From the NCBI RefSeq assembly GCF_009668025.1, contig NZ_WJXZ01000006.1, positions 124,001 to 188,000 of the forward strand: a DNA stretch of 64,000 nucleotides. The letters are read 5' to 3'. Below the pieces are notes generated by a model. That model did no database searches, was not told the DNA's origin, and worked only from the letters and a program-made list of their open reading frames with translations. Below are positions 1-64,000 of the stretch, piece after piece (positions within the stretch are counted from its first letter, which is position 1; each line of letters opens with the position of its first letter). The position numbers were made by a program, and so were the translations under genes. The DNA comes from Larkinella terrae. Its GTDB lineage: Bacteria > Bacteroidota > Bacteroidia > Cytophagales > Spirosomataceae.

Positions 1-2357
1 AATCACTCTTTCTATCCTTTGCCACGATGTGGTTGTGCCTGCTCGGTATATCGGCCAGTGCCCAGCAAACCGGTACCCTTGCTGGAAAAACGCTGGCATC
101 CGATGCCCATCCACTGGCTCGGGTAAGTGTTCGGGTGGCAGGAACCCGCCTGGGATCGATCACCAATGAAGCCGGCGAATACGTCATCAGCAACGTTCCG
201 GTTGGTCCGCAGGTGCTGGTAATCAGTCGGGTAGGGCATCAGCGCATTCGCCAGGCCTTAACCGTAGTGGCGGGTGAGTCGACGCAAGTAGCCGATCTGA
301 CACTGATCGAAAATGCCGAACAGCTTGACGAAGTGGTGGTTGAAGGGAAAAATTCGTACAAAACCGATGTCGCATCGTCCAGTTTGCGCTTGAAAACGCC
401 CCTGCTCGAACTGCCTCAGAATATTCAGGTCGTAAACCGCCAGTTGCTGGCCGATCAGCAGATTTTCGACATGCTGGAAGGCGTTTCGCGTAACGTCAGC
501 GGGGTGACGCGGCAGGAGCACTGGGACAATTACGCCCGGCTGAACATGCGCGGATCGCGTGTCGCACCCTTCCGCAACGGGATGAATGTGCAGTCGACCT
601 GGGGGCCAACTGCGGAAGATATGTCGATGGTGGAACGAATCGAATTCGTGAAAGGTCCGGCCGGTTTCATGATGGCCAACGGAGAACCCAGCGGTTTTTA
701 CAATGTCGTCACCAAAAAACCGACGGGCGTGACGCGCGGGGAAGCGGCTTTTGCCGTGGGTAGTTTCGATACCTACCGCGCAACACTTGACCTCGACGGT
801 AAGCTCAGCAAAGACAGCAAGTTATTGTACCGCCTGAACCTGATGGGTCAGTCGAAAGGGTCGCACCGCGATTTTGAATTCAATAACCGATATACGATTG
901 CGCCGGTGGTCAAGTATAAAATCAACGACCAGACGTCGATTACCGCCGAATATACCTACCAATATTCGCAAATGTCGGCGATCGGCTCGGCTTATGTTTT
1001 CGATGCCAACGGTTTGGGCAAACAGCCGCGCAACGCCACCATCGCATCGGCCAATCTGGAACCGACGGTGATTCACGATCACAGCGCGTTTCTGATCCTG
1101 GAACACCAGATCAGCGAAAACTGGAAGTTGACGGGGCAACTGGCGTATTTCAATTTCACACAGGTAGGCAATTCACTCTGGGCCGATTCGGCAAAAACCG
1201 ACGGACGGATTTACCGGAACTCCAGCATCTGGGATGCGGCCAACGAAAGCAAATTCGGCCAGATTTTTGTCAACGGCGAGGTGACGACCGGCCCGGTGGT
1301 CCACCGGATTCTGGGTGGTCTGGATTTGGGAAATAAGAAATACATGGCGGACTGGGGCCAGAGTTTTCCGCTCTACGACAGCACGTTCGTCTTCAACACC
1401 AATTCGCCGAATTACTATTTGCCGACGCACCTGATTCCGAAATACGACCGTTCAACGAGCCTGCGCGCCCGCGCCGGGGTCAATGTCATGAGTCAGTCGT
1501 TCACCGGTTTATACGTTCAGGATGAACTACGTTTCTGGCAGGATCGGATTCGGTTAACGCTGGCGGGCCGGTTGACGTCGGTGAAAGACAGCCAGTACGG
1601 TGCCGCAACCAACGAAACCAAGTTTACATCCCGCGTGGGCATCAGCGGTTCGGTGAATAAGCAAACCACGGTTTATGCGCTCTATGATCAGGCTTTTGTG
1701 CCGCAGTCGGGTGCCGACCGGCAGGGAAAAGCATTTGACCCGATCACCGGTAACAACCTGGAAGCCGGTTTGAAGAAGGATTGGGCCGACGGTCGCTGGA
1801 ACTCCTCGGTTTCGGTCTATCAAATTACGAAAAACAACGTGCTGACCACCGACCCGACCAACCCGAATTATTCCGTTCAACTGGGTCAGACCCAGGCAAA
1901 GGGGGTGGAAGTGGACGTTCGGGGCGAATTGTTACCTGCGCTGAATCTGATGCTGAACTACGCGTATACCGACGCAAAAATCACGAAAGATACCCGGTCG
2001 GAAAGCGTAGGTTTGCCCGTTCCCGGTTTTAGCAAACACGTTACCAACGCCTGGCTTTCGTACCGGCTGCGCAATACTGCGCTGCAGGGGCTCGGCGTTT
2101 CGCTTGGGTACCAGTGGCAACTCGATCGGTACGGCTGGTTTTCGGAAGCCGTCGATAAAAACCCGACGTTGCCCAACACTTTCCGGCTGGATGGCGCCAT
2201 TTCGTGGCAGAATAACCGGGTGAATATCGCGCTGAATGTCAATAACATCCTGGATGCCTACTTGTATTCGGGCGCTTATTATTCGTGGAGCAAAGCGTAT
2301 TATTATCAGGCCGAAGCACCCCGGAATTTCCGGTTGAGCATGGGCTATAAATTTTGA
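1..2357 (+). CDS. TonB-dependent siderophore receptor (5' end outside window)
   Basis: Outer-membrane receptor importing a ferric siderophore with TonB energy. The frame is open from base 3; the first ATG (27) falls inside what reads as a signal peptide ending near SASAQQ, so the true start is probably left of the window. In order: a carboxypeptidase-regulatory-like (CarboxypepD_reg) domain over about residues 15-100, a plug domain with the QNIQVVNRQLL segment at about 130-240, then a 22-strand-type barrel ending in aromatic YKF, the usual outer-membrane C-terminus. The substrate class (FhuE/FpvA-like) is inferred from the plug sequence. A PepSY membrane protein follows after 12 bp, a common iron-uptake pairing that suggests one iron-regulated operon. 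Confidence 0.9.
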   Translation, partial: SLFLSFATMWLCLLGISASAQQTGTLAGKTLASDAHPLARVSVRVAGTRLGSITNEAGEYVISNVPVGPQVLVISRVGHQRIRQALTVVAGESTQVADLTLIENAEQLDEVVVEGKNSYKTDVASSSLRLKTPLLELPQNIQVVNRQLLADQQIFDMLEGVSRNVSGVTRQEHWDNYARLNMRGSRVAPFRNGMNVQSTWGPTAEDMSMVERIEFVKGPAGFMMANGEPSGFYNVVTKKPTGVTRGEAAFAVGSFDTYRATLDLDGKLSKDSKLLYRLNLMGQSKGSHRDFEFNNRYTIAPVVKYKINDQTSITAEYTYQYSQMSAIGSAYVFDANGLGKQPRNATIASANLEPTVIHDHSAFLILEHQISENWKLTGQLAYFNFTQVGNSLWADSAKTDGRIYRNSSIWDAANESKFGQIFVNGEVTTGPVVHRILGGLDLGNKKYMADWGQSFPLYDSTFVFNTNSPNYYLPTHLIPKYDRSTSLRARAGVNVMSQSFTGLYVQDELRFWQDRIRLTLAGRLTSVKDSQYGAATNETKFTSRVGISGSVNKQTTVYALYDQAFVPQSGADRQGKAFDPITGNNLEAGLKKDWADGRWNSSVSVYQITKNNVLTTDPTNPNYSVQLGQTQAKGVEVDVRGELLPALNLMLNYAYTDAKITKDTRSESVGLPVPGFSKHVTNAWLSYRLRNTALQGLGVSLGYQWQLDRYGWFSEAVDKNPTLPNTFRLDGAISWQNNRVNIALNVNNILDAYLYSGAYYSWSKAYYYQAEAPRNFRLSMGYKF

Positions 2358-2369
2358 CGATTAGCGATA

Positions 2370-3530
2370 ATGACGGTAAAAAAAATAGTTGGAAAACTGC
2401 ACCTTTGGCTCGGTCTTGCGTCCGGGCTATTGGTGTTTGTCGTGGCGATTACAGGCTGTATTCTGGCTTTTGAGTACGAAATCAAAAGCATCATCCGTCC
2501 TTTTCAGTATGTCGAACCGGTGGCCAACGGCGTGTTGTTACCGCCCTCGCGGCTGCAGGCAATTGCCGAAAAACAGGTTCCGGGAAAACCGGCCAAAGGG
2601 GTGAATTACGGCGAAACCGGCCACAGCGTCAACGTGCCGTTTTACGGAGCCTCACCCGATTATTACTATCAGGTTTACCTGAATCCGTACACCGGCGAGG
2701 TCCTGAAAGTGGTGGACGAGGAAAGGGATTTCTTTCACTTTATCCTCCACGGACATTATTATCTGTGGTTACCCGAAACCATCGGCCAGCCGGTCGTTGC
2801 GTACGGAACATTGGTTTTTACGGTCCTGCTCATTACCGGGATGGTGTTGTGGTGGCCGAAGAAATGGACGAAGTCAAGCCGTGATAAGAGCTTCAAAGTC
2901 AAGTGGAAAGCGCAGTGGCGCCGGGTCAATTACGACCTGCACAACGTTCCCGGTTTTTACGCGCTGTTCTTCTCCATAATTTTGGCCATTACCGGAATGA
3001 TCTTCGGCATCGAGTGGCTGGGAGATTCGATTTACTGGTCGACGACGGGCGGAAAAACCATGCCGGATTACCAGCTTCCGGTGTCGGATTCGACCCAGAC
3101 CCGGCGGTTTACGAACCCTACGGATTTGCTTTGGCAGCGGTTTATTCAGACCAAACCCCCAACCGCCAGTTTGTATATTTCCATTCCCGAACGCGCATCG
3201 GAATCGATCGGTGTTTCGATCAATTACCGCCCCGGAACCTATTACAAAACCGATTATTACTCGTTCGATCAATTCACGCTGAAGGCCCTGACCGGCGAAG
3301 GACCGTATTTCGGGGAATACAACACCGCCAGTTTCGGCGACAAACTCCGGCGCATGAACTACGATATCCATGTTGGTGCCATTCTGAGCCTGCCTGGCAA
3401 AGTCCTGGCCTTTTTTGCCAGCCTGATCTGCGCCAGTTTACCCGTCACCGGTTTCATCATCTGGTGGGGCCGCCGAAAGAAAAAAACGGTCAAACCGCAG
3501 CGACGGATTCCCAGGCCGCAGGCGGTTTGA
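2370..3530 (+). CDS. PepSY-associated TM helix protein (iron-regulated membrane protein)
   Basis: Inner-membrane protein of the PepSY_TM family, often encoded beside siderophore receptors and thought to help reduce or release iron in the periplasm; the reaction is not proven. An N-terminal transmembrane helix (about residues 13-35) is followed by a periplasmic PepSY-like region containing YYQVYLNPYTGEV and FFHFILHGHYY, a second helix near 145-160, a third near 195-215 and a last one near 350-370, then a Lys/Arg-rich cytoplasmic tail. Conserved His residues (HFILHGHYYLWLP, YDLHNVPG, YDIHVG) are typical of the family. The start ATG lies 13 bp after the receptor stop, so co-transcription is likely. 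Confidence 0.88.
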   Translation: MTVKKIVGKLHLWLGLASGLLVFVVAITGCILAFEYEIKSIIRPFQYVEPVANGVLLPPSRLQAIAEKQVPGKPAKGVNYGETGHSVNVPFYGASPDYYYQVYLNPYTGEVLKVVDEERDFFHFILHGHYYLWLPETIGQPVVAYGTLVFTVLLITGMVLWWPKKWTKSSRDKSFKVKWKAQWRRVNYDLHNVPGFYALFFSIILAITGMIFGIEWLGDSIYWSTTGGKTMPDYQLPVSDSTQTRRFTNPTDLLWQRFIQTKPPTASLYISIPERASESIGVSINYRPGTYYKTDYYSFDQFTLKALTGEGPYFGEYNTASFGDKLRRMNYDIHVGAILSLPGKVLAFFASLICASLPVTGFIIWWGRRKKKTVKPQRRIPRPQAV

Positions 3531-3537
3531 CCGGTTT

Positions 3538-3577
3538 TTAGTTAAGGGTTTACGGTTTACAGTAAACCCTTAACTAA
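3538..3577. terminator. Bidirectional terminator hairpin
   Basis: Fifteen-base perfect inverted repeat (arms 3538-3552 and 3563-3577, core GTTAAGGGTTTA/TAAACCCTTAAC, 10-nt loop) between the convergent PepSY gene and the lipoprotein gene ending at 3579. Its A/T-rich flanks suit termination in both directions. Confidence 0.7.
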
Positions 3578-3578
3578 C

Positions 3579-5204
3579 CTACGGATTGCAATACTGTTTG
3601 CTTTCCGATTCGGTCAGGTCGATGGGCCAACTGGTGCTGGTGACTTTATAATCTTTAATTTCGATATCCAGCCGATCCGGAATCGAGCCCCAGCGTAAAT
3701 CGTAGACTTTATTCAACTCAACGAAAACCGTCGTGCTGAGCGCGGGCCAGCGCAGGGTTGGCAAATCTTTCCATTCATCCTGACTTCCGGCGGCCCGAAA
3801 CTGGGCGTAGAGAACCTTAAAGGGCAACTTGTCGGGGTTGATGCCTTTGCTTCCACACTTGAAATTGAGCGTGATGGTCACATTCTGACGCTTGTCGGGA
3901 GCTGCAGGTGCAACGGGCTTATAAACCACCGATTTCAGATCAAAAGGCACTTCCGTGTTCGAACAACCGTCGATTTCGGGAGACAGGTAGACTTTATTAT
4001 TGTCATTGTTGTCGTATAGCCGCAGGCGGATTTTCAGCCCTTTTTTCAGGTTGGTGATGCGGGTGGAAGAGCCGTTGTTGATTGTACCGGTGAACGAAAT
4101 GGTTTCTCCGGCCCGAATCACTAAATTTCCGGCTTGATCGATCACTTCGCAACGGTAACCCGGACTCCGATCAGCGTAGTTACTAACGAATTTGAACGTT
4201 GGTCCCTGATCGCAAACCTCCTCGGTAAAAGCCGCTACCCAAAGCGAGAGGTGTTTAATTTCGGCCACGTATTCCAGTTCTCCGCTGGCATTTCGCTGCA
4301 CTTTCCCGGCTTCTTCCCGCGTCCATTTGTTGGTAATTTCGTCGAAGCTGAACAACGGAATCTGATCGCCCGCCTGAACCAGCCGCCCGGCGTTGGGATT
4401 CATCATTTGCGGTTTGATCGCAAACGCAATCTGAATCGGTTTCGAAAACGTTTTTGCCAGTTGGTATTCGTCATTGTAAACCGTAATCCGGACACCACCG
4501 GCCACCGACAGAACCTGTTGATTACCGAGAAAACCCCCTTCGGACGTCGATGCGTTAATAATGCCGTGGCCCGGTAATTCGGAAACCGCCCGGGAAGTAT
4601 TGCTGTTATCGACGGGGTCGGCCGTGACCGTTAACGCCCCGCCAACCGGTTGTCCGGCTACGTCTTTCACTTCGCTGCCCTGCGGAACCGTAACCGTGGC
4701 CTGGCTGACACTCGGTTCGGCTTTCGTTTTCACCGTTGCAGTGTTCTGCACCGTGCCGCTTTCCGTACCTTTGAACGATTCGTGCGCCGGTTCGGCGTTG
4801 TTTTTGTTGCTGACCAGGGTAATCGTCAGGTTCCGTTGGTTCGAGTTTTCCAGCTTAATTTCCTGAATGTGATCGACCGATTCCGGCGACAGCGCGACGA
4901 CATTAAACCGGAGTGGCGCGGTGGCCGAAGGCGTAACCGAAGGTTGCAGACACAGAAATAACTTTCCGTCGGAGGTTAGCTTGAACTTTCTGGTATTGAG
5001 CGTCGTAACCACTTTTTCCGCATCCGGTCCGGCGACTTTAATGGTCAGTTTATCCAGGCTCAAACCAGTCGGAATTGTGTACTTGATCTGGACCGCCACC
5101 GCCAGCGGATCTTTAAATTTGAGCTCGAAATTTTCGAGCGGGTTTTGGCAGGCATCCAGCATCCCCACAACCAGCACACACAGAATGGATAAAATACGTT
5201 TCAT
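3579..5204 (-). CDS. Hypothetical lipoprotein with beta-rich domains
   Basis: A 541-residue protein when started at the ATG at 5204. A longer frame reaches 5282, but the extra 26 residues are encoded by a degenerate intergenic repeat, and the chosen start gives a proper signal peptide with lipobox LDAC and Cys19. It is therefore probably anchored in the outer or inner membrane. The body is rich in Ser, Thr and Val and predicted beta, with a stretch LTVTADPVDNSN followed by TSEGGFLG that resembles carbohydrate-binding or adhesion modules. No enzyme motif was recognised. It precedes nothing obvious; the upstream neighbour (5320-6030) is a barrel protein on the same strand. Function unknown; surface role inferred. 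Confidence 0.75.
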   Translation of the reverse strand: MKRILSILCVLVVGMLDACQNPLENFELKFKDPLAVAVQIKYTIPTGLSLDKLTIKVAGPDAEKVVTTLNTRKFKLTSDGKLFLCLQPSVTPSATAPLRFNVVALSPESVDHIQEIKLENSNQRNLTITLVSNKNNAEPAHESFKGTESGTVQNTATVKTKAEPSVSQATVTVPQGSEVKDVAGQPVGGALTVTADPVDNSNTSRAVSELPGHGIINASTSEGGFLGNQQVLSVAGGVRITVYNDEYQLAKTFSKPIQIAFAIKPQMMNPNAGRLVQAGDQIPLFSFDEITNKWTREEAGKVQRNASGELEYVAEIKHLSLWVAAFTEEVCDQGPTFKFVSNYADRSPGYRCEVIDQAGNLVIRAGETISFTGTINNGSSTRITNLKKGLKIRLRLYDNNDNNKVYLSPEIDGCSNTEVPFDLKSVVYKPVAPAAPDKRQNVTITLNFKCGSKGINPDKLPFKVLYAQFRAAGSQDEWKDLPTLRWPALSTTVFVELNKVYDLRWGSIPDRLDIEIKDYKVTSTSWPIDLTESESKQYCNP

Positions 5205-5216
5205 AACGTTGATATT

Positions 5217-5275
5217 TGGAAGAAATAGACAAAAGACGATAGACAAGAGACAATAGAGATAAGACAGGGACAGGA
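5217..5275. repeat. Degenerate TGTCT-type tandem word repeat
   Basis: On the minus strand the word TGTCT recurs every 7-11 bases (TCTATTGTCTCTTGTCTATC and neighbours) between two minus-strand genes. It is followed on the plus strand by a run of TCTCA words. It does not look coding and may form a loose hairpin or be a slippage-grown spacer. Confidence 0.6.
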
Positions 5276-5319
5276 GAATCATGAGGTCGTCTCACTTCTC
5301 ATGTCTCACCTCTCAAATC

Positions 5320-6030
5320 TCATTTTCTAAACAACCCGTAAGAGACTAAAAACTGAAGCGAAGGCAGGAAGCGATAACCTCTTAAATTGTTCTGAATGAC
5401 CGGAAGTTGTTCGTCGATCGTGGTGGTTTCCAGAAAACCGGTGTATTGCAGATCGACTTTGGGAGAACCAATATAGTAACAACCTAATTCGACGGCGAAA
5501 CCTAGGCGACGAATGGGAGTGGAGCGGCCGTAGCCAAAACCGGCATATCCCAGTACGCTATTCCAGCGCAATGACGCGTTGATGACGCCTGCATTTTCTT
5601 CCGCGATCTGGAGTCCGCCGAACTTGACGTTGCCTTCGGGGATGACGTTGGCTCGCAGATCGGGGCGCCAGGTATAACCGGCACCACCGGTTACAAAAAG
5701 CTGATTTCGTTTGAACGGATGCCATTTGACCGACGCCAGCGCAATTCCGACGACCAGATCCGGCGTGATATTCAATTTCCCTTCTCCGGCTTTCACCCGT
5801 AAAACCTGATCGTAGGAGAAATAACTGACGCCGACCCGGCCGACCCAACGGGCATCTTTACTCAAAACCCGGGCGGCCTGTAAACCGATTCCCGTTGAAC
5901 CCAGTTGTAAACCAATGGCGTAAGGAGCGGGTTTTAGTCGGGAAGAATCGGATGGCGTCTGGGCCGATAGCGGCAGGGAAAGGATTGGAATCAATCCACA
6001 AAGTAAGAAAGCTATAAACTTTTTATTCAT
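5320..6030 (-). CDS. Outer-membrane beta-barrel protein, hypothetical
   Basis: A 236-residue secreted protein. The N-terminus has a Lys-rich start, a hydrophobic stretch (FIAFLLCGLIPILSLPL) and a signal-peptidase-I-like SAQ site. The mature part alternates polar and hydrophobic residues with many Gly and aromatic residues (GLQLGSTGIGLQ, VGRVGVSYFSYDQ, GYTWRPDLR), as in small 8- to 10-strand outer-membrane barrels. No catalytic motif is seen. It lies 115 bp upstream of the lipoprotein gene on the same strand, separated by a repeat. A structural or surface role is inferred only from the barrel pattern. Confidence 0.75.
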   Translation of the reverse strand: MNKKFIAFLLCGLIPILSLPLSAQTPSDSSRLKPAPYAIGLQLGSTGIGLQAARVLSKDARWVGRVGVSYFSYDQVLRVKAGEGKLNITPDLVVGIALASVKWHPFKRNQLFVTGGAGYTWRPDLRANVIPEGNVKFGGLQIAEENAGVINASLRWNSVLGYAGFGYGRSTPIRRLGFAVELGCYYIGSPKVDLQYTGFLETTTIDEQLPVIQNNLRGYRFLPSLQFLVSYGLFRK

Positions 6031-6169
6031 ACACGTTGAGTAGTTAATGATCAGATTAACAAGCTAAATTTAGTTAATTATCAGACATTAAAAGCTAAAG
6101 CGGAGGTTAAATACTAGTAATTGGTTGTAGGAAAAGAATGAATTAGAACGTTATCGGGTTTATTTATAA

Positions 6170-6177
6170 TAATTTTG
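6170..6177 (+). promoter_or_regulatory. -7 promoter box for the ALDH gene
   Basis: TAATTTTG fits the Bacteroidota -7 consensus TAnnTTTG and lies 62 bp before the dehydrogenase ATG. No clear -33 TTG was found at the right distance. Confidence 0.45.
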
Positions 6178-6239
6178 GAATCGATTGCCGCGAACGGTTT
6201 TTATCAGACAAGCGGATCGGTTCTGGAAAACACTGTGTT

Positions 6240-7781
6240 ATGCAACAATTCCTTCAAAAACTAAAAACGCAGCCGGTAATGGCGGGTACGAGCACGGGTC
6301 AGGCGTTCTGGCATTCTTCGGAAGCCGATGGAACGGACACGCTGCTCGATTCACATTCCCCGGTTGATGGGCAATTGATGGCCCGTGTTTACCCCACTCT
6401 GCGGGAAGATTATGAGAGAGTAGTTGAAACTGCCCGGGCGGCTTTTCTGGAATGGCGGACAGTTCCGGCTCCGAAGCGGGGAGAAATTATCCGACAAATG
6501 GGGGAGCAGTTTCGGCATTATAAAAAAGAATTGGGAACGCTCGTCAGCTACGAAATGGGAAAATCCTTACAGGAGGGCATGGGCGAGGTTCAGGAAATTA
6601 TCGACATCTGCGATTTTGCCGTGGGACAGTCGCGCCAGCTCTACGGTTCAACCATGCACAGCGAGCGCCCCGACCACCGGATGTACGAACAATGGCATCC
6701 GCTGGGAGTGGTTGGCATCATTTCCGCGTTCAATTTTCCGGTGGCGGTTTGGTCGTGGAACGCGATGCTGGCCTGGGTTTGTGGCAATGTCTGCATCTGG
6801 AAACCGTCGGAAAAAACGCCCCTGACGGCTTTGGCGTGTCAGCAAATCATCAAAGAAGTTCTGGAACAGAATGGCGTTCCGGAAGGGGTATCGTGTCTGA
6901 TCACGGGCGGACGAGAGGTCGGCACATGGCTTGCTGAGGATCAACGCATTGCACTGGTGTCGGCTACCGGTTCCACGCGGATGGGTCGGGCGGTTGCGCA
7001 AACCGTAGCCGGGCGGCTGGGACGGTATTTGCTCGAATTGGGCGGGAACAACGCAATCATTATCTCGCAGCATGCCGATCTAACTATCGCCATTCCGGCC
7101 ATCGTGTTTGGGGCGGTAGGAACGGCCGGACAACGTTGCACTTCCACGCGTCGGCTCATTATCCACGAATCGATTTATGAAGATGTCAAACAACGGCTGG
7201 TAAAAGCCTACGGCCAACTGCGCATTGGCAATCCGCTGGACGAGAAAAACCACGTCGGCCCGCTGATCGACCGGGCCGCCGTTGCCGGTTATCAGTCGGC
7301 TTTGTTTCAAATTAAAGAACAGGGCGGACGGCTATTGATCGACGGCGAAGTGCTAGAAGGGCCGGGCTTTGAATCGGGCTGTTACGTGCGCCCCGCCATT
7401 GCGGAGATGCACGCCCAAACCGAGATTGTGCAACACGAAACCTTCGCGCCGATTTTGTACTTACTGAAATACAGTACATTGGAAGAAGCCATTGACTTGC
7501 AAAATGGTGTTCCGCAAGGCCTGTCGTCATCGGTTTTTACGCTCAATCTGCGCGAAGCCGAGCGGTTTTTGTCAGCCGCCGGGTCGGACTGTGGGATTGC
7601 AAACGTGAACATTGGCACATCCGGAGCCGAAATCGGGGGCGCGTTCGGGGGCGAAAAAGAAACCGGCGGAGGTCGCGAATCCGGCTCCGATTCCTGGAAA
7701 GCCTACATGCGCCGACAAACCAACACCATCAATTACGGAACATCCTTGCCCCTGGCGCAGGGGATCAAGTTTGAGTTTTAA
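6240..7781 (+). CDS. Aldehyde dehydrogenase, ALDH7 (aminoadipate-semialdehyde) type
   Basis: NAD(P)-dependent oxidation of an aldehyde to an acid in the cytoplasm. Full length for the family (513 residues). The Glu general base sits in LLELGGNNA (Glu266) and the catalytic Cys in TAGQRCTST (Cys300). SAFNFPVAVWSWN and WKPSEKTPL are the cofactor-binding signatures, and the GGAFGGEKETGGGRESGSD segment near the C-terminus is typical of ALDH7A1/antiquitin and bacterial piperideine-6-carboxylate dehydrogenases. Lysine degradation through 2-aminoadipate semialdehyde is therefore the likely role, but no other lysine gene is adjacent, so the substrate is inferred. Its own promoter and a downstream hairpin suggest a single-gene unit. 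Confidence 0.9.
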   Translation: MQQFLQKLKTQPVMAGTSTGQAFWHSSEADGTDTLLDSHSPVDGQLMARVYPTLREDYERVVETARAAFLEWRTVPAPKRGEIIRQMGEQFRHYKKELGTLVSYEMGKSLQEGMGEVQEIIDICDFAVGQSRQLYGSTMHSERPDHRMYEQWHPLGVVGIISAFNFPVAVWSWNAMLAWVCGNVCIWKPSEKTPLTALACQQIIKEVLEQNGVPEGVSCLITGGREVGTWLAEDQRIALVSATGSTRMGRAVAQTVAGRLGRYLLELGGNNAIIISQHADLTIAIPAIVFGAVGTAGQRCTSTRRLIIHESIYEDVKQRLVKAYGQLRIGNPLDEKNHVGPLIDRAAVAGYQSALFQIKEQGGRLLIDGEVLEGPGFESGCYVRPAIAEMHAQTEIVQHETFAPILYLLKYSTLEEAIDLQNGVPQGLSSSVFTLNLREAERFLSAAGSDCGIANVNIGTSGAEIGGAFGGEKETGGGRESGSDSWKAYMRRQTNTINYGTSLPLAQGIKFEF

Positions 7782-7842
7782 ATGATGAATTATGGACGAT
7801 GAATTGATGCGTCAACCCGTTCATCGTCCATCATCCATCATT
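7781..7842. terminator. Long imperfect hairpin, ATGATGAA family
   Basis: Arms 7781-7803 and 7820-7842 are inverted repeats matching at 21 of 23 positions, built on the words AATGATGAA and GGACGATGAA. The hairpin lies between convergent genes and probably terminates both. Related hairpins occur at 19405 and 21347. Confidence 0.6.
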
Positions 7843-7849
7843 AACGTTC

Positions 7850-8815
7850 TTAACTTACGCTGACGCGTATCGTGCCTTTTGCCACTTCGCCAGGTTCCAG
7901 AATGATCAGGCCCTGGCCGTTGTTCAGGCCGTTGACGTTACTTGTGAGCGATTCGATGGCAATATTGTCGCGACCGGCGGGGGTGTAAACAACCAGGTAA
8001 TTGAATTTTTTGGGACCGGTTTCCTGCCAGACATTCAGTTGCACCCCCTGATGAGCGGATCGTAAAATCGTCGTAACGCCTTCACCGTTGTTTTCCTCGA
8101 CAACAAAGGCCGCATCCAGTTGGCGGTCGTTGAGCGGTATTTCGCCTTTTTGTTCAAAAACTTCTTCACCGGCAGGAAGCAGATTTTCATCCAGCAAAAC
8201 CTGTTTCTTGGCGGGCAGTTCAATGGTGAGATGATCAACCGGTTCTTCATTCAGGGTAAAATACGGATGCCAGCCAAAACTGACGGGAGCGGTTTGTCGA
8301 CCGGTATTCTGCGCTTCGTAAGTCACTGACAAACCCGTTGCCGACAGCGTGTACCGGATTCTGAACTCAAACGGAAACGGATAGCCAATATACGTTCCAT
8401 CGTGAATGTACCCGAACGCAAGCGATGCCGCTGTGTCCGTGATTTCCTGCCCCAGCAATTCAAAGGCTTTCCCGGCGACAAAACCGTGAATGGCATTGTC
8501 GTGGTGCGCTTCGTTCATCGGTAAGGTATACAAACTCCCTTCAAACTCGTAAATACCGTGCCGAATACGGCTTGGAAACGGAAACAGGAGGGCGCTGGCG
8601 TAGGTTTCGTCGGCCATAAGCGCCTGTTGCGATTTCGGCGCTTTGATGAGCGAGACCAATTTTGATTCGCGGTTTGCACCGGAATGCCGCAAAACAAGTT
8701 GCCGAACGATGGCACCGTGGGCGGGCAGAAAGCTGACGTATTCGCCGGTTGCGGTATTCAGAATAAAATATTCAGTGAGTGAGCCGAAGGGCTTGTGGAG
8801 AATCTCAAAAGGCAT
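7850..8815 (-). CDS. Aldose 1-epimerase family protein
   Basis: Mutarotase-fold enzyme interconverting alpha and beta anomers of free hexoses (galactose mutarotase family); cytoplasmic, with no signal peptide. The 321 residues cover the single beta-sandwich domain. NEAHHDNAIHGFVAG near residue 110 and SFGWHPYFTLNEE near 180 hold the conserved His residues, and a Glu in GLIILEPGE near the C-terminus sits where the catalytic base is expected. AIESLTSNVNGLNNG is typical of the Bacteroidota branch. The closest functional class (galactose versus other hexoses) cannot be decided from sequence alone. It stands alone between two gaps. Confidence 0.85.
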   Translation of the reverse strand: MPFEILHKPFGSLTEYFILNTATGEYVSFLPAHGAIVRQLVLRHSGANRESKLVSLIKAPKSQQALMADETYASALLFPFPSRIRHGIYEFEGSLYTLPMNEAHHDNAIHGFVAGKAFELLGQEITDTAASLAFGYIHDGTYIGYPFPFEFRIRYTLSATGLSVTYEAQNTGRQTAPVSFGWHPYFTLNEEPVDHLTIELPAKKQVLLDENLLPAGEEVFEQKGEIPLNDRQLDAAFVVEENNGEGVTTILRSAHQGVQLNVWQETGPKKFNYLVVYTPAGRDNIAIESLTSNVNGLNNGQGLIILEPGEVAKGTIRVSVS

Positions 8816-9149
8816 TGTGGTAATTCGATTAAGGAATTGGTTGGGGAAAGTTTACGCTTAGAGAACGCTCAGAACCGCTTAACTGTTTGGCGTCGTGATC
8901 GAAAGTAAAGGTACTTTTTTAACCGTATCGGGCAAATTCACGACGACTTTAGCTGATGAAATCTGAATTTTTTCCGGAATGGGCTGAATCGTTCTGCCGG
9001 TTTCGTCGAAACTTTTTGAATAAAAGCAGTAAAAAATATCCTTAATCCATAAATGTTACTTTTTGGTGTAGTAACCAAATTAAAAGTTTTTGAATATTAC
9101 ATAACCGTCTGAAAGATAAAGTTTAGAACGGTGGTTAATAGACATAATT
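8816..9149. other. Intergenic gap with a possible minus-strand gene remnant
   Basis: This 334-bp gap contains no full gene. On the minus strand, from about 9020 to a TAA at 8879, there is an open frame with chromosome-like codon use (reading FDETGRTIQPIPEKIQ and ending SITTPNS) but no start codon in frame. It looks like the 3' end of a decayed gene. The right half is A/T-rich and should hold the promoter of the PagL-like gene, but I could not fit a clean TAnnTTTG box there. Confidence 0.35.
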
Positions 9150-10250
9150 ATGGTGAGAATTTTTACGGTGTTGTTTCTTTTTCTTGCATTGCATGAACAG
9201 GTTCTGGGGCAGGCAGTTTCGGATTCATTGAAACCGCAGCACCAATTGGGTTTTGCCTGGCAGCAGGGAATTGCAAAGTCAAACGAAGTCGTACCGGTTT
9301 CTCAGCATAGTCCGTTGGGCGTGGAGCTGTCGTACAGCCAGCTTAGTCTGGGTCGGCGGGCCTGGGAAAACTGCCAGTGTTTTGCCCGGGTAGGTGGATA
9401 CGTTAATTATTTTACGTTTCGCAATCCGGTGCCCTTAGGGCGAACGATGGGCGCGGGCCTGTTTTTTGAACCCTTGATTCACTATTCCGGAAAGTTGTAT
9501 TTTTCCGTTCGGGCGCTGGCTGGTCTGACGTACCTGACGCGTGTTTATGATCCCATAAAAAACCCTTCCAACAACCATTTCAGCATGCCGGTGAGCGCCC
9601 TGATCGGAGCCAGTTTTACCGCTCATTACCGGCTCAACAGTCAGTGGAACCTGGCGGTTGGGGCGGTTTACAATCATATTTCCAATGCCGGTACGCGGTT
9701 GCCGAATCAGGGTATGAACATTCCAACCGTAACGCTGGGCGCACAATACGCCCTGCAGCCGGTGGTTTTCCCCGATATTCGCCAGTGGCAACCCGCCCGG
9801 TTGACGCATCGCTGGATAAAGCGGGCGTTGCTGATGGGGTCGGTCCGCGTACTGCCCAAAACCGATAAAAAACCGGAAATGGCCCTGCCGGTATTTGGCA
9901 TCAATCTGGTCGGTGGTTACCGGGTGACCCGGAGTCACGCCTTTACGGCCGGATTTGAGCTGGTAGACGACCGGTATTTTAAAGAACAGGTAAAGACCTG
10001 GGGGCTAAAACGGGAAGTTGACACCCGCCAGGCAACGATCCTGGCGGGGTATGAGTTCTGGCAGGGGCGTTTTATCTTTGCGGCTCATCACGGCTGGAAT
10101 ATCATCCGCCCCCTGAAGTACAAACCGGCGACCTACCAACGGTACAATCTCCTCTACCGGTTCCGGAGCGGAATTACGATGGGAATGAGCGTGAAAGCCT
10201 ACGGCGAGAATACCAAAGGTTTCAGTTTAATGGCGGGATATACGCTGTAA
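9150..10250 (+). CDS. PagL-like lipid A 3-O-deacylase (acyloxyacyl hydrolase family)
   Basis: Predicted outer-membrane barrel enzyme removing an acyl chain from lipid A. A signal peptide (FTVLFLFLALHEQVLGQ) starts the 366-residue protein. The PagL hallmark, a His-x-Ser motif on a strand followed by a Gly/Asn turn, is seen as NHISNAG (His176, Ser178) and LPNQGMN. The first about 220 residues match the PagL barrel (for example FFEPLIHYSGKL and the strand LNLAVGAVYNHI-like region). The C-terminal third (after PVFGINLVGGYRVTR) is another barrel-like segment and makes the protein longer than classical PagL, which is near 170 residues. Catalytic assignment rests on the motif only. Confidence 0.75.
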   Translation: MVRIFTVLFLFLALHEQVLGQAVSDSLKPQHQLGFAWQQGIAKSNEVVPVSQHSPLGVELSYSQLSLGRRAWENCQCFARVGGYVNYFTFRNPVPLGRTMGAGLFFEPLIHYSGKLYFSVRALAGLTYLTRVYDPIKNPSNNHFSMPVSALIGASFTAHYRLNSQWNLAVGAVYNHISNAGTRLPNQGMNIPTVTLGAQYALQPVVFPDIRQWQPARLTHRWIKRALLMGSVRVLPKTDKKPEMALPVFGINLVGGYRVTRSHAFTAGFELVDDRYFKEQVKTWGLKREVDTRQATILAGYEFWQGRFIFAAHHGWNIIRPLKYKPATYQRYNLLYRFRSGITMGMSVKAYGENTKGFSLMAGYTL

Positions 10251-10342
10251 ATCCGGCAAAACCGCAATATATTCCACACGCACGAATCAGTTCGAATCCC
10301 CGCGCCAATCCCGCCGTTGACGGAAAATTTTTTCTATCGAAT

Positions 10343-11248
10343 GTGAAAAATGTGACTTATGCGGTATTCTATCGTATAGTAATTAGCAGGTTACATCACC
10401 AACTAAATTTATGGTTCATCGTGTTTGCATCTGAAGAAGCACTTTCTCTCGATGAAATATACAAAGCCCACAACCAAATCAATCAGCTAAAACTTGAATT
10501 GGAACGTGAAGCGTTGTTTGGAGAAGGGCAACTGCCGCAGGAAGAAGTAGATCGGCGGGAAAGACAGCATAATCTTTTGTATTTTCAGCTGGCCCAGACG
10601 GCTCGCAGCCTGAAGATCTATGATTTTATCGGACGACCTTTTTACCCCGCCACAACCGGCCTTTCGGATCGCCAGGTTTCCCTTGAAGTAGATCGGCTCC
10701 TGCTTTTGCTGGCCCACAACGGCATTGAAATCAATATTTCAGATCCCCACGCCAATGCCGATGACCGCAAACTGTATTCGTTTATCACTGACGTGGTATT
10801 CCGAAAGGAAATAAAGGAAATCCGGCTGCCGGGCATGTGTTTCAGTATCGACTACAATTATTACTGCCCGGATTATACCCACTCCTGTATTTTCATTGCG
10901 GAAGAATTGCTGACCGGTTTATTCGAGCGGGACTATGAGCGGCTGGAAGGCTGTCTGTCTTCGCATTTTTATATCAACAATAATCCCGGCGATGCCCTGT
11001 ATCCGCAGGTTCATTTCAAATTCAACGATTACCGGGCGTATGTAGATGACTATCAGTTAGTAGGCTGGACAATTGAAGATATCGAACTGGATGAAAATCA
11101 GCGAAAAGGGGTGGTTCATTTGGCGCTTCATTACGGCAAGAATAAAAAATCGCTGTTTACCGACAAAGGGAGTTTTGTTTGCTACGGAAACGAAAATAAC
11201 TGGTGGTTTATTCACCGCATCAACTGGCCCGGACTGGTTTTGGAATAA
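10343..11248 (+). CDS. Hypothetical protein, 301 residues
   Basis: No family recognised. The frame opens at a GTG (10343); an ATG two bases earlier is out of frame. The first 25 residues are basic and hydrophobic, and a later GTG at the IVFASEE segment is an alternative start. Residues 30-80 (LSLDEIYKAHNQINQLKLELEREAL) look like a coiled coil. The rest is an acidic, aromatic-rich domain with CFSIDYNYYCPDYTHSC, giving several closely spaced Cys, and a C-terminal sheet-like region ending GNENNWWFIHRINWPG, which resembles small NTF2-like or SnoaL-like folds; that resemblance is only impressionistic. The gene is convergent with the TIGR02757 gene and separated from it by 13 bp. Confidence 0.7.
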   Translation: MKNVTYAVFYRIVISRLHHQLNLWFIVFASEEALSLDEIYKAHNQINQLKLELEREALFGEGQLPQEEVDRRERQHNLLYFQLAQTARSLKIYDFIGRPFYPATTGLSDRQVSLEVDRLLLLLAHNGIEINISDPHANADDRKLYSFITDVVFRKEIKEIRLPGMCFSIDYNYYCPDYTHSCIFIAEELLTGLFERDYERLEGCLSSHFYINNNPGDALYPQVHFKFNDYRAYVDDYQLVGWTIEDIELDENQRKGVVHLALHYGKNKKSLFTDKGSFVCYGNENNWWFIHRINWPGLVLE

Positions 11249-11261
11249 ACCAGTCCGGAAC

Positions 11262-12089
11262 TTACATTTCTCCTTCAACTCCCAGGCCGAACAACGCAAA
11301 ATCGTACTTCACCGGGTCTGACGGGTCAAACGCTTTCAGGGTTTCGGTAAGTTCGGTCGCGGCTTTCCAGTCGGTTTGCGGGCGGGTCAGCAATCCCAGT
11401 TTCCGGGCCACGCGGCCAACGTGGACGTCGATTGGCATCACCAGTTGTTCCGGTTTGATGCGATGCCAGATTCCAAAGTCAACCCCCTGATTATCTGAGC
11501 GCACCATCCAGCGCAAAAACATATTCAGGCGTTTGCAGGACGAATTTCGGCCGGGTGTTGCAATGTGTTTGCGGGTTCGTTCCGGGAAAAAAGGATCACT
11601 GCAAAACCGGTCGTGGAACGTTTCGAGAAACGTTCCCACAGACTCAAATCCGTGATAGCTTTCGGATGATTGAATAGAAAAAGAATCTCCCGGACTCCAC
11701 GGGGCCGCTCGGTGATCCGTGGGTACGAAGGCGTCTTCCAGCGTTTCGTGTTGCTGGTAGTACGTATGAAAGAAGTGCAGAAAATACAGTGTATCCGTTG
11801 CGTTGAACGTGCGGTGTTTAAAGTCCAAAAACCGTTTAAGATCGGTTTCCTGGTGATTGAGGACAAAATCGTACGGAGCCCCGTCCATTCGCTCGATCAG
11901 TTCATTTGCTTTTTTAAGAATAACCGGCCGTTGTCCCCAGGCCAGCACGGCGGCCCAGAATCCCATGATCTCGATGTCCTGCTGCCGACTGAACCGGTGG
12001 GGAATACTGATCGGATCTTTGTCGATGAACGAACGCTGATTATACTGTTCGACCTTCTGATCGAGCAATTCTTTTACTGAATCGGACAT
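11262..12089 (-). CDS. TIGR02757 (DUF2400) family protein
   Basis: Conserved bacterial protein family of unknown biochemical role, about 270 residues. The start at 12089 (MSDSVKELLDQKVEQYN) is preferred because family members begin at this point with the KVEQYN and DPISIPH segments; the frame extends upstream to 12128. Recognisable blocks are DIEIMGFWAAVLAWGQR, SPGDSFSIQSSESYHGFES-like text, a CKRLNMFLRWMVR helix and IKPEQLVMPIDVHVGRVAR, the last of which recalls the C-terminal part of helix-hairpin-helix DNA glycosylases. A link to DNA repair is therefore plausible but unproven. The protein is cytoplasmic. Confidence 0.85.
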   Translation of the reverse strand: MSDSVKELLDQKVEQYNQRSFIDKDPISIPHRFSRQQDIEIMGFWAAVLAWGQRPVILKKANELIERMDGAPYDFVLNHQETDLKRFLDFKHRTFNATDTLYFLHFFHTYYQQHETLEDAFVPTDHRAAPWSPGDSFSIQSSESYHGFESVGTFLETFHDRFCSDPFFPERTRKHIATPGRNSSCKRLNMFLRWMVRSDNQGVDFGIWHRIKPEQLVMPIDVHVGRVARKLGLLTRPQTDWKAATELTETLKAFDPSDPVKYDFALFGLGVEGEM

Positions 12090-12167
12090 GTGAACGGTTT
12101 GGGCCGCTTCACCAAAAAGGTCGGCCAATGGAGAGAAACGGAATGCAACTTGCTGATTCGCCGACGG

Positions 12168-12389
12168 TTATTTGCTTTTACCTCCGCTCAAAACGTAAAC
12201 CACGCCCTGAGAAATTTTGGAGAAGACGGACACCACCACCGAAAAAATGGCCGTAAAAACCGAAATGAACGGATAAGAGAGGGTGAAAACCAGGCTCCAG
12301 ACTTTGTAGCCAGCCGTCGCTTTCATCTTGTCTTCCCGTTCTTTGTGCCGACGGGCAATGCGTTCGGCTTTTTGTTCAGGTGTAAGCAT
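12168..12389 (-). CDS. Small membrane protein, hypothetical
   Basis: A 73-residue protein with a highly charged N-terminal half (EQKAERIARRHKEREDK) and one or two hydrophobic helices (VWSLVFTLSYPFISVFTAIF and VVVSVFSKISQGVVYVL). It is likely a small inner-membrane protein with a cytoplasmic basic head. It sits between the TIGR02757 gene and a repeat-rich gap, on the same strand as both neighbours, and may be co-transcribed with the TIGR02757 gene 78 bp downstream. No family recognised. Confidence 0.6.
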   Translation of the reverse strand: MLTPEQKAERIARRHKEREDKMKATAGYKVWSLVFTLSYPFISVFTAIFSVVVSVFSKISQGVVYVLSGGKSK

Positions 12390-12408
12390 ATTAAGTAAAT
12401 AACGGAAT

Positions 12409-12569
12409 TTAGGGAGGATGGTTTGAATAAATGGTTGCTAATGGCAGAATGGTTTACATGGTTAAAAACGGTTTGAATGACTTGGTAGTTAGGTCGTTTT
12501 TACTTGTTAACTATCAACAATTTAACCATTAAAACCATCCAGCCATTTAACCATCAAGAGCCATTAAAA
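12409..12569. repeat. ATGGTT/AACCAT word repeats forming a hairpin
   Basis: The left part repeats ATGGTT-type words (12418-12470), the right part repeats AACCAT-type words (12525-12555), so the two halves can pair. The repeat fills the gap downstream of the LysM gene and may serve as its terminator. It is a third word family, distinct from the ATGATGAA and TGTCT repeats. Confidence 0.5.
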
Positions 12570-13625
12570 TCATGGCATCAAATAACTAACCTCAGCTCGA
12601 AAACGCCGATCGGCGGGAGAAAGTTTCTCGAAGGCTCGGGCTGAAATCTTGACGATCACCTTATCATTGACGCTGGTGTCGGGCAGGCGGCCGATGATTT
12701 TCACCCAGATGGATTGCTGGTTCATGTCATTTCGGACCAAAACGAGGGTGCCGACCGGAGCGGTTCGGTGCAACCCGAGGTATTTACTGGAGTTACCGGA
12801 ATTTTCGATGATTTCGGCCATACCGATTTCGGAAATCCGGCGCGTATTGCCACCGGGATTCGGCAATGGGCCTGTATCGCCGGGGCGAATGATGCGGGGT
12901 TCCGACGGCGCAGCATTGGTAGATTCGGCTGCTGGGCGTTCGGCTTCGGCGGGTCGGGCGGGTTCTTCCTTCGGTGTCGTAGTCCGGGGTGGGGCAGGGC
13001 GTTCGGTTTTGGGCGAATCGTTGCGGGACGTACGCGAGCTTTCGGCCGACGAATCAGACCGGTGCGCGGGCGCGATGGCCGGTTTGGCCAGCGGCTCGCG
13101 GACGCGCCACGCTTTTTCCGAAACGATCAGCGGCTGTCCACTCACAATATGGTCGGACGATAGATTATTCCACTTGCGAACCTCATCCATTGACACGCCG
13201 TAGCGAGCAGCCAGGCTGTACAGCGTCTGGCCCGGTTCCACCTGGTGAATACCGCTGTTGGCTTCTTTAACGGTTTCCTGTTTTACTTCCCGTTCCTCCT
13301 GTTTCAGGAGTTCTTTCTCTTCCTTTTTAATCGCTTTGGTGACGGCTTTTTCTTCTTTTCGGGACAGGTTACTGGCGGGTACGCGCACGACCTGATCGTA
13401 CCGGAAATTTTCGGACATGCCGGGGTTAGCGTCTTTAATGGCCTGAACGGTCGTATTATATCTTCGGACCAGCGAATACAGCGTTTGGCCCTGTTCAACC
13501 CGGTGGAGCACGAACAATTTGCCATCCTTCTTTTCCATTCCGAGCGAATCCAGTCGAAACGGGTGGGCTTGAGTAACGATACTGGTCAGCCAGCCAGCAA
13601 ACAACAGCGGCATGAGTCGCTTCAT
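12570..13625 (-). CDS. LysM-domain protein with C-terminal double-psi barrel-like domain
   Basis: Secreted or periplasmic peptidoglycan-binding protein. The start is taken at 13625 (MKRLMPLLFAGWLTS, signal peptide ending QAH), giving 351 residues; it overlaps the stop of the upstream gene as ATGA. Two LysM modules are visible, HRVEQGQTLYSLVRRYNTT near residues 41-85 and HQVEPGQTLYSLAARYGVS near 125-170. Between them is a Lys/Glu-rich linker, and a Pro/Ala/Glu-rich linker follows. The last 85 residues (YLGLHRTAPVGTLVLVRN, VKIIGRLPDT) resemble an RlpA-like double-psi barrel, without clear lytic residues. The role is probably cell-wall binding or structuring. Confidence 0.82.
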   Translation of the reverse strand: MKRLMPLLFAGWLTSIVTQAHPFRLDSLGMEKKDGKLFVLHRVEQGQTLYSLVRRYNTTVQAIKDANPGMSENFRYDQVVRVPASNLSRKEEKAVTKAIKKEEKELLKQEEREVKQETVKEANSGIHQVEPGQTLYSLAARYGVSMDEVRKWNNLSSDHIVSGQPLIVSEKAWRVREPLAKPAIAPAHRSDSSAESSRTSRNDSPKTERPAPPRTTTPKEEPARPAEAERPAAESTNAAPSEPRIIRPGDTGPLPNPGGNTRRISEIGMAEIIENSGNSSKYLGLHRTAPVGTLVLVRNDMNQQSIWVKIIGRLPDTSVNDKVIVKISARAFEKLSPADRRFRAEVSYLMP

Positions 13626-14479
13626 GGCATTGAATTCAAATAATAACTGGTAATACACGTTGCAGTTGGTTGAAAAAGTATCTGGTTTTGCCAGACGCAG
13701 AAAAAGCCGTTTCCGAACAACGGCAGCGCGTTCGACTCGGACAGCGGTTGGGCGGTTTCCTGGTCCAGGCGCTGGTGTAACCAGATTGTTTGGAGACGGT
13801 CGGTGATCAACAGGTATGAGCGAAGCTGATCGTTTGTTTCACGATAATGATACGAAAAAATTAGTTTATCGCCAACTTCTAAATAGTCGATTGTTTCCAC
13901 GGCCTGATGGCTCGTAATTTTTTTTATAAACCGGTCGACGACCGGCCACCAGGCGCTTGATGTCGTGTATGAAACGGGAAAATGCAAACGGGAATTGTGA
14001 ACCGCTGCCGGATTTTCGGCGGTTTCGATTGGTTCGCCGTCGTTCAGACGAAAAGCTACCACCGGAGCCGGGGCCGTGTCGGTGAGTGAGGCCCGTTTCG
14101 CCCAAACCCGCTCGGCATTGGCGCTGATTAGCACGTGCCGGGGCCATTCCCAGCGCGACTGACCGGTTTTCAGGTCTATCCGTCCGAGCGCCGTCGGAAC
14201 TGGCAAGCGGTTATTGTCAAAGCGGTGGTACAGCGCAAAACCGTTCCAGATACCGACCAGTGACGAGTGAAAGGGGAGGTGCGGTTTTTGTTCGGAACGG
14301 ATTTTTCCGGTCGGCAAATCCACCGACACCAGCTCAAGCGTTTGGGATTCCCGGCTTCGTAATTCGGCGACAAACTGGCCCGGACTGGCGTCGATCTGCT
14401 CAAAAACCAGCCGCCAAACCGGGTTCGAAAACTGTAGTTGAAAAGCGAAAGGCAACTGATTCTGGGGTGTGTCGGTCAT
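13622..14479 (-). CDS. DUF4905-like hypothetical protein
   Basis: A 285-residue cytoplasmic protein that looks like a DUF4905 member, a Bacteroidota family of unknown function; the family name is from memory of its N-terminal pattern and is tentative. It has no signal peptide. Repeating blocks ending in aromatic or D-x-K-T-G turns (VDLPTGKIRSEQ, IDLKTGQSRWEW, LNDGEPIETAE) suggest a beta-propeller-like or WD-like sheet arrangement. Its stop overlaps the start of the LysM gene by 4 bp, so the two are translationally coupled and probably transcribed together. The divergent neighbour is kdsB. Confidence 0.6.
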   Translation of the reverse strand: MTDTPQNQLPFAFQLQFSNPVWRLVFEQIDASPGQFVAELRSRESQTLELVSVDLPTGKIRSEQKPHLPFHSSLVGIWNGFALYHRFDNNRLPVPTALGRIDLKTGQSRWEWPRHVLISANAERVWAKRASLTDTAPAPVVAFRLNDGEPIETAENPAAVHNSRLHFPVSYTTSSAWWPVVDRFIKKITSHQAVETIDYLEVGDKLIFSYHYRETNDQLRSYLLITDRLQTIWLHQRLDQETAQPLSESNALPLFGNGFFCVWQNQILFQPTATCITSYYLNSMP

Positions 14480-14574
14480 TCTGAATGGGGCTCATTGCAA
14501 GATTCAGAACCCTACTTATTCCATTCTAACCAGAGTTCCGAGTATCTTGCGCCAAAAATACCGAAAATCATCGA

Positions 14575-15303
14575 ATGAATATCCTCGGAATTATCCCGGC
14601 CCGTTACGCGTCAAGCCGTTTCCACGCCAAAGCTTTGGCCGATATCGCCGGAAAAACCATGATTCAACGCGTCGTGGAACAATCCTGGAAGGCGAAATCG
14701 CTCAGCCGGGTGGTGGTTGCCACCGATCATGCAGCCATTGCCGAACAGGTACGTTCCTTTGGCGGAGAGGTGATCATGACCTCGGAACACCACCAGAGCG
14801 GTACCGACCGGTGTTTCGAAGCGATGCAGATTGCCAATGATTCGTTTGACTATGTGATTAACATTCAGGGTGATGAGCCTTTTATCAAACCCGAGCAAAT
14901 TGATCTGCTGGCATCGGTTTTAGACGGAAATACCGAACTGGCCACGCTGGTTAAAAAGATCGATGATCCGGCGGTTTTGTTTAATACCAGCACGCCGAAA
15001 GTCGTACTGAACAGTCGGGGAGAAGCCTTGTATTTTAGCCGCCAGACGCTTCCGTATCTGCGGGAACGCCAGCCGGAAGAGTGGTTACAACACCATACGT
15101 TTTACAAACACATCGGCATATATGCTTATCGGTCCGATATTCTGGCCCAAATTACACAACTGCCCCAATCATTACTGGAGAAAGCCGAAGCTCTCGAACA
15201 ACTACGCTGGCTCGAAAACGGCTACCGGATTCGTTGCGTGGTAACCGAACTGGATAGTTACGGAATCGACACCCCGGAGGATCTGGAACGGTTGTCGAAA
15301 TAA
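14575..15303 (+). CDS. kdsB: 3-deoxy-manno-octulosonate cytidylyltransferase (CMP-KDO synthetase)
   Basis: Activates KDO with CTP to CMP-KDO for the inner core of lipopolysaccharide, in the cytoplasm. The 242 residues match the usual length. The nucleotide-binding N-terminus reads IIPARYASSRF followed by ADIAGKTMIQRV (the family usually has ASTRFPGKPL here, so HAKAL is a slight variant), and VVATDHAAIAEQV, SEHHQSGTDRC and NIQGDEPFIKPEQI are the substrate- and metal-binding signatures. HIGIYAYR and YGIDTPEDLERL close the domain. It supports a lipopolysaccharide-bearing outer membrane and fits with the PagL-like gene. It stands alone on the plus strand. Confidence 0.95.
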   Translation: MNILGIIPARYASSRFHAKALADIAGKTMIQRVVEQSWKAKSLSRVVVATDHAAIAEQVRSFGGEVIMTSEHHQSGTDRCFEAMQIANDSFDYVINIQGDEPFIKPEQIDLLASVLDGNTELATLVKKIDDPAVLFNTSTPKVVLNSRGEALYFSRQTLPYLRERQPEEWLQHHTFYKHIGIYAYRSDILAQITQLPQSLLEKAEALEQLRWLENGYRIRCVVTELDSYGIDTPEDLERLSK

Positions 15304-15532
15304 GCGGTACGATTTCACTCTATCCGTATTCACCTATTGCCGCGTTGGACGATTCATGATCGACGAACGGCCTGACCCTGAATTGATAAGGAATGAATCC
15401 ACGCTTTACCACTTGCTTGGTGAAGCGGTTTTATCTCTATTGAAGATTTTATAGACACATATTAATATTTCGGCATTTGAGCTTGTTGAAATGCTTCAAT
15501 AAGTCTATCATTACGAATTATCGGACAACGTT

Positions 15533-16201
15533 ATGACAATGAAAAGATTTTTTATCAGCTCTATCCTGGCTCTTGCCATTGCATTCCAGGCCTGCGTGCA
15601 GGACCACGTTCCTGTTACTCACCTTGTACTTCAACCCGATGCAGTGGCAGGGAAGGATGCACTTTTTTCAAGTGGATCACCCACAATAGTTTATGGAAAT
15701 GTACAAGACTTGTTTTTCTCAGCTGTTGACAATACGATTCCCATAGTAAGCCGTGCCATCAGCCGATCCGCAGTCCAATTTGATTTAAGTAGCATTCCGG
15801 AGAATTCCGTAATTCAGGAAGCACATCTATTCTTATATTTTAATCCGACCTCACCCTACCTGAGCTTAGGTGGCAACAATACCGGACACGTCGGCGACAA
15901 TGCCTTTTTCATCCAAAAAACGACTACACCTTGGGATGAAAGCACAGTTACCTGGGAAACGCAACCTCAAAGTACCACCGTAAACCAGGTTTCGGTGCCA
16001 GCTGCCTCATCGCCTACTCAGGACTACGTCATTGATGTTACCAAGATTGTGCAGGACATGGTTAATAACAAGGCTACCGATTATGGATTTTTCATGAGAC
16101 ATCAAATTGAGACGCCCGAAAAAGTGACTTTTATCGCATCCAGCGACCACCCCAACGCAGCCCTGCACCCGAAGCTTGAGGTGAATTACGTAAGCAAGTA
16201 A
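15533..16201 (+). CDS. DNRLRE-domain lipoprotein
   Basis: Exported lipoprotein of 222 residues: signal peptide (RFFISSILALAIAFQ) with lipobox and Cys21 in FQACVQD. The mature part is a single DNRLRE-type beta-sandwich, shown by SAVQFDLSSIPENSVIQEAHLFLY, the central TTPWDESTVTWETQP motif and the ending DVTKIVQDMVNN followed by YGFFMRHQ. Such domains occur in surface and cell-wall-associated proteins; the ligand is unknown. Codon use is a little more A/T-rich than neighbouring genes. It is followed by a 27-bp perfect inverted repeat about 210 bp downstream. Confidence 0.8.
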   Translation: MTMKRFFISSILALAIAFQACVQDHVPVTHLVLQPDAVAGKDALFSSGSPTIVYGNVQDLFFSAVDNTIPIVSRAISRSAVQFDLSSIPENSVIQEAHLFLYFNPTSPYLSLGGNNTGHVGDNAFFIQKTTTPWDESTVTWETQPQSTTVNQVSVPAASSPTQDYVIDVTKIVQDMVNNKATDYGFFMRHQIETPEKVTFIASSDHPNAALHPKLEVNYVSK

Positions 16202-16411
16202 ACTACTTATTGGGAGAGTCAAGGTTTAAAAAATAGTGTAAAATTCACGTGTGGAAAAACCGGCTGAGATACCGAAACTGGTAGATTTCGAGGTGATTTG
16301 GTTTTTTGCGAACTTAGATAAGGTTTCTTACCTCCTGATCAAACCGGCCGATGACTCTGTTGGCTCGCCGGTTCAAGCGCTTATTGATTTCTGGTCTTTC
16401 CTGTTTATTCT

Positions 16412-16468
16412 GAATGCTCCGTTAGATTTTAATCAAATGAAATTTGATTAAAATCTAACGGAGCATTC
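16412..16468. terminator. 27-bp perfect inverted repeat
   Basis: Arms 16412-16438 and 16442-16468 are perfectly complementary with a 3-nt GAA loop (outer sequence GAATGCTCCG). The position just past the convergent 16470-16748 gene fits a bidirectional terminator, although the stem is unusually long and perfect. Confidence 0.65.
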
Positions 16469-16469
16469 T

Positions 16470-16748
16470 TCAATATCCCCTTTCTGCTTTCTGGGTAAAA
16501 CGATCAATGGTAGACTGTTCCTGACTGCTACTAGCTGGAGCAACCGATTTTGTTTCCCTCGAAAATAGGATTGTCAGGGTTATCGCGCCTTTTTCTCCGC
16601 TCGTTGTGGTTATTTGTACCGGTTGATAACCACTCGAAAGTATTTCAGCAATGCCCTTGTCTTGATCCCATTCAATGGGATCATACGCCCCCTCGGGATT
16701 TGGCTGAACGTTATGGATTAAGGTTATAATTCGGTATTCAGTGGCCAT
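16470..16748 (-). CDS. Small hypothetical protein
   Basis: A 92-residue cytoplasmic protein (begins ATEYRIITLIHNVQP). Strand-like segments ITLIHNV, PVQITTTSGEKGAITLTILFSR suggest a small beta-alpha fold, followed by a Ser/Gln-rich tail that ends in YQRY-less GY. Its stop abuts the long inverted repeat, and a TAnnTTTG box (16836-16843, minus strand) lies 88 bp upstream of its ATG, which supports it as a real gene. No family recognised. Confidence 0.6.
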   Translation of the reverse strand: MATEYRIITLIHNVQPNPEGAYDPIEWDQDKGIAEILSSGYQPVQITTTSGEKGAITLTILFSRETKSVAPASSSQEQSTIDRFTQKAERGY

Positions 16749-16835
16749 GTGATTGAGAAATATAGAAAGTTGATTACAATGAATTCAAATACGGACAACC
16801 ATTCCCACGCTGGAATGTACCGAGACTGTATTTGC

Positions 16836-16843
16836 CAAAATTA
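16836..16843 (-). promoter_or_regulatory. -7 promoter box for the 16470-16748 gene
   Basis: TAATTTTG on the minus strand, matching TAnnTTTG, 88 bp upstream of the ATG at 16748. Confidence 0.4.
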
Positions 16844-16905
16844 GAAGTATTTTCCGAATTAAAGGAAGAGGAATGACCGAATGAAGGGAATCAGTTGAGT
16901 ATAGC

Positions 16906-16913
16906 TATCTTTG
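16906..16913 (+). promoter_or_regulatory. -7 promoter box for porX
   Basis: TATCTTTG on the plus strand, matching TAnnTTTG; it lies 159 bp upstream of the porX ATG, predicting a long untranslated leader. Confidence 0.45.
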
Positions 16914-17072
16914 GCCGCGTAGTTCACAGGCAACGGCATTCGGAGCGTTTTCGAAAACAACGATGCTCTTTAATTCTTAAAAACTGTTAAAATCGAACTG
17001 CCTAAACAGTTTCGGGCGTTACCATGTTGAACAAGGTAAGCTAATCAATCAAACCACACAGAATTTAGTATC

Positions 17073-18632
17073 ATGCAAAACTATTCCATCCTCTGGGCTG
17101 ACGACGAAATCGATTTACTGAAACCCCATATTCTGTTTCTGAACAACAAAGGATACACTATTACGCCTGTAAACAGTGGGGCCGATGCGCTCGAAAAAGT
17201 GGATCAGGAGAATTTCGATCTGGTTTTTCTGGACGAAATGATGCCGGGGATGACGGGGCTGGAAACCCTCCAGCAAATCAAACAGATGCGCCCCAATCTG
17301 CCGGTTGTGATGATCACAAAGAGTGAAGAGGAGCACATTATGGAAGGGGCAATCGGAGCCAAAATCGCTGATTACCTGATCAAACCGCTCAATCCCAATC
17401 AGATTTTACTGTCGGTTAAAAAGATTCTCGACAACAAACGGCTGGTTACCGAGAAAACGAACCAGAGCTACCAGCAGGATTTCCGCAACCTGTCGAATCT
17501 GTATAACGACCGCGTCGATTTTAACGACTGGGTGGATATTTATAAGAAGCTCATTTTCTGGGAATTGGAGCTGGATGGCGCGCAGGACAAGAGTATGGGT
17601 GAGGTCTTCAATATGCAGAAAAGCGAGGCCAACTCAACATTTTGCAAGTTCATCATGGACAACTACGAAGACTGGCTGAACGAACCCAAAATGGATAAAC
17701 CCATCATGTCGCATCAACTGATGCGGAAGAAAGTTTTTCCGTTAATTGAGCAAAACAATCCGCTTTTCTTCGTCTTGATCGATAACCTGCGCTACGACCA
17801 ATGGAAGGTGATTGAGCCGATTTTATCCGAATTTTTTACGGTTGAAGAAGAATCGTCTTATTATTCGATTTTGCCGACCACGACGGCTTTTGCGCGGAAT
17901 TCTATTTTCTCGGGCATGTTGCCCAGCGAAATGGAAAAGAAATTTCCCGACCTCTGGGTCAATGACGACAACGAAGAAGCCGGTTTGAACAACAACGAAG
18001 ACCAGTTTTTGAAACGCCAGATCGACAGCAGCCGGCTCAACATCAAGTTCTCGTACCACAAAATTCTAAATACCAATCAGGGCAAGCATCTGGTCGACAA
18101 CTTCAGCAACCTGATGCAGAATGACCTGAACGTGATTGTCTACAACTTTGTGGATATGCTGTCGCACGCTCGAACCGACATGGCGATGATCAAGGAACTG
18201 GCGCCCGACGAGGCCGCGTACCGCTCAATCACGCGCTCCTGGTTTAGCCATTCGCCTTTGCTGGAACTGGTTCGGAAGATTTCGGAGAAGAATGGCCGAC
18301 TGATCATTACGACCGACCACGGCATGATCCGGGTTCAAAAACCGGCCAAAATTGTCGGATACCGCGATACCAATACGAATCTGCGGTACAAACAGGGCAA
18401 AAACCTGGGCTTTGACGACAACCACCTGTTCGTTTGCCGCAAACCGGAAAACTTCTTCCTGCCCCGGATTCACGTTTCAACGGCTTACGTCTTTACGCTG
18501 GAAGATTATTTCTTCGCGTATCCAAACAATTACAATTATTACGTCAATTATTACCGGGATACCTTCCAGCACGGGGGCGTGTCGCTGGAAGAAATGATCA
18601 TTCCTTTTGTGTATCTTAAACCGAAGCAATGA
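17073..18632 (+). CDS. porX: PorX-type response regulator with PglZ/alkaline-phosphatase-like domain
   Basis: Regulator of the type IX secretion system in Bacteroidota; PorX pairs with the sensor PorY and hydrolyses (oligo)nucleotides through its PglZ domain (known for the family). Residues 1-120 form a receiver domain with the acidic pocket WADDE, phospho-acceptor Asp54 in LVFLDEMMPG and conserved Lys83 in MITKSE. A helical linker is followed by the PglZ phosphatase-superfamily domain from about residue 210: DNLRYDQWKVIEP, the Thr nucleophile region LPTTTAFARNSIFSG, metal-binding ITTDHGMIRVQ and the closing HGGVSLEEM. Full length (519). No porY lies in this window. A long leader and a strong downstream hairpin suggest a single-gene unit. 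Confidence 0.92.
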   Translation: MQNYSILWADDEIDLLKPHILFLNNKGYTITPVNSGADALEKVDQENFDLVFLDEMMPGMTGLETLQQIKQMRPNLPVVMITKSEEEHIMEGAIGAKIADYLIKPLNPNQILLSVKKILDNKRLVTEKTNQSYQQDFRNLSNLYNDRVDFNDWVDIYKKLIFWELELDGAQDKSMGEVFNMQKSEANSTFCKFIMDNYEDWLNEPKMDKPIMSHQLMRKKVFPLIEQNNPLFFVLIDNLRYDQWKVIEPILSEFFTVEEESSYYSILPTTTAFARNSIFSGMLPSEMEKKFPDLWVNDDNEEAGLNNNEDQFLKRQIDSSRLNIKFSYHKILNTNQGKHLVDNFSNLMQNDLNVIVYNFVDMLSHARTDMAMIKELAPDEAAYRSITRSWFSHSPLLELVRKISEKNGRLIITTDHGMIRVQKPAKIVGYRDTNTNLRYKQGKNLGFDDNHLFVCRKPENFFLPRIHVSTAYVFTLEDYFFAYPNNYNYYVNYYRDTFQHGGVSLEEMIIPFVYLKPKQ

Positions 18633-18722
18633 CTATAATTGGTTTGATTTTAATGATTGCGGTGATGCACTTTACCAATAGATATTCATCACCGCAATCA
18701 TTAAAATCAAACCAATCATAGT
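18632..18722. terminator. Long hairpin between porX and ftsE
   Basis: Arms 18632-18667 and 18687-18722 pair at 35 of 36 positions around a 19-nt loop. The left arm begins at the last base of the porX stop and the right arm runs into the end of ftsE, so it likely terminates both convergent genes. Confidence 0.7.
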
Positions 18723-19396
18723 CCCTGCTCAATCACCTTCCCATCCTCCACGCGCAGGACGCGGGCGGGGTATTTCCGGAGGAAATCGTAATTATGGGTG
18801 GCCATCAGGATGGCGGTGCCGGAGTTGTTGATGGTTTGAAAGACATTCATGATTTGCTCGCCAACCGCCGGATCAAGGTTTCCGGTGGGTTCATCGGCAA
18901 TCAGAATCATGGGTTCGTTCAACATCGCCCGCGCAACAACCACGCGTTGCTGCTCCCCGCCCGAAAGCTGGTGCGGCATTTTTTTATGCAATGTGCCCAA
19001 ACCGACCTGCATCAAAACCTCCGAAATACGGTTTTTCATCTTGGCGGGATCGGTCCAGCCGGTGGCCTTCAACACAAACCGCAGGTTGTCTTCGATGTTT
19101 CGGTCCATGAACAACTGAAAGTCCTGAAAGACGATGCCAATTTTCCGGCGCAGGTAGGGCACATCTTTCGGTTTCAGTTTCTCCAGCCCAAAACCCGCTA
19201 TATGACCCGTGCCGGATTGCAGCCAGAGATCGGCATAAAGGGTTTTGAGCAATGAACTTTTCCCACTGCCTGTCCGACCAATTAAAAACACAAAATCCCC
19301 TTTATTGACGTCAAACGTCACATCACCCAGGACAATCCGGCCGCCCTGATAGATATCGGCCTGATTCAGAGACAGAACGGGTTCAGTTGAAAACAT
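18716..19396 (-). CDS. ftsE: FtsE-like ABC transporter ATP-binding protein
   Basis: Cytoplasmic ATPase that, with FtsX, controls cell-wall hydrolases at division. The 226 residues carry Walker [10 protein letters not shown] (residues 40-48), a Q-loop [10 protein letters not shown], the signature [15 protein letters not shown], Walker [13 protein letters not shown] and the H-loop MATHNYDF. The FQDFQLF-type text and short length are typical of FtsE rather than of LolD, although LolD-type ATPases are close relatives and remain an alternative. ftsX is not next to it, which is common in Bacteroidota. The 3' end overlaps a long inverted repeat. Confidence 0.85.
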
Positions 19397-19404
19397 AAAT
19401 TTAA

Positions 19405-19495
19405 AATGATGGATGATGAACGATGAATAATGATTGCGAAGAACTGCTTTTACGAAGATAAACGTTAGTCAATTCATCGTTGATAATTCATCATT
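19405..19495. repeat. Hairpin of the ATGATGAA family
   Basis: Left arm 19405-19429 and right arm 19471-19495 are inverted repeats with several mismatches, sharing the words AATGATG and ACGATGAA with the hairpins at 7781 and 21347. It lies between two minus-strand genes and may terminate the aldolase gene upstream. Confidence 0.5.
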
Positions 19496-19500
19496 CATAA

Positions 19501-20160
19501 TTATTTGGTTCCTGCATTCTTGTGGTCGGCCAGAAATTTGGCAAGACCGATGTCAGTCAGCGGATGGCTGAAGAGTGCATTGATCACGCTCAGCGGACCG
19601 GTCATCACATCGGCGCCCACTTCCGCACACTGAATGATGTGCATCGGATGACGAATGGAAGCCGCCAGAATCTGCGTCGAATAGCTGTAATTCCGGTAAA
19701 TCAGCGCAATTTGCTCGATCAGCGCCACGCCATCGATCGAAATATCATCCAGCCGACCAATAAACGGAGAAACATACGTGGCTCCGGCTTTGGCCGCCAG
19801 TAAGGCTTGACCCGCCGAAAAAACCAGCGTGCAGTTCGTTTTAATCCCTTTTTCTGAAAAGTAATTGATGGCCTTGATGCCTTCTTTGATCATGGGCACC
19901 TTCACGACAATTTTGTCGTCGATTTCGGCCAGCTCTTCGCCCTCCGAAATGATTTCGTTAAAGGTCGTTGCAATGACTTCCGCGCTGACATCGCCGTCAA
20001 CGATGTCACAAATCGCTTTATAATGTTGCATGACGCGATCTTTTCCGGTGATGCCTTCCTTCGCCATCAGGGATGGATTGGTGGTTACGCCGTCTAAAAT
20101 ACCCAGATCCTGGGCCTCGCGAATGTCATTGAGATTGGCAGTATCAATAAAAAATTTCAT
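19501..20160 (-). CDS. fsa: Transaldolase-like fructose-6-phosphate aldolase
   Basis: Small class-I aldolase of the transaldolase family (219 residues), forming a Schiff base with sugar-phosphate substrates in the cytoplasm. Recognised from [26 protein letters not shown], the Lys87 nucleophile in [38 protein letters not shown] and the C-terminal [14 protein letters not shown]. The short subfamily includes both fructose-6-phosphate aldolases and true transaldolases (talC type); sequence alone does not separate them here, so the pentose-phosphate role is also possible. Confidence 0.88.
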
Positions 20161-20420
20161 AAAATCTATATAGAGGAGAATAGGTTACGGTACTCGGTTT
20201 ATGGTTAGCTGTAGCACAAACGCAACTGCCGGTTTGGTCGGAAAACCAAAACCGCTCCGGCAGTCCGGCGTAAACATATTGACAAATGAGTTAAATACGT
20301 CAGAATGATCCTAAAAATAAAGATAAACTTCAGCAAGGCGGTCTGATTTTTCGTATTCCCGTTGATCTTGAAGCGATCAACCCGAGGATTGGGCATGTGG
20401 GAATTCCGGAAACAAAAAAA

Positions 20421-20510
20421 GGCAAACCGACATCTCACCGCTACGACCGCCTACCCTTGCTTCCGTCAAGACCTGGGGGATTCAGCAGGAGCTGGTAGTG
20501 CCTGTTTGCC
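20421..20510 (-). ncRNA. ffs: Signal recognition particle RNA (small bacterial type)
   Basis: On the minus strand the segment has the SRP signature: CAGGTCTTGACGGAAGCA, the conserved GGAAGCA loop of the Ffh-binding helix 8. The ends GGCAAACAGGC and GTCGGTTTGCC pair to close the molecule, about 90 nt long. A run of seven T follows at once (20414-20420), giving a factor-independent terminator, and TAATTTTG lies just upstream. It works with Ffh in membrane targeting of nascent proteins. Confidence 0.88.
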
Positions 20511-20515
20511 GGGTG

Positions 20516-20523
20516 CAAAATTA
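20516..20523 (-). promoter_or_regulatory. -7 promoter box for the SRP RNA
   Basis: TAATTTTG on the minus strand, TAnnTTTG type, placed so that transcription would start at or just before the first paired base of the RNA at 20510. Confidence 0.55.
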
Positions 20524-20555
20524 GTAATTTATGCAGGAAAATAAAAGTCGCTGGC

Positions 20556-20563
20556 TACTTTTG
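20556..20563 (+). promoter_or_regulatory. -7 promoter box for the TPR lipoprotein gene
   Basis: TACTTTTG on the plus strand, 21 bp before the ATG at 20585; it supports that start codon. Confidence 0.5.
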
Positions 20564-20584
20564 TGGCAATTTTAAATAGTAATC

Positions 20585-21346
20585 ATGACAAAGATCATCC
20601 CAGATACCGTATTTGGCCATTTTATATGCAAAAGAAAGGGCTCATTTTTGAGCCTGAGTTTTATTCTCTTCAGTTTATGGATCACGCAAGCCTGTACATC
20701 TTCGGAAGCAAAGCTGACGGAGGCCCGGAGTCTGATGCAGCAGGGCAAATTTCGGGAAGCCATTCAGCCGCTGAACCAGGCCATCGATGCCGATGGAAGT
20801 AATTATGAGGCATTTAACAGCCGTGGGGTAGCTTATTTTGAGTTGAAAGACTACGAAAATGCGCTGCTGGATTACGAACAGGCGATTCAGTTGAAACCGG
20901 ATTTTTATAAACCGTATTACAACCGGGCCAAATTGAAAACCGCCCGGGGAGAAACGGAGGTCGCTTTGAAGGATTATGCCGAAGCCATTCGCCGGGCGCC
21001 GGACTCGTCGGATATTTACCTCGATCGGGGACAATTATTTGCCACCTCGGGAAACCTGACCTCGGCTTTGTCGGATTTCAACGAAGCCATTCACCTGGAT
21101 CCGAAGAATTCGCTGGCGTATTTCAACCGCGGCAACATTCGGTTTCAACAGGATGAGTTTCCGGCCGCTCTCGAAGATTTTACCAAAACCGTGCAATTAA
21201 ACGCTAAATTTGGTAAAGCCTTTAACGCGCTGGGCGTTACGCAGATCATGCTCAATCAGCGCGAAACGGGCTGTTTAAGTTTGAAACAGGCGCTGCAACT
21301 GGGCTATTCCGAAGCGCAGCCCTACATTACGGAATATTGTCACTAA
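20585..21346 (+). CDS. TPR-repeat lipoprotein
   Basis: A 253-residue exported lipoprotein. The N-terminus has an unusually long basic region before the hydrophobic core (FLSLSFILFSLWITQ) and the lipobox TQAC with Cys37. At least five tetratricopeptide repeats follow, for example GSNYEAFNSRGVAYFELKDY, PDFYKPYYNRAKLKTARGE, SSDIYLDRGQLFATSGN and NSLAYFNRGNIRFQQDE, each ending in an A-I/V-x-L-x-P type turn. TPR stacks bind protein partners, so a scaffold role at the membrane is likely; the partner is unknown. The promoter box 21 bp upstream fixes the start. Confidence 0.85.
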   Translation: MTKIIPDTVFGHFICKRKGSFLSLSFILFSLWITQACTSSEAKLTEARSLMQQGKFREAIQPLNQAIDADGSNYEAFNSRGVAYFELKDYENALLDYEQAIQLKPDFYKPYYNRAKLKTARGETEVALKDYAEAIRRAPDSSDIYLDRGQLFATSGNLTSALSDFNEAIHLDPKNSLAYFNRGNIRFQQDEFPAALEDFTKTVQLNAKFGKAFNALGVTQIMLNQRETGCLSLKQALQLGYSEAQPYITEYCH

Positions 21347-21425
21347 AAATGATGAATTAAGGATGATGAACGATGAATTCGTTGTTTCAATCCATTCATC
21401 GTTCATCATCCATAATTCGTCATTT
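21347..21425. repeat. Hairpin of the ATGATGAA family
   Basis: Arms 21347-21378 and 21394-21425 match as inverted repeats at 30 of 32 positions, using the same words as 7781 and 19405 (GGATGATGAACGATGAAT). It sits just after the TPR gene stop and likely terminates it. Confidence 0.6.
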
Positions 21426-21445
21426 AACTCTAAACCTTACGTAAT

Positions 21446-21802
21446 ATGCGTAAATTCATCGCGATTTTCTTCGGTTTGCTTTTTGTCCTTTTTGCGGCTT
21501 TTCAGTACAACGATCCTGACCCGCAGGTCTGGATTCCGATTTACGGTTTTGCGGCCATTGCCAGTTTTTTGGCTTTTGGTAATGTCGCCCGACCCTGGTT
21601 TTATATTGTAGCGGGCATTGTCTATTTAGGTGTTGCGGTGTATTGGTGGCCACCCAAATTTGAGGGGTTTTTACTGGACGAAATGGGGATGAAGACCGTC
21701 AACATCGAACTGGCCCGCGAATCGGGCGGTTTGGCCATTTGCGGGGCCGTCATGTTTCTTTTGGCCGTGCTGACGCGCGAGAGTTTCAGCAGGACCCGGT
21801 AA
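21446..21802 (+). CDS. TMEM220-like small membrane protein
   Basis: A 118-residue inner-membrane protein resembling the transmembrane family 220 (TMEM220) domain. Four hydrophobic helices are visible: FIAIFFGLLFVLFAAFQ, IYGFAAIASFLAFG, FYIVAGIVYLGVAVYWW and GLAICGAVMFLLAVLT. The segment QYNDPDPQVWIPIYG after helix 1 and the ESGGLAICG motif at helix 4 are the family marks. The biochemical function of the family is unknown. It is preceded by a repeat hairpin and followed by a strong terminator, so it is probably transcribed alone. Confidence 0.8.
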   Translation: MRKFIAIFFGLLFVLFAAFQYNDPDPQVWIPIYGFAAIASFLAFGNVARPWFYIVAGIVYLGVAVYWWPPKFEGFLLDEMGMKTVNIELARESGGLAICGAVMFLLAVLTRESFSRTR

Positions 21803-21811
21803 TAGGGTTAC

Positions 21812-21850
21812 AAAAAAAGCCGCCGGATCATTGACCCCGGCGGCTTTTTT
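21812..21850 (+). terminator. Factor-independent terminator
   Basis: GCCGCCGG/CCGGCGGC stem with an A-run before and six T after, 10 bp past the TMEM220-like stop. Confidence 0.85.
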
Positions 21851-21880
21851 GTGTGCTAATCGTGTTACTGAAAAGCTATT

Positions 21881-21960
21881 TCGCGAAGTTAAGCGGAGTT
21901 TTAAAGAGTTGAGCAGAGTTTTCTCCGCTTAACTCCTTCTAACTCTGCTTAACTTCGCGA
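21881..21960. repeat. Inverted repeat, TCGCGAAGTTAAGC type
   Basis: Arms 21881-21900 and 21941-21960 pair at 19 of 20 positions, with shorter related words (GAGTTGAGCAGAGTT, AACTCCTTCTAACTC) in between. It lies just past the end of the ThuA/PQQ gene and may be its terminator. Confidence 0.55.
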
Positions 21961-21992
21961 TACAACCTACTTATCATCCGAAAAACCGCTCC

Positions 21993-24900
21993 TTACATCG
22001 TTTCGGCGTTAAACTGAATGCCATCCAGAGCAAACAGCGGTATGCTTCCGGCTCCCGGATTGACGTACACAAAATAGAGTTTGTGCGGTCCGCTCACCGG
22101 CGTCTTGAAGGGAATATTGACGGCTTCCATCGAGTTACTTTTTACCTCGCCCATTCCCAAAACCGTTCCGGTTGGCGAATCGAGCCGAATTTCGAGCGTG
22201 CCGCCCGCCATGTATTGTTTGGAAGCCGAGCCCATGACGGTCACACTTCGAATGCCGGAGAGGTCAATGTCGTTGAACGCAAAATACCCGTTGGTTGCTC
22301 CGGCGAACACGATTTCACCGCCGGTCGGTAATTTGTATTTGGAAACACTTTTGCCTTCATCGAATGAAGCAGCCTTCATTTTAGCACTCCGGAGCGCCAC
22401 TGTCGACGTGCCCGTCAGCGGCCCGATCACCGAACCGCCTTTGTCGGTGTAGCTGGCCGAGAACAGGTACGAGCCATCTTTTTCCTTGGCTTGAGCGGTG
22501 TAGGTTCCTTTCAGCGGTTTTTTATCGACCTGCTGCTTATCGCCCAGCGACATGATGTAGCTCACCATTTCTTTGACTTCGTCCACTTTCAGTTGCGGGT
22601 GGGCACTCATGGCCTGCTCACCCCAAACGCCACCACCGCCTTCGATAACCTTGGTTGCCAGTTTGTTAACAATCTCGGTCCGGCGCTCTTTGGCGTATTT
22701 CTTCGCCACATCCTGGTAGGCAGGTCCAATGGATTTTTTATCAATGCTGTGGCAGGCTTTGCAGTCGCTGAGTTCGATCAGCCGTTTACCGGTGGCAAAA
22801 CCGACATTGGCCTGGTGGCCCTGCGCCAGCAGCGTTTTGTCAAAGCCTTCCAGGAAATTGATCGTCATCGTGACATCTTCGGGGCTGATTTTGCCCGTTG
22901 AAAGATTGCCATCTTCCTTATCGGCCACTTTTACCTCGTATTCAACGGGTTTATTGTCGAAATAAAAGGTTTTATTCCCCTTAACGGCCACCTCAACGTT
23001 CGGAACTTCGTTACCAACCCGGATTTCCAGTTTCTTCGTCGATACATTTCCGGCCGCATCGGTAACTTTCAGCGTCGGATAATACACGCCCGGTTTGGCA
23101 TACGTGAACGCAGGATTGGCCTGCGTACTCTTGGGTAAACCGGGACCGAACGTCCACTCGTATTTGATCGCATCGCCGTCGTAATCCAGCGAACCTTTGG
23201 CGTCGAATTTAACGGCCAGGGGAGCCGAACCGACGGTTTTGCTGGCATTGGCAACCACCAGCGGTTTGCGGTTTCCGGCGTTGTAGGTGATGTGTGACAG
23301 GCGCGCGTCGTCGTTCTGGGCAAACCAGTTCTGGCCGTATTCGAGCACGTACAACGACCCGTCCTTGTGAAACTGCATGTCGATCGGGTGGCTGAATTTC
23401 GTATTTGGCATGAAGGTTTCCATCTTCACAAAATCACCTTCCTTGGTCATCGTCACCGGGTGAATCCAGTCGCGAATCCAGTCGTACGCGAAAAATTTAC
23501 CATCATAATGGCGCGGAAATTTCACGGCGGTTTCCGGATAATCATCGTAGTAATACACCGGACCACCCATTGCGTTCCGGCCGCCTTTGCTGACAATCGG
23601 GCCGAATTCCGGCGAATCGGCGTACGGATAATAAATAAACGCCTTCTGCGCCGGAGGTAACTCGCTGATTCCCTTGATCAGTTTCGACGGATTGACCGGT
23701 TTGGCCGGGTCGAAAGCCGGACCGGAAGTGCTGTCGGCGAAATTGTAATGACGGTACGGCCGGTTGTCGGCAACGAACAGCGGCCAGCCGAAATAACCGG
23801 CTTTGCGGGCCTGGTTGATTTCATCGTGACCGCGTGGGCCGTATTTTTCAATGTTATTGGCCGCATCGGGACCTACTTCGCCCCAGTACAGAAAACCGGT
23901 GCGCTGATCGACCGAGATCCGGTATGGATTCCGGTTTCCCATCACGTAGATCTCAGGACGCGTATTCGGCGTCCCTTTCGGGAACAAGTTGCCTTCTGGA
24001 ATGGCGTAAGTGCCGTCGTCGAGCGGTTTGATGCGCAGGATTTTACCGCGCAGGTCCATCGAATTGCTTGAGGTCGTCAGGGCGTTGAACCCTTCGCGGC
24101 CCGGCCGGTCGTCGGACGGACTGAAACCGCGCGACTCGAAGGGGTTTGTATCGTCGCCGGTCGAAAGGTAGAGGTTACCCGACTTATCCCAGGCCACCGA
24201 TCCGCCGGTGTGGCAGCATTTATCGTCACGCTTGACCGGAACCCGTAACAGCACCTGCTCGCTTTCCATCTTCAGCTCATTCTTCTCGGCATCGAATTTA
24301 AACCGCGAAAGGTGCTGGGCCGTATCGGCTTTCCATTTCTCGGCGGTTGGCGAATAATACAGATACAACCACTGATTGTCTTTGAATTTCGGGTCGATGT
24401 TCATGCCCATCAAACCGTATTCCTGCTTCGTATAAACCGGCAGATTCGCAACGACTTTGGTCGCTTTTGTCTTGGGATCGTAGACTTTCAGCGCGCCTTT
24501 GCGTTCGGTGAAAAGCACCTTGCCGTTGTCGAGCACCACCAGTTCCGTGGGTTCGTCGAGTTTCTCGGCCAGCACTTCCTTGTTAAAGCGGTTTTCTTCC
24601 GGAAACGGCATCGTTTTGGCTTTGGAATAATCCAGTTTTTCCGAAACCGCATACTGAATTCCGCCGAGCAAGTGTTTGAGGTAAACGGGGTTGGCATACG
24701 TCTCGTCGGGGTGACCGAAGTTGGTGTAAAATACCTTTCCGCCGTCGTATTCGTGAAACCACGACATCGGATGGTTGTCGCCCATTTTGCCTTCCTTATA
24801 CGTTTTTTCGTCGATTTTGACGAGGACGTTTATATCGGGATTGACGTTTTTGAAGTCGTAAAACTCATCCTTGATTTTCCAGCGATCCGGAAAACCGAAC

Positions 24901-25403
24901 ATCGAAACGTTATTTTTATTGACTACGTACGCTTCCCCTTCCTGCACGTTCGGGTTGCCGGGGTGGCTCATGAAATAACCGCCCACCAGTTTGCCGTACC
25001 ACGGCCAGTCGTATTCGGTATCGGCAGCTGCGTGAATTCCGACGTAACCGCCACCGGCCTGAATGTAGCGTTCGAAAGCGGCCTGCTGCATATCATCCAG
25101 GACGTCGCCCGTGGTGCTCAGGAAAACGACGGCGTTGTAGCGTTTCAGGTTGGCTTCGGTGAATTTACCCGCGTTTTCGGTGGTGTCGACCGCGAAACCG
25201 TTCTCCTTGCCCAGTTTCATAATGGCCAGTTTGCCGACGGGAATCGAAGCGTGCCGGAAACCTTTGGTTTTGGAGAAAACTAATAAGCGTTTCTGGGGCG
25301 CCTGGGCCATCGACCATCCGGCCGAAAAAGTCAGACAACACACCAGCATCCACAACAGGAGCGCCCGAAAGCGAAACCGGGATTGAAGGTTGTAAGAATA
25401 CAT
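21993..25403 (-). CDS. ThuA / PQQ-dependent sugar dehydrogenase / PKD / cytochrome c / CBM fusion protein
   Basis: A 1136-residue exported protein probably acting on sugars outside the inner membrane. Signal peptide to about residue 34 (ending SMAQA). Residues 37-255 form a ThuA-like (glutamine-amidotransferase-fold) domain with FSKTKGFRHASIP and GGYVGIHAAADTEYDW. About 270-690 is a soluble-glucose-dehydrogenase-type PQQ propeller (GLMGMNIDPKFKDNQWLYL, HTGGSVAWDKSGNLYLSTGDD, NRNPYRISVD). About 715-798 is a PKD domain, then a class-I cytochrome c with haem motif CKACH at 881-885, and a C-terminal CBM6-like sandwich from about 970. The haem could accept electrons from the PQQ site intramolecularly (inference). 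Such fusions are typical of Cytophagales. Confidence 0.9.
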   Translation of the reverse strand: MYSYNLQSRFRFRALLLWMLVCCLTFSAGWSMAQAPQKRLLVFSKTKGFRHASIPVGKLAIMKLGKENGFAVDTTENAGKFTEANLKRYNAVVFLSTTGDVLDDMQQAAFERYIQAGGGYVGIHAAADTEYDWPWYGKLVGGYFMSHPGNPNVQEGEAYVVNKNNVSMFGFPDRWKIKDEFYDFKNVNPDINVLVKIDEKTYKEGKMGDNHPMSWFHEYDGGKVFYTNFGHPDETYANPVYLKHLLGGIQYAVSEKLDYSKAKTMPFPEENRFNKEVLAEKLDEPTELVVLDNGKVLFTERKGALKVYDPKTKATKVVANLPVYTKQEYGLMGMNIDPKFKDNQWLYLYYSPTAEKWKADTAQHLSRFKFDAEKNELKMESEQVLLRVPVKRDDKCCHTGGSVAWDKSGNLYLSTGDDTNPFESRGFSPSDDRPGREGFNALTTSSNSMDLRGKILRIKPLDDGTYAIPEGNLFPKGTPNTRPEIYVMGNRNPYRISVDQRTGFLYWGEVGPDAANNIEKYGPRGHDEINQARKAGYFGWPLFVADNRPYRHYNFADSTSGPAFDPAKPVNPSKLIKGISELPPAQKAFIYYPYADSPEFGPIVSKGGRNAMGGPVYYYDDYPETAVKFPRHYDGKFFAYDWIRDWIHPVTMTKEGDFVKMETFMPNTKFSHPIDMQFHKDGSLYVLEYGQNWFAQNDDARLSHITYNAGNRKPLVVANASKTVGSAPLAVKFDAKGSLDYDGDAIKYEWTFGPGLPKSTQANPAFTYAKPGVYYPTLKVTDAAGNVSTKKLEIRVGNEVPNVEVAVKGNKTFYFDNKPVEYEVKVADKEDGNLSTGKISPEDVTMTINFLEGFDKTLLAQGHQANVGFATGKRLIELSDCKACHSIDKKSIGPAYQDVAKKYAKERRTEIVNKLATKVIEGGGGVWGEQAMSAHPQLKVDEVKEMVSYIMSLGDKQQVDKKPLKGTYTAQAKEKDGSYLFSASYTDKGGSVIGPLTGTSTVALRSAKMKAASFDEGKSVSKYKLPTGGEIVFAGATNGYFAFNDIDLSGIRSVTVMGSASKQYMAGGTLEIRLDSPTGTVLGMGEVKSNSMEAVNIPFKTPVSGPHKLYFVYVNPGAGSIPLFALDGIQFNAETM

Positions 25404-25485
25404 AGAGGTTAGTTAATGAAAACGAACGTTGTTCAGAAAACCGCCTTATAAAAATTCGGATTTCAAATAGACTTTTACAAAGCTT

Positions 25486-25493
25486 CAAAAGTA
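25486..25493 (-). promoter_or_regulatory. -7 box (with -33 TTG) for the ThuA/PQQ gene
   Basis: TACTTTTG on the minus strand with a TTG 20 nt upstream, the best-spaced Bacteroidota promoter in the window; about 83 bp before the ATG at 25403. Confidence 0.6.
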
Positions 25494-25527
25494 CAAAAAA
25501 ACCGACCGCTACCCAAGTCATAAGCTG

Positions 25528-25535
25528 TATCTTTG
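25528..25535 (+). promoter_or_regulatory. -7 box for the ferritin-like gene
   Basis: TATCTTTG on the plus strand. It overlaps the upstream ATG at 25533, so translation must start later, at 25560. Confidence 0.5.
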
Positions 25536-25559
25536 CAGCCTATTAATTCCTGTTTCCGA

Positions 25560-26189
25560 ATGGATTTTACACACCTGCTTACCCACCTGGTGGCCGACGA
25601 TTCGCTGCACGCGCGTTGGCTGAATACGCTGTCGATGATGGAAAATACCGGCGCCCGCAAGATTTCGGCGGCCGAACCCAAAACCACCGTCGATTTACTG
25701 ATGCTCAAACACGCGGCCGAGGAAGCCCGGCATGCCTATTACCTGAAAAAACAGATTCAGAAAGTTTCCAAAACCGACTGCCCGACCTACGAACCAGCGT
25801 ACCTGCTGGCGCCCACCGACAGCCACGCCTACCTGAACCGGCTCGATGTGCAGGTGTGCCGGTACCTGAAAACCGCCCTGGGTTTGTCGGGTGCAGACCT
25901 GAAATACGCGGCTTACCTGCTGGTGACCTACTCTATCGAGGTGCGGGCCGACGAACTCTACCCGGTTTATCAGAATGTCCTGACAGAATCGGGGAGCAAG
26001 GTGAACGTTCGCTCGATCATTGTAGAAGAGGAGGGACACCTGGCCGAGATGCTGCGGCAGATGGAAACGTTTTTCGGCGACTGGCAGACCCACGCCGAGC
26101 GGGCGGTGGCGATTGAAACCGGTTTGTATATGGCCTGGCTGGGCAGTTTGATGGCGTCGGAAAAAATCGATGCTGGAAAGGAAAACTAA
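25560..26189 (+). CDS. Ferritin-like helical protein, hypothetical
   Basis: A 209-residue cytoplasmic all-helical protein, start at 25560 (MDFTHLLTHL) chosen because the promoter box overlaps the upstream in-frame ATG. Two E-x-x-H-type motifs, AAEEARHAYYL and VEEEGHLAEML, are spaced as in diiron four-helix bundles, and further Glu residues (SIEVRADELYP) could complete a metal site. A role in oxygen- or iron-linked chemistry is therefore likely, but no named family was recognised. It is divergent from the ThuA/PQQ gene, and the tmRNA promoter follows its stop by 7 bp. Confidence 0.7.
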   Translation: MDFTHLLTHLVADDSLHARWLNTLSMMENTGARKISAAEPKTTVDLLMLKHAAEEARHAYYLKKQIQKVSKTDCPTYEPAYLLAPTDSHAYLNRLDVQVCRYLKTALGLSGADLKYAAYLLVTYSIEVRADELYPVYQNVLTESGSKVNVRSIIVEEEGHLAEMLRQMETFFGDWQTHAERAVAIETGLYMAWLGSLMASEKIDAGKEN

Positions 26190-26195
26190 TTTCCG

Positions 26196-26203
26196 TACCT
26201 TTG
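26196..26203 (+). promoter_or_regulatory. -7 box for tmRNA
   Basis: TACCTTTG, TAnnTTTG type, 23 bp before the first base of the mature tmRNA. Confidence 0.55.
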
Positions 26204-26226
26204 CGTTACGATTCATACACGTTTCT

Positions 26227-26594
26227 GGGGACGACCGGAATTGACAGCTTGTTGACGCTGCGTGTAAGCATGCCGGGAGTTGAGGGCATTTCCTGTATAA
26301 CAAACCTTCAAACAATAACTGGCGAATATAACTACGCCATGGCTGCTTAATCCGGAGGATTAGCTAATGCCATTGTCTCCCCAGCATACGTGCTGCTGGC
26401 TGGATCAGGAGGCATCGACTCGCAGCGCTGGCTCAGTTTATGGTGTTAACGGCTGAGTAAGACACAAGCACCTACGGATGAGGTCTGGCGTGATGCGGGC
26501 CTGGCTGATTCCCGACAATCCCAATCGCATCTAAGCATGTAGAAAGCACGACGGTTTCCTTGTCTGGACCAGGGTTCGACTCCCTGCGTCTCCA
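26227..26594 (+). ncRNA. ssrA: Transfer-messenger RNA (tmRNA)
   Basis: Rescues stalled ribosomes with SmpB. The 5' end GGGGACGACCGGAATTGACAG and the 3' end (T-arm GGTTCGACTCCC and acceptor CGTCTCCA) pair to form the tRNA-like half; the CCA appears to be only partly encoded. The tag reading frame is at 26321-26350 and encodes GEYNYAMAA with a TAA stop, a variant of the Bacteroidota GENNYALAA-type tag. Length is 368 nt. The integrase gene starts 48 bp downstream, so the 3' end is the presumed phage attachment site. Confidence 0.95.
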
Positions 26595-26601
26595 CTTTTC
26601 A

Positions 26602-26632
26602 AAGCCCTGTAAATCAAGTATTTACAGGGCTT
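26602..26632 (+). terminator. tmRNA terminator hairpin
   Basis: Perfect 13-bp stem (AAGCCCTGTAAAT/ATTTACAGGGCTT) with a 5-nt loop, 7 bp past the tmRNA end. It may belong to tmRNA or to the phage end. Confidence 0.7.
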
Positions 26633-26641
26633 GTCTTTGCC

Positions 26642-27922
26642 ATGAGTGCAAAAATGGCAAAAAAATGGCAAAGAAAAGTGAAATTTCTCATGTCCGACAA
26701 TTCCACCACCACCGCAAAATTTCCTTATAAAGAGCCATTTATCTCCAAACCAGCCGATGACGATTTGACGAAGCAATGGGTCGTCGAATACGGAATTTGG
26801 TCCAAAAAAAAACAGTGCATCGTTCGGAAACGGGTCGTTCTTTCCGGCAATACCGTTGCCCAGCGACTGGCTGACGCCAAAGAAATTATTGCCGAACTCA
26901 AACGGATTTTGAAGAAAGGAGAGGCCTACGTCGATGAAGTAGAACCCACCCAGGCGAAAAATAAAAAGAACCCGAAAGTCGATCCACCCCCAACCCGTTC
27001 CTCCCGAGTCAAACATGGCTCCGTCTCCAAAATTCTCATTCTGGAAGCGATTGACCAGTTTATGAGTTTTAAGGAGAAGACGACCAAGCCCAACACCATC
27101 ATGACGTACCGGACGCACGTCAATACCTTATTAAAGTATTTAAAGCGTCATCAATTGCAGAAAAAGGCCCTGGTTAACTTCACCGATGCCGATGCCCTTC
27201 ATTTTTTGGATGAAGCCACCACCGTGGAGCGCCTGGGAAACCGGTCACGGAACAATGCACGAGATGCCATATTTACGCTGTTCGAGCATTTCCGGAAACG
27301 AAAACATATTGAGGTCAATCCATTTAAGGAGATTGGCAAGCTGTCGTTTCGTCGGTATAAACACATGCCGTACACCTTTGAACAACGCGATCAGATCAAG
27401 CAATTTTGCCTGGAGACCAATCAGCATCAACTACTCCTTTTTATCAGCTTTATTTATTACGGCTTTATGCGGCCGCACGGCGAGGTGTCGAAATTGAAAG
27501 TCAAGGATTTAAGGGAGCGGACCATTGCGATCGATGCGGATAATGCCAAAGACATCGAGGCCGAACATATTCAGATTCCGCCCGGACTTGAAAAACTCAT
27601 CGACGAATATCAACTCCGGAGTTACCCGCCGGAAGCCTACCTGTTTACTAAAACTGGTCAGCCTGGTTCAAAACACGTCGATAAACTGTATTTCTACCGG
27701 CGTCATCGAAAAATACTGGCTAAACTGGGGTTTACCGATAAGCGCTTTGATTTATACGGCTGGAAACATACCGGAGTCATTGCCCTCTGGGTGGCCACGC
27801 AGAATATCCGGTTGATTCAGCGACAATGCCGACACTCCAATGCCCAGCAAACTGAAGAATACCTGCGGGATTTGGGGATCATTGTGAAAGATACCGATAT
27901 CGACAAATTTCCGGATTTTTAA
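26642..27922 (+). CDS. Tyrosine recombinase / phage integrase
   Basis: Site-specific recombinase that presumably inserted this element at the tmRNA. The 426 residues have an N-terminal arm-type region, a SAM-like core-binding domain (about 140-220, SKILILEAIDQFMSFKEK), and a catalytic domain with Arg277 in FMRPHGEVSKLKV, His376 in GWKHTGV, His398 in CRHSN and the nucleophile Tyr407 in EEYLRDL. Lys375 stands where most family members have the second catalytic Arg, a variant I associate with Bacteroidota integrases. A second ATG (residue 5) is a possible start. Its stop overlaps the tape-measure stop by 4 bp (convergent). Confidence 0.9.
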   Translation: MSAKMAKKWQRKVKFLMSDNSTTTAKFPYKEPFISKPADDDLTKQWVVEYGIWSKKKQCIVRKRVVLSGNTVAQRLADAKEIIAELKRILKKGEAYVDEVEPTQAKNKKNPKVDPPPTRSSRVKHGSVSKILILEAIDQFMSFKEKTTKPNTIMTYRTHVNTLLKYLKRHQLQKKALVNFTDADALHFLDEATTVERLGNRSRNNARDAIFTLFEHFRKRKHIEVNPFKEIGKLSFRRYKHMPYTFEQRDQIKQFCLETNQHQLLLFISFIYYGFMRPHGEVSKLKVKDLRERTIAIDADNAKDIEAEHIQIPPGLEKLIDEYQLRSYPPEAYLFTKTGQPGSKHVDKLYFYRRHRKILAKLGFTDKRFDLYGWKHTGVIALWVATQNIRLIQRQCRHSNAQQTEEYLRDLGIIVKDTDIDKFPDF

Positions 27923-30900
27923 ACCCGCCACATTTCGGCTTCGCAGGTGACCACCGGGTTGTCGCCCAGGGCGGTTTTCAAGGTGCTGATCAGGTAATCA
28001 ACTCCCTGAATGTGCACTTTCTGCCGCATGGTAAACCGCGCCAGATCCGCAGCCGATAGATACAGGTTCCGCCGGATCGGGAAGGTGCGGCCCCGGAACT
28101 GCTCGAACCGCTGCCAGTAGTTCTCCACCAGGTTGCCAGGCTCCGACCACAGCAGCGTCTGGCCATCGTGCGCGTGGGTAGCCGTCGGCACGCCACCGAT
28201 CAGCCCGTTCCAGAATAAAAACCGGTTACTCAAGACAGGTCTGGCATCTTTATTCAGTACGCTGAACCCGGCCTGGCTGGTGGTGGCCAGGCCCGATGCC
28301 GGATCGGTCAGTAGAGTGGAAAACCGCGACTTGATCGGCAGCAACACCCCGCCCGCATTCTCTGCGGTTTCCGGGGTCTGGTATTTGTCCATCGGGGCCG
28401 GAATGGGCTTCATCGTCGCATCGTTTCCGTCGATCTCGTAGCTCAACTCCAGTCGCCCATGCTGATCCGGAATCCGGAGATGCGCCGTGCCGGTTTTATA
28501 ACTCCAGTTGGTCAGCGTGGGCTGACCCAGCACGTCGTCGACAAAATCAATCGTGCAGATCTTCCGGCGCGCGTTGAAGTCCAGCCAGAGGTTGAACAGT
28601 TTCCGCAGTTCGATCAAAAGGCCACCCATCGTGACTTCGGGCAGGTGATTGCTATAGGTCAACGTGGTTTGCTGGTCCAGGGCGTACAGGTTGTAAAACA
28701 CCAGCCGCTGCAAAGCCGCATCGTCCTGGGCCTTGCGGGCGTCTTCTTCGGCTTTCTGGGCTTCCATCTGGGCGATCTTGGCTTCAAACTTGGCCTGTTC
28801 GGCCTGCTTTTTGGCTTTGCCTGAGCCAAACAGATACATTCGTCCACCCTGCAGCGGCTCCAGGTAGGAGCGGTATTCTCCGCCGTCGCCGAAGACGGCC
28901 CCGTTACGCGCCAGGATCGGCGCGCCGTTGCGGTGCAGCGAGGAATGCAGCAGTTTGTCAATAACGGGTCGGTTGTTGCGGTAAGTGTTGCGGGACAGGA
29001 TCATAATCGGTTCTCCACCCTCCATCTCGCCGATTTCCTGCCCCGTATCGCGCCGGGTGAGGGCAATGCCCGCCTGGCCGTACTGCGTGCCGTGGCCGGG
29101 TCCGGTGGGTACACCCCCGTTGCGCAAATAGCCGCCCTGAGCGTAGGAAGGCGGCTTCTGGGATTTAATGATGCCGATCTGAATGGCGGCCATCGCTGCC
29201 GACGCGGCCACGCCGATCAGCCCCAGAGGAAAGCCCATCGTAGCCAGCGACTTTAGGGCGGCCATCGCGGCATTGATCAGCGCCATGGCAATCTGCATGG
29301 CCTGGTCCCGTTTCCAGGCTTTCAATTTCTCCTGTTTCTCCTTTTCGGCGGCATCGGCATTGATCTTGGCAATCGTCTTTTCGTACTGGTCCTTGGAAAT
29401 TTTGCCCTGATCGTACTGCTCTTTCCACGATTTGAGCTGCGATTCCTTTTCTTTTTCAATCTTTTTGAGCTGATTGTCCAGGTATTGCTTATTTAAAGCG
29501 GTCAGTCCCTGAATAACGACACCTGCAATCTCTAATTTTTCCTTCGATTTTTCTTTCCAATCCTGTTGTTCATCGGCATTGGCTTTTTTGGCATTTGTCA
29601 GTTTCTGAAGCAGGAAATTCATGAAAGTGGAATAATCTCCATTCATCAGCCCTTCCACGGCGGAGAAAAATTCCTGGACGTTTTGCTTCCGTTTTTCGTG
29701 ATGCTCTTTATGGAGTGCCGTGGCTTCCTGTTCAAACTTCCGATCGGCCGCCCCCAACTGGGCATTTTTCCACTGGTTAAGCTGGTCGATAGCCTGGGCT
29801 TTTTTCGTTTCGTCAGTCAACACCCGTTCAATGTGGGCTTTCTTTTCATTGTACTCGGTCTGGATTTTCTGACGCTCTTCAGCGAGCTCAGCCGCCAGGC
29901 GCTGTTTCTTCAGTTCAAAGGTCTGCTGCTCATTGTTGCGGGCGGCAAACAGTTGGTTTTCGTAGAGCGTTTTGGTGGTTTGTGACTGGTAATCGGCCAG
30001 GTCCTTGAACAGCGATTTCTCCTTCTCAGCCTGCTCTTTCTCCGCCTGCAGCTTTTTCTCCCGTTTCTCCAGCTCCTCCTTTTCTTTTTTATCGCGGAAC
30101 TGCTTTTGCGTTTCCGCGACCCGGTTTTCAAAGTCTTTCTCGATCAGGTCAATCTGCTGGGCCTTTAGTTTGGCATCGGCCACGGACTCCTGCACGGCGC
30201 GTTTCTGCTGATCGCGCTTGAATGTCAGGTTGGCAATTTCCCGCTGTTGGTCATCGGCGATCAGCTCGATCTGCATGCGCCGAATGTCATCGTTAGCCTG
30301 GCGGTTGGCGCGTGTCTTTTCTTCGGCAACCTGTTTGGCGTGATCTTCCTGTTTTTTCTTCTCGGCATCCCGGTGTTTATCGTTATCACCTCCCATGGCC
30401 GTCAGCGCCTGGGCGTTGATCTGAACTCCGGCGGTGGCGGCATCCTGGGCCCCGGTTTTGGAGGTGGTAACCTTTTTGTCAACGTGGGTTTTATGATCCG
30501 CTTCGGTTTTTGCGTGGGCTTCCTTCAGCGTGCTCTGATACGTGGTGCTGAAGGCATCAGCTACCTTCTTGCCGCCGTTCATCATCACGTCGGCCATGCC
30601 CTTTATATCCATTGTCAGGAAGGCTTTGACAAACTGTACGGTGACTTCGGCAGCCGTTTTCATAGCCTGCCACAAGCCATTGACGCCCGCGCGGAAGGTG
30701 TCACTGTGCTGATAAGCCGCCACCAGGGCAGCTCCCAGCGTCAACAATATGGCGATGACGGCCGCAATAGGATTGGCCGACATGGCCACATTCAAGAGCC
30801 GTTGGGCTACAGCCGCGGCTTCGGTGGCGATGGTACGGGCTTTCTCGGCCGCGGCCATTCGGAGGGAATTGGCTTCGGCCAGAATCGCCTGGGCATTGAA

Positions 30901-32427
30901 GGTGACCAGAGCGGCTACTAGGAGTCCAATACTTACTTTATTCTCATTGAGGAATGCTGGAATTGCGCCTACGGCTTTACCGAAGGCGATGGCGTATTCG
31001 CCCCCTTTCAGCACCATCGGCAAAAGCTTGTTGCCCAGATCGACGGAAACCGCCTGGACCGCTTTGCCCATTTTTTCGAGTTGTCCGGCCGCATTCGTGT
31101 TCTTGAGGATAAATTCGTTGGTCAGTGAGGTGCCCTGCTGCATGGATTTGTTTGCCAACTCCTGTTTGTCGCGCACCAGTTGGGTCTGGTCTTTCAAGAG
31201 CGACATGACTTTAGTGGCTTCCTGGGATTTGATGCCCAAATCGGCCAGTCGTTTGGCGACCACATCGGCGGGCAGTCCTTTCAGACTTTCGGCCAGTTTC
31301 AGCAAAAACTCATTGGGGTTAGTGTTGATGAGCTTTTTCATTTCCCCCTCGGTGATGCCGAGCTGACGGGCAAAAGTGGCCGTATCTTTGGCCGCCGTCA
31401 GCAGAATATTTGACAAACCGCCAGCGGCTATTTCTGCACTCAGACCCATTTCCTGAAAAGCGGCTCCCAATCCCAGGGTCTGGGAAATCTGGGGCGACAG
31501 GTTGCCGAGCTGCCCCATCCGCTGGGTGAAGTCGGCCACGACCGGAGCGGTGGCGGTTCCGGCGGCTCCCAGGTCGTTGAGCGCTGAGCCAATCTGTTTG
31601 ATGGCCGTGCCGGCATCGAGGTTTTTGGTTTCCTGAAACAGATTTTTAAGCGTGCCCAGCGTGGTGGTCACCTGCTCAACGCCCCCGGAAAATTCATCGC
31701 CCAGGGCGACGACTGCCTGATCAGTGGCCTGGACAAAACCGAGCATTTCGTCTTTGGCAATATTGATCTGGCCGCCGACTTTGGCGATTTCCAACAGCTC
31801 GGACTGAGCGGTGCGGGTGTCGATTTTGGCGATTTCATCATTCAACCCCTTTACTTCGTCGGCGGTCATGCCGGTGCTTTTCTGCACATCGGCGAAGGCA
31901 TCGGAGGTTTCGGCGGCCGCATGGATGGACTCTTTACCGAATTGGACGACTTCCTGAATCACATCATCCAGCAGAAAAGCGCCGAAGGTACTAACGAAGG
32001 TATCTTTCAGGCGGCTCCAGGTGGAAACATTCTCGTCGGTGGAATCGCGCAGGGCGCGCATTTCGGCGTTAACCCCATCGAGCCGCCGATCCACGTCGAC
32101 AACCTCTTTCATTTTATCGATCCACTCGTCGGAGTTGATTTTGAGGTCTTTCAGCTCATTGTTGAGCAGCCGTTTTTTTGCCCGAAGTTCGTTAACCGAC
32201 GCGTTTTCCAGATCCAGATTCTGGATGTACTCGCGGGTTTCGACGTTGAGCTGTTTCTTTTGGGCGGCCAGTTCGCGGTAAGCGTCGGTGTTTTCTTCCC
32301 CGGCTTCCTTCATCCGGCGCATCTCGGCGGTAATTTCGCGGGCTTCCTGGCGCATTCCGGCTAGGCTCCGCTCGGCATCTTCGCCGTCGATGATGAGCTT
32401 TATTTTACTCTCTTCAACCTGGTTCAT
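27919..32427 (-). CDS. Tail tape-measure protein fused to a baseplate-like C-terminus
   Basis: A 1502-residue tail-length protein. Residues 1-150 are coiled coil, 150-430 carry the TP901-type core (FADVQKSTGMTADEV, GLSAEIAAGGLSNIL), then hydrophobic helices (PIAAVIAILLTLGAALVAAY), a long charged coiled coil (about 700-1060) and a Gly-rich segment with GGYLRNGGVPTGPGHG. Up to about residue 1240 this reads as a normal tape measure. The last 260 residues (HLPEVTMGGLLIELRKLFNLW, KVHIQGVDYLIS, CEAEMWRV ending) resemble the end of a separate baseplate or tail-tip protein of Bacteroidota phages. The junction near 28,700 suggests an internal deletion; if so, several distal tail genes are lost. Confidence 0.85.
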   Translation of the reverse strand: MNQVEESKIKLIIDGEDAERSLAGMRQEAREITAEMRRMKEAGEENTDAYRELAAQKKQLNVETREYIQNLDLENASVNELRAKKRLLNNELKDLKINSDEWIDKMKEVVDVDRRLDGVNAEMRALRDSTDENVSTWSRLKDTFVSTFGAFLLDDVIQEVVQFGKESIHAAAETSDAFADVQKSTGMTADEVKGLNDEIAKIDTRTAQSELLEIAKVGGQINIAKDEMLGFVQATDQAVVALGDEFSGGVEQVTTTLGTLKNLFQETKNLDAGTAIKQIGSALNDLGAAGTATAPVVADFTQRMGQLGNLSPQISQTLGLGAAFQEMGLSAEIAAGGLSNILLTAAKDTATFARQLGITEGEMKKLINTNPNEFLLKLAESLKGLPADVVAKRLADLGIKSQEATKVMSLLKDQTQLVRDKQELANKSMQQGTSLTNEFILKNTNAAGQLEKMGKAVQAVSVDLGNKLLPMVLKGGEYAIAFGKAVGAIPAFLNENKVSIGLLVAALVTFNAQAILAEANSLRMAAAEKARTIATEAAAVAQRLLNVAMSANPIAAVIAILLTLGAALVAAYQHSDTFRAGVNGLWQAMKTAAEVTVQFVKAFLTMDIKGMADVMMNGGKKVADAFSTTYQSTLKEAHAKTEADHKTHVDKKVTTSKTGAQDAATAGVQINAQALTAMGGDNDKHRDAEKKKQEDHAKQVAEEKTRANRQANDDIRRMQIELIADDQQREIANLTFKRDQQKRAVQESVADAKLKAQQIDLIEKDFENRVAETQKQFRDKKEKEELEKREKKLQAEKEQAEKEKSLFKDLADYQSQTTKTLYENQLFAARNNEQQTFELKKQRLAAELAEERQKIQTEYNEKKAHIERVLTDETKKAQAIDQLNQWKNAQLGAADRKFEQEATALHKEHHEKRKQNVQEFFSAVEGLMNGDYSTFMNFLLQKLTNAKKANADEQQDWKEKSKEKLEIAGVVIQGLTALNKQYLDNQLKKIEKEKESQLKSWKEQYDQGKISKDQYEKTIAKINADAAEKEKQEKLKAWKRDQAMQIAMALINAAMAALKSLATMGFPLGLIGVAASAAMAAIQIGIIKSQKPPSYAQGGYLRNGGVPTGPGHGTQYGQAGIALTRRDTGQEIGEMEGGEPIMILSRNTYRNNRPVIDKLLHSSLHRNGAPILARNGAVFGDGGEYRSYLEPLQGGRMYLFGSGKAKKQAEQAKFEAKIAQMEAQKAEEDARKAQDDAALQRLVFYNLYALDQQTTLTYSNHLPEVTMGGLLIELRKLFNLWLDFNARRKICTIDFVDDVLGQPTLTNWSYKTGTAHLRIPDQHGRLELSYEIDGNDATMKPIPAPMDKYQTPETAENAGGVLLPIKSRFSTLLTDPASGLATTSQAGFSVLNKDARPVLSNRFLFWNGLIGGVPTATHAHDGQTLLWSEPGNLVENYWQRFEQFRGRTFPIRRNLYLSAADLARFTMRQKVHIQGVDYLISTLKTALGDNPVVTCEAEMWRV

Positions 32428-32804
32428 GCGGTGGCATTAGTAGAATGTCCACCAAATTGAAAAGCTGCCCGGGGTTGAAACAGGACGGCTTTTGTAAAAG
32501 TATATTAGAAATACAGTGTCTTACTAAAAGGAGGGATTATTGAAACTTTTAATAACCGTCGACCCCAGTTAGTAGAACACTACATAAAGCATCCTAAAAA
32601 AATAATAATTCATAGTTAATCACTAAAGTGGGTAGCTTTATTTCGGTACTTTTGACGGACAACCAAAGAACTACCCCGCACCAGAGGAATCTTACTCCAA
32701 TCCGAAATTTATTATTATGGGTATCCAGGGAGCCGTTGGATATCCCATCGACCATGGCGCAAAGTCTAATAAACAGCTTAATTACATTTTAATATCTTGG
32801 GGCT
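32428..32804. other. A/T-rich leader of the histidine kinase cargo
   Basis: This 377-bp gap has no gene. G+C drops sharply from the tape-measure side. A TAnnTTTG box (TACTTTTG, 32647-32654, plus strand) would give the kinase a leader of about 145 nt. No insertion-sequence ends or target duplications were found. Confidence 0.5.
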
Positions 32805-34710
32805 ATGTTCAGTTCACCCGATGAAAAGTTACTGACGTCCGTACTCGATAACCATCCCGAACCGATTGTATTGCATACTCCCGTATTTGGATCAGAAGAG
32901 GGTGATACGATTGTTGATTTTACCTTGCTCTATTTCAACGATGCTGCCAGGCAGCAGGCAAATCTACCTTACGCCCTGATGAAAGGGCAAAAAGTTAGTG
33001 AGCTGGCAGGCTATAGCGAAGAAGGAAGAAAAAAGCTTACTCAGCAATTAATCGAGGTGTATACCTCGGGCAAGGATTTACAAACTACCTATTACAATGA
33101 ACTGCTTGACATATATTTTGACGTACTCCGACGCAAAATAGACGGTGCAATCCTCTCGATTACTAAGAATGTTAATGCAGAAATGAAGGAACGCCTGGAA
33201 AAACAAAAGCAACAGGAGCTGGTAAACCTGATACTCAATAATTCCCTGAATGGCTGGTACGTGTTGGATGCGGTGTTAAATGAGCAACAAAAAGTGATCG
33301 ATTTCATGTTTACTTAACAATATCTTTTTACAGTTCAGTGGTCTTTCCCAGGAACAAGTGATCGGAAAGCGACTTTTAGCCCTGTTTCCAGCCACAAAAT
33401 CCACCGGTTCTTTTGAGCGATATAAGGAGGTCTATCGGACTGGTAACTCTCAACGAAGCCAATCTCATTACACTGCCGGGGGGAAGGATGCCTGGTACGA
33501 TAGTGTTGTGGCTAAATTGGGCGAGCATTCGCTGATGGTAACGTTTGCTGATGTGACGGAGCTTAACACAAAAGCCAGGGAGCTTGAAAACAAAAATTAC
33601 ATTCTCGATAACATCTTTACCCATTCATCAAATGGGATTTCATTTGGCCAGGTTATTCGCGATCAGGAAGGAAAGATCATTGATGGGAAACCGATCATGG
33701 CGAATAAGGCAGCCATCCAACTGGTTGGCATTCCCCAGGATCTCTACTTTTCAAAAACATCGGTTGAACTTGAGCCGAATATTTTAAACACACCCTATTT
33801 TCAAAAAATTATCCACACCATGGATACGGGTGAACCGTCCCTGGTCGAATACCAACTGGAGTCGACTGGGCGGTGGATCGAGATTTCACTTTCCCGCATG
33901 GACAGGGATCACCTGATTATCATTTTTACCGATGTTACGGAAATAAAAGAGATTGAGCTGCAAAAAGAACGGCTGATTGACGAACTCAAACGAACCAATG
34001 CGGCACTCGAAGATTTTACAAGAGCGGCATCCCACGACCTGAAAGAACCCTTGCGCAAAGTGCAACTGTTCACCGAGCGGCTCCAAGATATGCTGGCCAC
34101 GAAGATGAATGACGAAGAAACTATCTTAATGGAAAAAGTAAAAGGGGCAAACAAGCGAATGATGCTGCTGGTAGAAGACCTGCTATCTTATGCTGATATT
34201 AGTTACGGGCCTCACCAACTGGAAGAAATTGACTTAAACGAAAAACTGGCGGATGTACTTTCGGACCTGGAACTGGTGATCCAGGAAAAAGGCACTACTC
34301 TTACAATGGATAAGTTGCCAGTGGTCAAAGGATATGGAAGGCAATTAGGGCAACTCTTTCAAAACTTAATCAGCAATGCACTAAACTACAGCAAACCTGG
34401 CGAACCATCGGCAATAACCATCACAGTAAACGAAATAAACAAAGCCGATGTACCGTCACATTTTATCCCTGATTCAAATCATTACTACCTTTTTCAAGTA
34501 AAGGACAATGGGATCGGCTTCAACCAGGAGTATGCTGAAAAGATCTTCAATGTGTTTACCCGCCTTCACAGACGGGAATTATATCCAGGAACGGGTATAG
34601 GTCTTTCCATTGTAAAAAAAGTTGCGGCAAACCACCAAGGTTTTGTCTATGCGGAAAGCGAAGAAGGGAAGGGTGCCACCTTCAGTGTGCTACTGCCACG
34701 GGATGCTTAA
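32805..34710 (+). pseudogene. PAS-domain sensor histidine kinase, frameshifted
   Basis: Cargo gene on the opposite strand to the phage backbone. The first frame (32805-33317, 170 residues) carries a PAS-like domain and a linker helix and breaks off at VIDFMFT inside a second PAS domain. The sequence resumes in another frame with LNNIFLQFSGLSQEQ (about 33313 on) and continues to 34710 with a further PAS domain, a HisKA domain (phospho-acceptor His in ASHDLKEPLRK) and an HATPase domain (N box QLFQNLISNALNYS, G box VKDNGIGF and GTGIGLSIVKK). A one-base loss or two-base gain near 33309-33317 explains it. Host-like rather than phage-like; no regulator gene is adjacent. Confidence 0.85.
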
Positions 34711-34994
34711 GTAAACCACTATTTGATCGACTTAGGAGTACAGCAAATACCCTGGTATTGCAAAAAGCAAAGTTCAGTCAATACGAATCCTATAATCCAA
34801 AAATTCTTCGCCTGCTATTATATCGTCTCACGAAACCCCCGTATTACGAGTAGAACAGGATGGATCAAATTACCTTTCATTTATCTCAATGCCACGTCTC
34901 AAATTGTTGTCTCACAATTCTATAGCTCAAAAAGCATGGACTTCCTGAGTTTTTGAGACAAATACTTTTCAGTTCAAATCATTTTTGAATAGAG

Positions 34995-35534
34995 TTACTC
35001 GAAATCTCTCTTCTCCAGCAACCGGGCGTACCACTGCCCGACGACTTCCGCCGTCTTAACGCGCAGCCGATAGCGGGCCGAATTGATCAGCCGCATCTTG
35101 GTGCTGTTGTACCAGGTGCCGTTGTACTGTTTTTTGACCACTGGCATCTTCCGGCGGGAAAAGAGAATAGCGGCTGCAATCCGGCGGGCTGCCTCGTTGA
35201 TGCTGCTTACTGTGCGGCCCCGGTAGCCTGGTACCCGACCAAACTGCCCCAGCCCCACACTGGCCACGAATTGCTCCAGGGCTTCCGGCGGGGGCAGTTT
35301 GTCGTTGTACCGGAGTTGGGACATATCCTTAAACCGCCCATACTCGTTGAAGGATATTTCGGCCACCAGCGTCAGGGCCGAGCGGCTGACACCGGCCTGA
35401 AACTGCCGTAGCAGGTCTTCGGTCAGCACGAGCCCTTTTTCTTCGATGGCCCGCTGAAACATCGCCACGCCGTCGTGTACAATGTCCTGGGCGAGATCGA
35501 CCAGTTCATCCAACAAATCTAGCTCCTCGCTCAT
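34995..35534 (-). CDS. Phage tail-region protein, hypothetical
   Basis: A 179-residue cytoplasmic, mostly helical protein (DLLDELVDLAQDIVHDGVAMF, then SALTLVAEISFNEYGRFKDM). The C-terminal half is basic with RRIAAAILFSRRKMP and KMRLINSARYRLRVKTAEVV. Its start overlaps the stop of the upstream 677-residue gene by 4 bp. In backbone order it comes just before the tape measure, where minor tail or tail-completion proteins usually lie; that role is inferred from position only. Confidence 0.7.
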   Translation of the reverse strand: MSEELDLLDELVDLAQDIVHDGVAMFQRAIEEKGLVLTEDLLRQFQAGVSRSALTLVAEISFNEYGRFKDMSQLRYNDKLPPPEALEQFVASVGLGQFGRVPGYRGRTVSSINEAARRIAAAILFSRRKMPVVKKQYNGTWYNSTKMRLINSARYRLRVKTAEVVGQWYARLLEKRDFE

Positions 35535-37564
35535 TGTTCGGTCATTTTAACGTACACCTTCGCTCCGCTGGTGGGGTTGTAGAAGTTTACCCCATCATAA
35601 CTAAACAGCCAGATGTGCTCGGTGCCTTCGTGGTTCATCACCACCACCTTGTCGATAATGACGGCCCCATTCGAAAACACCTGAATGCGGTAACTCTTCA
35701 GCGGCTTTCCACTCAGGAAGGCAAACCACCAGTACACATCAGGTTGCACCGGAAAATTCTGGTTGTTGGTATTTTGAGGATACACATACGGCCCCGGTAG
35801 CCCCTGCACTGTCCAGCTATTGCCCCAGGGCTGCATGCCAAAATAAACCTGCATTTGGGTATGACTGCCCGACCGGTAATGCCAGTGACCCGCCGGAACT
35901 TCCCAGGCATACAGTTCCGGGGCCGTCGTGCAAGAACCGTACAGATCGGCGTACGACTGGGTGTTCAGGCGTTGGTATTCGGCTTCGGCTTTGCTGTCAG
36001 CATCAGCCTGGCTGACTTCCGAGCCAAAAAGCCCGGCCGGTACCGAAATAAGCGCCGGACCACCTACCTGATCCGCACCACAATTGCTGCGCTGGTAGGT
36101 GCCCGACCGGCCGATGGCCGCACTCAGGAAAGGCGTCACCTGGCAGTCGACGCTGGGCACCGGCGGCAAATACCCTTCCGTACCGGGTACGTTCGACTTG
36201 ATGGGCGCTTCGGGCACGCGGGTGTTATCGTCCAGGTAGTATTTCTCCAGCAGAACAGCGGCCTTTAGGCCGGTGCGCTTGCCGTTGGCATCCAGCAGGC
36301 AGGTGATGGCTTTGGGCCGCCAGCCGGTGGGACGCTTGGGTAGATTTTCCGGGGAGGGCAGGCGGCTGTAGTGCTGTTCGGGATTGGTGTAGCGGAACAC
36401 GAAGGTGCGGCCGATCAGCGTCTCGTCGTCATCGGCGGTTTTGAGGCTGTCGGTCACCGGCATTAACGGCAGGTAGGCCCGATCGGTCACCAGATAGACC
36501 TCCGGAGATAGGGCCAGTTCCTGCAAATACTCCGCCTGGACCTTGCTCAGCCAGCCGGTACTGACCGTCAGTTCCCGTTCGCCGGTGACCTGGTTGATCT
36601 GTTTCTCGGAGAATTCGGGCGGGTAATCATATCCGGTAAACCGTTCGGTGATCTGACGCACGTACTTCACCTGTTCGACGCCCTTGCCGGTGCAGTAGAG
36701 CGTATCAAATCCGCCCAGGCTGTTGGCAAATAAAAGAAACCGCACGTTGCGCCGGTACTGGGTTTCCAGCCGGTACCAGCGGATTTCGGTCAGCCGCTCG
36801 TCGTCCTGGTTGCTGACCCAGACCTCAAAGTGACTCACCGGTTTGGGGCTATTCAGCAGGCCCAGGGCTCTGGGGCCGACCGGAAACGAATAGACCTTGT
36901 ACGGGTAAACCGTTGTGAGCTGATTGCCCACCCGACGCTCCGAGGTTCCATCGGTGTAATAAGCCTGGCAGATCAGCTTAAGGCTGGTGGGCAGGGGCGA
37001 AAAGTGGGTCAGCAGGTACAGATACTCCTGATGGTCGGCGTGGACGGTGCGGGCGTTGGGTGCCCAGGTTAGAAACCGTTTGCCCTTGCCAATGTACTCG
37101 GTAAAAAAGAAATCATGGTAGGCGGCATACTCCCGCTCGGCAATCCCGGCTTTTATGGCGTAGGCCACCGGCGCATCGAGCTGATCAATGGGCGCATCAT
37201 CGTGAGTGCGGATTTTGCGAACGTAGTAAGGCGTGGTCAGGCTTTCGCAGATCCCGATGGTGGTTTGCCGGAACAGGGGCGGGGTGCGGATCAAGAGCGA
37301 GTCCAGGTGCGGAGCCACGTCGAAGTAAGCTCCTTTGAAGACCGACCCGGTGCTGAGCACTTCGGGCGGAATTTCCGAAGCCACCAGCGTATCCATTTCT
37401 TCAAAGGTGTTTGATAGAAAGTAGGGTGGGGTCATCAGCGTCAAGCCGTAGCGCAAACCGGTCCGGTCGGCGAAGGTGATGGGGTCGGCGGCTTCGATGT
37501 TGACGACGATGTGATTGCCGGTCAGGTGAACCGGGTAGTGGGTCAGGCTTGCCAGGGCGTCCAT
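35531..37564 (-). CDS. Large tail or baseplate protein with DUF5977-like module
   Basis: A 677-residue structural protein. The first about 480 residues are beta-rich without recognised motifs (HYPVHLTGNHIVVNIEAAD, KTGLSV-like patterns in the neighbour). Residues about 490-550 (QRSNCGADQVGG, VPAGLFGSEVSQADADSKA, YADLYGSC) match DUF5977, a module repeated in Bacteroidota surface and phage tail proteins. The C-terminus is aromatic and Gly-rich (HWHYRSGSHTQMQVYFG) and may be the receptor-binding or exposed tip. It starts 1 bp before the upstream stop region and overlaps the next gene by 4 bp, so it belongs to the tail operon. Confidence 0.75.
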   Translation of the reverse strand: MDALASLTHYPVHLTGNHIVVNIEAADPITFADRTGLRYGLTLMTPPYFLSNTFEEMDTLVASEIPPEVLSTGSVFKGAYFDVAPHLDSLLIRTPPLFRQTTIGICESLTTPYYVRKIRTHDDAPIDQLDAPVAYAIKAGIAEREYAAYHDFFFTEYIGKGKRFLTWAPNARTVHADHQEYLYLLTHFSPLPTSLKLICQAYYTDGTSERRVGNQLTTVYPYKVYSFPVGPRALGLLNSPKPVSHFEVWVSNQDDERLTEIRWYRLETQYRRNVRFLLFANSLGGFDTLYCTGKGVEQVKYVRQITERFTGYDYPPEFSEKQINQVTGERELTVSTGWLSKVQAEYLQELALSPEVYLVTDRAYLPLMPVTDSLKTADDDETLIGRTFVFRYTNPEQHYSRLPSPENLPKRPTGWRPKAITCLLDANGKRTGLKAAVLLEKYYLDDNTRVPEAPIKSNVPGTEGYLPPVPSVDCQVTPFLSAAIGRSGTYQRSNCGADQVGGPALISVPAGLFGSEVSQADADSKAEAEYQRLNTQSYADLYGSCTTAPELYAWEVPAGHWHYRSGSHTQMQVYFGMQPWGNSWTVQGLPGPYVYPQNTNNQNFPVQPDVYWWFAFLSGKPLKSYRIQVFSNGAVIIDKVVVMNHEGTEHIWLFSYDGVNFYNPTSGAKVYVKMTEQ

Positions 37565-37565
37565 G

Positions 37566-38030
37566 TTAATACAGGAATTCGTTCAGATTCATTTCGAAAT
37601 TGACCTCCATGCGCCATCCGTAATGCGAATCGGCCCAGAGTAGGCTGACGGCTTCCAGGCGGATGCTGTTCAGATCGCACAGGATGGTTTTGGCGCGGTT
37701 GTCGAGCCGGAGTTTTTTGAGCAGCGTCAGCAGAATCTGGAAGGATTGGGCATAGGCGGCAATCTGGGCGTCGTTGTCGTCGAGCGGGGCCTGCACCAGC
37801 ACCGAAAGACCGGTTTTGTAGACGGCCATGTGGTTAGCGGCAAAGTTGTCGCCGGGTAGAACGATGGGCTGCTCCAGCCAGGCCAGGGGGTAATCGAAGT
37901 CAGGAAAGGAGCGGGCATAGTCCATGCCTTTTTCGACCCCGCCGTAGAGAAAGAATTTTAGATCGGGGTGAGCAGTGGCCCACTGCCGGAAGTAGGCCAC
38001 GTAGGAAGTAAAATCGCCGGAAAGTATCAT
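37566..38030 (-). CDS. Phage tail-region protein, 154 residues
   Basis: Small backbone protein with SYVAYFRQWATAHPDLKFFLYGG at the N-terminus and a long central helix (AQIAAYAQSFQILLTLLKKLRLD) followed by RAKTILCDLNSIRLEAVSLLWAD. No family recognised; by order, between the tail tape-measure side and the tail assembly side, a tail-completion or chaperone role is possible. The A/T-rich secreted-protein cargo (38153-39478) interrupts the backbone upstream of it. Confidence 0.65.
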   Translation of the reverse strand: MILSGDFTSYVAYFRQWATAHPDLKFFLYGGVEKGMDYARSFPDFDYPLAWLEQPIVLPGDNFAANHMAVYKTGLSVLVQAPLDDNDAQIAAYAQSFQILLTLLKKLRLDNRAKTILCDLNSIRLEAVSLLWADSHYGWRMEVNFEMNLNEFLY

Positions 38031-38152
38031 ATTGAGGATGGTTTCCGGCGAAAATGAAAGGAGAGTGTCTTAAGCAACAGGACAGTTTTCTCAATTCTAA
38101 AATTTAGTCGGTACTTTTATAAACAATATATCGGCTAAATTTTAGCAGCATG

Positions 38153-39478
38153 CTATGAACCAAAGAACTTGCTAAAATCAACTTTAATACCAAGGTAAGC
38201 CCCTACTTGCGGGGGATATTTTCCGTTTCCTCGAAGATCAAGTCCAATGGTTGCATTAACTTTTGTGAATTTCTCGGTTAATAGGGCTCTTACAAAATAG
38301 AACCACTTCGAAGACCTATCGATTTCTAATATGGGATCACGTCGAGGATTAGTGAGTTCATTAAAAAATAGTTGTTGACGAGCATTAAAGTTATCGGTTG
38401 TTCTTCCTCCAACAGCGTTAAGACTAAAGTTAAATTTATCTTTCTGCTTGACATTCCATAAAACTCCAAGTCCAAAGTAACCATGTGAAAAGGGTAATGT
38501 TATAGTTCGATCAGGTTCAGGAGTACGGTTGCTTCTGAGGACAATCTTTTCATCACGGGGTAATACAATTTTTAATGTGTCAATCTGAACATTTTTTTCA
38601 GATATTTTAGAATTTGACGTTTGGGATAGAAATTCTAGATGACCAAGTATAGAAAGATTATAGTTTTCTCCGGAAAATAGCTCAAAAGTTGGTTGCATAT
38701 AATAAGACCAGCTGGTTAGATTCTCGGAACGGTAACGCTTATAGGTTATACTTTCGTAGGCTGCACCAGAGACAAAGCCTGATTTTGGATCAATTAAAAC
38801 ATTTTTCGGTGGGTAAATTACATTTGAAAAACTAGGGTCATCCATCGTAAAATTTAAATTTGAGATACCGACGGAAATTCCCAATCTACCAATGATATTA
38901 GGCATATAAGCGTTTAAAATTCCTGCGAAATTGGTGAGTTTTGGCTTTTCAAAAAAGCTAAAATTGCTACCCGTTAATAGTGTAAACTGAAAATCGCTTG
39001 AATCAAAGTCTTTCACTTGCTTTTTCTCCAACTTCACTTGTAAAATTACACCATCTTCTTTGATCAGCTCTTCTGGGTCTGATTCGAGACCGATTATAAT
39101 GTTTTTGTTTTTGAATAGGCTATAACTAAACCCCTTCTTAATGATTATTGGTACTCCTATGGTCTCGCTTTGCTGGAAGGAGTGTTCAAGATCAATGAAA
39201 TCGATATACTTATTCAAACTATCAATGTCGAGAGTACCCATTTTTAATAGACTAACTCTAGCCTCAACTATTTTTTCACTTCTTAATTGAACTCTTTTGT
39301 CTTTTAAATTAGCCCCTACCTTTTCATATGTTAGAAAAATTGTGGCATAGGTGTCCTTTGTTGAGTCCACTATTATAGTCAACTCTTTAATATGTTTACC
39401 TTTTTCAGAGAAATAAAGGTCTTGACAAATGGCCTGTTGGAAGAAGAAGGCAAATAAGAAAAATAAAAGTAGCTTCAT
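38153..39478 (-). CDS. Cargo: secreted barrel-like hypothetical protein
   Basis: A 441-residue protein in an A/T-rich island, with a typical signal peptide (LLLFFLFAFFFQQAICQ). The rest alternates charged and hydrophobic strands (IKELTIIVDSTKD, FQFTLLTGSNFSFFEKP, GLGVLWNVKQKDKFNFSLNAVGG) and ends with repeated R-G-x-G/VGAYLGIKVDF, like an outer-membrane barrel. It looks bacterial rather than virion-encoded, on the same strand as the backbone but in foreign base composition. It may be a lysogenic-conversion gene altering the cell surface (inference). No family recognised. Confidence 0.7.
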   Translation of the reverse strand: MKLLLFFLFAFFFQQAICQDLYFSEKGKHIKELTIIVDSTKDTYATIFLTYEKVGANLKDKRVQLRSEKIVEARVSLLKMGTLDIDSLNKYIDFIDLEHSFQQSETIGVPIIIKKGFSYSLFKNKNIIIGLESDPEELIKEDGVILQVKLEKKQVKDFDSSDFQFTLLTGSNFSFFEKPKLTNFAGILNAYMPNIIGRLGISVGISNLNFTMDDPSFSNVIYPPKNVLIDPKSGFVSGAAYESITYKRYRSENLTSWSYYMQPTFELFSGENYNLSILGHLEFLSQTSNSKISEKNVQIDTLKIVLPRDEKIVLRSNRTPEPDRTITLPFSHGYFGLGVLWNVKQKDKFNFSLNAVGGRTTDNFNARQQLFFNELTNPRRDPILEIDRSSKWFYFVRALLTEKFTKVNATIGLDLRGNGKYPPQVGAYLGIKVDFSKFFGS

Positions 39479-39728
39479 ATTTTAAAGTGATTAAATTGTT
39501 GCGAGGAAAACTTAGTAATTTGATTATATAAACTTAAATAATTCTTGTTATTGAAATATTTCAGAAAGGAGTATATCAATCAAATAGGATTGCCTTTGCC
39601 AGAAGCAAGAAAAGAAAGATTAATTTTTAAATCAACGGTGTTTTTCACGTATTTCTTAGAAGCTGAGTTTTATAAATTGGATTCAAAAAAGTTAAATATT
39701 TTTTCTGCTTAATCAGTATTATATCTGA

Positions 39729-40589
39729 TTAACCGCCAATCGAATCGCGGTATTTTTCCATTTCCTTTTCCATTCGCTCGGTTTCCCGTTTAATCTTCAG
39801 GTTGTTGTCCCTCAGAAATAGCCAGACGGTGTGCACGTTTTGTTTGCAGACCTGATCGAAGTTGCCAAAAACGCCCAGTTTGGCAATGTCCATCAGTGAG
39901 GTCAGAATGCCTTCTCCGTTTTTGTACAGGGGCGGCTCCTCGGACGCATCTTCGTCGTAAACATCCTGGTAGTTCTCAAAAAACCGGTTGTTCATCCACT
40001 CAAAGTATTTTAAAACCGCCATTACCTGCCCAATGGTGAGCTTCTGAAACTTGCGGGCGCGCTCGTCGGCCAGTACCGAGTTGAACTCTTCGCGCAGATC
40101 ACCAGTCCAGTCGGCCGACTGACGGAAGGTCTCGGCATCCTTGCGGATTGGGCGGCACAAGGTGGCAATCAGCGTATAGACAGCCAGCGTGTTGGGTTGT
40201 TCGGGCCGGGTGTAGGCCAGGTAGTGGATGTTGGCCATCGCAATTTCAATCGCCGAGGTGTTGCTGTAGTTTGGCTCGGGTAAATTATACCGAACCCCGT
40301 CAATCTCGAACCAGTCCAGGGGCTTGTGTTGCAAGGGCGTCTGCCAAAGCCAGCGGGTGAGTTGGCCCAGCCGGTAGCGTTGTTCGGAGCTGAGCTGTCG
40401 ATGGATTTTCGGGGGAATGGGCATCAGCACCGTCAGGGCGCGGGCCTTCAGGTCGGCTCGCTCTTTCAGCTCCAATAGGTCAACCGGCAACAGCGTCAGG
40501 GGCAACAGGGTTACGATCTGGCGGCTGGTGCATTCGTGCCACGCCTGGGGTACCGGATAGGCGAGGGCGTTGAGCCAGACGGTTTTCAT
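39729..40589 (-). CDS. Phage protein, possible tail assembly factor
   Basis: Started at 40589 (MKTVWLNALAYPV), where the ATG overlaps the stop of the upstream lysin as ATGA; the frame extends upstream to 40709 but the extra residues have no coding character. The 286 residues include a helical middle (SSEQRYRLGQLTRWLW, DLREEFNSVLADERARKFQKL) and a strongly charged Lys/Glu C-terminus (KIKRETERMEKEMEKYRD). By position between the lysis cassette and tail genes it may be a tail assembly chaperone, but no motif proves this. Confidence 0.65.
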   Translation of the reverse strand: MKTVWLNALAYPVPQAWHECTSRQIVTLLPLTLLPVDLLELKERADLKARALTVLMPIPPKIHRQLSSEQRYRLGQLTRWLWQTPLQHKPLDWFEIDGVRYNLPEPNYSNTSAIEIAMANIHYLAYTRPEQPNTLAVYTLIATLCRPIRKDAETFRQSADWTGDLREEFNSVLADERARKFQKLTIGQVMAVLKYFEWMNNRFFENYQDVYDEDASEEPPLYKNGEGILTSLMDIAKLGVFGNFDQVCKQNVHTVWLFLRDNNLKIKRETERMEKEMEKYRDSIGG

Positions 40590-41140
40590 GGGCGGGCTTG
40601 CCAGTACGGGCTGATCTGGTTGACGATGAGCTTGATTTCCCGCATCCGACGGCGGGTTTTGTAGACGCCCCCAATGCCGTTGGTGCCGCCGGTATTGAAA
40701 CCGATGCAATCGATGGATTCGGCTTCGGGGTCCCAGCGGGTCTGGGCGAAGCCTTCAATGTGGCTGGCAAACAAACTGACGCCATCCATCAGCATCGGTT
40801 TTTGACCGACCCGCTGATTGCCGCGCGTGCTGCGCCGGTAGACGATCCTTTTGGAATTCGCAAACCAACTGGCCACACTGCCGGGGCTGGCGATGGGTAG
40901 TTTGACGCCGTTGCGCAGGTGGCACCAGTATAATCCGGAAGCACAATAGTAAGCCCGTTCGGGCAGGCCCAGCGACTTGTTGTACAAGGCGATTTTGGGG
41001 TGATCATTGCGGTTCGTGCGTTCGCGGAGGCCCACCTGCGCGCGGGCGGTATCAAAAATGGCCTGTCGCAGCGTGCCTTCATCAGCGAAGGTGAGACTGG
41101 TCAGGGCCAGGGTATAGGGGTTCGATTTGGCCGGTTTCAT
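40586..41140 (-). CDS. Endolysin-like peptidoglycan amidase/endopeptidase (CHAP-like)
   Basis: Probable lytic enzyme of the phage. The ATGA overlap with the upstream stop at 41137-41140 fixes the start at 41140 (184 residues), rather than the longer frame from 41218. A CHAP/NlpC-like core is suggested by ARAQVGLRERTNRNDHPKI, ALYNKSLG and the Cys motif YYCASGLYWCHL, followed by a later His-containing block (ASHIEGFAQTRWD). TNRNDHPKI and the YCA Cys are the likely metal-free catalytic surroundings. It follows two membrane-protein genes, as in a holin/lysin cassette. Confidence 0.72.
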   Translation of the reverse strand: MKPAKSNPYTLALTSLTFADEGTLRQAIFDTARAQVGLRERTNRNDHPKIALYNKSLGLPERAYYCASGLYWCHLRNGVKLPIASPGSVASWFANSKRIVYRRSTRGNQRVGQKPMLMDGVSLFASHIEGFAQTRWDPEAESIDCIGFNTGGTNGIGGVYKTRRRMREIKLIVNQISPYWQARP

Positions 41141-41928
41141 GGTTTGACCAGGTGCGATAAAGCTGCCAAGAGCAAGAAGCCCAAGATAAAGCAGGTTGCG
41201 AGTTTGGATCGTTGCCACGGTGTTAGTTCATCAAAGAATTCCCGGTAAAAATCTTTCCCCGACTGCACAAATGGAAGGACATAAAAGCCCACCATCGGCA
41301 CCACGAACATCAGCAGCAGCAGGGCAATGGGCAGATCGGTGAGCTGCACGAACTTCTCGTAGGCGAATTTCTGCACACTCGTCAGATCGTAGGGCTGCAT
41401 CTGCTTGTCAAACGCCAGGCTTTTATTCACCTCCTGAATCATATTGTGCAGGTCAGTGAAGCTATTGTAGGCCACCCAAAGGGAAACAAAGACACCCAGC
41501 AGTTGAAAGGCCAACGTCAGGCGGTGGTGCTGTTCAAACCAGCGTTTGTCCGGCGATGCTTCGCTGGGATCACTAGTCGCCAGCCCCAATTTGCGATCAA
41601 TGTCGCGGGCCTGCCGCTCCGAATCGGCCGCAAAGCTGTAGAGAGTGCGTTTCTCATCTTCGTTGGGGGCCTGCCGGGCCTGCTGCCGAAAATCCCGGGC
41701 ATCTTCCAGCAAGGAATCACGCTCCGCCACCAGTTGGTTGCGCTCGGTTTCCTGCGCCTGGCGCTTGCGGTCTTCGATGGCCTGTTTCTGGCTTTCGATG
41801 CGTTCCAAATCGGCATTCAACCGCTCTTCTTCGGCTTGAATGGCCGAGAGTTCGGGCACAACATGGCCGTTCACGGCCAGCGTCTTGCCCGCTTCGGTGA
41901 CTTTTGTGTGTTTAGTGAGGTTTTGCAT
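41137..41928 (-). CDS. Phage membrane protein, possible holin or lysis regulator
   Basis: A 263-residue protein with a cytoplasmic coiled coil (about residues 20-115, EEERLNADLERIESQKQAIED and DARDFRQQARQAPN) and three transmembrane helices near 137-155, 200-220 and 245-262. It overlaps the lysin start by 4 bp and the upstream small membrane gene by 17 bp. Together with that gene it could form a holin/antiholin pair; its length is large for a classical holin, so a regulator or spanin-like role is an alternative. Confidence 0.6.
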   Translation of the reverse strand: MQNLTKHTKVTEAGKTLAVNGHVVPELSAIQAEEERLNADLERIESQKQAIEDRKRQAQETERNQLVAERDSLLEDARDFRQQARQAPNEDEKRTLYSFAADSERQARDIDRKLGLATSDPSEASPDKRWFEQHHRLTLAFQLLGVFVSLWVAYNSFTDLHNMIQEVNKSLAFDKQMQPYDLTSVQKFAYEKFVQLTDLPIALLLLMFVVPMVGFYVLPFVQSGKDFYREFFDELTPWQRSKLATCFILGFLLLAALSHLVKP

Positions 41929-42109
41929 AGACGGTAATCAAAACGGCGTAGAAAAAAAGAAAGACGGTCAGGGCCAAAGCCAATGCCAGCGGCCCCCAAA
42001 GCGGGGCGGTGATCCACCACCATGATAGGTCGGGAAACAGCGTGTATTTCAAGGCGATAAGTAGCAGGCATAACCCTATCAGCAACAGGGCAACGTAGGC
42101 GCGGTTCAT
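41912..42109 (-). CDS. Small two-helix membrane protein, possible holin
   Basis: A 65-residue protein consisting almost only of two hydrophobic helices (YVALLLIGLCLLLIALKY and PLWGPLALALALTVFLFF) separated by a short polar turn with three Trp. It lies directly upstream of the lysis-related membrane protein and lysin, with a 4-bp overlap to the preceding gene, the usual place and shape of a class-II holin. Function inferred from size, topology and location. Confidence 0.6.
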   Translation of the reverse strand: MNRAYVALLLIGLCLLLIALKYTLFPDLSWWWITAPLWGPLALALALTVFLFFYAVLITVYAKPH

Positions 42110-43092
42110 AGGACAAAGTAGTTTTGGTTGGGATCGTTGGGAAAACCGTTACCAGTGGCGGTTTTCTGCACCGGGGGCGTGTAGGCCGGTGAGTTATAAT
42201 AGGCGGCCAGCACGGTGGGACTGGCTGTTTGGTCCAGGTAATTTTTGAGCAATCCGGCAAATTTCTCGGCTTCTTTCCCGGCCTGCAGCGCCAACTCTTC
42301 CCGGCGGCCAGAGGGCAGGTAGTCCTCGTTGGTGATGCCGTCAGTTTCGGCCAGCAGCCGCCAGTCTTCGGTGATGTTGAGGAACGGAATCGATTCGCGG
42401 AATGATTCATTGGCCAGGGCAAACCGAATGAGCTGCAAAGCGTGCGTTTCTTCCTCGGTGAACGAATACGTAGCATCCACCAATTTCGCTTTGAGATCTT
42501 CAGCGAACGGTTTGCCCAGCAGGGGCTGGAGGAAAAAATCTTCCGCTTTCCGGATGTAATCCCGCTGGGCCAGGTACAACCGGCGCGACTTCTGGGCGTG
42601 GGGAAAATACCGGGTCAGTTCGGTGGCTGAGTGCAGAAAACTACCGTGGGTCATCGAGTAAGCCGCACTCTGTTTCCAGATCGTGAAGTCGGCTTCGTAG
42701 CTCTCCAGGTAAAACAGGGCATCTTCCAGCGCCCGGTTGGCATTGGCGATAATGTCCTTCTTCATGCTGACGTACAGCCACTTGCCCATCGGCTGGGCCT
42801 GCGCTGGATTGGACACCGACACCCCACCGTCGCCCATCGTTGAGACCATCTGGGGCAAACCGATGAAATAGGCGTAGTAGGCCGTGGCAATCTGCAGGTG
42901 TTTCAAGAGCCGCACAAACCGGCCAGTGGGAGAGCTGAGCGCCGACAGCTCTTCGTACAGCTCATCGCCGATGGCCGGGATGATATACTTCAGCTCGGCC
43001 TGTTCGACGAAGGGCTGCCAGGTGGGCCATTGCATGGTTTTCTGAATGCCCCCTAAAACGGCTTTCAATTGGGCGGTGTCTTTAATCAGCAT
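42106..43092 (-). CDS. DUF6712-like phage protein
   Basis: A 328-residue backbone protein that resembles DUF6712, a family I associate with Bacteroidota prophages; the assignment is from overall pattern and is tentative. It is mainly helical, with WQPFVEQAELKYIIPAIGDELYEEL near the N-terminus and ALANESFRESIPFLN later, and a Pro/Asn-rich tail. It starts 11 bp before the end of the portal-like gene upstream and overlaps the small membrane gene by 4 bp. A head-tail connector or adaptor role is possible by position. Confidence 0.6.
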   Translation of the reverse strand: MLIKDTAQLKAVLGGIQKTMQWPTWQPFVEQAELKYIIPAIGDELYEELSALSSPTGRFVRLLKHLQIATAYYAYFIGLPQMVSTMGDGGVSVSNPAQAQPMGKWLYVSMKKDIIANANRALEDALFYLESYEADFTIWKQSAAYSMTHGSFLHSATELTRYFPHAQKSRRLYLAQRDYIRKAEDFFLQPLLGKPFAEDLKAKLVDATYSFTEEETHALQLIRFALANESFRESIPFLNITEDWRLLAETDGITNEDYLPSGRREELALQAGKEAEKFAGLLKNYLDQTASPTVLAAYYNSPAYTPPVQKTATGNGFPNDPNQNYFVL

Positions 43093-44440
43093 TGGGTTTT
43101 TGAGCCGGTTTGGGCTTGTTTTTCGGTTCGTCTTCGGACGGATCGCCTTCCTCGTTCCGCGGATTATCCAGGTGGTTTTTGGCTGTTACGTCGTACGTGT
43201 AGGTTTTGATCTGGCGGATGTACAGCGTTTTGGCGGGGTCCAGGCCGTCGATCTTTTGAGCGAGCAGGAGGGGTTTGAGGATCAGCCGCCGGTGCTGCAC
43301 CGTCAGAAAGTCCTGCATGTAGTTGGCGGAGGCTTCCAGTTCCTTGCCCGAACCGCCGAGCTTCGCGCCGGTTTCGATCCCGGCCAGGGCGGGCAGCACG
43401 CCGTGGCCCTGCGCCTGGGCGATATTGGCAGCATTGTACAGGTTCAGAAACGCTTCGTCGTCGATGGTGGACTTCAGGGGCGTGATCCGCACGCCCGGCA
43501 GTTCCTTGCCGAGCGAATCGGTTTTGTGAAAGGTGAACAGCACTTTGTTGGGGTTCTCGTAGCTGGAGACGGTTTCGGCCATCGCGTCTAGCACCTGCTT
43601 CTGATGGGCCTTGCGCTTTTCGTCGTCTTCGAAGCCTTCCTGATCAAAATAATCGTCGGGAATGCTGATGTGGTGGGTGATAAAGTAGCCGTTGTCCAGT
43701 CCTTTGTCGTTGAAAACCGGCACTTTGTTGCTCACTTTCGTCCAGTTCTCCGTTCCCCACCAGGGCGACAGGGCAAAAAACCGCTGGCCGGGAATGGCCG
43801 GCCGTGCCACGCGCAGGATCGACACCGGGTATTTGGCCGGTTCGGCAGAATCGAAGGCCGGAACCCGCACGTACTCGTCTTTTTTGAAGCGGCTGGTGCC
43901 GTAATTGGCGTTGATCAGGTAGGCCGTCACTTTCGTCTGGCCCTTTTCAAGTTTGGCAGGCCGAATGTCGAACACATCCACCACGTCGACGGCGAGTAGC
44001 TTCCCGCCGGTTTCGAAAGCAAACCGCACGTAGAATTCTTCGGCAAACGCCAGTTGCAGGGCGGCCGCCGGAATATAATCGTTCAGCGCCAGACGGTCGA
44101 TCCATTCGGTGTAAGCCGGATCAATCACCGGCGTGATTTTGATATCGTCGCCAACGACCTTTTCAATGCCGACGCCCAGGCCCAGCCCGGCGGCAAAGTC
44201 GGCTTTGGTGTAGATGAGCTGCCATTTGTTGGGCGACTCACAGGCGAGCTGGTGCAGGCGGTGCAGCACTTTGTCGTCCCCGCGCGGAATGTGGTCGGCT
44301 TTGGTGCCGGTGGCGCGGCCGCGGTCCAGGGAGGCATCGACGGTGGTACTGGCATCGCCCCCGAAGGTGACGACGGTGGCCGCGCCTTTCTTGCCGTAGG
44401 GCACGACGTAAACGTTGTGTGCGATTTCGCGGATGGGCAT
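43082..44440 (-). CDS. Portal-like protein
   Basis: Probable portal vertex protein through which DNA enters the capsid. The start at 44440 (MPIREIAHNVYVVPYG) overlaps the stop of the small upstream gene; the frame runs further up but the added residues are not coding-like. The 452 residues include a long central mixed region (FFALSPWWGTENWTKVS, YFITHHISIPDDYFDQEG), then a portal-type C-terminal helix block GIETGAKLGGSGKELEASAN with YMQDFLTVQHRRLILKPL, and a charged disordered tail (DEPKNKPKPAQKPN). It follows terminase in gene order, as expected for a portal. No database search was possible. Confidence 0.55.
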   Translation of the reverse strand: MPIREIAHNVYVVPYGKKGAATVVTFGGDASTTVDASLDRGRATGTKADHIPRGDDKVLHRLHQLACESPNKWQLIYTKADFAAGLGLGVGIEKVVGDDIKITPVIDPAYTEWIDRLALNDYIPAAALQLAFAEEFYVRFAFETGGKLLAVDVVDVFDIRPAKLEKGQTKVTAYLINANYGTSRFKKDEYVRVPAFDSAEPAKYPVSILRVARPAIPGQRFFALSPWWGTENWTKVSNKVPVFNDKGLDNGYFITHHISIPDDYFDQEGFEDDEKRKAHQKQVLDAMAETVSSYENPNKVLFTFHKTDSLGKELPGVRITPLKSTIDDEAFLNLYNAANIAQAQGHGVLPALAGIETGAKLGGSGKELEASANYMQDFLTVQHRRLILKPLLLAQKIDGLDPAKTLYIRQIKTYTYDVTAKNHLDNPRNEEGDPSEDEPKNKPKPAQKPNAD

Positions 44441-44727
44441 TACATCAGGTGGTTTACCGGCATCCGGTTGAAGGTGACAATCAGGTCGATGTAGCAGTCG
44501 AAGTGCTTGCGTTCGGTGGGCTGGTAGCACTTCAGGATGCCGGAGCGGTTCATCTTCTTGCGCTCGTTGAGCCGGTTGGCCTGCGTGGGCTGAAGCCGGG
44601 TGCAGCCGGTCCGGACCGAAACCGTTCCGTTGGTTTTGCGAAACTTCAGGTCAAAGACGGCGTTCGGCCGGTTGACTTCGGCCAATACTTCGGAGATACC
44701 AATCACCAGGCGGTGGACGCGGCTCAT
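44440..44727 (-). CDS. Small phage protein, hypothetical
   Basis: Start taken at 44727 (MSRVHRLVIGISEVL); an upstream in-frame ATG at 44751 is also possible. A basic 95-residue protein with RPNAVFDLKFRKTNGTVSVR and a Lys/Arg-rich centre (RLNERKKMNRSG), ending FNRMPVNHLM. It sits between terminase large subunit (across cargo) and portal, a place often held by small head proteins. No family recognised. Its stop overlaps the portal-like start by one base. Confidence 0.55.
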   Translation of the reverse strand: MSRVHRLVIGISEVLAEVNRPNAVFDLKFRKTNGTVSVRTGCTRLQPTQANRLNERKKMNRSGILKCYQPTERKHFDCYIDLIVTFNRMPVNHLM

Positions 44728-45080
44728 AGCGGGCGGTTTTGTTACAGCCACAAGATTAAATCACCGGTATTTGGCAAAGAAGGACACGATTTTTAGGGCG
44801 TTTTGAGTAGGTTTTTGCAATCCAAATTTTGGCAAGTGATTGGCAGCGAATGGGATACAAAAAAAGCAGTCAAAAAACCACTTACTGACTCACTCGGTGG
44901 GGCGCCCGCCCTTTGACGAGAACGGAAATTTCCAAGATGAAAAACAAGGATATAGACGCTGGAAAAATCGGAATAAATGATTTTTGTAAAGAGCTATAAT
45001 TTAGAATGCTATTAAAATCAATTTATCTTCAGTAGTAATAGATATTTTGTTTGATATAGCTCAGCCTTAGTAGAAGCGTA
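44728..45080. other. Gap at the junction of backbone and A/T-rich cargo
   Basis: Composition changes from G+C-rich on the left to A/T-rich beyond about 44,930. The gap contains a short palindrome CCAAATTTTGG (44822-44832) and no ORF with coding character. It may hold the promoter of the 44440-44727 unit, but no convincing -7 box was found. Confidence 0.4.
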
Positions 45081-45908
45081 CTATTTTATTTTTATTATTT
45101 CATCGACTACTTTGATCAATAAAGCCATGACTGAAATTAGAGTCGAAAAATAAATGAATGGCGATTTTTCTGGTAATGCAGCACCTTTAAGAACACTTGA
45201 TAATATAATTTTTTGTGTTGTTAGAATTGATTTTAACAAAAACATAAATAACAAATATATAAGTATTATTGCCCAAGGCGAAATACATATTAATGTGTAA
45301 TTAATAGAAAAAGATAAATTATCAATTCCATATCCGTTTACTGGATTACCAAGGATAGTTAAAACAAAGGAGAATAGTAAAATGTGAATTATTAGAACTA
45401 ATAATAGAGTGAAGACAGAAATAGAAATAACAATAAGTTGATAAATGTTTGATTTTGCGTTGTTCCACCTATCAAGAACATTAATTACAAGTAAACCATT
45501 TAATAAACAAAATGAAATTGCCCAAATTAAAAAAAAAGCCCATCCAATAGCGCTCAAATTGTCAGATAAATCAAACCAACTTATTAAATAATTATAGAAT
45601 CCATCATTAAATGGAATGCCGTAATATTTTCGTGACAAATACAATGTATAAATCAATATAAAAGGCAATATTAAAAGTATGAATAATAAAATAATCAATC
45701 TTGCTTTCGTGCTTTTTAACAATAACAAAGTGCGTTCTAAAGCAATCTTTGGAAAGTTTGGGACTTTTGGCCTTTCTACATAGGCAAGCATTTTTTTTAC
45801 CCACTCTCTCGCTTTAGATTTTTGTTCCGTATTAATATGAAAATCGTCTAAAAACTTCCCAGTTCCAGTAATAAGTGCACATATGGCTATGTAAAGGCCC
45901 CAATTCAT
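45081..45908 (-). CDS. Cargo: A/T-rich multi-pass membrane protein, hypothetical
   Basis: A 275-residue membrane protein lying between terminase large subunit and the portal side. It has an N-terminal short helix, a basic cytoplasmic stretch (AREWVKKMLAYVERPKVPNF) and five further hydrophobic helices, for example LIILLFILLILPFILIYTLY, AIGWAFFLIWAISFCLL, IVISISVFTLLLVLIIHILL and IILIYLLFMFLLKSIL. Strong A/T bias and Ile/Leu/Lys-rich content set it apart from the backbone. No family recognised. Membrane-active defence effectors look like this, but nothing specific supports that here. Confidence 0.65.
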   Translation of the reverse strand: MNWGLYIAICALITGTGKFLDDFHINTEQKSKAREWVKKMLAYVERPKVPNFPKIALERTLLLLKSTKARLIILLFILLILPFILIYTLYLSRKYYGIPFNDGFYNYLISWFDLSDNLSAIGWAFFLIWAISFCLLNGLLVINVLDRWNNAKSNIYQLIVISISVFTLLLVLIIHILLFSFVLTILGNPVNGYGIDNLSFSINYTLICISPWAIILIYLLFMFLLKSILTTQKIILSSVLKGAALPEKSPFIYFSTLISVMALLIKVVDEIIKIK

Positions 45909-46050
45909 ATTCGTTTTTTAAAAAGCAACAATCCTTAATTCCAAAATTAAATTAGGCAGTGAAAATGAAATTCATTTGAAAATGTCACTTTAAAGTTAAG
46001 GTGAATATGTAATTAAACCTCAAATTTTTGTTAAGATTTTTATTGGTCTC

Positions 46051-47607
46051 CTAAACCACATACAACGTATTCTGCTGCTTGCGGTGGCCGGGCAGGAGCT
46101 GGCGGCATTTGGCCCAGAGCCAGTAGTCCAGGGCGTCGGTGCCGTCGGTGGCGAACTCCCGGTTTTTGAGCTGGCGTTCGGCGGTCTTGTCTTTTTCGAA
46201 GGTATCTCCGATCCTAACGGGGGTGCTCTGAATGGCGATGATGAGCACCTTGTTGGTGTTCTGGTTAATGCGGATACGCGGGGCGCGGGGGTTGGATTCT
46301 TCCAGCAGTAAGTTAATCAACAGGTATTTGTCCTTATGGCGAGGGTAGGCCGTCAGCTCCCGGCGGAACACCTTCCAGCCCTTCCTGGCCAGGGCCGTGG
46401 CGAACTGGTCAAAGAATGGTTTGTTTTCATTGCTGGTGGCCGCTGAACGGGAACGCCCACCGGGATCACCGTACACAAACACCTCTTTTTTGGCGTGGTT
46501 TTCATAGGTGCTCGTAAACCAGGCGGCTATTTGCAGCACCAGGTTGGTGTCCTGATCATGCAAAACCGGCTTGGTGTATTTGCTGTTGACCACCCGCAGT
46601 TCCCGGTTAATTTCCTGGCCCACCAGCGCCCAGCAGATATCGGCGTTGAAGTCCAGGGAAATATCCAGGGGTTTGTCACTGTGGTAATCATTCGACTGGT
46701 ACAGAGTCAGTCCGGATTTATCGTCGTGCTGGTAACCGTAGCTTTCAAAGTAGCAGTGTTTGCTGGTGCCGAAGGCGTGGTAAAAACAATTGGGCAGTTT
46801 ACCGATCCGCCGGTTGAGGACTTCCACTTCAAACTCCAGCGGGTCCAGCTCTTCCCGCAGTTTATCGGCATAATCCGGAGGCAAGATCTCGGAATTGTCC
46901 ACGTAGGTCGATTCGACGAACAGCGTTTCAGGTGGGGTGCTTTTCAACTGTTCCGCAGAAAATGTTTTCCGCAGCTCCAGCTCTTTTTGCCACAATTCCT
47001 CGGTGTGGTAGATGTGCATGCCCTCCTGGGTCCAGGGCGCGGAGGTGAAATCGAAGAAACCGTGGTGCCAGGGGTCTGAAGAAAACGATTTGTAGCGGTT
47101 GGCGCGGAAGGTGGGTTTGACGACTTTATTCAGGAAATCGGTTTTGATCAGGGCCGATTCGTCGGCCAGCCCACCGTCCAGGTTCAGGCCCCGGTGGGTT
47201 TCGGGCCGGTCCTGGCTGATGAGCTGGAGCGTGGCCCCGGAAATGTGGGTGATGCAATACTGGTAGCCAAGCTTGCCCGGCGCTTTAAACGGTTTGGGCC
47301 AGTGATCCGGCGGACGTACCCCGATTACATAGGTGCCGAACGGATTGGCTTTCGAGTATTCAACCTGGCCCATCAGTTCGAGGGCTTCCTTCAACCCTGG
47401 CAGCACGACCAGATCGAGCTGCACATAAGTCAGGCCGATCAGCCCCCACTTGCTGCGGGGAAAGCGGTCGAAGATCATTCCGGCCTTGAAACCCAGCGTG
47501 GTGGTTTTCCCCGATCCGCGCCCGGCGTTGAAGGTTTTCCGGCGAGCCCGGCTTTTGAGGAACTTGATCTGCTTGGGGTTGGCGTACACTTTGCGGCTCT
47601 CACTCAT
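46051..47607 (-). CDS. Terminase large subunit
   Basis: ATP-driven motor and nuclease that packages phage DNA. The start at 47607 overlaps the upstream stop (ATG inside the TerS end), giving 518 residues. The ATPase has Walker A FNAGRGSGKTT (near residues 26-36) and a Walker B-like GGLADESAL; the C-terminal nuclease carries ISLDFNADIC and ATDGTDALDYWLWA acidic residues. Full length, with no stop or frameshift. In this element it precedes the membrane cargo and the portal-like gene. TerL is the strongest virion marker here and would be the best gene for classification. Confidence 0.9.
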   Translation of the reverse strand: MSESRKVYANPKQIKFLKSRARRKTFNAGRGSGKTTTLGFKAGMIFDRFPRSKWGLIGLTYVQLDLVVLPGLKEALELMGQVEYSKANPFGTYVIGVRPPDHWPKPFKAPGKLGYQYCITHISGATLQLISQDRPETHRGLNLDGGLADESALIKTDFLNKVVKPTFRANRYKSFSSDPWHHGFFDFTSAPWTQEGMHIYHTEELWQKELELRKTFSAEQLKSTPPETLFVESTYVDNSEILPPDYADKLREELDPLEFEVEVLNRRIGKLPNCFYHAFGTSKHCYFESYGYQHDDKSGLTLYQSNDYHSDKPLDISLDFNADICWALVGQEINRELRVVNSKYTKPVLHDQDTNLVLQIAAWFTSTYENHAKKEVFVYGDPGGRSRSAATSNENKPFFDQFATALARKGWKVFRRELTAYPRHKDKYLLINLLLEESNPRAPRIRINQNTNKVLIIAIQSTPVRIGDTFEKDKTAERQLKNREFATDGTDALDYWLWAKCRQLLPGHRKQQNTLYVV

Positions 47608-48130
47608 CCCATTCCAGCCCCTGCTGTTTTTTGTAAACGTTGACGTTGTTGATGAAGACATATTTGCCCGGTTTCTGGAAATCTACCGGGTCCAGCCCCT
47701 GCACTTCCTGTTGATACAGCCCGGCCAGTTCATCGGCTTCACGCCGACATTCGCGGGCTTCCTTGATATCCTTTTCCTTGAAGGCAATGTTCGACAACAA
47801 ATCGTAGTAGGCAATCGACGCTTGCCGTCGGCCTTCTTTGTCGGTTTCTTCGACGGCTCCAAACAGCAGTTTGCATTCTTCGACCAGGTAGCGGGCCATG
47901 CGGTCCTGAATGGCGTAGTCTTTCATGAGCACTGAGCGCACCATATCCTCCGTGCGGCCCATGCGCAGCATCCCCCAGGCTTTGGAATATTGTTCTAACT
48001 TCTGTTGCTCGGATTCGGTAAAGTCCTCGTATGTAGTCTCATTGGCGTAGAACTGGAGGTACCGGTCGAGCTTCGATTCATCAATTTTCAGCAGCCGCTT
48101 GGCCCGTTTGATGGATAGTTTCTTGGTCAT
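47600..48130 (-). CDS. Terminase small subunit-like protein
   Basis: DNA-recognition partner of the large terminase. The start at 48130 (MTKKLSIKRAKRLLKIDE) is chosen over a longer frame to 48178. The 176 residues are helical: an N-terminal basic helix pair fitting a DNA-binding domain, a central WGMLRMGRTEDMVRSVLMKDY helix-turn-helix-like block, and an oligomerisation helix (ASIAYYDLLSNIAFKEKDIKEA). The C-terminus ends next to the terminase large start with an 8-bp overlap. The assignment rests on position and shape; sequence motifs of TerS are weak. Confidence 0.65.
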   Translation of the reverse strand: MTKKLSIKRAKRLLKIDESKLDRYLQFYANETTYEDFTESEQQKLEQYSKAWGMLRMGRTEDMVRSVLMKDYAIQDRMARYLVEECKLLFGAVEETDKEGRRQASIAYYDLLSNIAFKEKDIKEARECRREADELAGLYQQEVQGLDPVDFQKPGKYVFINNVNVYKKQQGLEWDE

Positions 48131-48265
48131 TCTCTCCCGAAAAATGCGTTGGGGCAAGATTACAGGGAAATTTTTCACTTAAAAAGGACGGATTTAAAAG
48201 AGAGTGAGTCGTAAATTTCCAACCTTTAGGCAACCAAAGGGTCAATAGGGAAAAATCTCAGGACG

Positions 48266-48628
48266 ATGCGCTTTTTTAACCTCCTTCTATTATGCCTAAT
48301 CGCGTTGTTCAGTCAACAAGCGTGTAACCAAGTAAAGCCGCAGAAGGCTTCAGGCTGTAGCGATCCGAAATTTTCGCGCGCTAAAGAGTTTATAAATCTG
48401 GATGCAGTTGTCGTCGATCGGTACGGGGTAAGCTTGTATTTATTGGAAGCTTCCCAGCCCAATGAGTATGGCCTAACTGTTCCCTTACTGCCTTGTAACC
48501 TGCCCGATTCCTACAAACAAGATCAGCTTCGCATTCGTGTAAGTGGGTATACGCTCACCCATCCGGACCTGACGTACCAAATCAGTTCAGGTGAAAATTT
48601 TGAAATTACTAGGATTGTAGAACGATAA
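48266..48628 (+). CDS. Cargo: plus-strand lipoprotein
   Basis: A 120-residue lipoprotein encoded against the backbone direction. Signal peptide FNLLLLCLIALFSQQ with lipobox and Cys20 (QQACNQV). The mature part is short with no recognised fold (SGENFEITRIVER end). A hairpin terminator (48639-48675) lies 11 bp past its stop. Plus-strand lipoproteins in prophages are classic superinfection-exclusion or conversion genes; that role is inferred from the context only. Confidence 0.7.
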   Translation: MRFFNLLLLCLIALFSQQACNQVKPQKASGCSDPKFSRAKEFINLDAVVVDRYGVSLYLLEASQPNEYGLTVPLLPCNLPDSYKQDQLRIRVSGYTLTHPDLTYQISSGENFEITRIVER

Positions 48629-48638
48629 ACGACTGGAT

Positions 48639-48675
48639 GCTCCGAGGAGAAAACGCCAGGGTATCCCCTCGGAGC
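48639..48675 (+). terminator. Terminator of the cargo lipoprotein gene
   Basis: GCTCCGAGG/CCTCGGAGC stem (arms 48639-48647 and 48667-48675), 11 bp after the stop; it may also act on the opposite strand. Confidence 0.6.
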
Positions 48676-48681
48676 GGAGGA

Positions 48682-49254
48682 CTACTCAAACAACCCATTC
48701 CCCTCCGGATTCATAATCGCTTTCATGGCCTTCGTCCGCATTTCCTGCTCACCATCCACATCCCGGTGCGGATGCAATAGCGTGCCTTCGTCGAAGAAAT
48801 GCGCCCAGGACCGGCCCAGCTTTCGACCGCGATCGTTGTGCTTGTCGAGCGCAAAGTCCGGAATTTCCTGCCGACGGAACGGATGCGTCAGCCAGGCCCA
48901 TAGCAGCGTCCAGTCAATCATTCGGCTTTTGCGCGCGCGGCAGAGCCGCAGCACCGCCTGAGTCAGAAACAACCGCTGAGGCTCGTTCTTGTCCTCCTTC
49001 TTTTTGGCCTGTTCCCGATGCATTTCGTAAAGTGCCCAGATCTCGGCGGGGAGTCCCGGTTCAGCCAGGCCCACGTCTTCGCTGGTCATGATCCGCAGCC
49101 GCTTCCAGACGTATTCGACAAAACCGGAATCGTACAGCTCCACCACCCAGAACATGGCCTGCTCTTCCAGGCCCCGACGGATGCACTTTTGCAAGGCACT
49201 GCTGCACTCAAAAAAATCGTACCCCTTCCGGGTGCGTATGTCGTACTTGCTCAT
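48682..49254 (-). CDS. Stand-alone RarA/MgsA C-terminal-like protein
   Basis: A 190-residue protein whose first 75 residues (ALQKCIRRGLEEQAMFWVV, YVWKRLRIMTSEDVGLAEPG) resemble the C-terminal clamp-loader/oligomerisation region of RarA (MgsA) AAA ATPases, in which a helix pair around S-E-D-[IV]-G-L is conserved. The AAA motor itself is absent here and in the neighbours. The rest (WTLLWAWLTHPFRRQEIPDF, HAHFFDEGTLLHPHRD) is unassigned. A role in phage replication or in interfering with host RarA is possible. The ATG overlaps the SymE-like stop by 4 bp. Confidence 0.55.
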   Translation of the reverse strand: MSKYDIRTRKGYDFFECSSALQKCIRRGLEEQAMFWVVELYDSGFVEYVWKRLRIMTSEDVGLAEPGLPAEIWALYEMHREQAKKKEDKNEPQRLFLTQAVLRLCRARKSRMIDWTLLWAWLTHPFRRQEIPDFALDKHNDRGRKLGRSWAHFFDEGTLLHPHRDVDGEQEMRTKAMKAIMNPEGNGLFE

Positions 49255-49430
49255 CGTTCAATGACAATTTTGTTGTGTTCCACCCAAACTTTTACCGAAT
49301 CACCCCGGCTAAAACCGGCGCTGGTCATCCACTTACCCGCCAGCAGGAGCGACGGCACCAGTTCGGTTTGCTGCCGGATCGTCCAACGGTGTTTTTTTCG
49401 TTGTTGATACCCAATTTTTCGTACTTTCAC
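49251..49430 (-). CDS. SymE-like small toxin/AbrB-fold protein
   Basis: A 59-residue gene starting at a GTG (49430) that ends by overlapping the ATG of the RarA-C-like gene (ATGA). The pattern VPSLLLAGKWMTSAGFSRGD followed by SVKVWVEHNKIVIER matches the SymE family, a SpoVT/AbrB-fold group known as the SOS-induced toxin of the type I SymE/SymR system. No antisense SymR-type RNA is obvious; the + strand opposite the gene and its 5' side would be the place to look. Family assignment is from pattern; function is inferred. Confidence 0.62.
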   Translation of the reverse strand: MKVRKIGYQQRKKHRWTIRQQTELVPSLLLAGKWMTSAGFSRGDSVKVWVEHNKIVIER

Positions 49431-49476
49431 GGCTCAGGTATTTATTCCGGGTCGCCGGCGCGATTAACTTTCAGTG

Positions 49477-49506
49477 AAAGCCCGGAAGCCCTTGCATCCG
49501 GGCTTT
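49477..49506. terminator. Terminator hairpin
   Basis: AAAGCCCGGA/TCCGGGCTTT stem with T5 on the plus strand; on the minus strand it directly follows the small gene ending at 49510 and separates it from the SymE-like gene. Confidence 0.6.
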
Positions 49507-49509
49507 TTG

Positions 49510-49677
49510 TCAATCGAAGAGTCTGGTTTGCTTTTCAACGTGGTTGAACAGCGGGAGGTCCAGGAAACCCTGGTTCTCACTTTTACGTAGCCCCACTCGG
49601 GTGGGCTGGCTCATCAGAAACTCGTTCAGGAGCTTGACCTCAAAGGTCGTCAGTTTGGCTTTCTTTGGCTTTTTCAT
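49510..49677 (-). CDS. Small phage protein, 55 residues
   Basis: Starts at 49677 (MKKPKKAKLTTFEVKLLNEF), its ATG overlapping the stop of the previous small gene as ATGA. Basic N-terminus then mixed content ending EKQTRLFD. No family recognised; the overlap and position in the control-region operon support it as real. Confidence 0.5.
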   Translation of the reverse strand: MKKPKKAKLTTFEVKLLNEFLMSQPTRVGLRKSENQGFLDLPLFNHVEKQTRLFD

Positions 49678-49838
49678 CCGCGTTTTAGCTGTTTGTACAC
49701 TTTGTCCAGGGCAATTTCTCCGCGCACGACTCGCCAGGCGACTTTCAAACTCATACTCATCGTGACGATGCCGCGCCGGAACAGCGCCCAGGCCGTGGTC
49801 ATGATCGACCGAAGCTTCGTTAACCATTCTTTTCTCAT
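49674..49838 (-). CDS. Small phage protein, 54 residues
   Basis: Starts at 49838 (MRKEWLTKLRSIMTTAWALF), just 40 bp past one copy of the duplicated control element (49879-49916). The content is strongly basic and partly hydrophobic (RRGIVTMSMSLKVAWRVVRG). Its stop overlaps the next gene. Unknown function; likely a regulatory or small DNA-binding product. Confidence 0.5.
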   Translation of the reverse strand: MRKEWLTKLRSIMTTAWALFRRGIVTMSMSLKVAWRVVRGEIALDKVYKQLKRG

Positions 49839-49878
49839 TGATTTCCAGATAGTTATTGTTAATTGATGGTGTAAAAAT

Positions 49879-49916
49879 CTCCCGGCAGAACGGATTAAAA
49901 AAGCGTTTTTCCTGAA
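49879..49916. repeat. Duplicated control element, copy A
   Basis: 38 bp matching 51506-51543 at 36 positions; core CAGAACGGATTAAAAAAGCG, including the A/T-rich palindrome AAAAAAGCGTTTTT. It lies just upstream (minus strand) of the gene starting at 49838. Probably a shared promoter/operator. Confidence 0.65.
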
Positions 49917-49941
49917 TTATTTTTCGCTAAAACGCTGATTA

Positions 49942-50739
49942 TCAGAACAATATAAGTTGTCCGTTTTGCGCTACCTGCCCAATGTGCTGGGGTTCTTTGT
50001 ACGCGCCCTGGGGCCGGGTTTGGGCTGGTTTGGACGGATCGGGTTGAAGCTGTTTTTTCTCCCGAAATGACCCGAACAGGTAGGAATCTTCCGGCTCAAT
50101 GGTTTCAATGGACGGACACCCGGCCAGGGGCAACAGGCGGTTGACGCGGTAGCCAAACCGCCATTCCCATTTCAGGCTGTCCATGCACACGGCTTCACCT
50201 TCGCAACCGTGCAGGGCCATGTTCACCGCCGTCATGCGCGCGCAGATCGGGTCCAGATCGGCGGCAAAATGGTAGTTGCCCGGCGCCAGGGCGTGGAAAG
50301 CCAACAGCAGCCGACCGGAACCACAGGAAGGATCATAAACCTTCTGGCGTTTTCCCTTCAGCGATTCTTCGCAGCCCTGCAGGCGCACCATCAGGTCGCA
50401 GACGTGTTCGGGGGTGAAGAATTGACCCAGCAGTTGCGATTTCCCGCGTGAGGTCAGGCATTCGTAATAGTTGCCCAGGCCGTCGTACCAGTCGGTGTCA
50501 GTCACGATCTGGCTTTGCTGCAGCAGGATTAGTTCCTGGGTCAATTGGACAAACCGGTCCAGATCGCCGTACTGCTGTTTCAGTCGCTCGTAGACGCCAA
50601 CCCGTTGGGGCATGAACGATTCGGTCAGGAACTCGACGAAATCGCTGAAAAAGCTGGAGTAGTTGAAGCCGTGCTCCATTTGGGAGAATAGCTTGTTAAA
50701 CGCACGGAGTTCGTGCGGTACAACGGTGGATTTTAACAT
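49942..50739 (-). CDS. N-6 DNA methylase-like protein lacking the catalytic NPPY motif
   Basis: A 265-residue protein of the N6-adenine methylase type found in Bacteroidota mobile elements. It has the SAM-binding motif I as VYDPSCGSGRLLLAFHA (residues 134-150), preceded by LLGQFFTPEHVCDLMVR as in type I modification enzymes, and the DLDPICARMTAVNMALHG block. Where family members carry NPP[YF], it reads CMDSLKWEWRF and continues without a match. It may be catalytically dead, or use another arrangement. No target-recognition domain and no restriction nuclease are adjacent. Possible roles are anti-restriction or regulation. Confidence 0.7.
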   Translation of the reverse strand: MLKSTVVPHELRAFNKLFSQMEHGFNYSSFFSDFVEFLTESFMPQRVGVYERLKQQYGDLDRFVQLTQELILLQQSQIVTDTDWYDGLGNYYECLTSRGKSQLLGQFFTPEHVCDLMVRLQGCEESLKGKRQKVYDPSCGSGRLLLAFHALAPGNYHFAADLDPICARMTAVNMALHGCEGEAVCMDSLKWEWRFGYRVNRLLPLAGCPSIETIEPEDSYLFGSFREKKQLQPDPSKPAQTRPQGAYKEPQHIGQVAQNGQLILF

Positions 50740-50753
50740 GGTAGGAGAGAAAT

Positions 50754-50780
50754 AAAAAAGCCCCGCGTGTCGGCGGGGCT
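50754..50780 (-). terminator. Terminator after the split gene
   Basis: AGCCCCGC/GCGGGGCT stem followed on the minus strand by a T-run, just before the methylase gene (reading direction minus). Confidence 0.75.
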
Positions 50781-50787
50781 GTGGGTT

Positions 50788-51465
50788 TCAGAACGGGACG
50801 GCTTCGGCTTCGGTAGCCGGTCGGCTAAAGTAGGCCGACCGCAGCAGGTGATCGACGTAGTAGTCTTTGATCCGGAAACCGGTCAACTCTTTAAACCGGT
50901 CTTCGAGTTGCTCCCGAATCAGTAGGGCCGGAGATTTGTAACTGTTGGGTTTATACGTCCGGACGAACTCCAGAATAGCATCAATGCTGACCTGCGCAGG
51001 CGCGATCGCGTTGATTTCTTCCACTTGCACGTCGATGTTCCGACCGGTTTTCTTAAACCAGCCGCGCGACACATCGGGGAGCCAGTTTTTGTCGCCCCAT
51101 CACTCGAAGTCTTCTTTGGGGAATGGAGCCAGGTGTTCATCCAGTACGCTCTCCACCGACACCCATGCGTCGGCATCGGCGCAGGCCTGTTGCCAGAGTT
51201 TGGCGATTTCCAGCGGATTCTGGGATTGTTCAAACAGGTGCTCATCGACGCGCTCCGGATCGATGTCGGGTGGGAGCGGGGTTGGCATCAGGGCCAGGTG
51301 GGCCACGGTGTAGATGCCCAATTTGGCACACACCATTTTGTCCAGGGTGTTGATGTGCATTCGGCGGCCGACCTCGCTGGCCCACTCGTAATACTCTTTT
51401 TCGGACTTGCCGGTGGTGGTCAAAAACCGGTCTAAATTCCGGCGCGGAACTGTTGTGTTTTCCAT
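50788..51465 (-). pseudogene. Hypothetical phage gene interrupted by an in-frame TGA
   Basis: Two blocks in the same frame: residues before the stop run to PFPKEDFE and, after a TGA at 51100-51102, the frame stays open with WGDKNWLPDVSRGWFKK and continues to EAEAVPF at 50788. Without the stop this would be a 225-residue protein. The upstream part has a coiled helix (SEKEYYEWASEVGRRMHIN), the downstream part YKSPALLIREQLEDRFKEL. A point change TGG to TGA fits the surrounding TGG TGG codons. It follows control element copy B. No family recognised. Confidence 0.65.
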
Positions 51466-51505
51466 TGATTTACAGACGTTTATTGTTTGAATTGGTCTGT
51501 AAATT

Positions 51506-51543
51506 CTCCCAGCAGAACGGATTAAAAAAGCGTTTTTTCTGAA
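51506..51543. repeat. Duplicated control element, copy B
   Basis: Matches 49879-49916 at 36 of 38 positions. Here it lies about 40 bp upstream (minus strand) of the split gene start at 51465, the same spacing as in copy A. Confidence 0.65.
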
Positions 51544-51566
51544 AATTTTGTGTTATTTTGTATTAA

Positions 51567-53555
51567 TTATTCAAACAAAAAAGATCTCATTAAATCGTAA
51601 CTATCAGTTGGAATAAATGGAAAACATCTGCCAATAACCTTGCTCATATGTTTTTGTAATTTTCCTGTTTCTTTATAATGAGGAGAATTATAAATTGGAA
51701 AAGATTTCTTTATAATGCCATCCAACTGATGATTTCCCATTTCTAAGAACCATTTTGGAAGCAGTATAATTTTACCATTTGCATAATATACTTCTTTTCT
51801 ATCAGAATCTTTACTTTTAAAGTAAGGAAACGAATTGTAAATTAATTTCAATATATAATCACTAAATGATTGTAATGCTTTTTCTGACTCATTCCCAATC
51901 AAGTACGGACTAATAGTTCCTAAATCAAATTCAGAAACTACATTGTAAGTGTCCTTTTCAATAAATGAACAAAAAATATAAATGGGATCAAATAGAAAAT
52001 TTTCTAAGGAATATCTGCTAGAATCTCCATGAATAAAAATGTAACTGTCTAATGCTTCGTAATTCTTTTTATCCCAGTCTATAATTCCATAAACAGTTTT
52101 GTTTCCTGCTCCTCTAAATTCATTAACCAAATTAATAACTTTTTCACAAGAACTATCCCCGTAATCACCTGAAATAAAATACAATTTTGTTTCAGGCTTA
52201 CAAGTTCTTGATACTACTTCGTTAATAATTTGATAATAAACAAGATCAGTTGGGCTTTCTACAATTATCTGTTTATGTTTGCGATAATTAATGCTTAAAA
52301 TAGGAATTGTGTTTATTAAAATTTCTAATGCTCTATCTTTATTGACTTTTTTTAATGCAGAATTATTTTCATTAGATAACTGGTAAATAGAATCTTCAGG
52401 AGAAAGGGCGATTGTGGTCGGATTATGAGTCGTAATAAACACTTTAGATTTATTTTTATTAACAACAGTGTCATAAAGCGATTGGATCAAAGTTTGAATT
52501 CCGTCAGGGTGTAAAAAAGCATCAGGTTCATCCAATAAAATTAAATCTGGAAATTTGCTACTCTCATTAAAATTAATGTTCAAAAAAAGTAAAGCATAGA
52601 AACTAAATAAAATTCTTTCACCAGATGATAAATTTTGAAATTCAAGAACTTCTCCTGAAATAGAATTTGTTAAAGAAATAGAGAAATTGCCATTTTTTTC
52701 AAATTCTTTAAAATTAAAGTCTTTTAATCTGAATTTGAACTCATATTCATTTAAGAAGTCATTAAATTGATTGAATGGAGACCTGTTGGCTTTTATGAAT
52801 TCAATATCAGAAATGGAATTATTTTCTTCGCCATATAAGACTTTATTGGTAAAGTTTGTTCTATTTAAATCTCTTCTATATATATATGAGGCAAAAATTT
52901 GTAGAAAATTATTGGTATAATTAGTGTCGTAAAGATATAGGGTTTCCTCATAAGGTAAATTGATAAAGTCCTCAGTAGAAATATTGGACTCATCTAATCC
53001 ATTGTATCTAGATATTTTGAAAATGAATTCGAAAAGATGTCTCTTTTGATTTAAATATTTATTTAGTTCTTGCAAAGCTATTTCATTTGAAATCACTTTG
53101 CCCTTTACTGAGCCTGGAAAGAAACTAAATGAAATAAGTTCATTAATGTATTTTTTAACTTCATCAGTCTGCTTTTCGGGGAACAGATCAAGATAGTTAT
53201 TTTCTATGATTTCTTTAATCGGAATATTAGTATAATAAATTTTATGAATAAAATCTTTAAATTTGCCTTTTAATACATGCCAATCTCGAATAATTATAGA
53301 ATTATAGTCAGACCAATTCTTGAACGAATAGTTTCTTTTATCGAAATCTATAAAATCATACTTGAGAATGGATTCTATGTTTTCACTAAATTTAACTACT
53401 CGAAATTCCGGTAATTTTAAGTTGTCTTCTAAAATAGCTTTCAGAAGTTGTGTTTTTCCACTTCCATTAGTTCCAGTAATTACGACAAAATCAGTTAGCT
53501 TATCGCTCTCAAAAGGTTTTAATGACAAGTAGTCGTTAGTAATTGACAGAATCAT
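51567..53555 (-). CDS. Cargo: AAA ATPase / TOPRIM (DUF4435-like) fusion, candidate anti-phage protein
   Basis: A 662-residue protein in a strongly A/T-rich island. The N-terminal AAA15/21-type ATPase has Walker A GTNGSGKT (residues 28-35), LSSGERILFSFYALLFL and Walker B LILLDEPDAFLHPDG (DEPD 342-345), then THNPTTIAL. After about residue 430 comes a TOPRIM-like domain: Glu433 in IIVESPTDLVYYQ, Asp493 and Asp495 in GIIDWDKKN, then YSLENFLFDP, a hallmark of DUF4435. This is the domain pair of AriA and AriB in the PARIS defence system, here as one chain; OLD-family nucleases are the alternative. It probably degrades or senses phage components; function is inferred. No partner gene is adjacent. 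Confidence 0.75.
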   Translation of the reverse strand: MILSITNDYLSLKPFESDKLTDFVVITGTNGSGKTQLLKAILEDNLKLPEFRVVKFSENIESILKYDFIDFDKRNYSFKNWSDYNSIIIRDWHVLKGKFKDFIHKIYYTNIPIKEIIENNYLDLFPEKQTDEVKKYINELISFSFFPGSVKGKVISNEIALQELNKYLNQKRHLFEFIFKISRYNGLDESNISTEDFINLPYEETLYLYDTNYTNNFLQIFASYIYRRDLNRTNFTNKVLYGEENNSISDIEFIKANRSPFNQFNDFLNEYEFKFRLKDFNFKEFEKNGNFSISLTNSISGEVLEFQNLSSGERILFSFYALLFLNINFNESSKFPDLILLDEPDAFLHPDGIQTLIQSLYDTVVNKNKSKVFITTHNPTTIALSPEDSIYQLSNENNSALKKVNKDRALEILINTIPILSINYRKHKQIIVESPTDLVYYQIINEVVSRTCKPETKLYFISGDYGDSSCEKVINLVNEFRGAGNKTVYGIIDWDKKNYEALDSYIFIHGDSSRYSLENFLFDPIYIFCSFIEKDTYNVVSEFDLGTISPYLIGNESEKALQSFSDYILKLIYNSFPYFKSKDSDRKEVYYANGKIILLPKWFLEMGNHQLDGIIKKSFPIYNSPHYKETGKLQKHMSKVIGRCFPFIPTDSYDLMRSFLFE

Positions 53556-53733
53556 TGGATGTTTTAAGTTTTTGAAAAATTATATTAAAGGTGCCTTACC
53601 ATCAATCTTTTAGACTATTTTAAATTACAACAATCGATTTCAGATTGTAAAGGAATGATTTGAGAGAATTTTAATTTGTAAATACTACATAATAGTGGTC
53701 GATTATTATATTTTTAATCAAATTGTATACATT

Positions 53734-54474
53734 TCAAAATGGTAGCTTCATAGTCTTCTGAAACGGATGTTTTGGCTTCGCCTTCCCACCAGCTTTTTTC
53801 AAAGTAACCACTTCTTTCCCGAACACCCGCTGAAGATAGTTAAAATCTTTCTCTTCCGCATCCAAATTCCGAAACTCGGCCAACCCGCCCGCGTTAACGA
53901 ACGTATCCTTCTGAGCAAAGTAAAACCGGGTATCCTTCCAGATCAGACGGTGTTCGTAAGCGTTCAGGCAACTGATCCAGTAATCCTCGTTGCATTTGAT
54001 CTCCGGCGAATACCATAATTTACTTCCGGCCAGCACGCCGTGCGCGCAACCGGTCACGTAGCCACTGAGTTGAATCGGGTTCAGCGAGTTGTAAGAAACC
54101 GGTGTCGGGCTGGAGCTGAAGCCGAACAGATACGCTCCGGCATGGCGGGCGGCATCGGAGGTGGCCTGGATAATTTCCCGGGCGGTCAGTTCGTCAACAT
54201 CGGCGGACTCGCCCGGCTGGGTATATAGCCGCCGGAAGGCGGTAATGTCGTCATCGAGCATGAACACGCTGCCGAAATGCTTAATGATCCAATCACGCTT
54301 GCGGGCCAGGCCCACCACCGAATCCGGGTGGGTCACAATCTCGTCTTTCGGGTTACAGAGCCGGTAGGCTTTCGCCTGGCTTTCCGGAACGCAGATGATG
54401 GCGCCAGCCACCACGCTGGTGGTTAGCACGCGCGTGTGGCGTTTGTGGCTGGGAATTACGATCTGGCATTCCAT
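53734..54474 (-). CDS. Glycosyltransferase-like (TAGT-type) phage protein
   Basis: A 246-residue protein with a GT-A-like fold: it starts QIVIPSHKRHTRVLTTSV and carries a DDD metal motif (FMLDDDITAF, Asp74-76), as in sugar-nucleotide transferases. The beginning matches the TET/JBP-associated glycosyltransferases of phages, which add sugars to modified bases; the J-base context (TET/JBP dioxygenase) is absent from the window. It overlaps the ParB-like gene upstream by 19 bp, so the two are co-translated. Substrate unknown; a DNA-base target is an inference from family and neighbours. Confidence 0.65.
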   Translation of the reverse strand: MECQIVIPSHKRHTRVLTTSVVAGAIICVPESQAKAYRLCNPKDEIVTHPDSVVGLARKRDWIIKHFGSVFMLDDDITAFRRLYTQPGESADVDELTAREIIQATSDAARHAGAYLFGFSSSPTPVSYNSLNPIQLSGYVTGCAHGVLAGSKLWYSPEIKCNEDYWISCLNAYEHRLIWKDTRFYFAQKDTFVNAGGLAEFRNLDAEEKDFNYLQRVFGKEVVTLKKAGGKAKPKHPFQKTMKLPF

Positions 54475-55076
54475 TGGGTCTGAAACTGGTTAGCGGTGAT
54501 AACGTGAGTTTTGCCGATTTTGGTGGAAGCTTTGTAGCAGCGCATTGTCTCGACGCCCAGTTGCTCGGCCACGTTGTTCTCGTCGATCTCATTCGTGCAG
54601 ACAATGATGAAGGCAGTGTACTTCTCCGAAAACTTGGCTACAATCGGCATTTCCGGTTTTTCGTCCTCCGGCAACGCTTCCTTCAACTGCTGCTCCAGAT
54701 CGCTCAGGTCGATGCCGTAACTGCCCAGGTCCACGAAATCGGAAAAGTCCGACTGGAGCAGCAGTTTGTCCCACTCGCCGAAGGTGCTGTTCTCGATCAC
54801 GGAAATTTCCTTGAACTCGGCTTCGGTCAGTTTGCGGGTAGCCACGCGCACGTCGATCATCTCGTCGCCTTTGCCCATCGCCAGCATCACTTTGCACCGC
54901 TGGTGACCGGCAATCAGTGTGCCGTCGGCATCTACCACCGGCAGGCCGATCAGGCCAAACTGGCCGATTTTGGTTTCGAGTTCCCGCTGTTTGGCGGCCG
55001 TAATTTTTCGGGGATTCTTTTCGTAGGGCACCAGGTCCTGCACCCGGCGTTTTTCAGTCGTAAATAACTCAGTCAT
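54456..55076 (-). CDS. ParB-like nuclease-domain protein
   Basis: Started at 55076 (MTELFTTEKRRVQDLVPYEK); the frame extends upstream by 5 residues. The 206-residue protein has a ParB N-terminal domain with NPRKITAAKQ, FGLIGLPVVDADGTLIAGHQR (GHQR residues 57-60) and AMGKGDEMIDVRVATRKL. In phages such ParB domains often sit next to DNA-modifying enzymes, and here a glycosyltransferase-like gene follows with overlapping ends. The C-terminal 90 residues (VAKFSEKYTAFIIVCTNE) are unassigned. Role in DNA modification or processing is inferred. Confidence 0.75.
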   Translation of the reverse strand: MTELFTTEKRRVQDLVPYEKNPRKITAAKQRELETKIGQFGLIGLPVVDADGTLIAGHQRCKVMLAMGKGDEMIDVRVATRKLTEAEFKEISVIENSTFGEWDKLLLQSDFSDFVDLGSYGIDLSDLEQQLKEALPEDEKPEMPIVAKFSEKYTAFIIVCTNEIDENNVAEQLGVETMRCYKASTKIGKTHVITANQFQTQWNARS

Positions 55077-55158
55077 GATTTGCGAACACATGGATGATTC
55101 ACAAACATGGCTCGATCCAATTGACGCTGGTAGGACAAATTAGCCGCAGGAAATAACG

Positions 55159-55530
55159 CTACATAGTTGGTACAAGAGGCTTAAATGCAACTGCCAAAAT
55201 AAAAGCAACTGCAAGAAACGAAACCACCCAGAGCAGGATTGGACCCGATGGCCCCTTCAGCTTAATACCCAATACTGACATTTCCAAGGTTCCGGAAGAC
55301 GATCGGAAGTAGCGGACAACATAGGTGGCTAGGAAAGCCGCTAATAAAACTGTAACGATCCCAGAAATCAGGGGGAATACCTTAACCCATCTTGTAGTGG
55401 CAGCATCAATTCGATCGAATCTGCCATCATAAAAATCTAGTAAGACAACAAAAACAATGACAACAGTAATAATTGAGATGGTAATTGAAAATACCCAGGC
55501 TAACAGCTGGTCAGGTTTCATCTGTTTCAT
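55159..55530 (-). CDS. Cargo: small three-helix membrane protein
   Basis: A 123-residue membrane protein with hydrophobic helices at LLAWVFSITISIITVVIVFVVLL, VFPLISGIVTVLLAAFLATYVV and PILLWVVSFLAVAFILAVAF. Moderately A/T-rich and unlike the backbone genes in content. No family recognised. It lies between the coiled-coil gene and the ParB-like gene, where the backbone is otherwise tight; it may be another inserted conversion gene. Confidence 0.6.
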   Translation of the reverse strand: MKQMKPDQLLAWVFSITISIITVVIVFVVLLDFYDGRFDRIDAATTRWVKVFPLISGIVTVLLAAFLATYVVRYFRSSSGTLEMSVLGIKLKGPSGPILLWVVSFLAVAFILAVAFKPLVPTM

Positions 55531-55624
55531 GAATTTGGCATAATTGTGCTCATAAGCTTCTAACTTTTAGGGATATATGCAAAATAAGTAAGAGAGAATT
55601 TTAGAAAATTAAATTTCCCGATAA

Positions 55625-56257
55625 TCAAAGCGCCTTGAACAGCGCCAGCATCCGTTCCAGCTTTAATTCGGCTTTAGCGATCTGCGTCCGGTAGTGCTGC
55701 TTTTTAGCTTCGGTCGACGAGCGGTCCAGCCCACTGCGGTATTTGCTCAGTTTCGATTTTTCGTAGCGAATCAGCCGGTCCAGCTCAAACTTGTCGGTGG
55801 GCAGCGAGGCCGAAAAACTGTCTTCCACCAGCTTTACCGGCTCCTGGGCGGGTCGGTGGCCGTGGTCCAGGGCGTAGCGGATTTCGTCCTGCTTTTCCAC
55901 CCAGGCCCGGCGAAGCGTCAGAATCTGCCCCACCACATCCGGACAGGCCAATTCATCCGGAATGCTTCCCAGGGAGTTGGACAGTTCGGCTTTCCGGCGG
56001 CTGATCTCGCCCTGCTCGGCCCGGATGGTATTCACCAGAGCGGCCACGGCGGGTGGCAGGCTGGTACCTGGCGGGCGGATCGGTCGGCTGGGTTGGGCCG
56101 GTTCAGAAGTGGGATGTGCCGTCGTGAGGGCTTCGTAGACCAGGCGGGCTTGTTCCACGTCGGCCGGGTTCGCCTGGCCGCTTCGGAGCCGGAGTTTGGT
56201 CAGGTTCCAGGCGGCTTTGGCCTGGGTGCGTTGGTGCTGCAGTTGGGTTTCGGTCAT
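55625..56257 (-). CDS. Coiled-coil phage protein, hypothetical
   Basis: A 210-residue protein, mostly helical and charged, with a Pro-rich linker (PSRPIRPPGTSLPP) and two coiled-coil stretches (RAEQGEISRRKAELSNSL; FELDRLIRYEKSKLSKYR). No family recognised. Its gene order relative to the capsid-like remnant is like that of scaffolding or head-accessory genes in other phages, which is only a positional hint. It is followed closely by the 56266 gene. Confidence 0.55.
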   Translation of the reverse strand: MTETQLQHQRTQAKAAWNLTKLRLRSGQANPADVEQARLVYEALTTAHPTSEPAQPSRPIRPPGTSLPPAVAALVNTIRAEQGEISRRKAELSNSLGSIPDELACPDVVGQILTLRRAWVEKQDEIRYALDHGHRPAQEPVKLVEDSFSASLPTDKFELDRLIRYEKSKLSKYRSGLDRSSTEAKKQHYRTQIAKAELKLERMLALFKAL

Positions 56258-56265
56258 CCCCGAAA

Positions 56266-56499
56266 TTACCCGGTGGGTTCGGTGTCCGACAGGAGCGCTT
56301 CCGTAAAAGCATCGACGGTTTCCTGCCAGGTTTTGGCTTCAATCCAGACTGTCGGCTGCTCGTAGTGATTGATTTGCGCTGAGATCACTTCCTGCACTTC
56401 GGCCGAATAACCGGCCAGCAAGTCGCCGAGTTGGTGGGGCGCAATACCGCCCTGTTGCAGATAGGTAAAGAGAGAGGGGAGGCAGGCAGGACGGAGCAT
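56266..56499 (-). CDS. Small phage protein, hypothetical
   Basis: A 77-residue protein starting at 56499 (LRPACLPSLFTYLQQGGIAPH) and ending EALLSDTEPTG, mostly helical. It begins immediately downstream of the palindrome-rich control region and is likely the first gene of that operon, ending 8 bp before the coiled-coil gene. No family recognised. Confidence 0.55.
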   Translation of the reverse strand: MLRPACLPSLFTYLQQGGIAPHQLGDLLAGYSAEVQEVISAQINHYEQPTVWIEAKTWQETVDAFTEALLSDTEPTG

Positions 56500-56506
56500 A
56501 TATGAA

Positions 56507-56630
56507 GCCGGTTGGTCACTGCGAACACTCGTCTGACAGACGACCTGTTACCCTACTTGCAAAGGTATGCCAACCGGCAGGTCGTTAAAGTCCTGCCAGT
56601 CGGTCGGCTGTCATAAAAAAGTGTTCGCAG
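56507..56630. promoter_or_regulatory. Palindrome-rich control region
   Basis: Contains five nested or overlapping inverted repeats: 56507-56515/56570-56578, 56519-56529/56620-56630 (CTGCGAACACT), the palindrome 56530-56542 (CGTCTGACAGACG), 56541-56547/56578-56584 and 56576-56581/56592-56597. A minus-strand TACCTTTG (56560-56567) sits inside. Candidate operator cluster or structured RNA at the start of the 56499 operon. Confidence 0.5.
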
Positions 56631-56644
56631 GGCAAACATAACAA

Positions 56645-56677
56645 AAAAACCGGTTAGCCAACAGGCCACCGGTTTTT
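56645..56677 (-). terminator. Terminator between two phage operons
   Basis: AAAAACCGGT/ACCGGTTTTT stem with a T-run on the minus strand after the 56704 gene. Confidence 0.75.
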
Positions 56678-56703
56678 GTACGACCAAACAGTTTCAATTG
56701 ACG

Positions 56704-57070
56704 CTATTCGTTTGTCTCTTCCTGGGACTCGTCGGCGTCTTCTGGTTCATCCGTTTCCAGACTCACTTCCCGACTCTTCAGCAGGGCCTCCAGCTTCTGC
56801 TGAGCTTTCTCTTTCAACGCCTGATCGGTTGCCAGTTCCGGATTTTTTTCGGATTGTGGTGTTTTCGGCTTCTGGTTTTGCTTCGCCATTTTCGGAGATA
56901 GGTTGCGCCGATGACTCGGCAGGTTCAAAATAGTGGGTTATTCCGGCGGCCATCAGCTTTTGGGCCATTTCATCGGTCAGGTTTTCGTCGATGTTGACCA
57001 GGCCCAGGTTACCGACCGAATGGCGAACGCCCCCCTCGGGAACGTTCACCAGTTTGAATTTAATGAGCAT
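56704..57070 (-). pseudogene. Structural-gene neighbour, frameshifted at an A7 run
   Basis: The frame starting at 57070 (MLIKFKLVNVPEGGVRHSVG, 34-residue in-frame run upstream ignored) gives a coherent protein through ITHYFEPAESSAQ and AKPEAENTTIRKK, then turns to low-complexity text. In the neighbouring frame, from the same point on, NPELATDQALKEKAQQ continues with a helical, charged tail to 56704. The switch coincides with a run of seven A (minus strand, 56843-56849). Loss of one A joins the two frames. Either a real frameshift or a sequencing error in the homopolymer; a programmed shift is less likely. It lies next to the structural genes. Confidence 0.6.
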
Positions 57071-57080
57071 AGGTTGGGGC

Positions 57081-57761
57081 TTAGGTCGTCGCTTCCGGTT
57101 GGATCGGCAGGGTGGCCACCAGCGAAGCCTGGATCGGCAACAGATCCCACATAAAACCGTCCTGATCACCCTTTAGCGTAAAACCCCGCTTGTCGTTGCC
57201 CTTCTTACCGCCCTTGAAGGATTTCTTCAGGAAAATAGGGTTGTCGCTCGATCCCACCACCACAAACTGACCGTCATTCATTTCCACAATCCAGACGCTC
57301 CCGGCGTTCAGGTGCTTTTTTAGTTCGCCCTGGATGGCTTTGGAGAATCCGGCCAGCATCAATTCGATGGTGTGTTTGTGCGACTGAAAACCGGGATCAC
57401 CGTTTGAATCACTCGCCACTTCCGCCGTGCCGTCGGGAAACTGGTACTCGGCAAATTTGTTGGTGCCCACCATCAATGGCAGGGCTGTCACCTCACCGGT
57501 TTGGGCTTCCTCCAGCGTCGGCCAAATGCCCTGAATGTGTTTCGATAACGCCACCAAGACTTTCCGCAGCCCGCCGGGGTTGGGGGCCTGAAACGACTGG
57601 CCGTCGAGGTTGGCGAAGTTGACGTAGGCCAGCCCCATCACCGGAGCCGCCACGTTCAGCGGGTCGCTGGTCAGGTGCTGCACCACTTCCAGCGGCATCA
57701 CCACGCCCACCAGAAACGCCAGCCCCGCCAGAAAAAAAGAGAAAATTGATTTTGCTTTCAT
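57081..57761 (-). CDS. Phage structural protein, tail-tube or head-associated
   Basis: A 226-residue protein with a hydrophobic N-terminus (SIFSFFLAGLAFLVGVVM) followed by a beta-rich body: PLMVGTNKFAEYQF, GDPGFQSHKHTIELMLAGF, FVVVGSSDNPIFLKK, then FKGGKKGNDKRGFTLKGDQD and GFMWDLLPI. This pattern recurs in Bacteroidota prophage structural proteins I have seen described near the capsid or tail tube; the exact function is not certain. It sits directly downstream of the capsid-like remnant and has no defects. Confidence 0.6.
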   Translation of the reverse strand: MKAKSIFSFFLAGLAFLVGVVMPLEVVQHLTSDPLNVAAPVMGLAYVNFANLDGQSFQAPNPGGLRKVLVALSKHIQGIWPTLEEAQTGEVTALPLMVGTNKFAEYQFPDGTAEVASDSNGDPGFQSHKHTIELMLAGFSKAIQGELKKHLNAGSVWIVEMNDGQFVVVGSSDNPIFLKKSFKGGKKGNDKRGFTLKGDQDGFMWDLLPIQASLVATLPIQPEATT

Positions 57762-57798
57762 AAAAAATGAACCAGTAAACGAGTTGAGAAAAAATGAA

Positions 57799-58214
57799 TT
57801 ACAGGCCGTAGCTTTCGTTTAGGCTTGGCCCGACCACAGCAGGCTCGGCATCGCCACGTCCATGCCAATCTGGAAGTCCATGACCCACGCCAGGTCCCGC
57901 TCGCGTTTGTTGTAATCGAACTCCAGGTTCGACTGCGCCGACTCGTCATCGTAGAGCCAGGCCACAATGCCGCGCGGCAAAATCAGGGGCGCTTCAAAGG
58001 CGGTCGGGCCGCTGGTCAGCATGTAAGGTTCGACGCAGAATTCGATCACCGTGCCCTCGATGGTCTGCTTCTGAAAACCGGCGTTGTAGGGCAGGGTGCC
58101 GTAGGTCGACCGGTAGTTGCGCTCGTAGGCTTTCAGGTGCGAAAGCGGGGTCAGGCAGATCAGGTCCTGGTAGAAGTACTCGGTCGGCAGCGTGTCGATC
58201 TTAGATCGGTTCAC
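57799..58214 (-). pseudogene. Capsid-like C-terminal remnant, 5' truncated
   Basis: Open from a GTG at 58214, with two in-frame stops just upstream, and no N-terminal half. The content (LICLTPLSHLKAYERNY, PFEAPLILPRGIVAWLYDD, FDYNKRERDLAWVMDFQIGMD) resembles the C-terminal half of a major capsid or similar structural protein. The main frame stops at 57819 (LLWSGQA); one base earlier or later it would read PSLNESYGL to a TAA at 57799, so a second small indel may have cut the very end. The truncation point coincides with the right edge of the element. Confidence 0.5.
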
Positions 58215-58233
58215 TTATTTGATGCCAAATTAA

Positions 58234-58277
58234 TAATCTAGAGGGGGTTAGATCTTATGATATACCCCTCTAGATTA
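58234..58277 (-). terminator. Terminator of the DUF2911 gene
   Basis: Arms 58234-58246 and 58265-58277 (TAATCTAGAGGGG type) form a 13-bp stem just past the DUF2911 stop; on the minus strand it is followed by TTAATTT. It marks host sequence right up to the prophage edge. Confidence 0.65.
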
Positions 58278-58284
58278 CTATTCC

Positions 58285-58866
58285 TCAAAACTCAATCGGC
58301 ACGGCCACCAGCACCGTGTCCCAGCCCATGTACATTGTGGCGGTTTTGGCGTCTTTCTTGGCAAACTGGATCGAGAAATTTTCGATGACGCTGTCCGATT
58401 TCTGCACCGGAACCGTCACACGGGCTACGTCGAGGGCTTCGTTGTAGCTGTAGGCACCCCATTGATCGAGATCAGAGCTCAGAATAATTGTCCATTCTTT
58501 TTCGGTCGGAATGGCTAGCAGGGCGTAGTTTCCTGCTTTGATTTTTTTGCCGCCGAAGGTTACATCCTGGTAAAATTTGATCTCCGGGGCTTCGTTCGCT
58601 CCCGCCCGCCATGCCTTGCCATAGGGTGCCAGTTTTGTTCCGAAAAGCTCCCGGCCATTTTTCCCCGGCCGACTGTAGACAATCCGGACCATCGCCTTGT
58701 CGGTACCGATTTTAGCGGGGGCAAATTTGCGGTCGTGGGCGTAATCATCAGGGTAATAGGCCATGTCCATCGGTGATTTGTCGATGCCCCGGAAGGTAAA
58801 GGTTTGGGCATTGGCCCCGGTCAGCGCCAGGAAAAGCAATCCAAAAAGCAATGCGGTTTTTTTCAT
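58285..58866 (-). CDS. DUF2911-domain secreted protein
   Basis: The start at 58866 (MKKTALLFGLLFLALTGANAQ) gives a clean signal peptide; the frame runs further upstream but that part is intergenic. The 193-residue protein matches DUF2911, a Bacteroidota family with RIVYSRPGKNGRELFG, KLAPYGKAWRAGANEAP and YALLAIPTEKEWTIILSSDLDQWG. Function of the family is unknown; it is likely periplasmic. Host gene next to the right prophage edge. Confidence 0.85.
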   Translation of the reverse strand: MKKTALLFGLLFLALTGANAQTFTFRGIDKSPMDMAYYPDDYAHDRKFAPAKIGTDKAMVRIVYSRPGKNGRELFGTKLAPYGKAWRAGANEAPEIKFYQDVTFGGKKIKAGNYALLAIPTEKEWTIILSSDLDQWGAYSYNEALDVARVTVPVQKSDSVIENFSIQFAKKDAKTATMYMGWDTVLVAVPIEF

Positions 58867-59071
58867 GAGGTTTTTGTGAAATAAATAAATTGGCTTGCGG
58901 TTTTTCGTGCCTAATATACAGCATCCCGGCGCGCGATACCGTACTACGGTAAGAATAGACATAAAAAACCAATCAATCGACCGATTGAATCAAATCGGTT
59001 GGGCAGTCGTATTGGCTTTTCCGTACACTTAAAACGAACTGAATTCGGAAAGGGGAATGACGTTGAAACGA

Positions 59072-59842
59072 CTAATTCGCCGAAATCCGGAAAACCGGGG
59101 TCTCCTCAAACCGCGAGGCCACAATCAATTCGGTACGGTCGACGTGGGGCCGGAACAATTCCCGCAGCAAATCCGGGTTGTTGTTGTCCTTCGATAAGTG
59201 CGACAACAGCACGTGGCTCATATAAGCCGGTTTGTGCCGGATGAACAGTTCCAGTGCCTGCTGGTTGGACAAATGGCCTTTGCCACCCCGGATGCGCTGT
59301 TTCAGGAAGTACGGATACCGCCCGCGTTCCAGCATTTCATCGTCGTAATTGGCTTCCAGAAAAGCCGCATGGCACTGGCTGAAGTGGTGAACCAGCCGTT
59401 CGCAGGGAAGGCCGATATCCGTGAAAACGCCCACATTGGTGTCCTGATCGGAAATCATAAAACTGTGCGGGTCAGCGGCATCGTGGTGTTTGGGGAACGC
59501 CGTGATGCGAAGCCCGCCGATCTGAACCGGCTCATTACCGAAGAAAGGATTGACGGGAAATCCCTGGAGCAGCAACCGCGAGTTTCGGAGGGTTTTGACG
59601 GTAATAAAAACCGGTATTTTATATTTCCCGGCCAGTTGGGCAAGGCCGCTGATGTGATCGGTATGTTCGTGCGAAATGAAAATGGCTTTTACCGTTTCGA
59701 GCGACAATCCCAGCCGCCGAAAGCGGGTTTCGGTCTGGCGGCAGGAAATTCCAACGTCAATTAAAACCGCTTCCTGTTCGTTGCCGATGTAATAACAGTT
59801 TCCGTTGCTGCCCGAATTAAGAGAGGAGATAAACAGTGGCAT
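59072..59842 (-). CDS. Metallo-beta-lactamase-fold hydrolase (YycJ/WalJ type)
   Basis: A 256-residue cytoplasmic metal hydrolase. The motif HEHTDH (residues 58-63) and later His residues (FPKHHDAADPH, LSHLSKDNNN) bind two metal ions, probably zinc. The start SSLNSGSNGNCYYIG and the substrate-binding GVFTDIGLPCERLV region are typical of the YycJ/WalJ subgroup, where a role in nucleic-acid processing or cell-wall control has been proposed; the substrate here is unknown. It stands alone, with a terminator-like hairpin upstream at 59898. Confidence 0.88.
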   Translation of the reverse strand: MPLFISSLNSGSNGNCYYIGNEQEAVLIDVGISCRQTETRFRRLGLSLETVKAIFISHEHTDHISGLAQLAGKYKIPVFITVKTLRNSRLLLQGFPVNPFFGNEPVQIGGLRITAFPKHHDAADPHSFMISDQDTNVGVFTDIGLPCERLVHHFSQCHAAFLEANYDDEMLERGRYPYFLKQRIRGGKGHLSNQQALELFIRHKPAYMSHVLLSHLSKDNNNPDLLRELFRPHVDRTELIVASRFEETPVFRISAN

Positions 59843-59897
59843 AGACTGGTAAAGATATTAAAAAACGGCCTTACAATGACCGGTTTAAAAAACAATT

Positions 59898-59916
59898 CCC
59901 GGCCTATTGGGCCGGG
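59898..59916 (-). terminator. Terminator-like hairpin
   Basis: CCCGGCC/GGCCGGG stem with a T-run on the minus strand, about 150 bp past the small lipoprotein gene ending at 60069; it could end that transcript. Confidence 0.55.
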
Positions 59917-60068
59917 ATGTCCCACTTACCAATCTCTATTAATTAGAAAAGCACAGGGAGTGCCCTTCATTGATAAGAGGGGCAAAAGAGTCGTTTATCA
60001 CCTTTTTTTTGAAATTATTTTTTCTACTATTCGATAACTCTCAGATAACCAGTAACAAAAAAGTTTTC

Positions 60069-60461
60069 TTACTCAGGTTTCGACCGGTTTGATTTCGCCT
60101 GAACAATGGTAACCGTGGCGGATTTGGTGGCCGGGTTAACCAGACCGTCCTGAATTTCGGGAATCTTCAGGGCAGCCCGGGGGCCGATGGCGGTATCTAT
60201 GATGCTTTTTGACGAACTGATCTTGTGGTAGGTACTGTCGAAATAATCGAAGCGAATCTCGATGTGCTCATACGCGTACGATTGCGAGGTATTGGTCAGC
60301 GTAAACCGGTGTCGGTTCGTGGCGTTTGGCTCATCGCCCTTTTTCCAGACGACGCGGTCGATGAGCAGATCGCGGTAGGCATCCGGCTTCTCTTGGGTTT
60401 CGGTTTGGTTCGATTGGCAGGCGAAGGCGGTGATAACCAGCAGCCAGTAAATAACTCTCAT
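60069..60461 (-). CDS. Small lipoprotein, hypothetical
   Basis: Started at 60461 (MRVIYWLLVITAFACQSN), giving a lipobox with Cys15; the longer frame from 60530 reads through non-signal sequence. The mature 115 residues have a likely beta-sandwich with repeated hydrophobic strands (LLIDRVVWKKGDEP, RHRFTLTNTSQSYAYEHIEI) and resemble small immunoglobulin-like surface domains. No family recognised. It ends before a possible terminator and lies 28 bp downstream of the DHFR-like gene on the same strand, so the two may be co-transcribed. Confidence 0.7.
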   Translation of the reverse strand: MRVIYWLLVITAFACQSNQTETQEKPDAYRDLLIDRVVWKKGDEPNATNRHRFTLTNTSQSYAYEHIEIRFDYFDSTYHKISSSKSIIDTAIGPRAALKIPEIQDGLVNPATKSATVTIVQAKSNRSKPE

Positions 60462-60489
60462 ACGTATTGATTTCAAGGCGTTTAGCTGA

Positions 60490-61056
60490 TTACTTTCGGC
60501 CATAATGCACACCCAGTACGCCGGAAGCAAGTACGGTAGTCTCCAGGAGTTTTAGATATTCGATTTCGTTAATGTTCCGGAATAAAGGTGTTCCCGAACC
60601 GAGCAAAACCGGGTTTATAAACAACCAGTATTCGTCTATTAATTGGTATTGCATTAATGAATGGCAGGCTCCCGGACTACCAAAAATTTGAATATTTTTT
60701 CCGGGTTCCTCTTTCAAAGACCGGATTTGCTCCGCCAGATTGTCGCCAACAACCTGCACATTCGGGCGATTGGCCTCTTTCCAGGAGTTTGAAACCACCA
60801 CTTTTTTAACGCTGTTGTACCAGCCCGAATGCTGAATATCGTGCTTCGACGCGCCAGGCTGTTCGCCCGCCGTGGGCCAATAGTTATCCATCATTTCGTA
60901 GGTGACGCGCCCGTACAGAGCCGTATCGGCCGCATCGGTCAGCATACCCGAATACTCAAAAAGTTCGTCGTCCACATGAATCCAGTTCATTTCGCCCTTG
61001 GGCCCGGCCACAAAACCGTCGAGTGAAATATGCATGGATAAAATCAGTTTTCTCAT
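60490..61056 (-). CDS. Dihydrofolate reductase family (RibD C-terminal-like) protein
   Basis: A 188-residue NADPH-dependent reductase fold. SMHISLDGFVAGPKGEMNW at the start, GRVTYEMMDNYWP, VVVSNSWKEANRP and IFGSPGACHSLMQYQLIDEYWL are typical of the RibD-C/DHFR-like family common in Bacteroidota, many members of which have unknown substrates. It is cytoplasmic. Real folate synthesis is not implied. Its upstream side is a 360-bp gap with a candidate small RNA. Confidence 0.85.
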   Translation of the reverse strand: MRKLILSMHISLDGFVAGPKGEMNWIHVDDELFEYSGMLTDAADTALYGRVTYEMMDNYWPTAGEQPGASKHDIQHSGWYNSVKKVVVSNSWKEANRPNVQVVGDNLAEQIRSLKEEPGKNIQIFGSPGACHSLMQYQLIDEYWLFINPVLLGSGTPLFRNINEIEYLKLLETTVLASGVLGVHYGRK

Positions 61057-61165
61057 GACTGCTTGGTTTTACCGTCAAAGTGATCGAATTTGTAATTTCC
61101 CGGATGGGAAAGCACCTTAAATTAGTACGATGCCGGTGGTTGCCCGCAATAATGGCTATTTTTCG

Positions 61166-61240
61166 TAAAAACTACAAAGCCCGGCTGCAACTGCAACCGG
61201 GCTTTGTCAGGATTATCTATCGCATAATGAGGTGAACTCA
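61166..61240 (-). ncRNA. Candidate small RNA
   Basis: On the minus strand a TATATTTG box (61243-61250) with a TTG 22 nt upstream would start transcription near 61240. About 65 nt later comes a strong hairpin (ACAAAGCCCGG and CCGGGCTTTGT, 61174-61207) followed by a T-rich run. No ORF with coding character spans it. The gap is divergent, so neither gene needs a terminator here. Confidence 0.45.
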
Positions 61241-61242
61241 TC

Positions 61243-61250
61243 CAAATATA
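61243..61250 (-). promoter_or_regulatory. -7 box of the candidate small RNA
   Basis: TATATTTG on the minus strand with a TTG 22 nt upstream (AATTGTCATT), within the Bacteroidota spacing range. Confidence 0.45.
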
Positions 61251-61416
61251 TACTGATAAATTTAAATAATGACAATTTATTCGAGGCTGCGAACGAGGAT
61301 TTTGCATAGCCTGAGAACTAAATGTCTGATATTTAAGCCGGAATGCCAGGTATATATCTGAACAACGATTTTAGACGGAATGAACAAAGTCCTATTACAA
61401 CCGGGTTTGAATATGT

Positions 61417-62043
61417 ATGCACTATAACCTCACCGAATTAATTGCCCAGGGCGAAGGAAGCCGACTCGAGTTTAAATCGACCATCCACACCGCCCACCGG
61501 ATTGCCCGGACGCTGACGGCTTTTTCCAATACGTCGGGCGGCTTGCTGATCATTGGGGTGTCCGACGATGGCCGGGTGACGGGTGTCGAATCGGAATTGT
61601 ACGAAATGCAGAAAATTGAGAAAGCGACCGATTTCCTGGTTGATCCGGCCATTTCGGTGAGCTACGAAGTAGTAATGGAATCGGGTCGGCAAATCATTTA
61701 CATTGAGGTACCGGAAAGCGGGGAAAAACCGCATTACGCCATCGACGAGCGGGGCAAACGGACGATTTATGTCCGGGCCAAAGACAAGTCAGTCCCGACT
61801 AATAAACTGATTCTGAGCACTTCCGTAACCGCCGATGGTCAGCTCCTGCAAACGTCCAACGTCCGAAATCTGATTCAAGCTTTGCGCAAAACCGACTTCA
61901 TTACGGCCAAACAATACGCCCAACTGGTCAATATTTCGGAATACCGCGCCAGTAAATTGCTTCATCAATTGACCGGACAGGGTTTGCTGATCATGATTGA
62001 TAAGCCCCGACCCGTGCGATTTTCTCTGAAAGTCAGTGAGTAA
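61417..62043 (+). CDS. AlbA_2-domain DNA-binding protein
   Basis: A 208-residue cytoplasmic protein of the AlbA_2 (Schlafen AAA_4-type) family, usually transcription-linked. The N-terminus EGSRLEFKSTIHTAHRIARTLTAFSN, the glycine motif GGLLIIGVSDDGRVTGVES and YYIEVPE-like YIEVPESGEKPHYAIDERG are characteristic. The C-terminal 60 residues form a winged-helix-like domain (TAKQYAQLVNISEYRASKLLHQL). It precedes a palindromic element and hemF. The regulated genes are unknown. Confidence 0.82.
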   Translation: MHYNLTELIAQGEGSRLEFKSTIHTAHRIARTLTAFSNTSGGLLIIGVSDDGRVTGVESELYEMQKIEKATDFLVDPAISVSYEVVMESGRQIIYIEVPESGEKPHYAIDERGKRTIYVRAKDKSVPTNKLILSTSVTADGQLLQTSNVRNLIQALRKTDFITAKQYAQLVNISEYRASKLLHQLTGQGLLIMIDKPRPVRFSLKVSE

Positions 62044-62048
62044 ACCGC

Positions 62049-62151
62049 GTACCGACGGACTTTAGTCCGCATGTCACTGTGATTAAATAAGCTTCTTTCT
62101 ATTTTTGTCTCTGTTTTATTTAGGATCTGACGGACTCAAGTCTGTCGGTAC
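62049..62151. repeat. MITE-like palindromic element with promoter box
   Basis: Ends are an imperfect inverted repeat: left 62049-62071 and right 62129-62151 match at 20 of 23 positions; each arm contains its own short palindrome (GGACTTTAGTCC and GGACTCAAGTCT). The span is 103 bp between AlbA_2 and hemF. A TATTTTTG box (62100-62107, plus strand) lies inside and may drive hemF. Such elements may be non-autonomous transposon relics. Confidence 0.5.
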
Positions 62152-62160
62152 ATACCACGA

Positions 62161-63060
62161 ATGGCTTTCGATAAACAAACGATTACTGATTTTTTTACCG
62201 GTTTACAGGATCGGATTTGCCGGGCGCTCGAAGAAACCGACGGAAAAGCGCGTTTTCACGAAGATCTTTGGGAACGGGCCGAAGGCGGGGGAGGCCGGAC
62301 GCGAATTATCCAGAACGGCGACGTAATCGAAAAAGGCGGGGTGCTGTTTTCGGCCGTGCACGGCCCGGCTTCGGAAGCGACGCTCAAACAGATGAATAGG
62401 TCGGAACCAGCCGATTTTTACGCCACCGGCGTCTCCATTGTCATTCATCCGCACAGCCCGCTGGTACCGATCATTCACATGAACGTGCGGTATTTTGAAC
62501 TCAGTACGGGCGAATGCTGGTTCGGGGGCGGTATTGACCTGACTCCTCATTACGTCGACGACGAGGATGCGCGCTGGTTTCATGAGCAGCTCAAAACCGC
62601 CTGTGACCGGCATCATCCGGACTATTACGCCAAATTCAAAACCTGGGCCGACGATTATTTTTTCATCCGTCACCGGGCCGAAACGCGCGGCATTGGCGGA
62701 GTTTTCTTCGATTACCTGCGCCCAATCGACGACGATCACAAAGCGGCTTTGTTTGCCTTTGTGCAGGAAATCGGCAATTCGTTTGCCCCGATTTATACCT
62801 ATTTCATGCAGAAAAACCGGGATTTGCCGTTTGGCGAAACCGAGAAAAAATGGCAGATGCTGCGCCGGGGTCGCTACGTAGAGTTCAATCTGGTCTGGGA
62901 CCGGGGAACCAAGTTCGGCCTGGAAACCAACGGACGCACGGAATCCATTCTGATGAGCATGCCCCCACAAGCCAACTGGGTTTATGACTACCAGCCACAA
63001 CCCGGAAGCCGCGAGGAGGAAACCTTGCATAAACTAAAAAAAGGCATTAACTGGGTATAA
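62161..63060 (+). CDS. hemF: Oxygen-dependent coproporphyrinogen III oxidase
   Basis: Decarboxylates coproporphyrinogen III to protoporphyrinogen IX in aerobic haem synthesis; cytoplasmic dimer. The 299 residues match HemF: GGGRTRIIQNGDVIEKGGV, ATGVSIVIHPHSPLVPIIHMNVRYFE, the FGGGIDLTPHYVDDEDARWFH metal/substrate motif and EFNLVWDRGTKFGLETNGRTESILMSMP. The start ATG lies 10 bp past a palindromic element and the TAnnTTTG box at 62100. The next gene, a Crp/Fnr regulator, starts 10 bp later, so the two may form an operon linked to redox control. Confidence 0.93.
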   Translation: MAFDKQTITDFFTGLQDRICRALEETDGKARFHEDLWERAEGGGGRTRIIQNGDVIEKGGVLFSAVHGPASEATLKQMNRSEPADFYATGVSIVIHPHSPLVPIIHMNVRYFELSTGECWFGGGIDLTPHYVDDEDARWFHEQLKTACDRHHPDYYAKFKTWADDYFFIRHRAETRGIGGVFFDYLRPIDDDHKAALFAFVQEIGNSFAPIYTYFMQKNRDLPFGETEKKWQMLRRGRYVEFNLVWDRGTKFGLETNGRTESILMSMPPQANWVYDYQPQPGSREEETLHKLKKGINWV

Positions 63061-63069
63061 AACCAAACG

Positions 63070-63654
63070 ATGAATCCGGTTCACCTCGATCGGTTACAGC
63101 AGTTCATGAACGGAATCCTCAGCCGCAAATCGGCTGAGTGGCAGCCGTTTATCAACGCTTTTGAATACGCTGAATACCCGAAAAAGAGCTTTCTGACTCA
63201 GGCCGGTGAACTCGAAAATTACCTTTATTTCATTCTGGAAGGGGGAACGTCCTCGTATTTTGTGAACGAAGGGCGCGAAAAGTGCCTCGATTTGTGGTTT
63301 CCCAACCATTTCGTTTCGTCTTACATGTCTTTTCTGACCCGAAAACCGTCGCAGATTTTTATTCAGGCGCTTTTCCCGACCAAAACATTGCGCATTCATT
63401 ACGATGTCTTGCAGGGATTTTACGGCAGTCAGGAAGGCAGCAATAAAGTTGGGCGACTGCTGGCCGAAGGGTTGTACATTGCCCGAACCCAGCGCGAAAT
63501 CCGGTTTTTGAGCCAATCTGCCGAAGAACGCTACCTTGATTTGCTGCAACGGCAACCCCAACTGGTTCAGCAACTTCCGGTCAAGATCATTGCTTCCTAC
63601 CTGGGAATTCACCCCGAAAGTTTAAGCCGAATCCGGAAGCAACTGATGCCCTGA
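63070..63654 (+). CDS. Crp/Fnr-family transcriptional regulator
   Basis: Cytoplasmic transcription factor of 194 residues. The N-terminal cNMP-binding-like barrel carries YPKKSFLTQAGELENYLYFILEGG and REKCLDLWFPNHFVSSYMSFL; the effector pocket Glu/Arg of true cAMP sensors is not clearly conserved, so the ligand is unknown. The C-terminus is a winged helix with the helix-turn-helix IASYLGIHPESLSRIRKQL. It begins 10 bp after hemF and may respond to oxygen or redox stress (inference). A promoter box for the next gene lies downstream. Confidence 0.88.
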   Translation: MNPVHLDRLQQFMNGILSRKSAEWQPFINAFEYAEYPKKSFLTQAGELENYLYFILEGGTSSYFVNEGREKCLDLWFPNHFVSSYMSFLTRKPSQIFIQALFPTKTLRIHYDVLQGFYGSQEGSNKVGRLLAEGLYIARTQREIRFLSQSAEERYLDLLQRQPQLVQQLPVKIIASYLGIHPESLSRIRKQLMP

Positions 63655-63695
63655 TTTTCCTAACATAGGTCATTTTTACGCAGTAGCCAGCCCCG

Positions 63696-63703
63696 TAGTT
63701 TTG
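63696..63703 (+). promoter_or_regulatory. -7 box for the DoxX-like gene
   Basis: TAGTTTTG on the plus strand, 23 bp before the ATG at 63727. Confidence 0.45.
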
Positions 63704-63726
63704 TTTCACACAAATGCACTACGAAC

Positions 63727-64000
63727 ATGGCTTTCTTTTTTCTATTGGTATCGATCTGGGCGGTTTTATGGCTGGTTTCCCGGTTTGCCTTTCGGCAGCA
63801 ACTCGCTTCTCACGCAAAAAAGGGTCGCATTGCAGCCGCCATTGCATTCACGTTGATTGGAATTTCGCACTTGGCGTCGCCCGAAAAATTGGCGTATATG
63901 ATTGCCGACTGGCTGCCTTACGCCCACGAAATGGTTATTTTGAGCGGAATTGCCGAAATGGCGGGCGGCATCGGTCTACTGTTGCCCCGCTTCCGGCGCC
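63727..64000 (+). CDS. DoxX-like membrane protein (3' end outside window)
   Basis: The first 91 codons are visible. Hydrophobic segments FFLLVSIWAVLWLVSRFAF, IAAAIAFTLIGISHLAS and EMVILSGIAEMAGGIGLLLP match the DoxX/DoxD-like membrane family of small multi-pass proteins, often associated with redox or surfactant traits. The ISHL and GIAEMAGGIGLLLP segments are the family signs. Its own -7 box lies upstream. The rest of the gene is outside the window. Confidence 0.7.
   Translation, partial: MAFFFLLVSIWAVLWLVSRFAFRQQLASHAKKGRIAAAIAFTLIGISHLASPEKLAYMIADWLPYAHEMVILSGIAEMAGGIGLLLPRFRR

Follow-up and report, generated by a model that had tools for sequence, protein, structure and literature searches.

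A single-chain ATPase–TOPRIM gene in a truncated prophage of Larkinella terrae is a probable anti-phage system related to PARIS

The gene at 51567–53555 (minus strand) of the window, by which we mean the whole 64,000-nucleotide stretch of Larkinella terrae DNA analysed here, is probably a prophage-carried single-gene anti-phage system (we put this at about three in four), composed of an ABC-ATPase and a TOPRIM nuclease half that appears closest to AriB of PARIS. Profile comparisons and structural models showed a single chain, a PtuA/AriA-type ATPase followed by a TOPRIM domain of AriB type whose putative acidic site is complete. The comparison of related prophages showed that the gene is cargo in an exchangeable slot of a phage lineage. 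We infer the anti-phage role of 51567–53555, and as cargo the gene would benefit both the prophage and its host. Single-gene AriAB fusions and prophage defence hotspots are already published, as the available text of PMC9122126 records; the gene adds a new, distantly related member to an established type of system.

The gene is an intact open reading frame with an ATG start, encoding 662 aa. Read from the translation, its Walker A motif (GTNGSGKT, residues 28–35, 53451–53474, minus strand) is conserved in the family, and in its Walker B motif (DEPD, residues 342–345, 52521–52532, minus strand) D342 and E343 are invariant and D345 is at least 90% conserved. The C-terminal region (residues 402–662, 51567–52352, minus strand), assigned to the AriB/DUF4435-type TOPRIM fold by AlphaFold2, Foldseek and hhalign, holds three further motifs on the same strand: E433, an invariant putative metal-binding glutamate (52257–52259); the invariant TOPRIM DxD, D493-W-D495 (52071–52079); and YSLENF, residues 515–520 (51996–52013), of which E518 and N519 are at least 90% conserved. 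A preliminary description of this DNA had named all five motifs, the first four with these residue numbers, and we found each of them there. Their conservation goes beyond chance: in the 34-member family alignment, S310, G312, E313, D342, E343, L348, H349, P350, H377, P379, L413, E433, D493 and D495 were invariant (34/34), and G28, N30, G31, G33, K34, D345, E518, N519 and P524 were conserved in at least 90% of the members. A Bacteroidetes-type promoter pattern matched once in the window, with 2.9 matches expected, and not at the gene.

AlphaFold2 modelled the C-terminal 261 residues with a pLDDT of 90.0 and a pTM of 0.85, and the DSSP string of the model, read by eye, had the alternating strand and helix order of the TOPRIM core. 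Upon comparison of this model with 350,542 PDB chains by Foldseek, the sole match at E <= 1e-3 was 8ux9_A, the AriB chain of the PARIS complex, at E 1.3e-4 and probability 0.99 over 289 columns. With a TM-score of just 0.32 and an rmsd of 13.8 Å, the AriB match rests on local structure and rank. Alignment of the C-terminal half by hhalign with four DUF4435 proteins from the same phylum gave a probability of 95 (E 3.7e-8) and paired E433, D493xD495 and E518-N519 with their DUF4435 counterparts, YSLENF falling on YSIEN of the DUF4435 set. The profile of the DUF4435 set itself found the solved AriB at 2.3e-5. When the PDB was searched with a plain sequence profile built from the C-terminal half, neither AriB nor OLD chains were returned, which indicates that the kinship is remote. 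Pfam gave no TOPRIM or DUF4435 (PF14491) match to the window protein at E <= 1; DUF4435 was matched at E <= 0.01 by 5/34 family members (best 6.6e-5), and the own genome held no PF14491 match at E <= 0.001. Judged from these alignments and models, the TOPRIM domain that makes up the C-terminal half belongs to the AriB/DUF4435 type, with remote kinship. The preliminary description had made a TOPRIM fold in this half its test, and both the strand and helix order and the sole PDB match bear it out. Its DUF4435 label fails in the formal sense of a PF14491 match, and its reading of a fused PARIS-like gene stands for the AriB-type TOPRIM and falls short at the same Pfam model.

In the ATPase half, Pfam matched AAA_21 (1.2e-15, 58.8 bits against a cut-off of 27) and AAA_15 (2.8e-13, 50.7 bits against a cut-off of 32.1), and both matches recurred in 34/34 family members. 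By these profiles the N-terminal half belongs to the AAA_15/AAA_21 ATPases of PtuA/AriA type, and its set of ATPase motifs is complete. The best solved relatives found with a profile of this half were the retron Ec83 and Ec78 ATPases and PtuA, followed by AriA at 1.6e-11 and OLD at 2.6e-9. The ATPase half is thus nearer to the PtuA and retron ATPases than to AriA, which is a point against a PARIS-type reading. The AlphaFold2 model of the whole chain, built from the family alignment, had a pLDDT of 82 and a pTM of 0.56. Its best Foldseek alignment was with retron-Eco7 PtuA, and its best structural matches were defence ATPases (retron and Septu PtuA and the retron-Eco8 effector, the last over 781 columns), with low TM-scores of 0.12–0.29 in the best 50 rows. 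SMC heads at ranks 8 and 10 and Rad50 at rank 28 appeared in the same list because the ATPase fold is common to them; the best match was not the housekeeping SMC or repair ATPase against which the preliminary description had wished its reading to be checked.

PADLOC names were less informative. The top four of 89 matches to the window protein were mad3 (7.5e-20), AriAB (1.8e-19), AbiLi and retron ATPase-Toprim_I-B, and the AriAB match covered protein residues 202–528 and a model stretch of only 230–528 of 694. For the family, the best PADLOC model was retron ATPase-Toprim_I-B and not AriAB. We rejected PADLOC AriAB as a specific test, as it matched 148/148 phylum genomes and 14/14 controls via generic ATPases. 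Since many defence ATPases score, we do not regard the PADLOC names as decisive for identity; the run that the preliminary description had proposed did return AriAB, in second place, behind mad3 and by an unspecific model.

We consider it rather unlikely that the gene is instead a Class 1 OLD-type single-gene nuclease, cutting DNA like P2 Old and not an RNA-cutting PARIS-type effector. The chain has the OLD Class 1 architecture of a single gene with an ABC ATPase followed by a TOPRIM, and its domain order, its standing as a solo gene and its prophage position are all as in P2 Old. The whole-chain alignment with the retron-Eco8 effector described above also favours an OLD-type reading, as do Foldseek alignments with giant-virus proteins over 643–786 columns, two of these proteins being annotated as ATP-dependent endonucleases. 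The TOPRIM half argues against it. None of 61 family genomes gave a strict OLD match (E <= 1e-40), so P2 Old was used as the OLD yardstick; its C-terminus aligned with the TOPRIM half at a probability of 5.2 (E 0.0075, from a shallow set of 5 close sequences), compared to 95 for the DUF4435 set, and AriB was the only significant PDB match of the C-terminal model.

The gene lies in a truncated prophage beside tmRNA (26642–58214). The prophage block includes an integrase beside the tmRNA (26642–27922, plus strand), a tape measure (27919–32427, minus strand) and a terminase large subunit (46051–47661, minus strand). At its right end the prophage is cut inside gene I (57819–58214), which keeps residues ~207–330 of a 333-residue relative. 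The missing part of gene I was not recovered by tblastn anywhere else in the window; the prophage is therefore truncated, in agreement with the preliminary description, which had called it defective. No attL/attR direct repeats were found around the prophage, and the longest shared string, 12 bases, was read as chance.

The cargo interval, slot 1 (51552–53733, GC 0.269), is bounded by two conserved phage genes on the minus strand: gene A (53734–54474), glucosyltransferase-like (phrog_842), and gene B (51100–51465), which has no Pfam match. Gene A was matched in 24/222 family genomes, the own genome counted, and in 8 viral loci, one of which is the window's contig. DNA similarity to genome G399 ended at 51551 and that to G428 stopped within the end of gene A, at 53750, and the ATPase–TOPRIM gene is the sole ORF of at least 60 aa within the slot. 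Encoded at 53734–55091 and 49942–50739 are the glucosyltransferase-like product of gene A (phrog_842, 7e-30), a second protein resembling ParB and a third whose DNA-methyltransferase matches are weaker; the genes flanking slot 1 may form a DNA-modification set, and the phage DNA may be modified.

Three other places in this prophage drew our attention. An AT-rich cargo ORF (38153–39478, minus strand, 441 aa, GC 0.35) stands at the site of a G411 homologue described below, and a second AT-rich cargo candidate (45081–45908, minus strand) encodes 275 aa at GC 0.28; neither has a Pfam match. By eye, the product of 45081–45908 is hydrophobic and that of 38153–39478 has a signal-peptide-like start, and both are candidates for superinfection exclusion. 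At 32805–34710, between the tape measure and 34995–35534 and near the tail site occupied in G501 and G528, two plus-strand ORFs in a stretch of GC 0.42–0.47 read by eye as PAS and histidine-kinase-like, possibly a split kinase gene carried as cargo.

The GC of 51567–53555 is 0.274 against 0.515 for the remaining prophage interval, and a recount confirmed the G+C figures of the preliminary description (13/60 in the line at 52321 and 37/60 in that at 46801). That description had taken base composition to mark the gene as acquired. The family gene was AT-richer than its own locus in 41/41 relatives, with a median difference of -0.12; low GC is therefore a family trait that cannot by itself date or show recent acquisition, and we rejected it as proof. 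The evidence for acquisition from AT-richness is weak, and it is synteny, rather than GC, that supports the case for acquired cargo.

Across 35 mapped loci the gene order was kept, and AT-rich ORFs varied at A–B (slot 1) and at TerS–gene D (slot 2). For counting we used 29 loci, after dropping duplicates (L028, L030, L033) and loci with few core genes (L017, L038, L050; the contig of L038 stops short of gene B, and its slot was assigned from gene A alone). The window is not among the 29, and four of the 29 together with L022 come from one genome (G411), so that the loci are not fully independent. With cargo defined as an ORF of at least 90 aa with a GC at least 0.08 under the core mean, slot 1 held such AT-rich cargo in 17/28 prophages and slot 2 in 14/23; a slot 2 without cargo measured 12–153 bp. 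Twelve other adjacent core pairs were each present in at least 11 loci; seven of these had no cargo and the rest had 1 to 3 cases, the highest being A–ParB (3/29) and C–H (2/12). The rarer core pairs gave 0/8 for Portal–TerL, 2/4 for TerL–D (slot 2 with TerS unrecognised) and 2/3 for ParB–H. Genome G411 has five gene A copies, with different slot content at each. This variation in slot 1, together with the kept gene order, upholds the earlier claim that the gene is cargo.

Thirty cargo ORFs, picked as AT-rich or large, were scanned with PADLOC (13 from slot 2, 14 from slot 1 and 3 from other sites, a subset of the mapped cargo), and 20 of the 30 also with Pfam. At E <= 1e-5, 14/30 matched a PADLOC model (14/27 from the two main slots) and 16/30 did not, among them all three from outside these slots; these counts refer to cargo ORFs alone. 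In slot 2, 9/13 matched, namely eight AbiGi proteins and one partial PDC-S31 (7.6e-8). In slot 1, 5/14 matched: a SIR2/PDC-S25 protein (1.3e-158), a trypsin-like protein, a PDC-S47 protein that Pfam assigns to Abi_alpha (5.5e-21) and, from one prophage, two PDC-M64 proteins. The slots have the make-up of a defence hotspot, in that two conserved phage genes flank AT-rich cargo that varies and includes known defence genes, as judged from a scan of the cargo alone. The name RT-Protease_XI for the L041 cargo was rejected, the match being limited to its trypsin-like part. The eight AbiGi (PF10899) proteins of slot 2 belong to L019, L020, L037, L039, L047 (two), L048 and L049; no AbiGii was found among the ORFs scanned, a subset of the neighbours, and Pfam labels AbiGi an antitoxin. 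Three large cargo ORFs of 569–604 aa had no PADLOC match, and one of them is a Peptidase_S74 protein by Pfam. The ORFs L025:5591-7405 (604 aa, GC 0.37) and L022:12801-14510 (569 aa, GC 0.24) had no Pfam or PADLOC match at E <= 0.01 and are candidates for unknown defence genes. The two cargo ORFs of slot 1 at L047:6871-9577 are separated by part of another gene A copy, an arrangement that suggests recombination in the flanking genes as the route by which cargo enters.

The preliminary description had proposed a search for the gene at the same position in other prophages, and one such case was found. The genome G399, from another species of the genus, carries in slot 1 a homologue of 605 aa (28% identity) on the opposite strand, with an open frame. 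Gene A on one side of this homologue has decayed (its best protein match covers residues 155–246, with one internal stop), and the DNA on the other side resembles the B side of the slot. Cargo kept while the phage decays is the pattern expected from host benefit, here in one case.

A near full-length relative is carried on a Planktothrix plasmid (28% identity over 98% of the query), and partial relatives on plasmids of Rhizobium, Croceicoccus, Caballeronia and two others bring the plasmid records to six; the genes of the four named genera are annotated as ATPases of 593–684 aa. A single-sequence search found a relative at E <= 1e-10 in 1/394 other genomes of the phylum, and profile-led scans found at least 34 loci in IMG/VR and 6 loci in genome contigs. 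Searches with exact peptide patterns returned one identical copy in viral contigs, with no close relative confirmed in genome contigs and none in phages. The TOPRIM-half profile identified 22 copies in 21/222 family genomes and matched 4/395 genomes phylum-wide, including the own genome and two marginal ones.

We read the surroundings of 21 of these 22 copies, G569 being left out. Five sit among homologues of the window prophage's genes (the window, G399, G411, G501 and G528), at two further sites besides slot 1 in this or related prophages. The G411 homologue lies between homologues of 39729–40709 and 37566–38030, where the window has its 441-aa AT-rich ORF, and the G501 and G528 copies lie inside the tail module of phages that are only 26–37% identical to the window prophage there. 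The G598 copy is near a tape-measure homologue, three copies are near an integrase 40–43% identical to that of the window, and the protein encoded in G610 has an identical counterpart in an IMG/VR contig; the remaining surveyed copies had no comparable phage-gene or integrase match. The closest homologue, in G398 (44% identity), adjoins a GmrSD restriction gene, and other homologues neighbour a type I restriction subunit at one locus and TIR proteins at another. Among the 41 relatives no neighbour family stood at a constant position, the commonest occurring in 5/41 loci. In the tree, the window grouped with G398 (100/100), G399 with G600, G427 and G416 (99/98), G411 with G610 and L068 (98/98), and G501 with G528 (99/94). 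The branches are long, with 6/26 inner forks unresolved, and the letter composition of the window row is unusual, so the order of the clades is not fixed. The simplest reading of tree and sites would be at least four separate captures by phages.

These surroundings bear on two other explanations. It is highly unlikely that the protein is an effector separated from a non-adjacent partner (a retron reverse transcriptase or MADS components) and nonfunctional alone; the retron type I-B ATPase-Toprim and mad3 are among its best PADLOC models, but the slot has no second ORF of at least 60 aa, Rfam gave no match at E <= 1 over 49000–56000 and hence no retron RNA nearby, and the relatives lack a neighbour family at a constant position. 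Least likely of all is a phage gene that serves the phage's own life (replication, recombination or lysogeny control), since, although the gene is in a phage genome, co-stranded with its neighbours, and has an ATPase fold common to SMC/Rad50-like phage recombination proteins, only the prophage of G399 among the mapped related prophages has a homologue in slot 1, and there on the opposite strand, the copies are sporadic in the family genomes, some stand elsewhere beside restriction genes, and those in prophages fall in separate clades. As names for the system, Gabija was rejected for want of an adjacent GajB helicase (the neighbours A and B are small phage genes with no helicase match), and a retron because neither these neighbours nor the rest of the slot and its Rfam scan supplied a partner.

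If the gene is an anti-phage system, PARIS offers a model of how it might act. In PARIS, according to the available text of PMC12409363 and PMC9122126, the ATPase oligomer senses, a trigger releases AriB from AriA, and the TOPRIM acts as a two-metal RNase on tRNA, with growth arrest. By analogy, ATP-bound heads of the window protein would oligomerise and keep the TOPRIM domains inactive, until a protein or activity of a superinfecting phage alters the ATPase assembly. The effector is tethered and would not be released as AriB is, so that activation would occur in place, via rearrangement or pairing of the TOPRIM domains. The two-metal TOPRIM site would then cleave RNA, probably tRNA, and growth would halt before the invader matures. 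A broader proposal is possible, with the odds somewhat against it: these genes may form a separate, prophage-favoured PARIS-like branch in which the AriB-type nuclease is never released and the switch works in cis, and the cargo slots of the family's phages, with at least four captures at three sites, may be a multi-site defence hotspot in which the ORFs without a match would probably be new defence genes.

Tethered AriAB-like chains put a question to the PARIS release model, as a single chain cannot free its effector without cleavage, and with a compact one-gene representative at a known phage position this question becomes testable. The slots also offer fixed points from which to look for more defence genes in the host family's prophages: several large cargo ORFs match nothing in PADLOC or Pfam.

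Among known systems, the fused AriAB (PADLOC PDLC02981) is a close counterpart. Rousset et al. 2022 (PMC9122126), in its available text, reports ariAB in 5.2% of genomes, with single-gene fusions among them; the preliminary description's account of PARIS as separate AriA and AriB proteins therefore holds for the two-gene form (8ux9) and overlooks these fusions. Like the window protein, the fused AriAB described there joins an AAA_15/AAA_21 ATPase and a TOPRIM effector in one chain with E, DxD and EN motifs, and PARIS likewise occupies variable slots of prophages and satellites. The window protein differs in escaping the DUF4435 Pfam model that found those fusions. It has AAA_15/AAA_21 above cut-off, an AriB-related effector half and the catalytic E and DxD (34/34), and it lacks the DUF4435 (PF14491) match above the Pfam cut-off that, in the same text, defines PARIS; we therefore class the gene as PARIS-like rather than as PARIS itself. 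Compared to two-gene PARIS (PDB 8ux9), the C-terminal model resembles AriB and the ATPase profile matches AriA, but there is one chain rather than two, and freeing the effector would need cleavage. PARIS is further characterised by a hexameric ATPase that recognises an anti-restriction protein and by an effector that cleaves tRNA. OLD Class 1 (P2 Old) and the retron-Eco8 effector likewise place an ABC ATPase before a TOPRIM in one chain, and P2 Old is also prophage cargo, whereas the TOPRIM half of the window protein is DUF4435-like and not P2-Old-like, as far as the shallow P2 Old set shows. The review PMC10568477, in its available text, leaves undecided whether fused AriAB acts like Class 1 OLD. 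HEC-04 and IbfA (PMC12111858) are single ABC-ATPase–TOPRIM chains with reported phage interference, to which we liken the protein by their description in the available text only.

Our literature searches on prophage hotspots (Bacteroidota, Cytophagales, Spirosoma) and on DUF4435/TOPRIM fusions in prophages, with incomplete journal coverage, found no paper naming this phage lineage among the papers listed. The available text of Rousset et al. 2022 (PMC9122126) describes prophage defence hotspots in P2-like phages, P4-like satellites, Vibrionales and Bacillales, which, like the slots here, are small variable defence loci between conserved phage genes. The slots of the present prophages differ from them in phage lineage and host family, and comprise two main slots, one of them AbiGi-rich, together with further sites.
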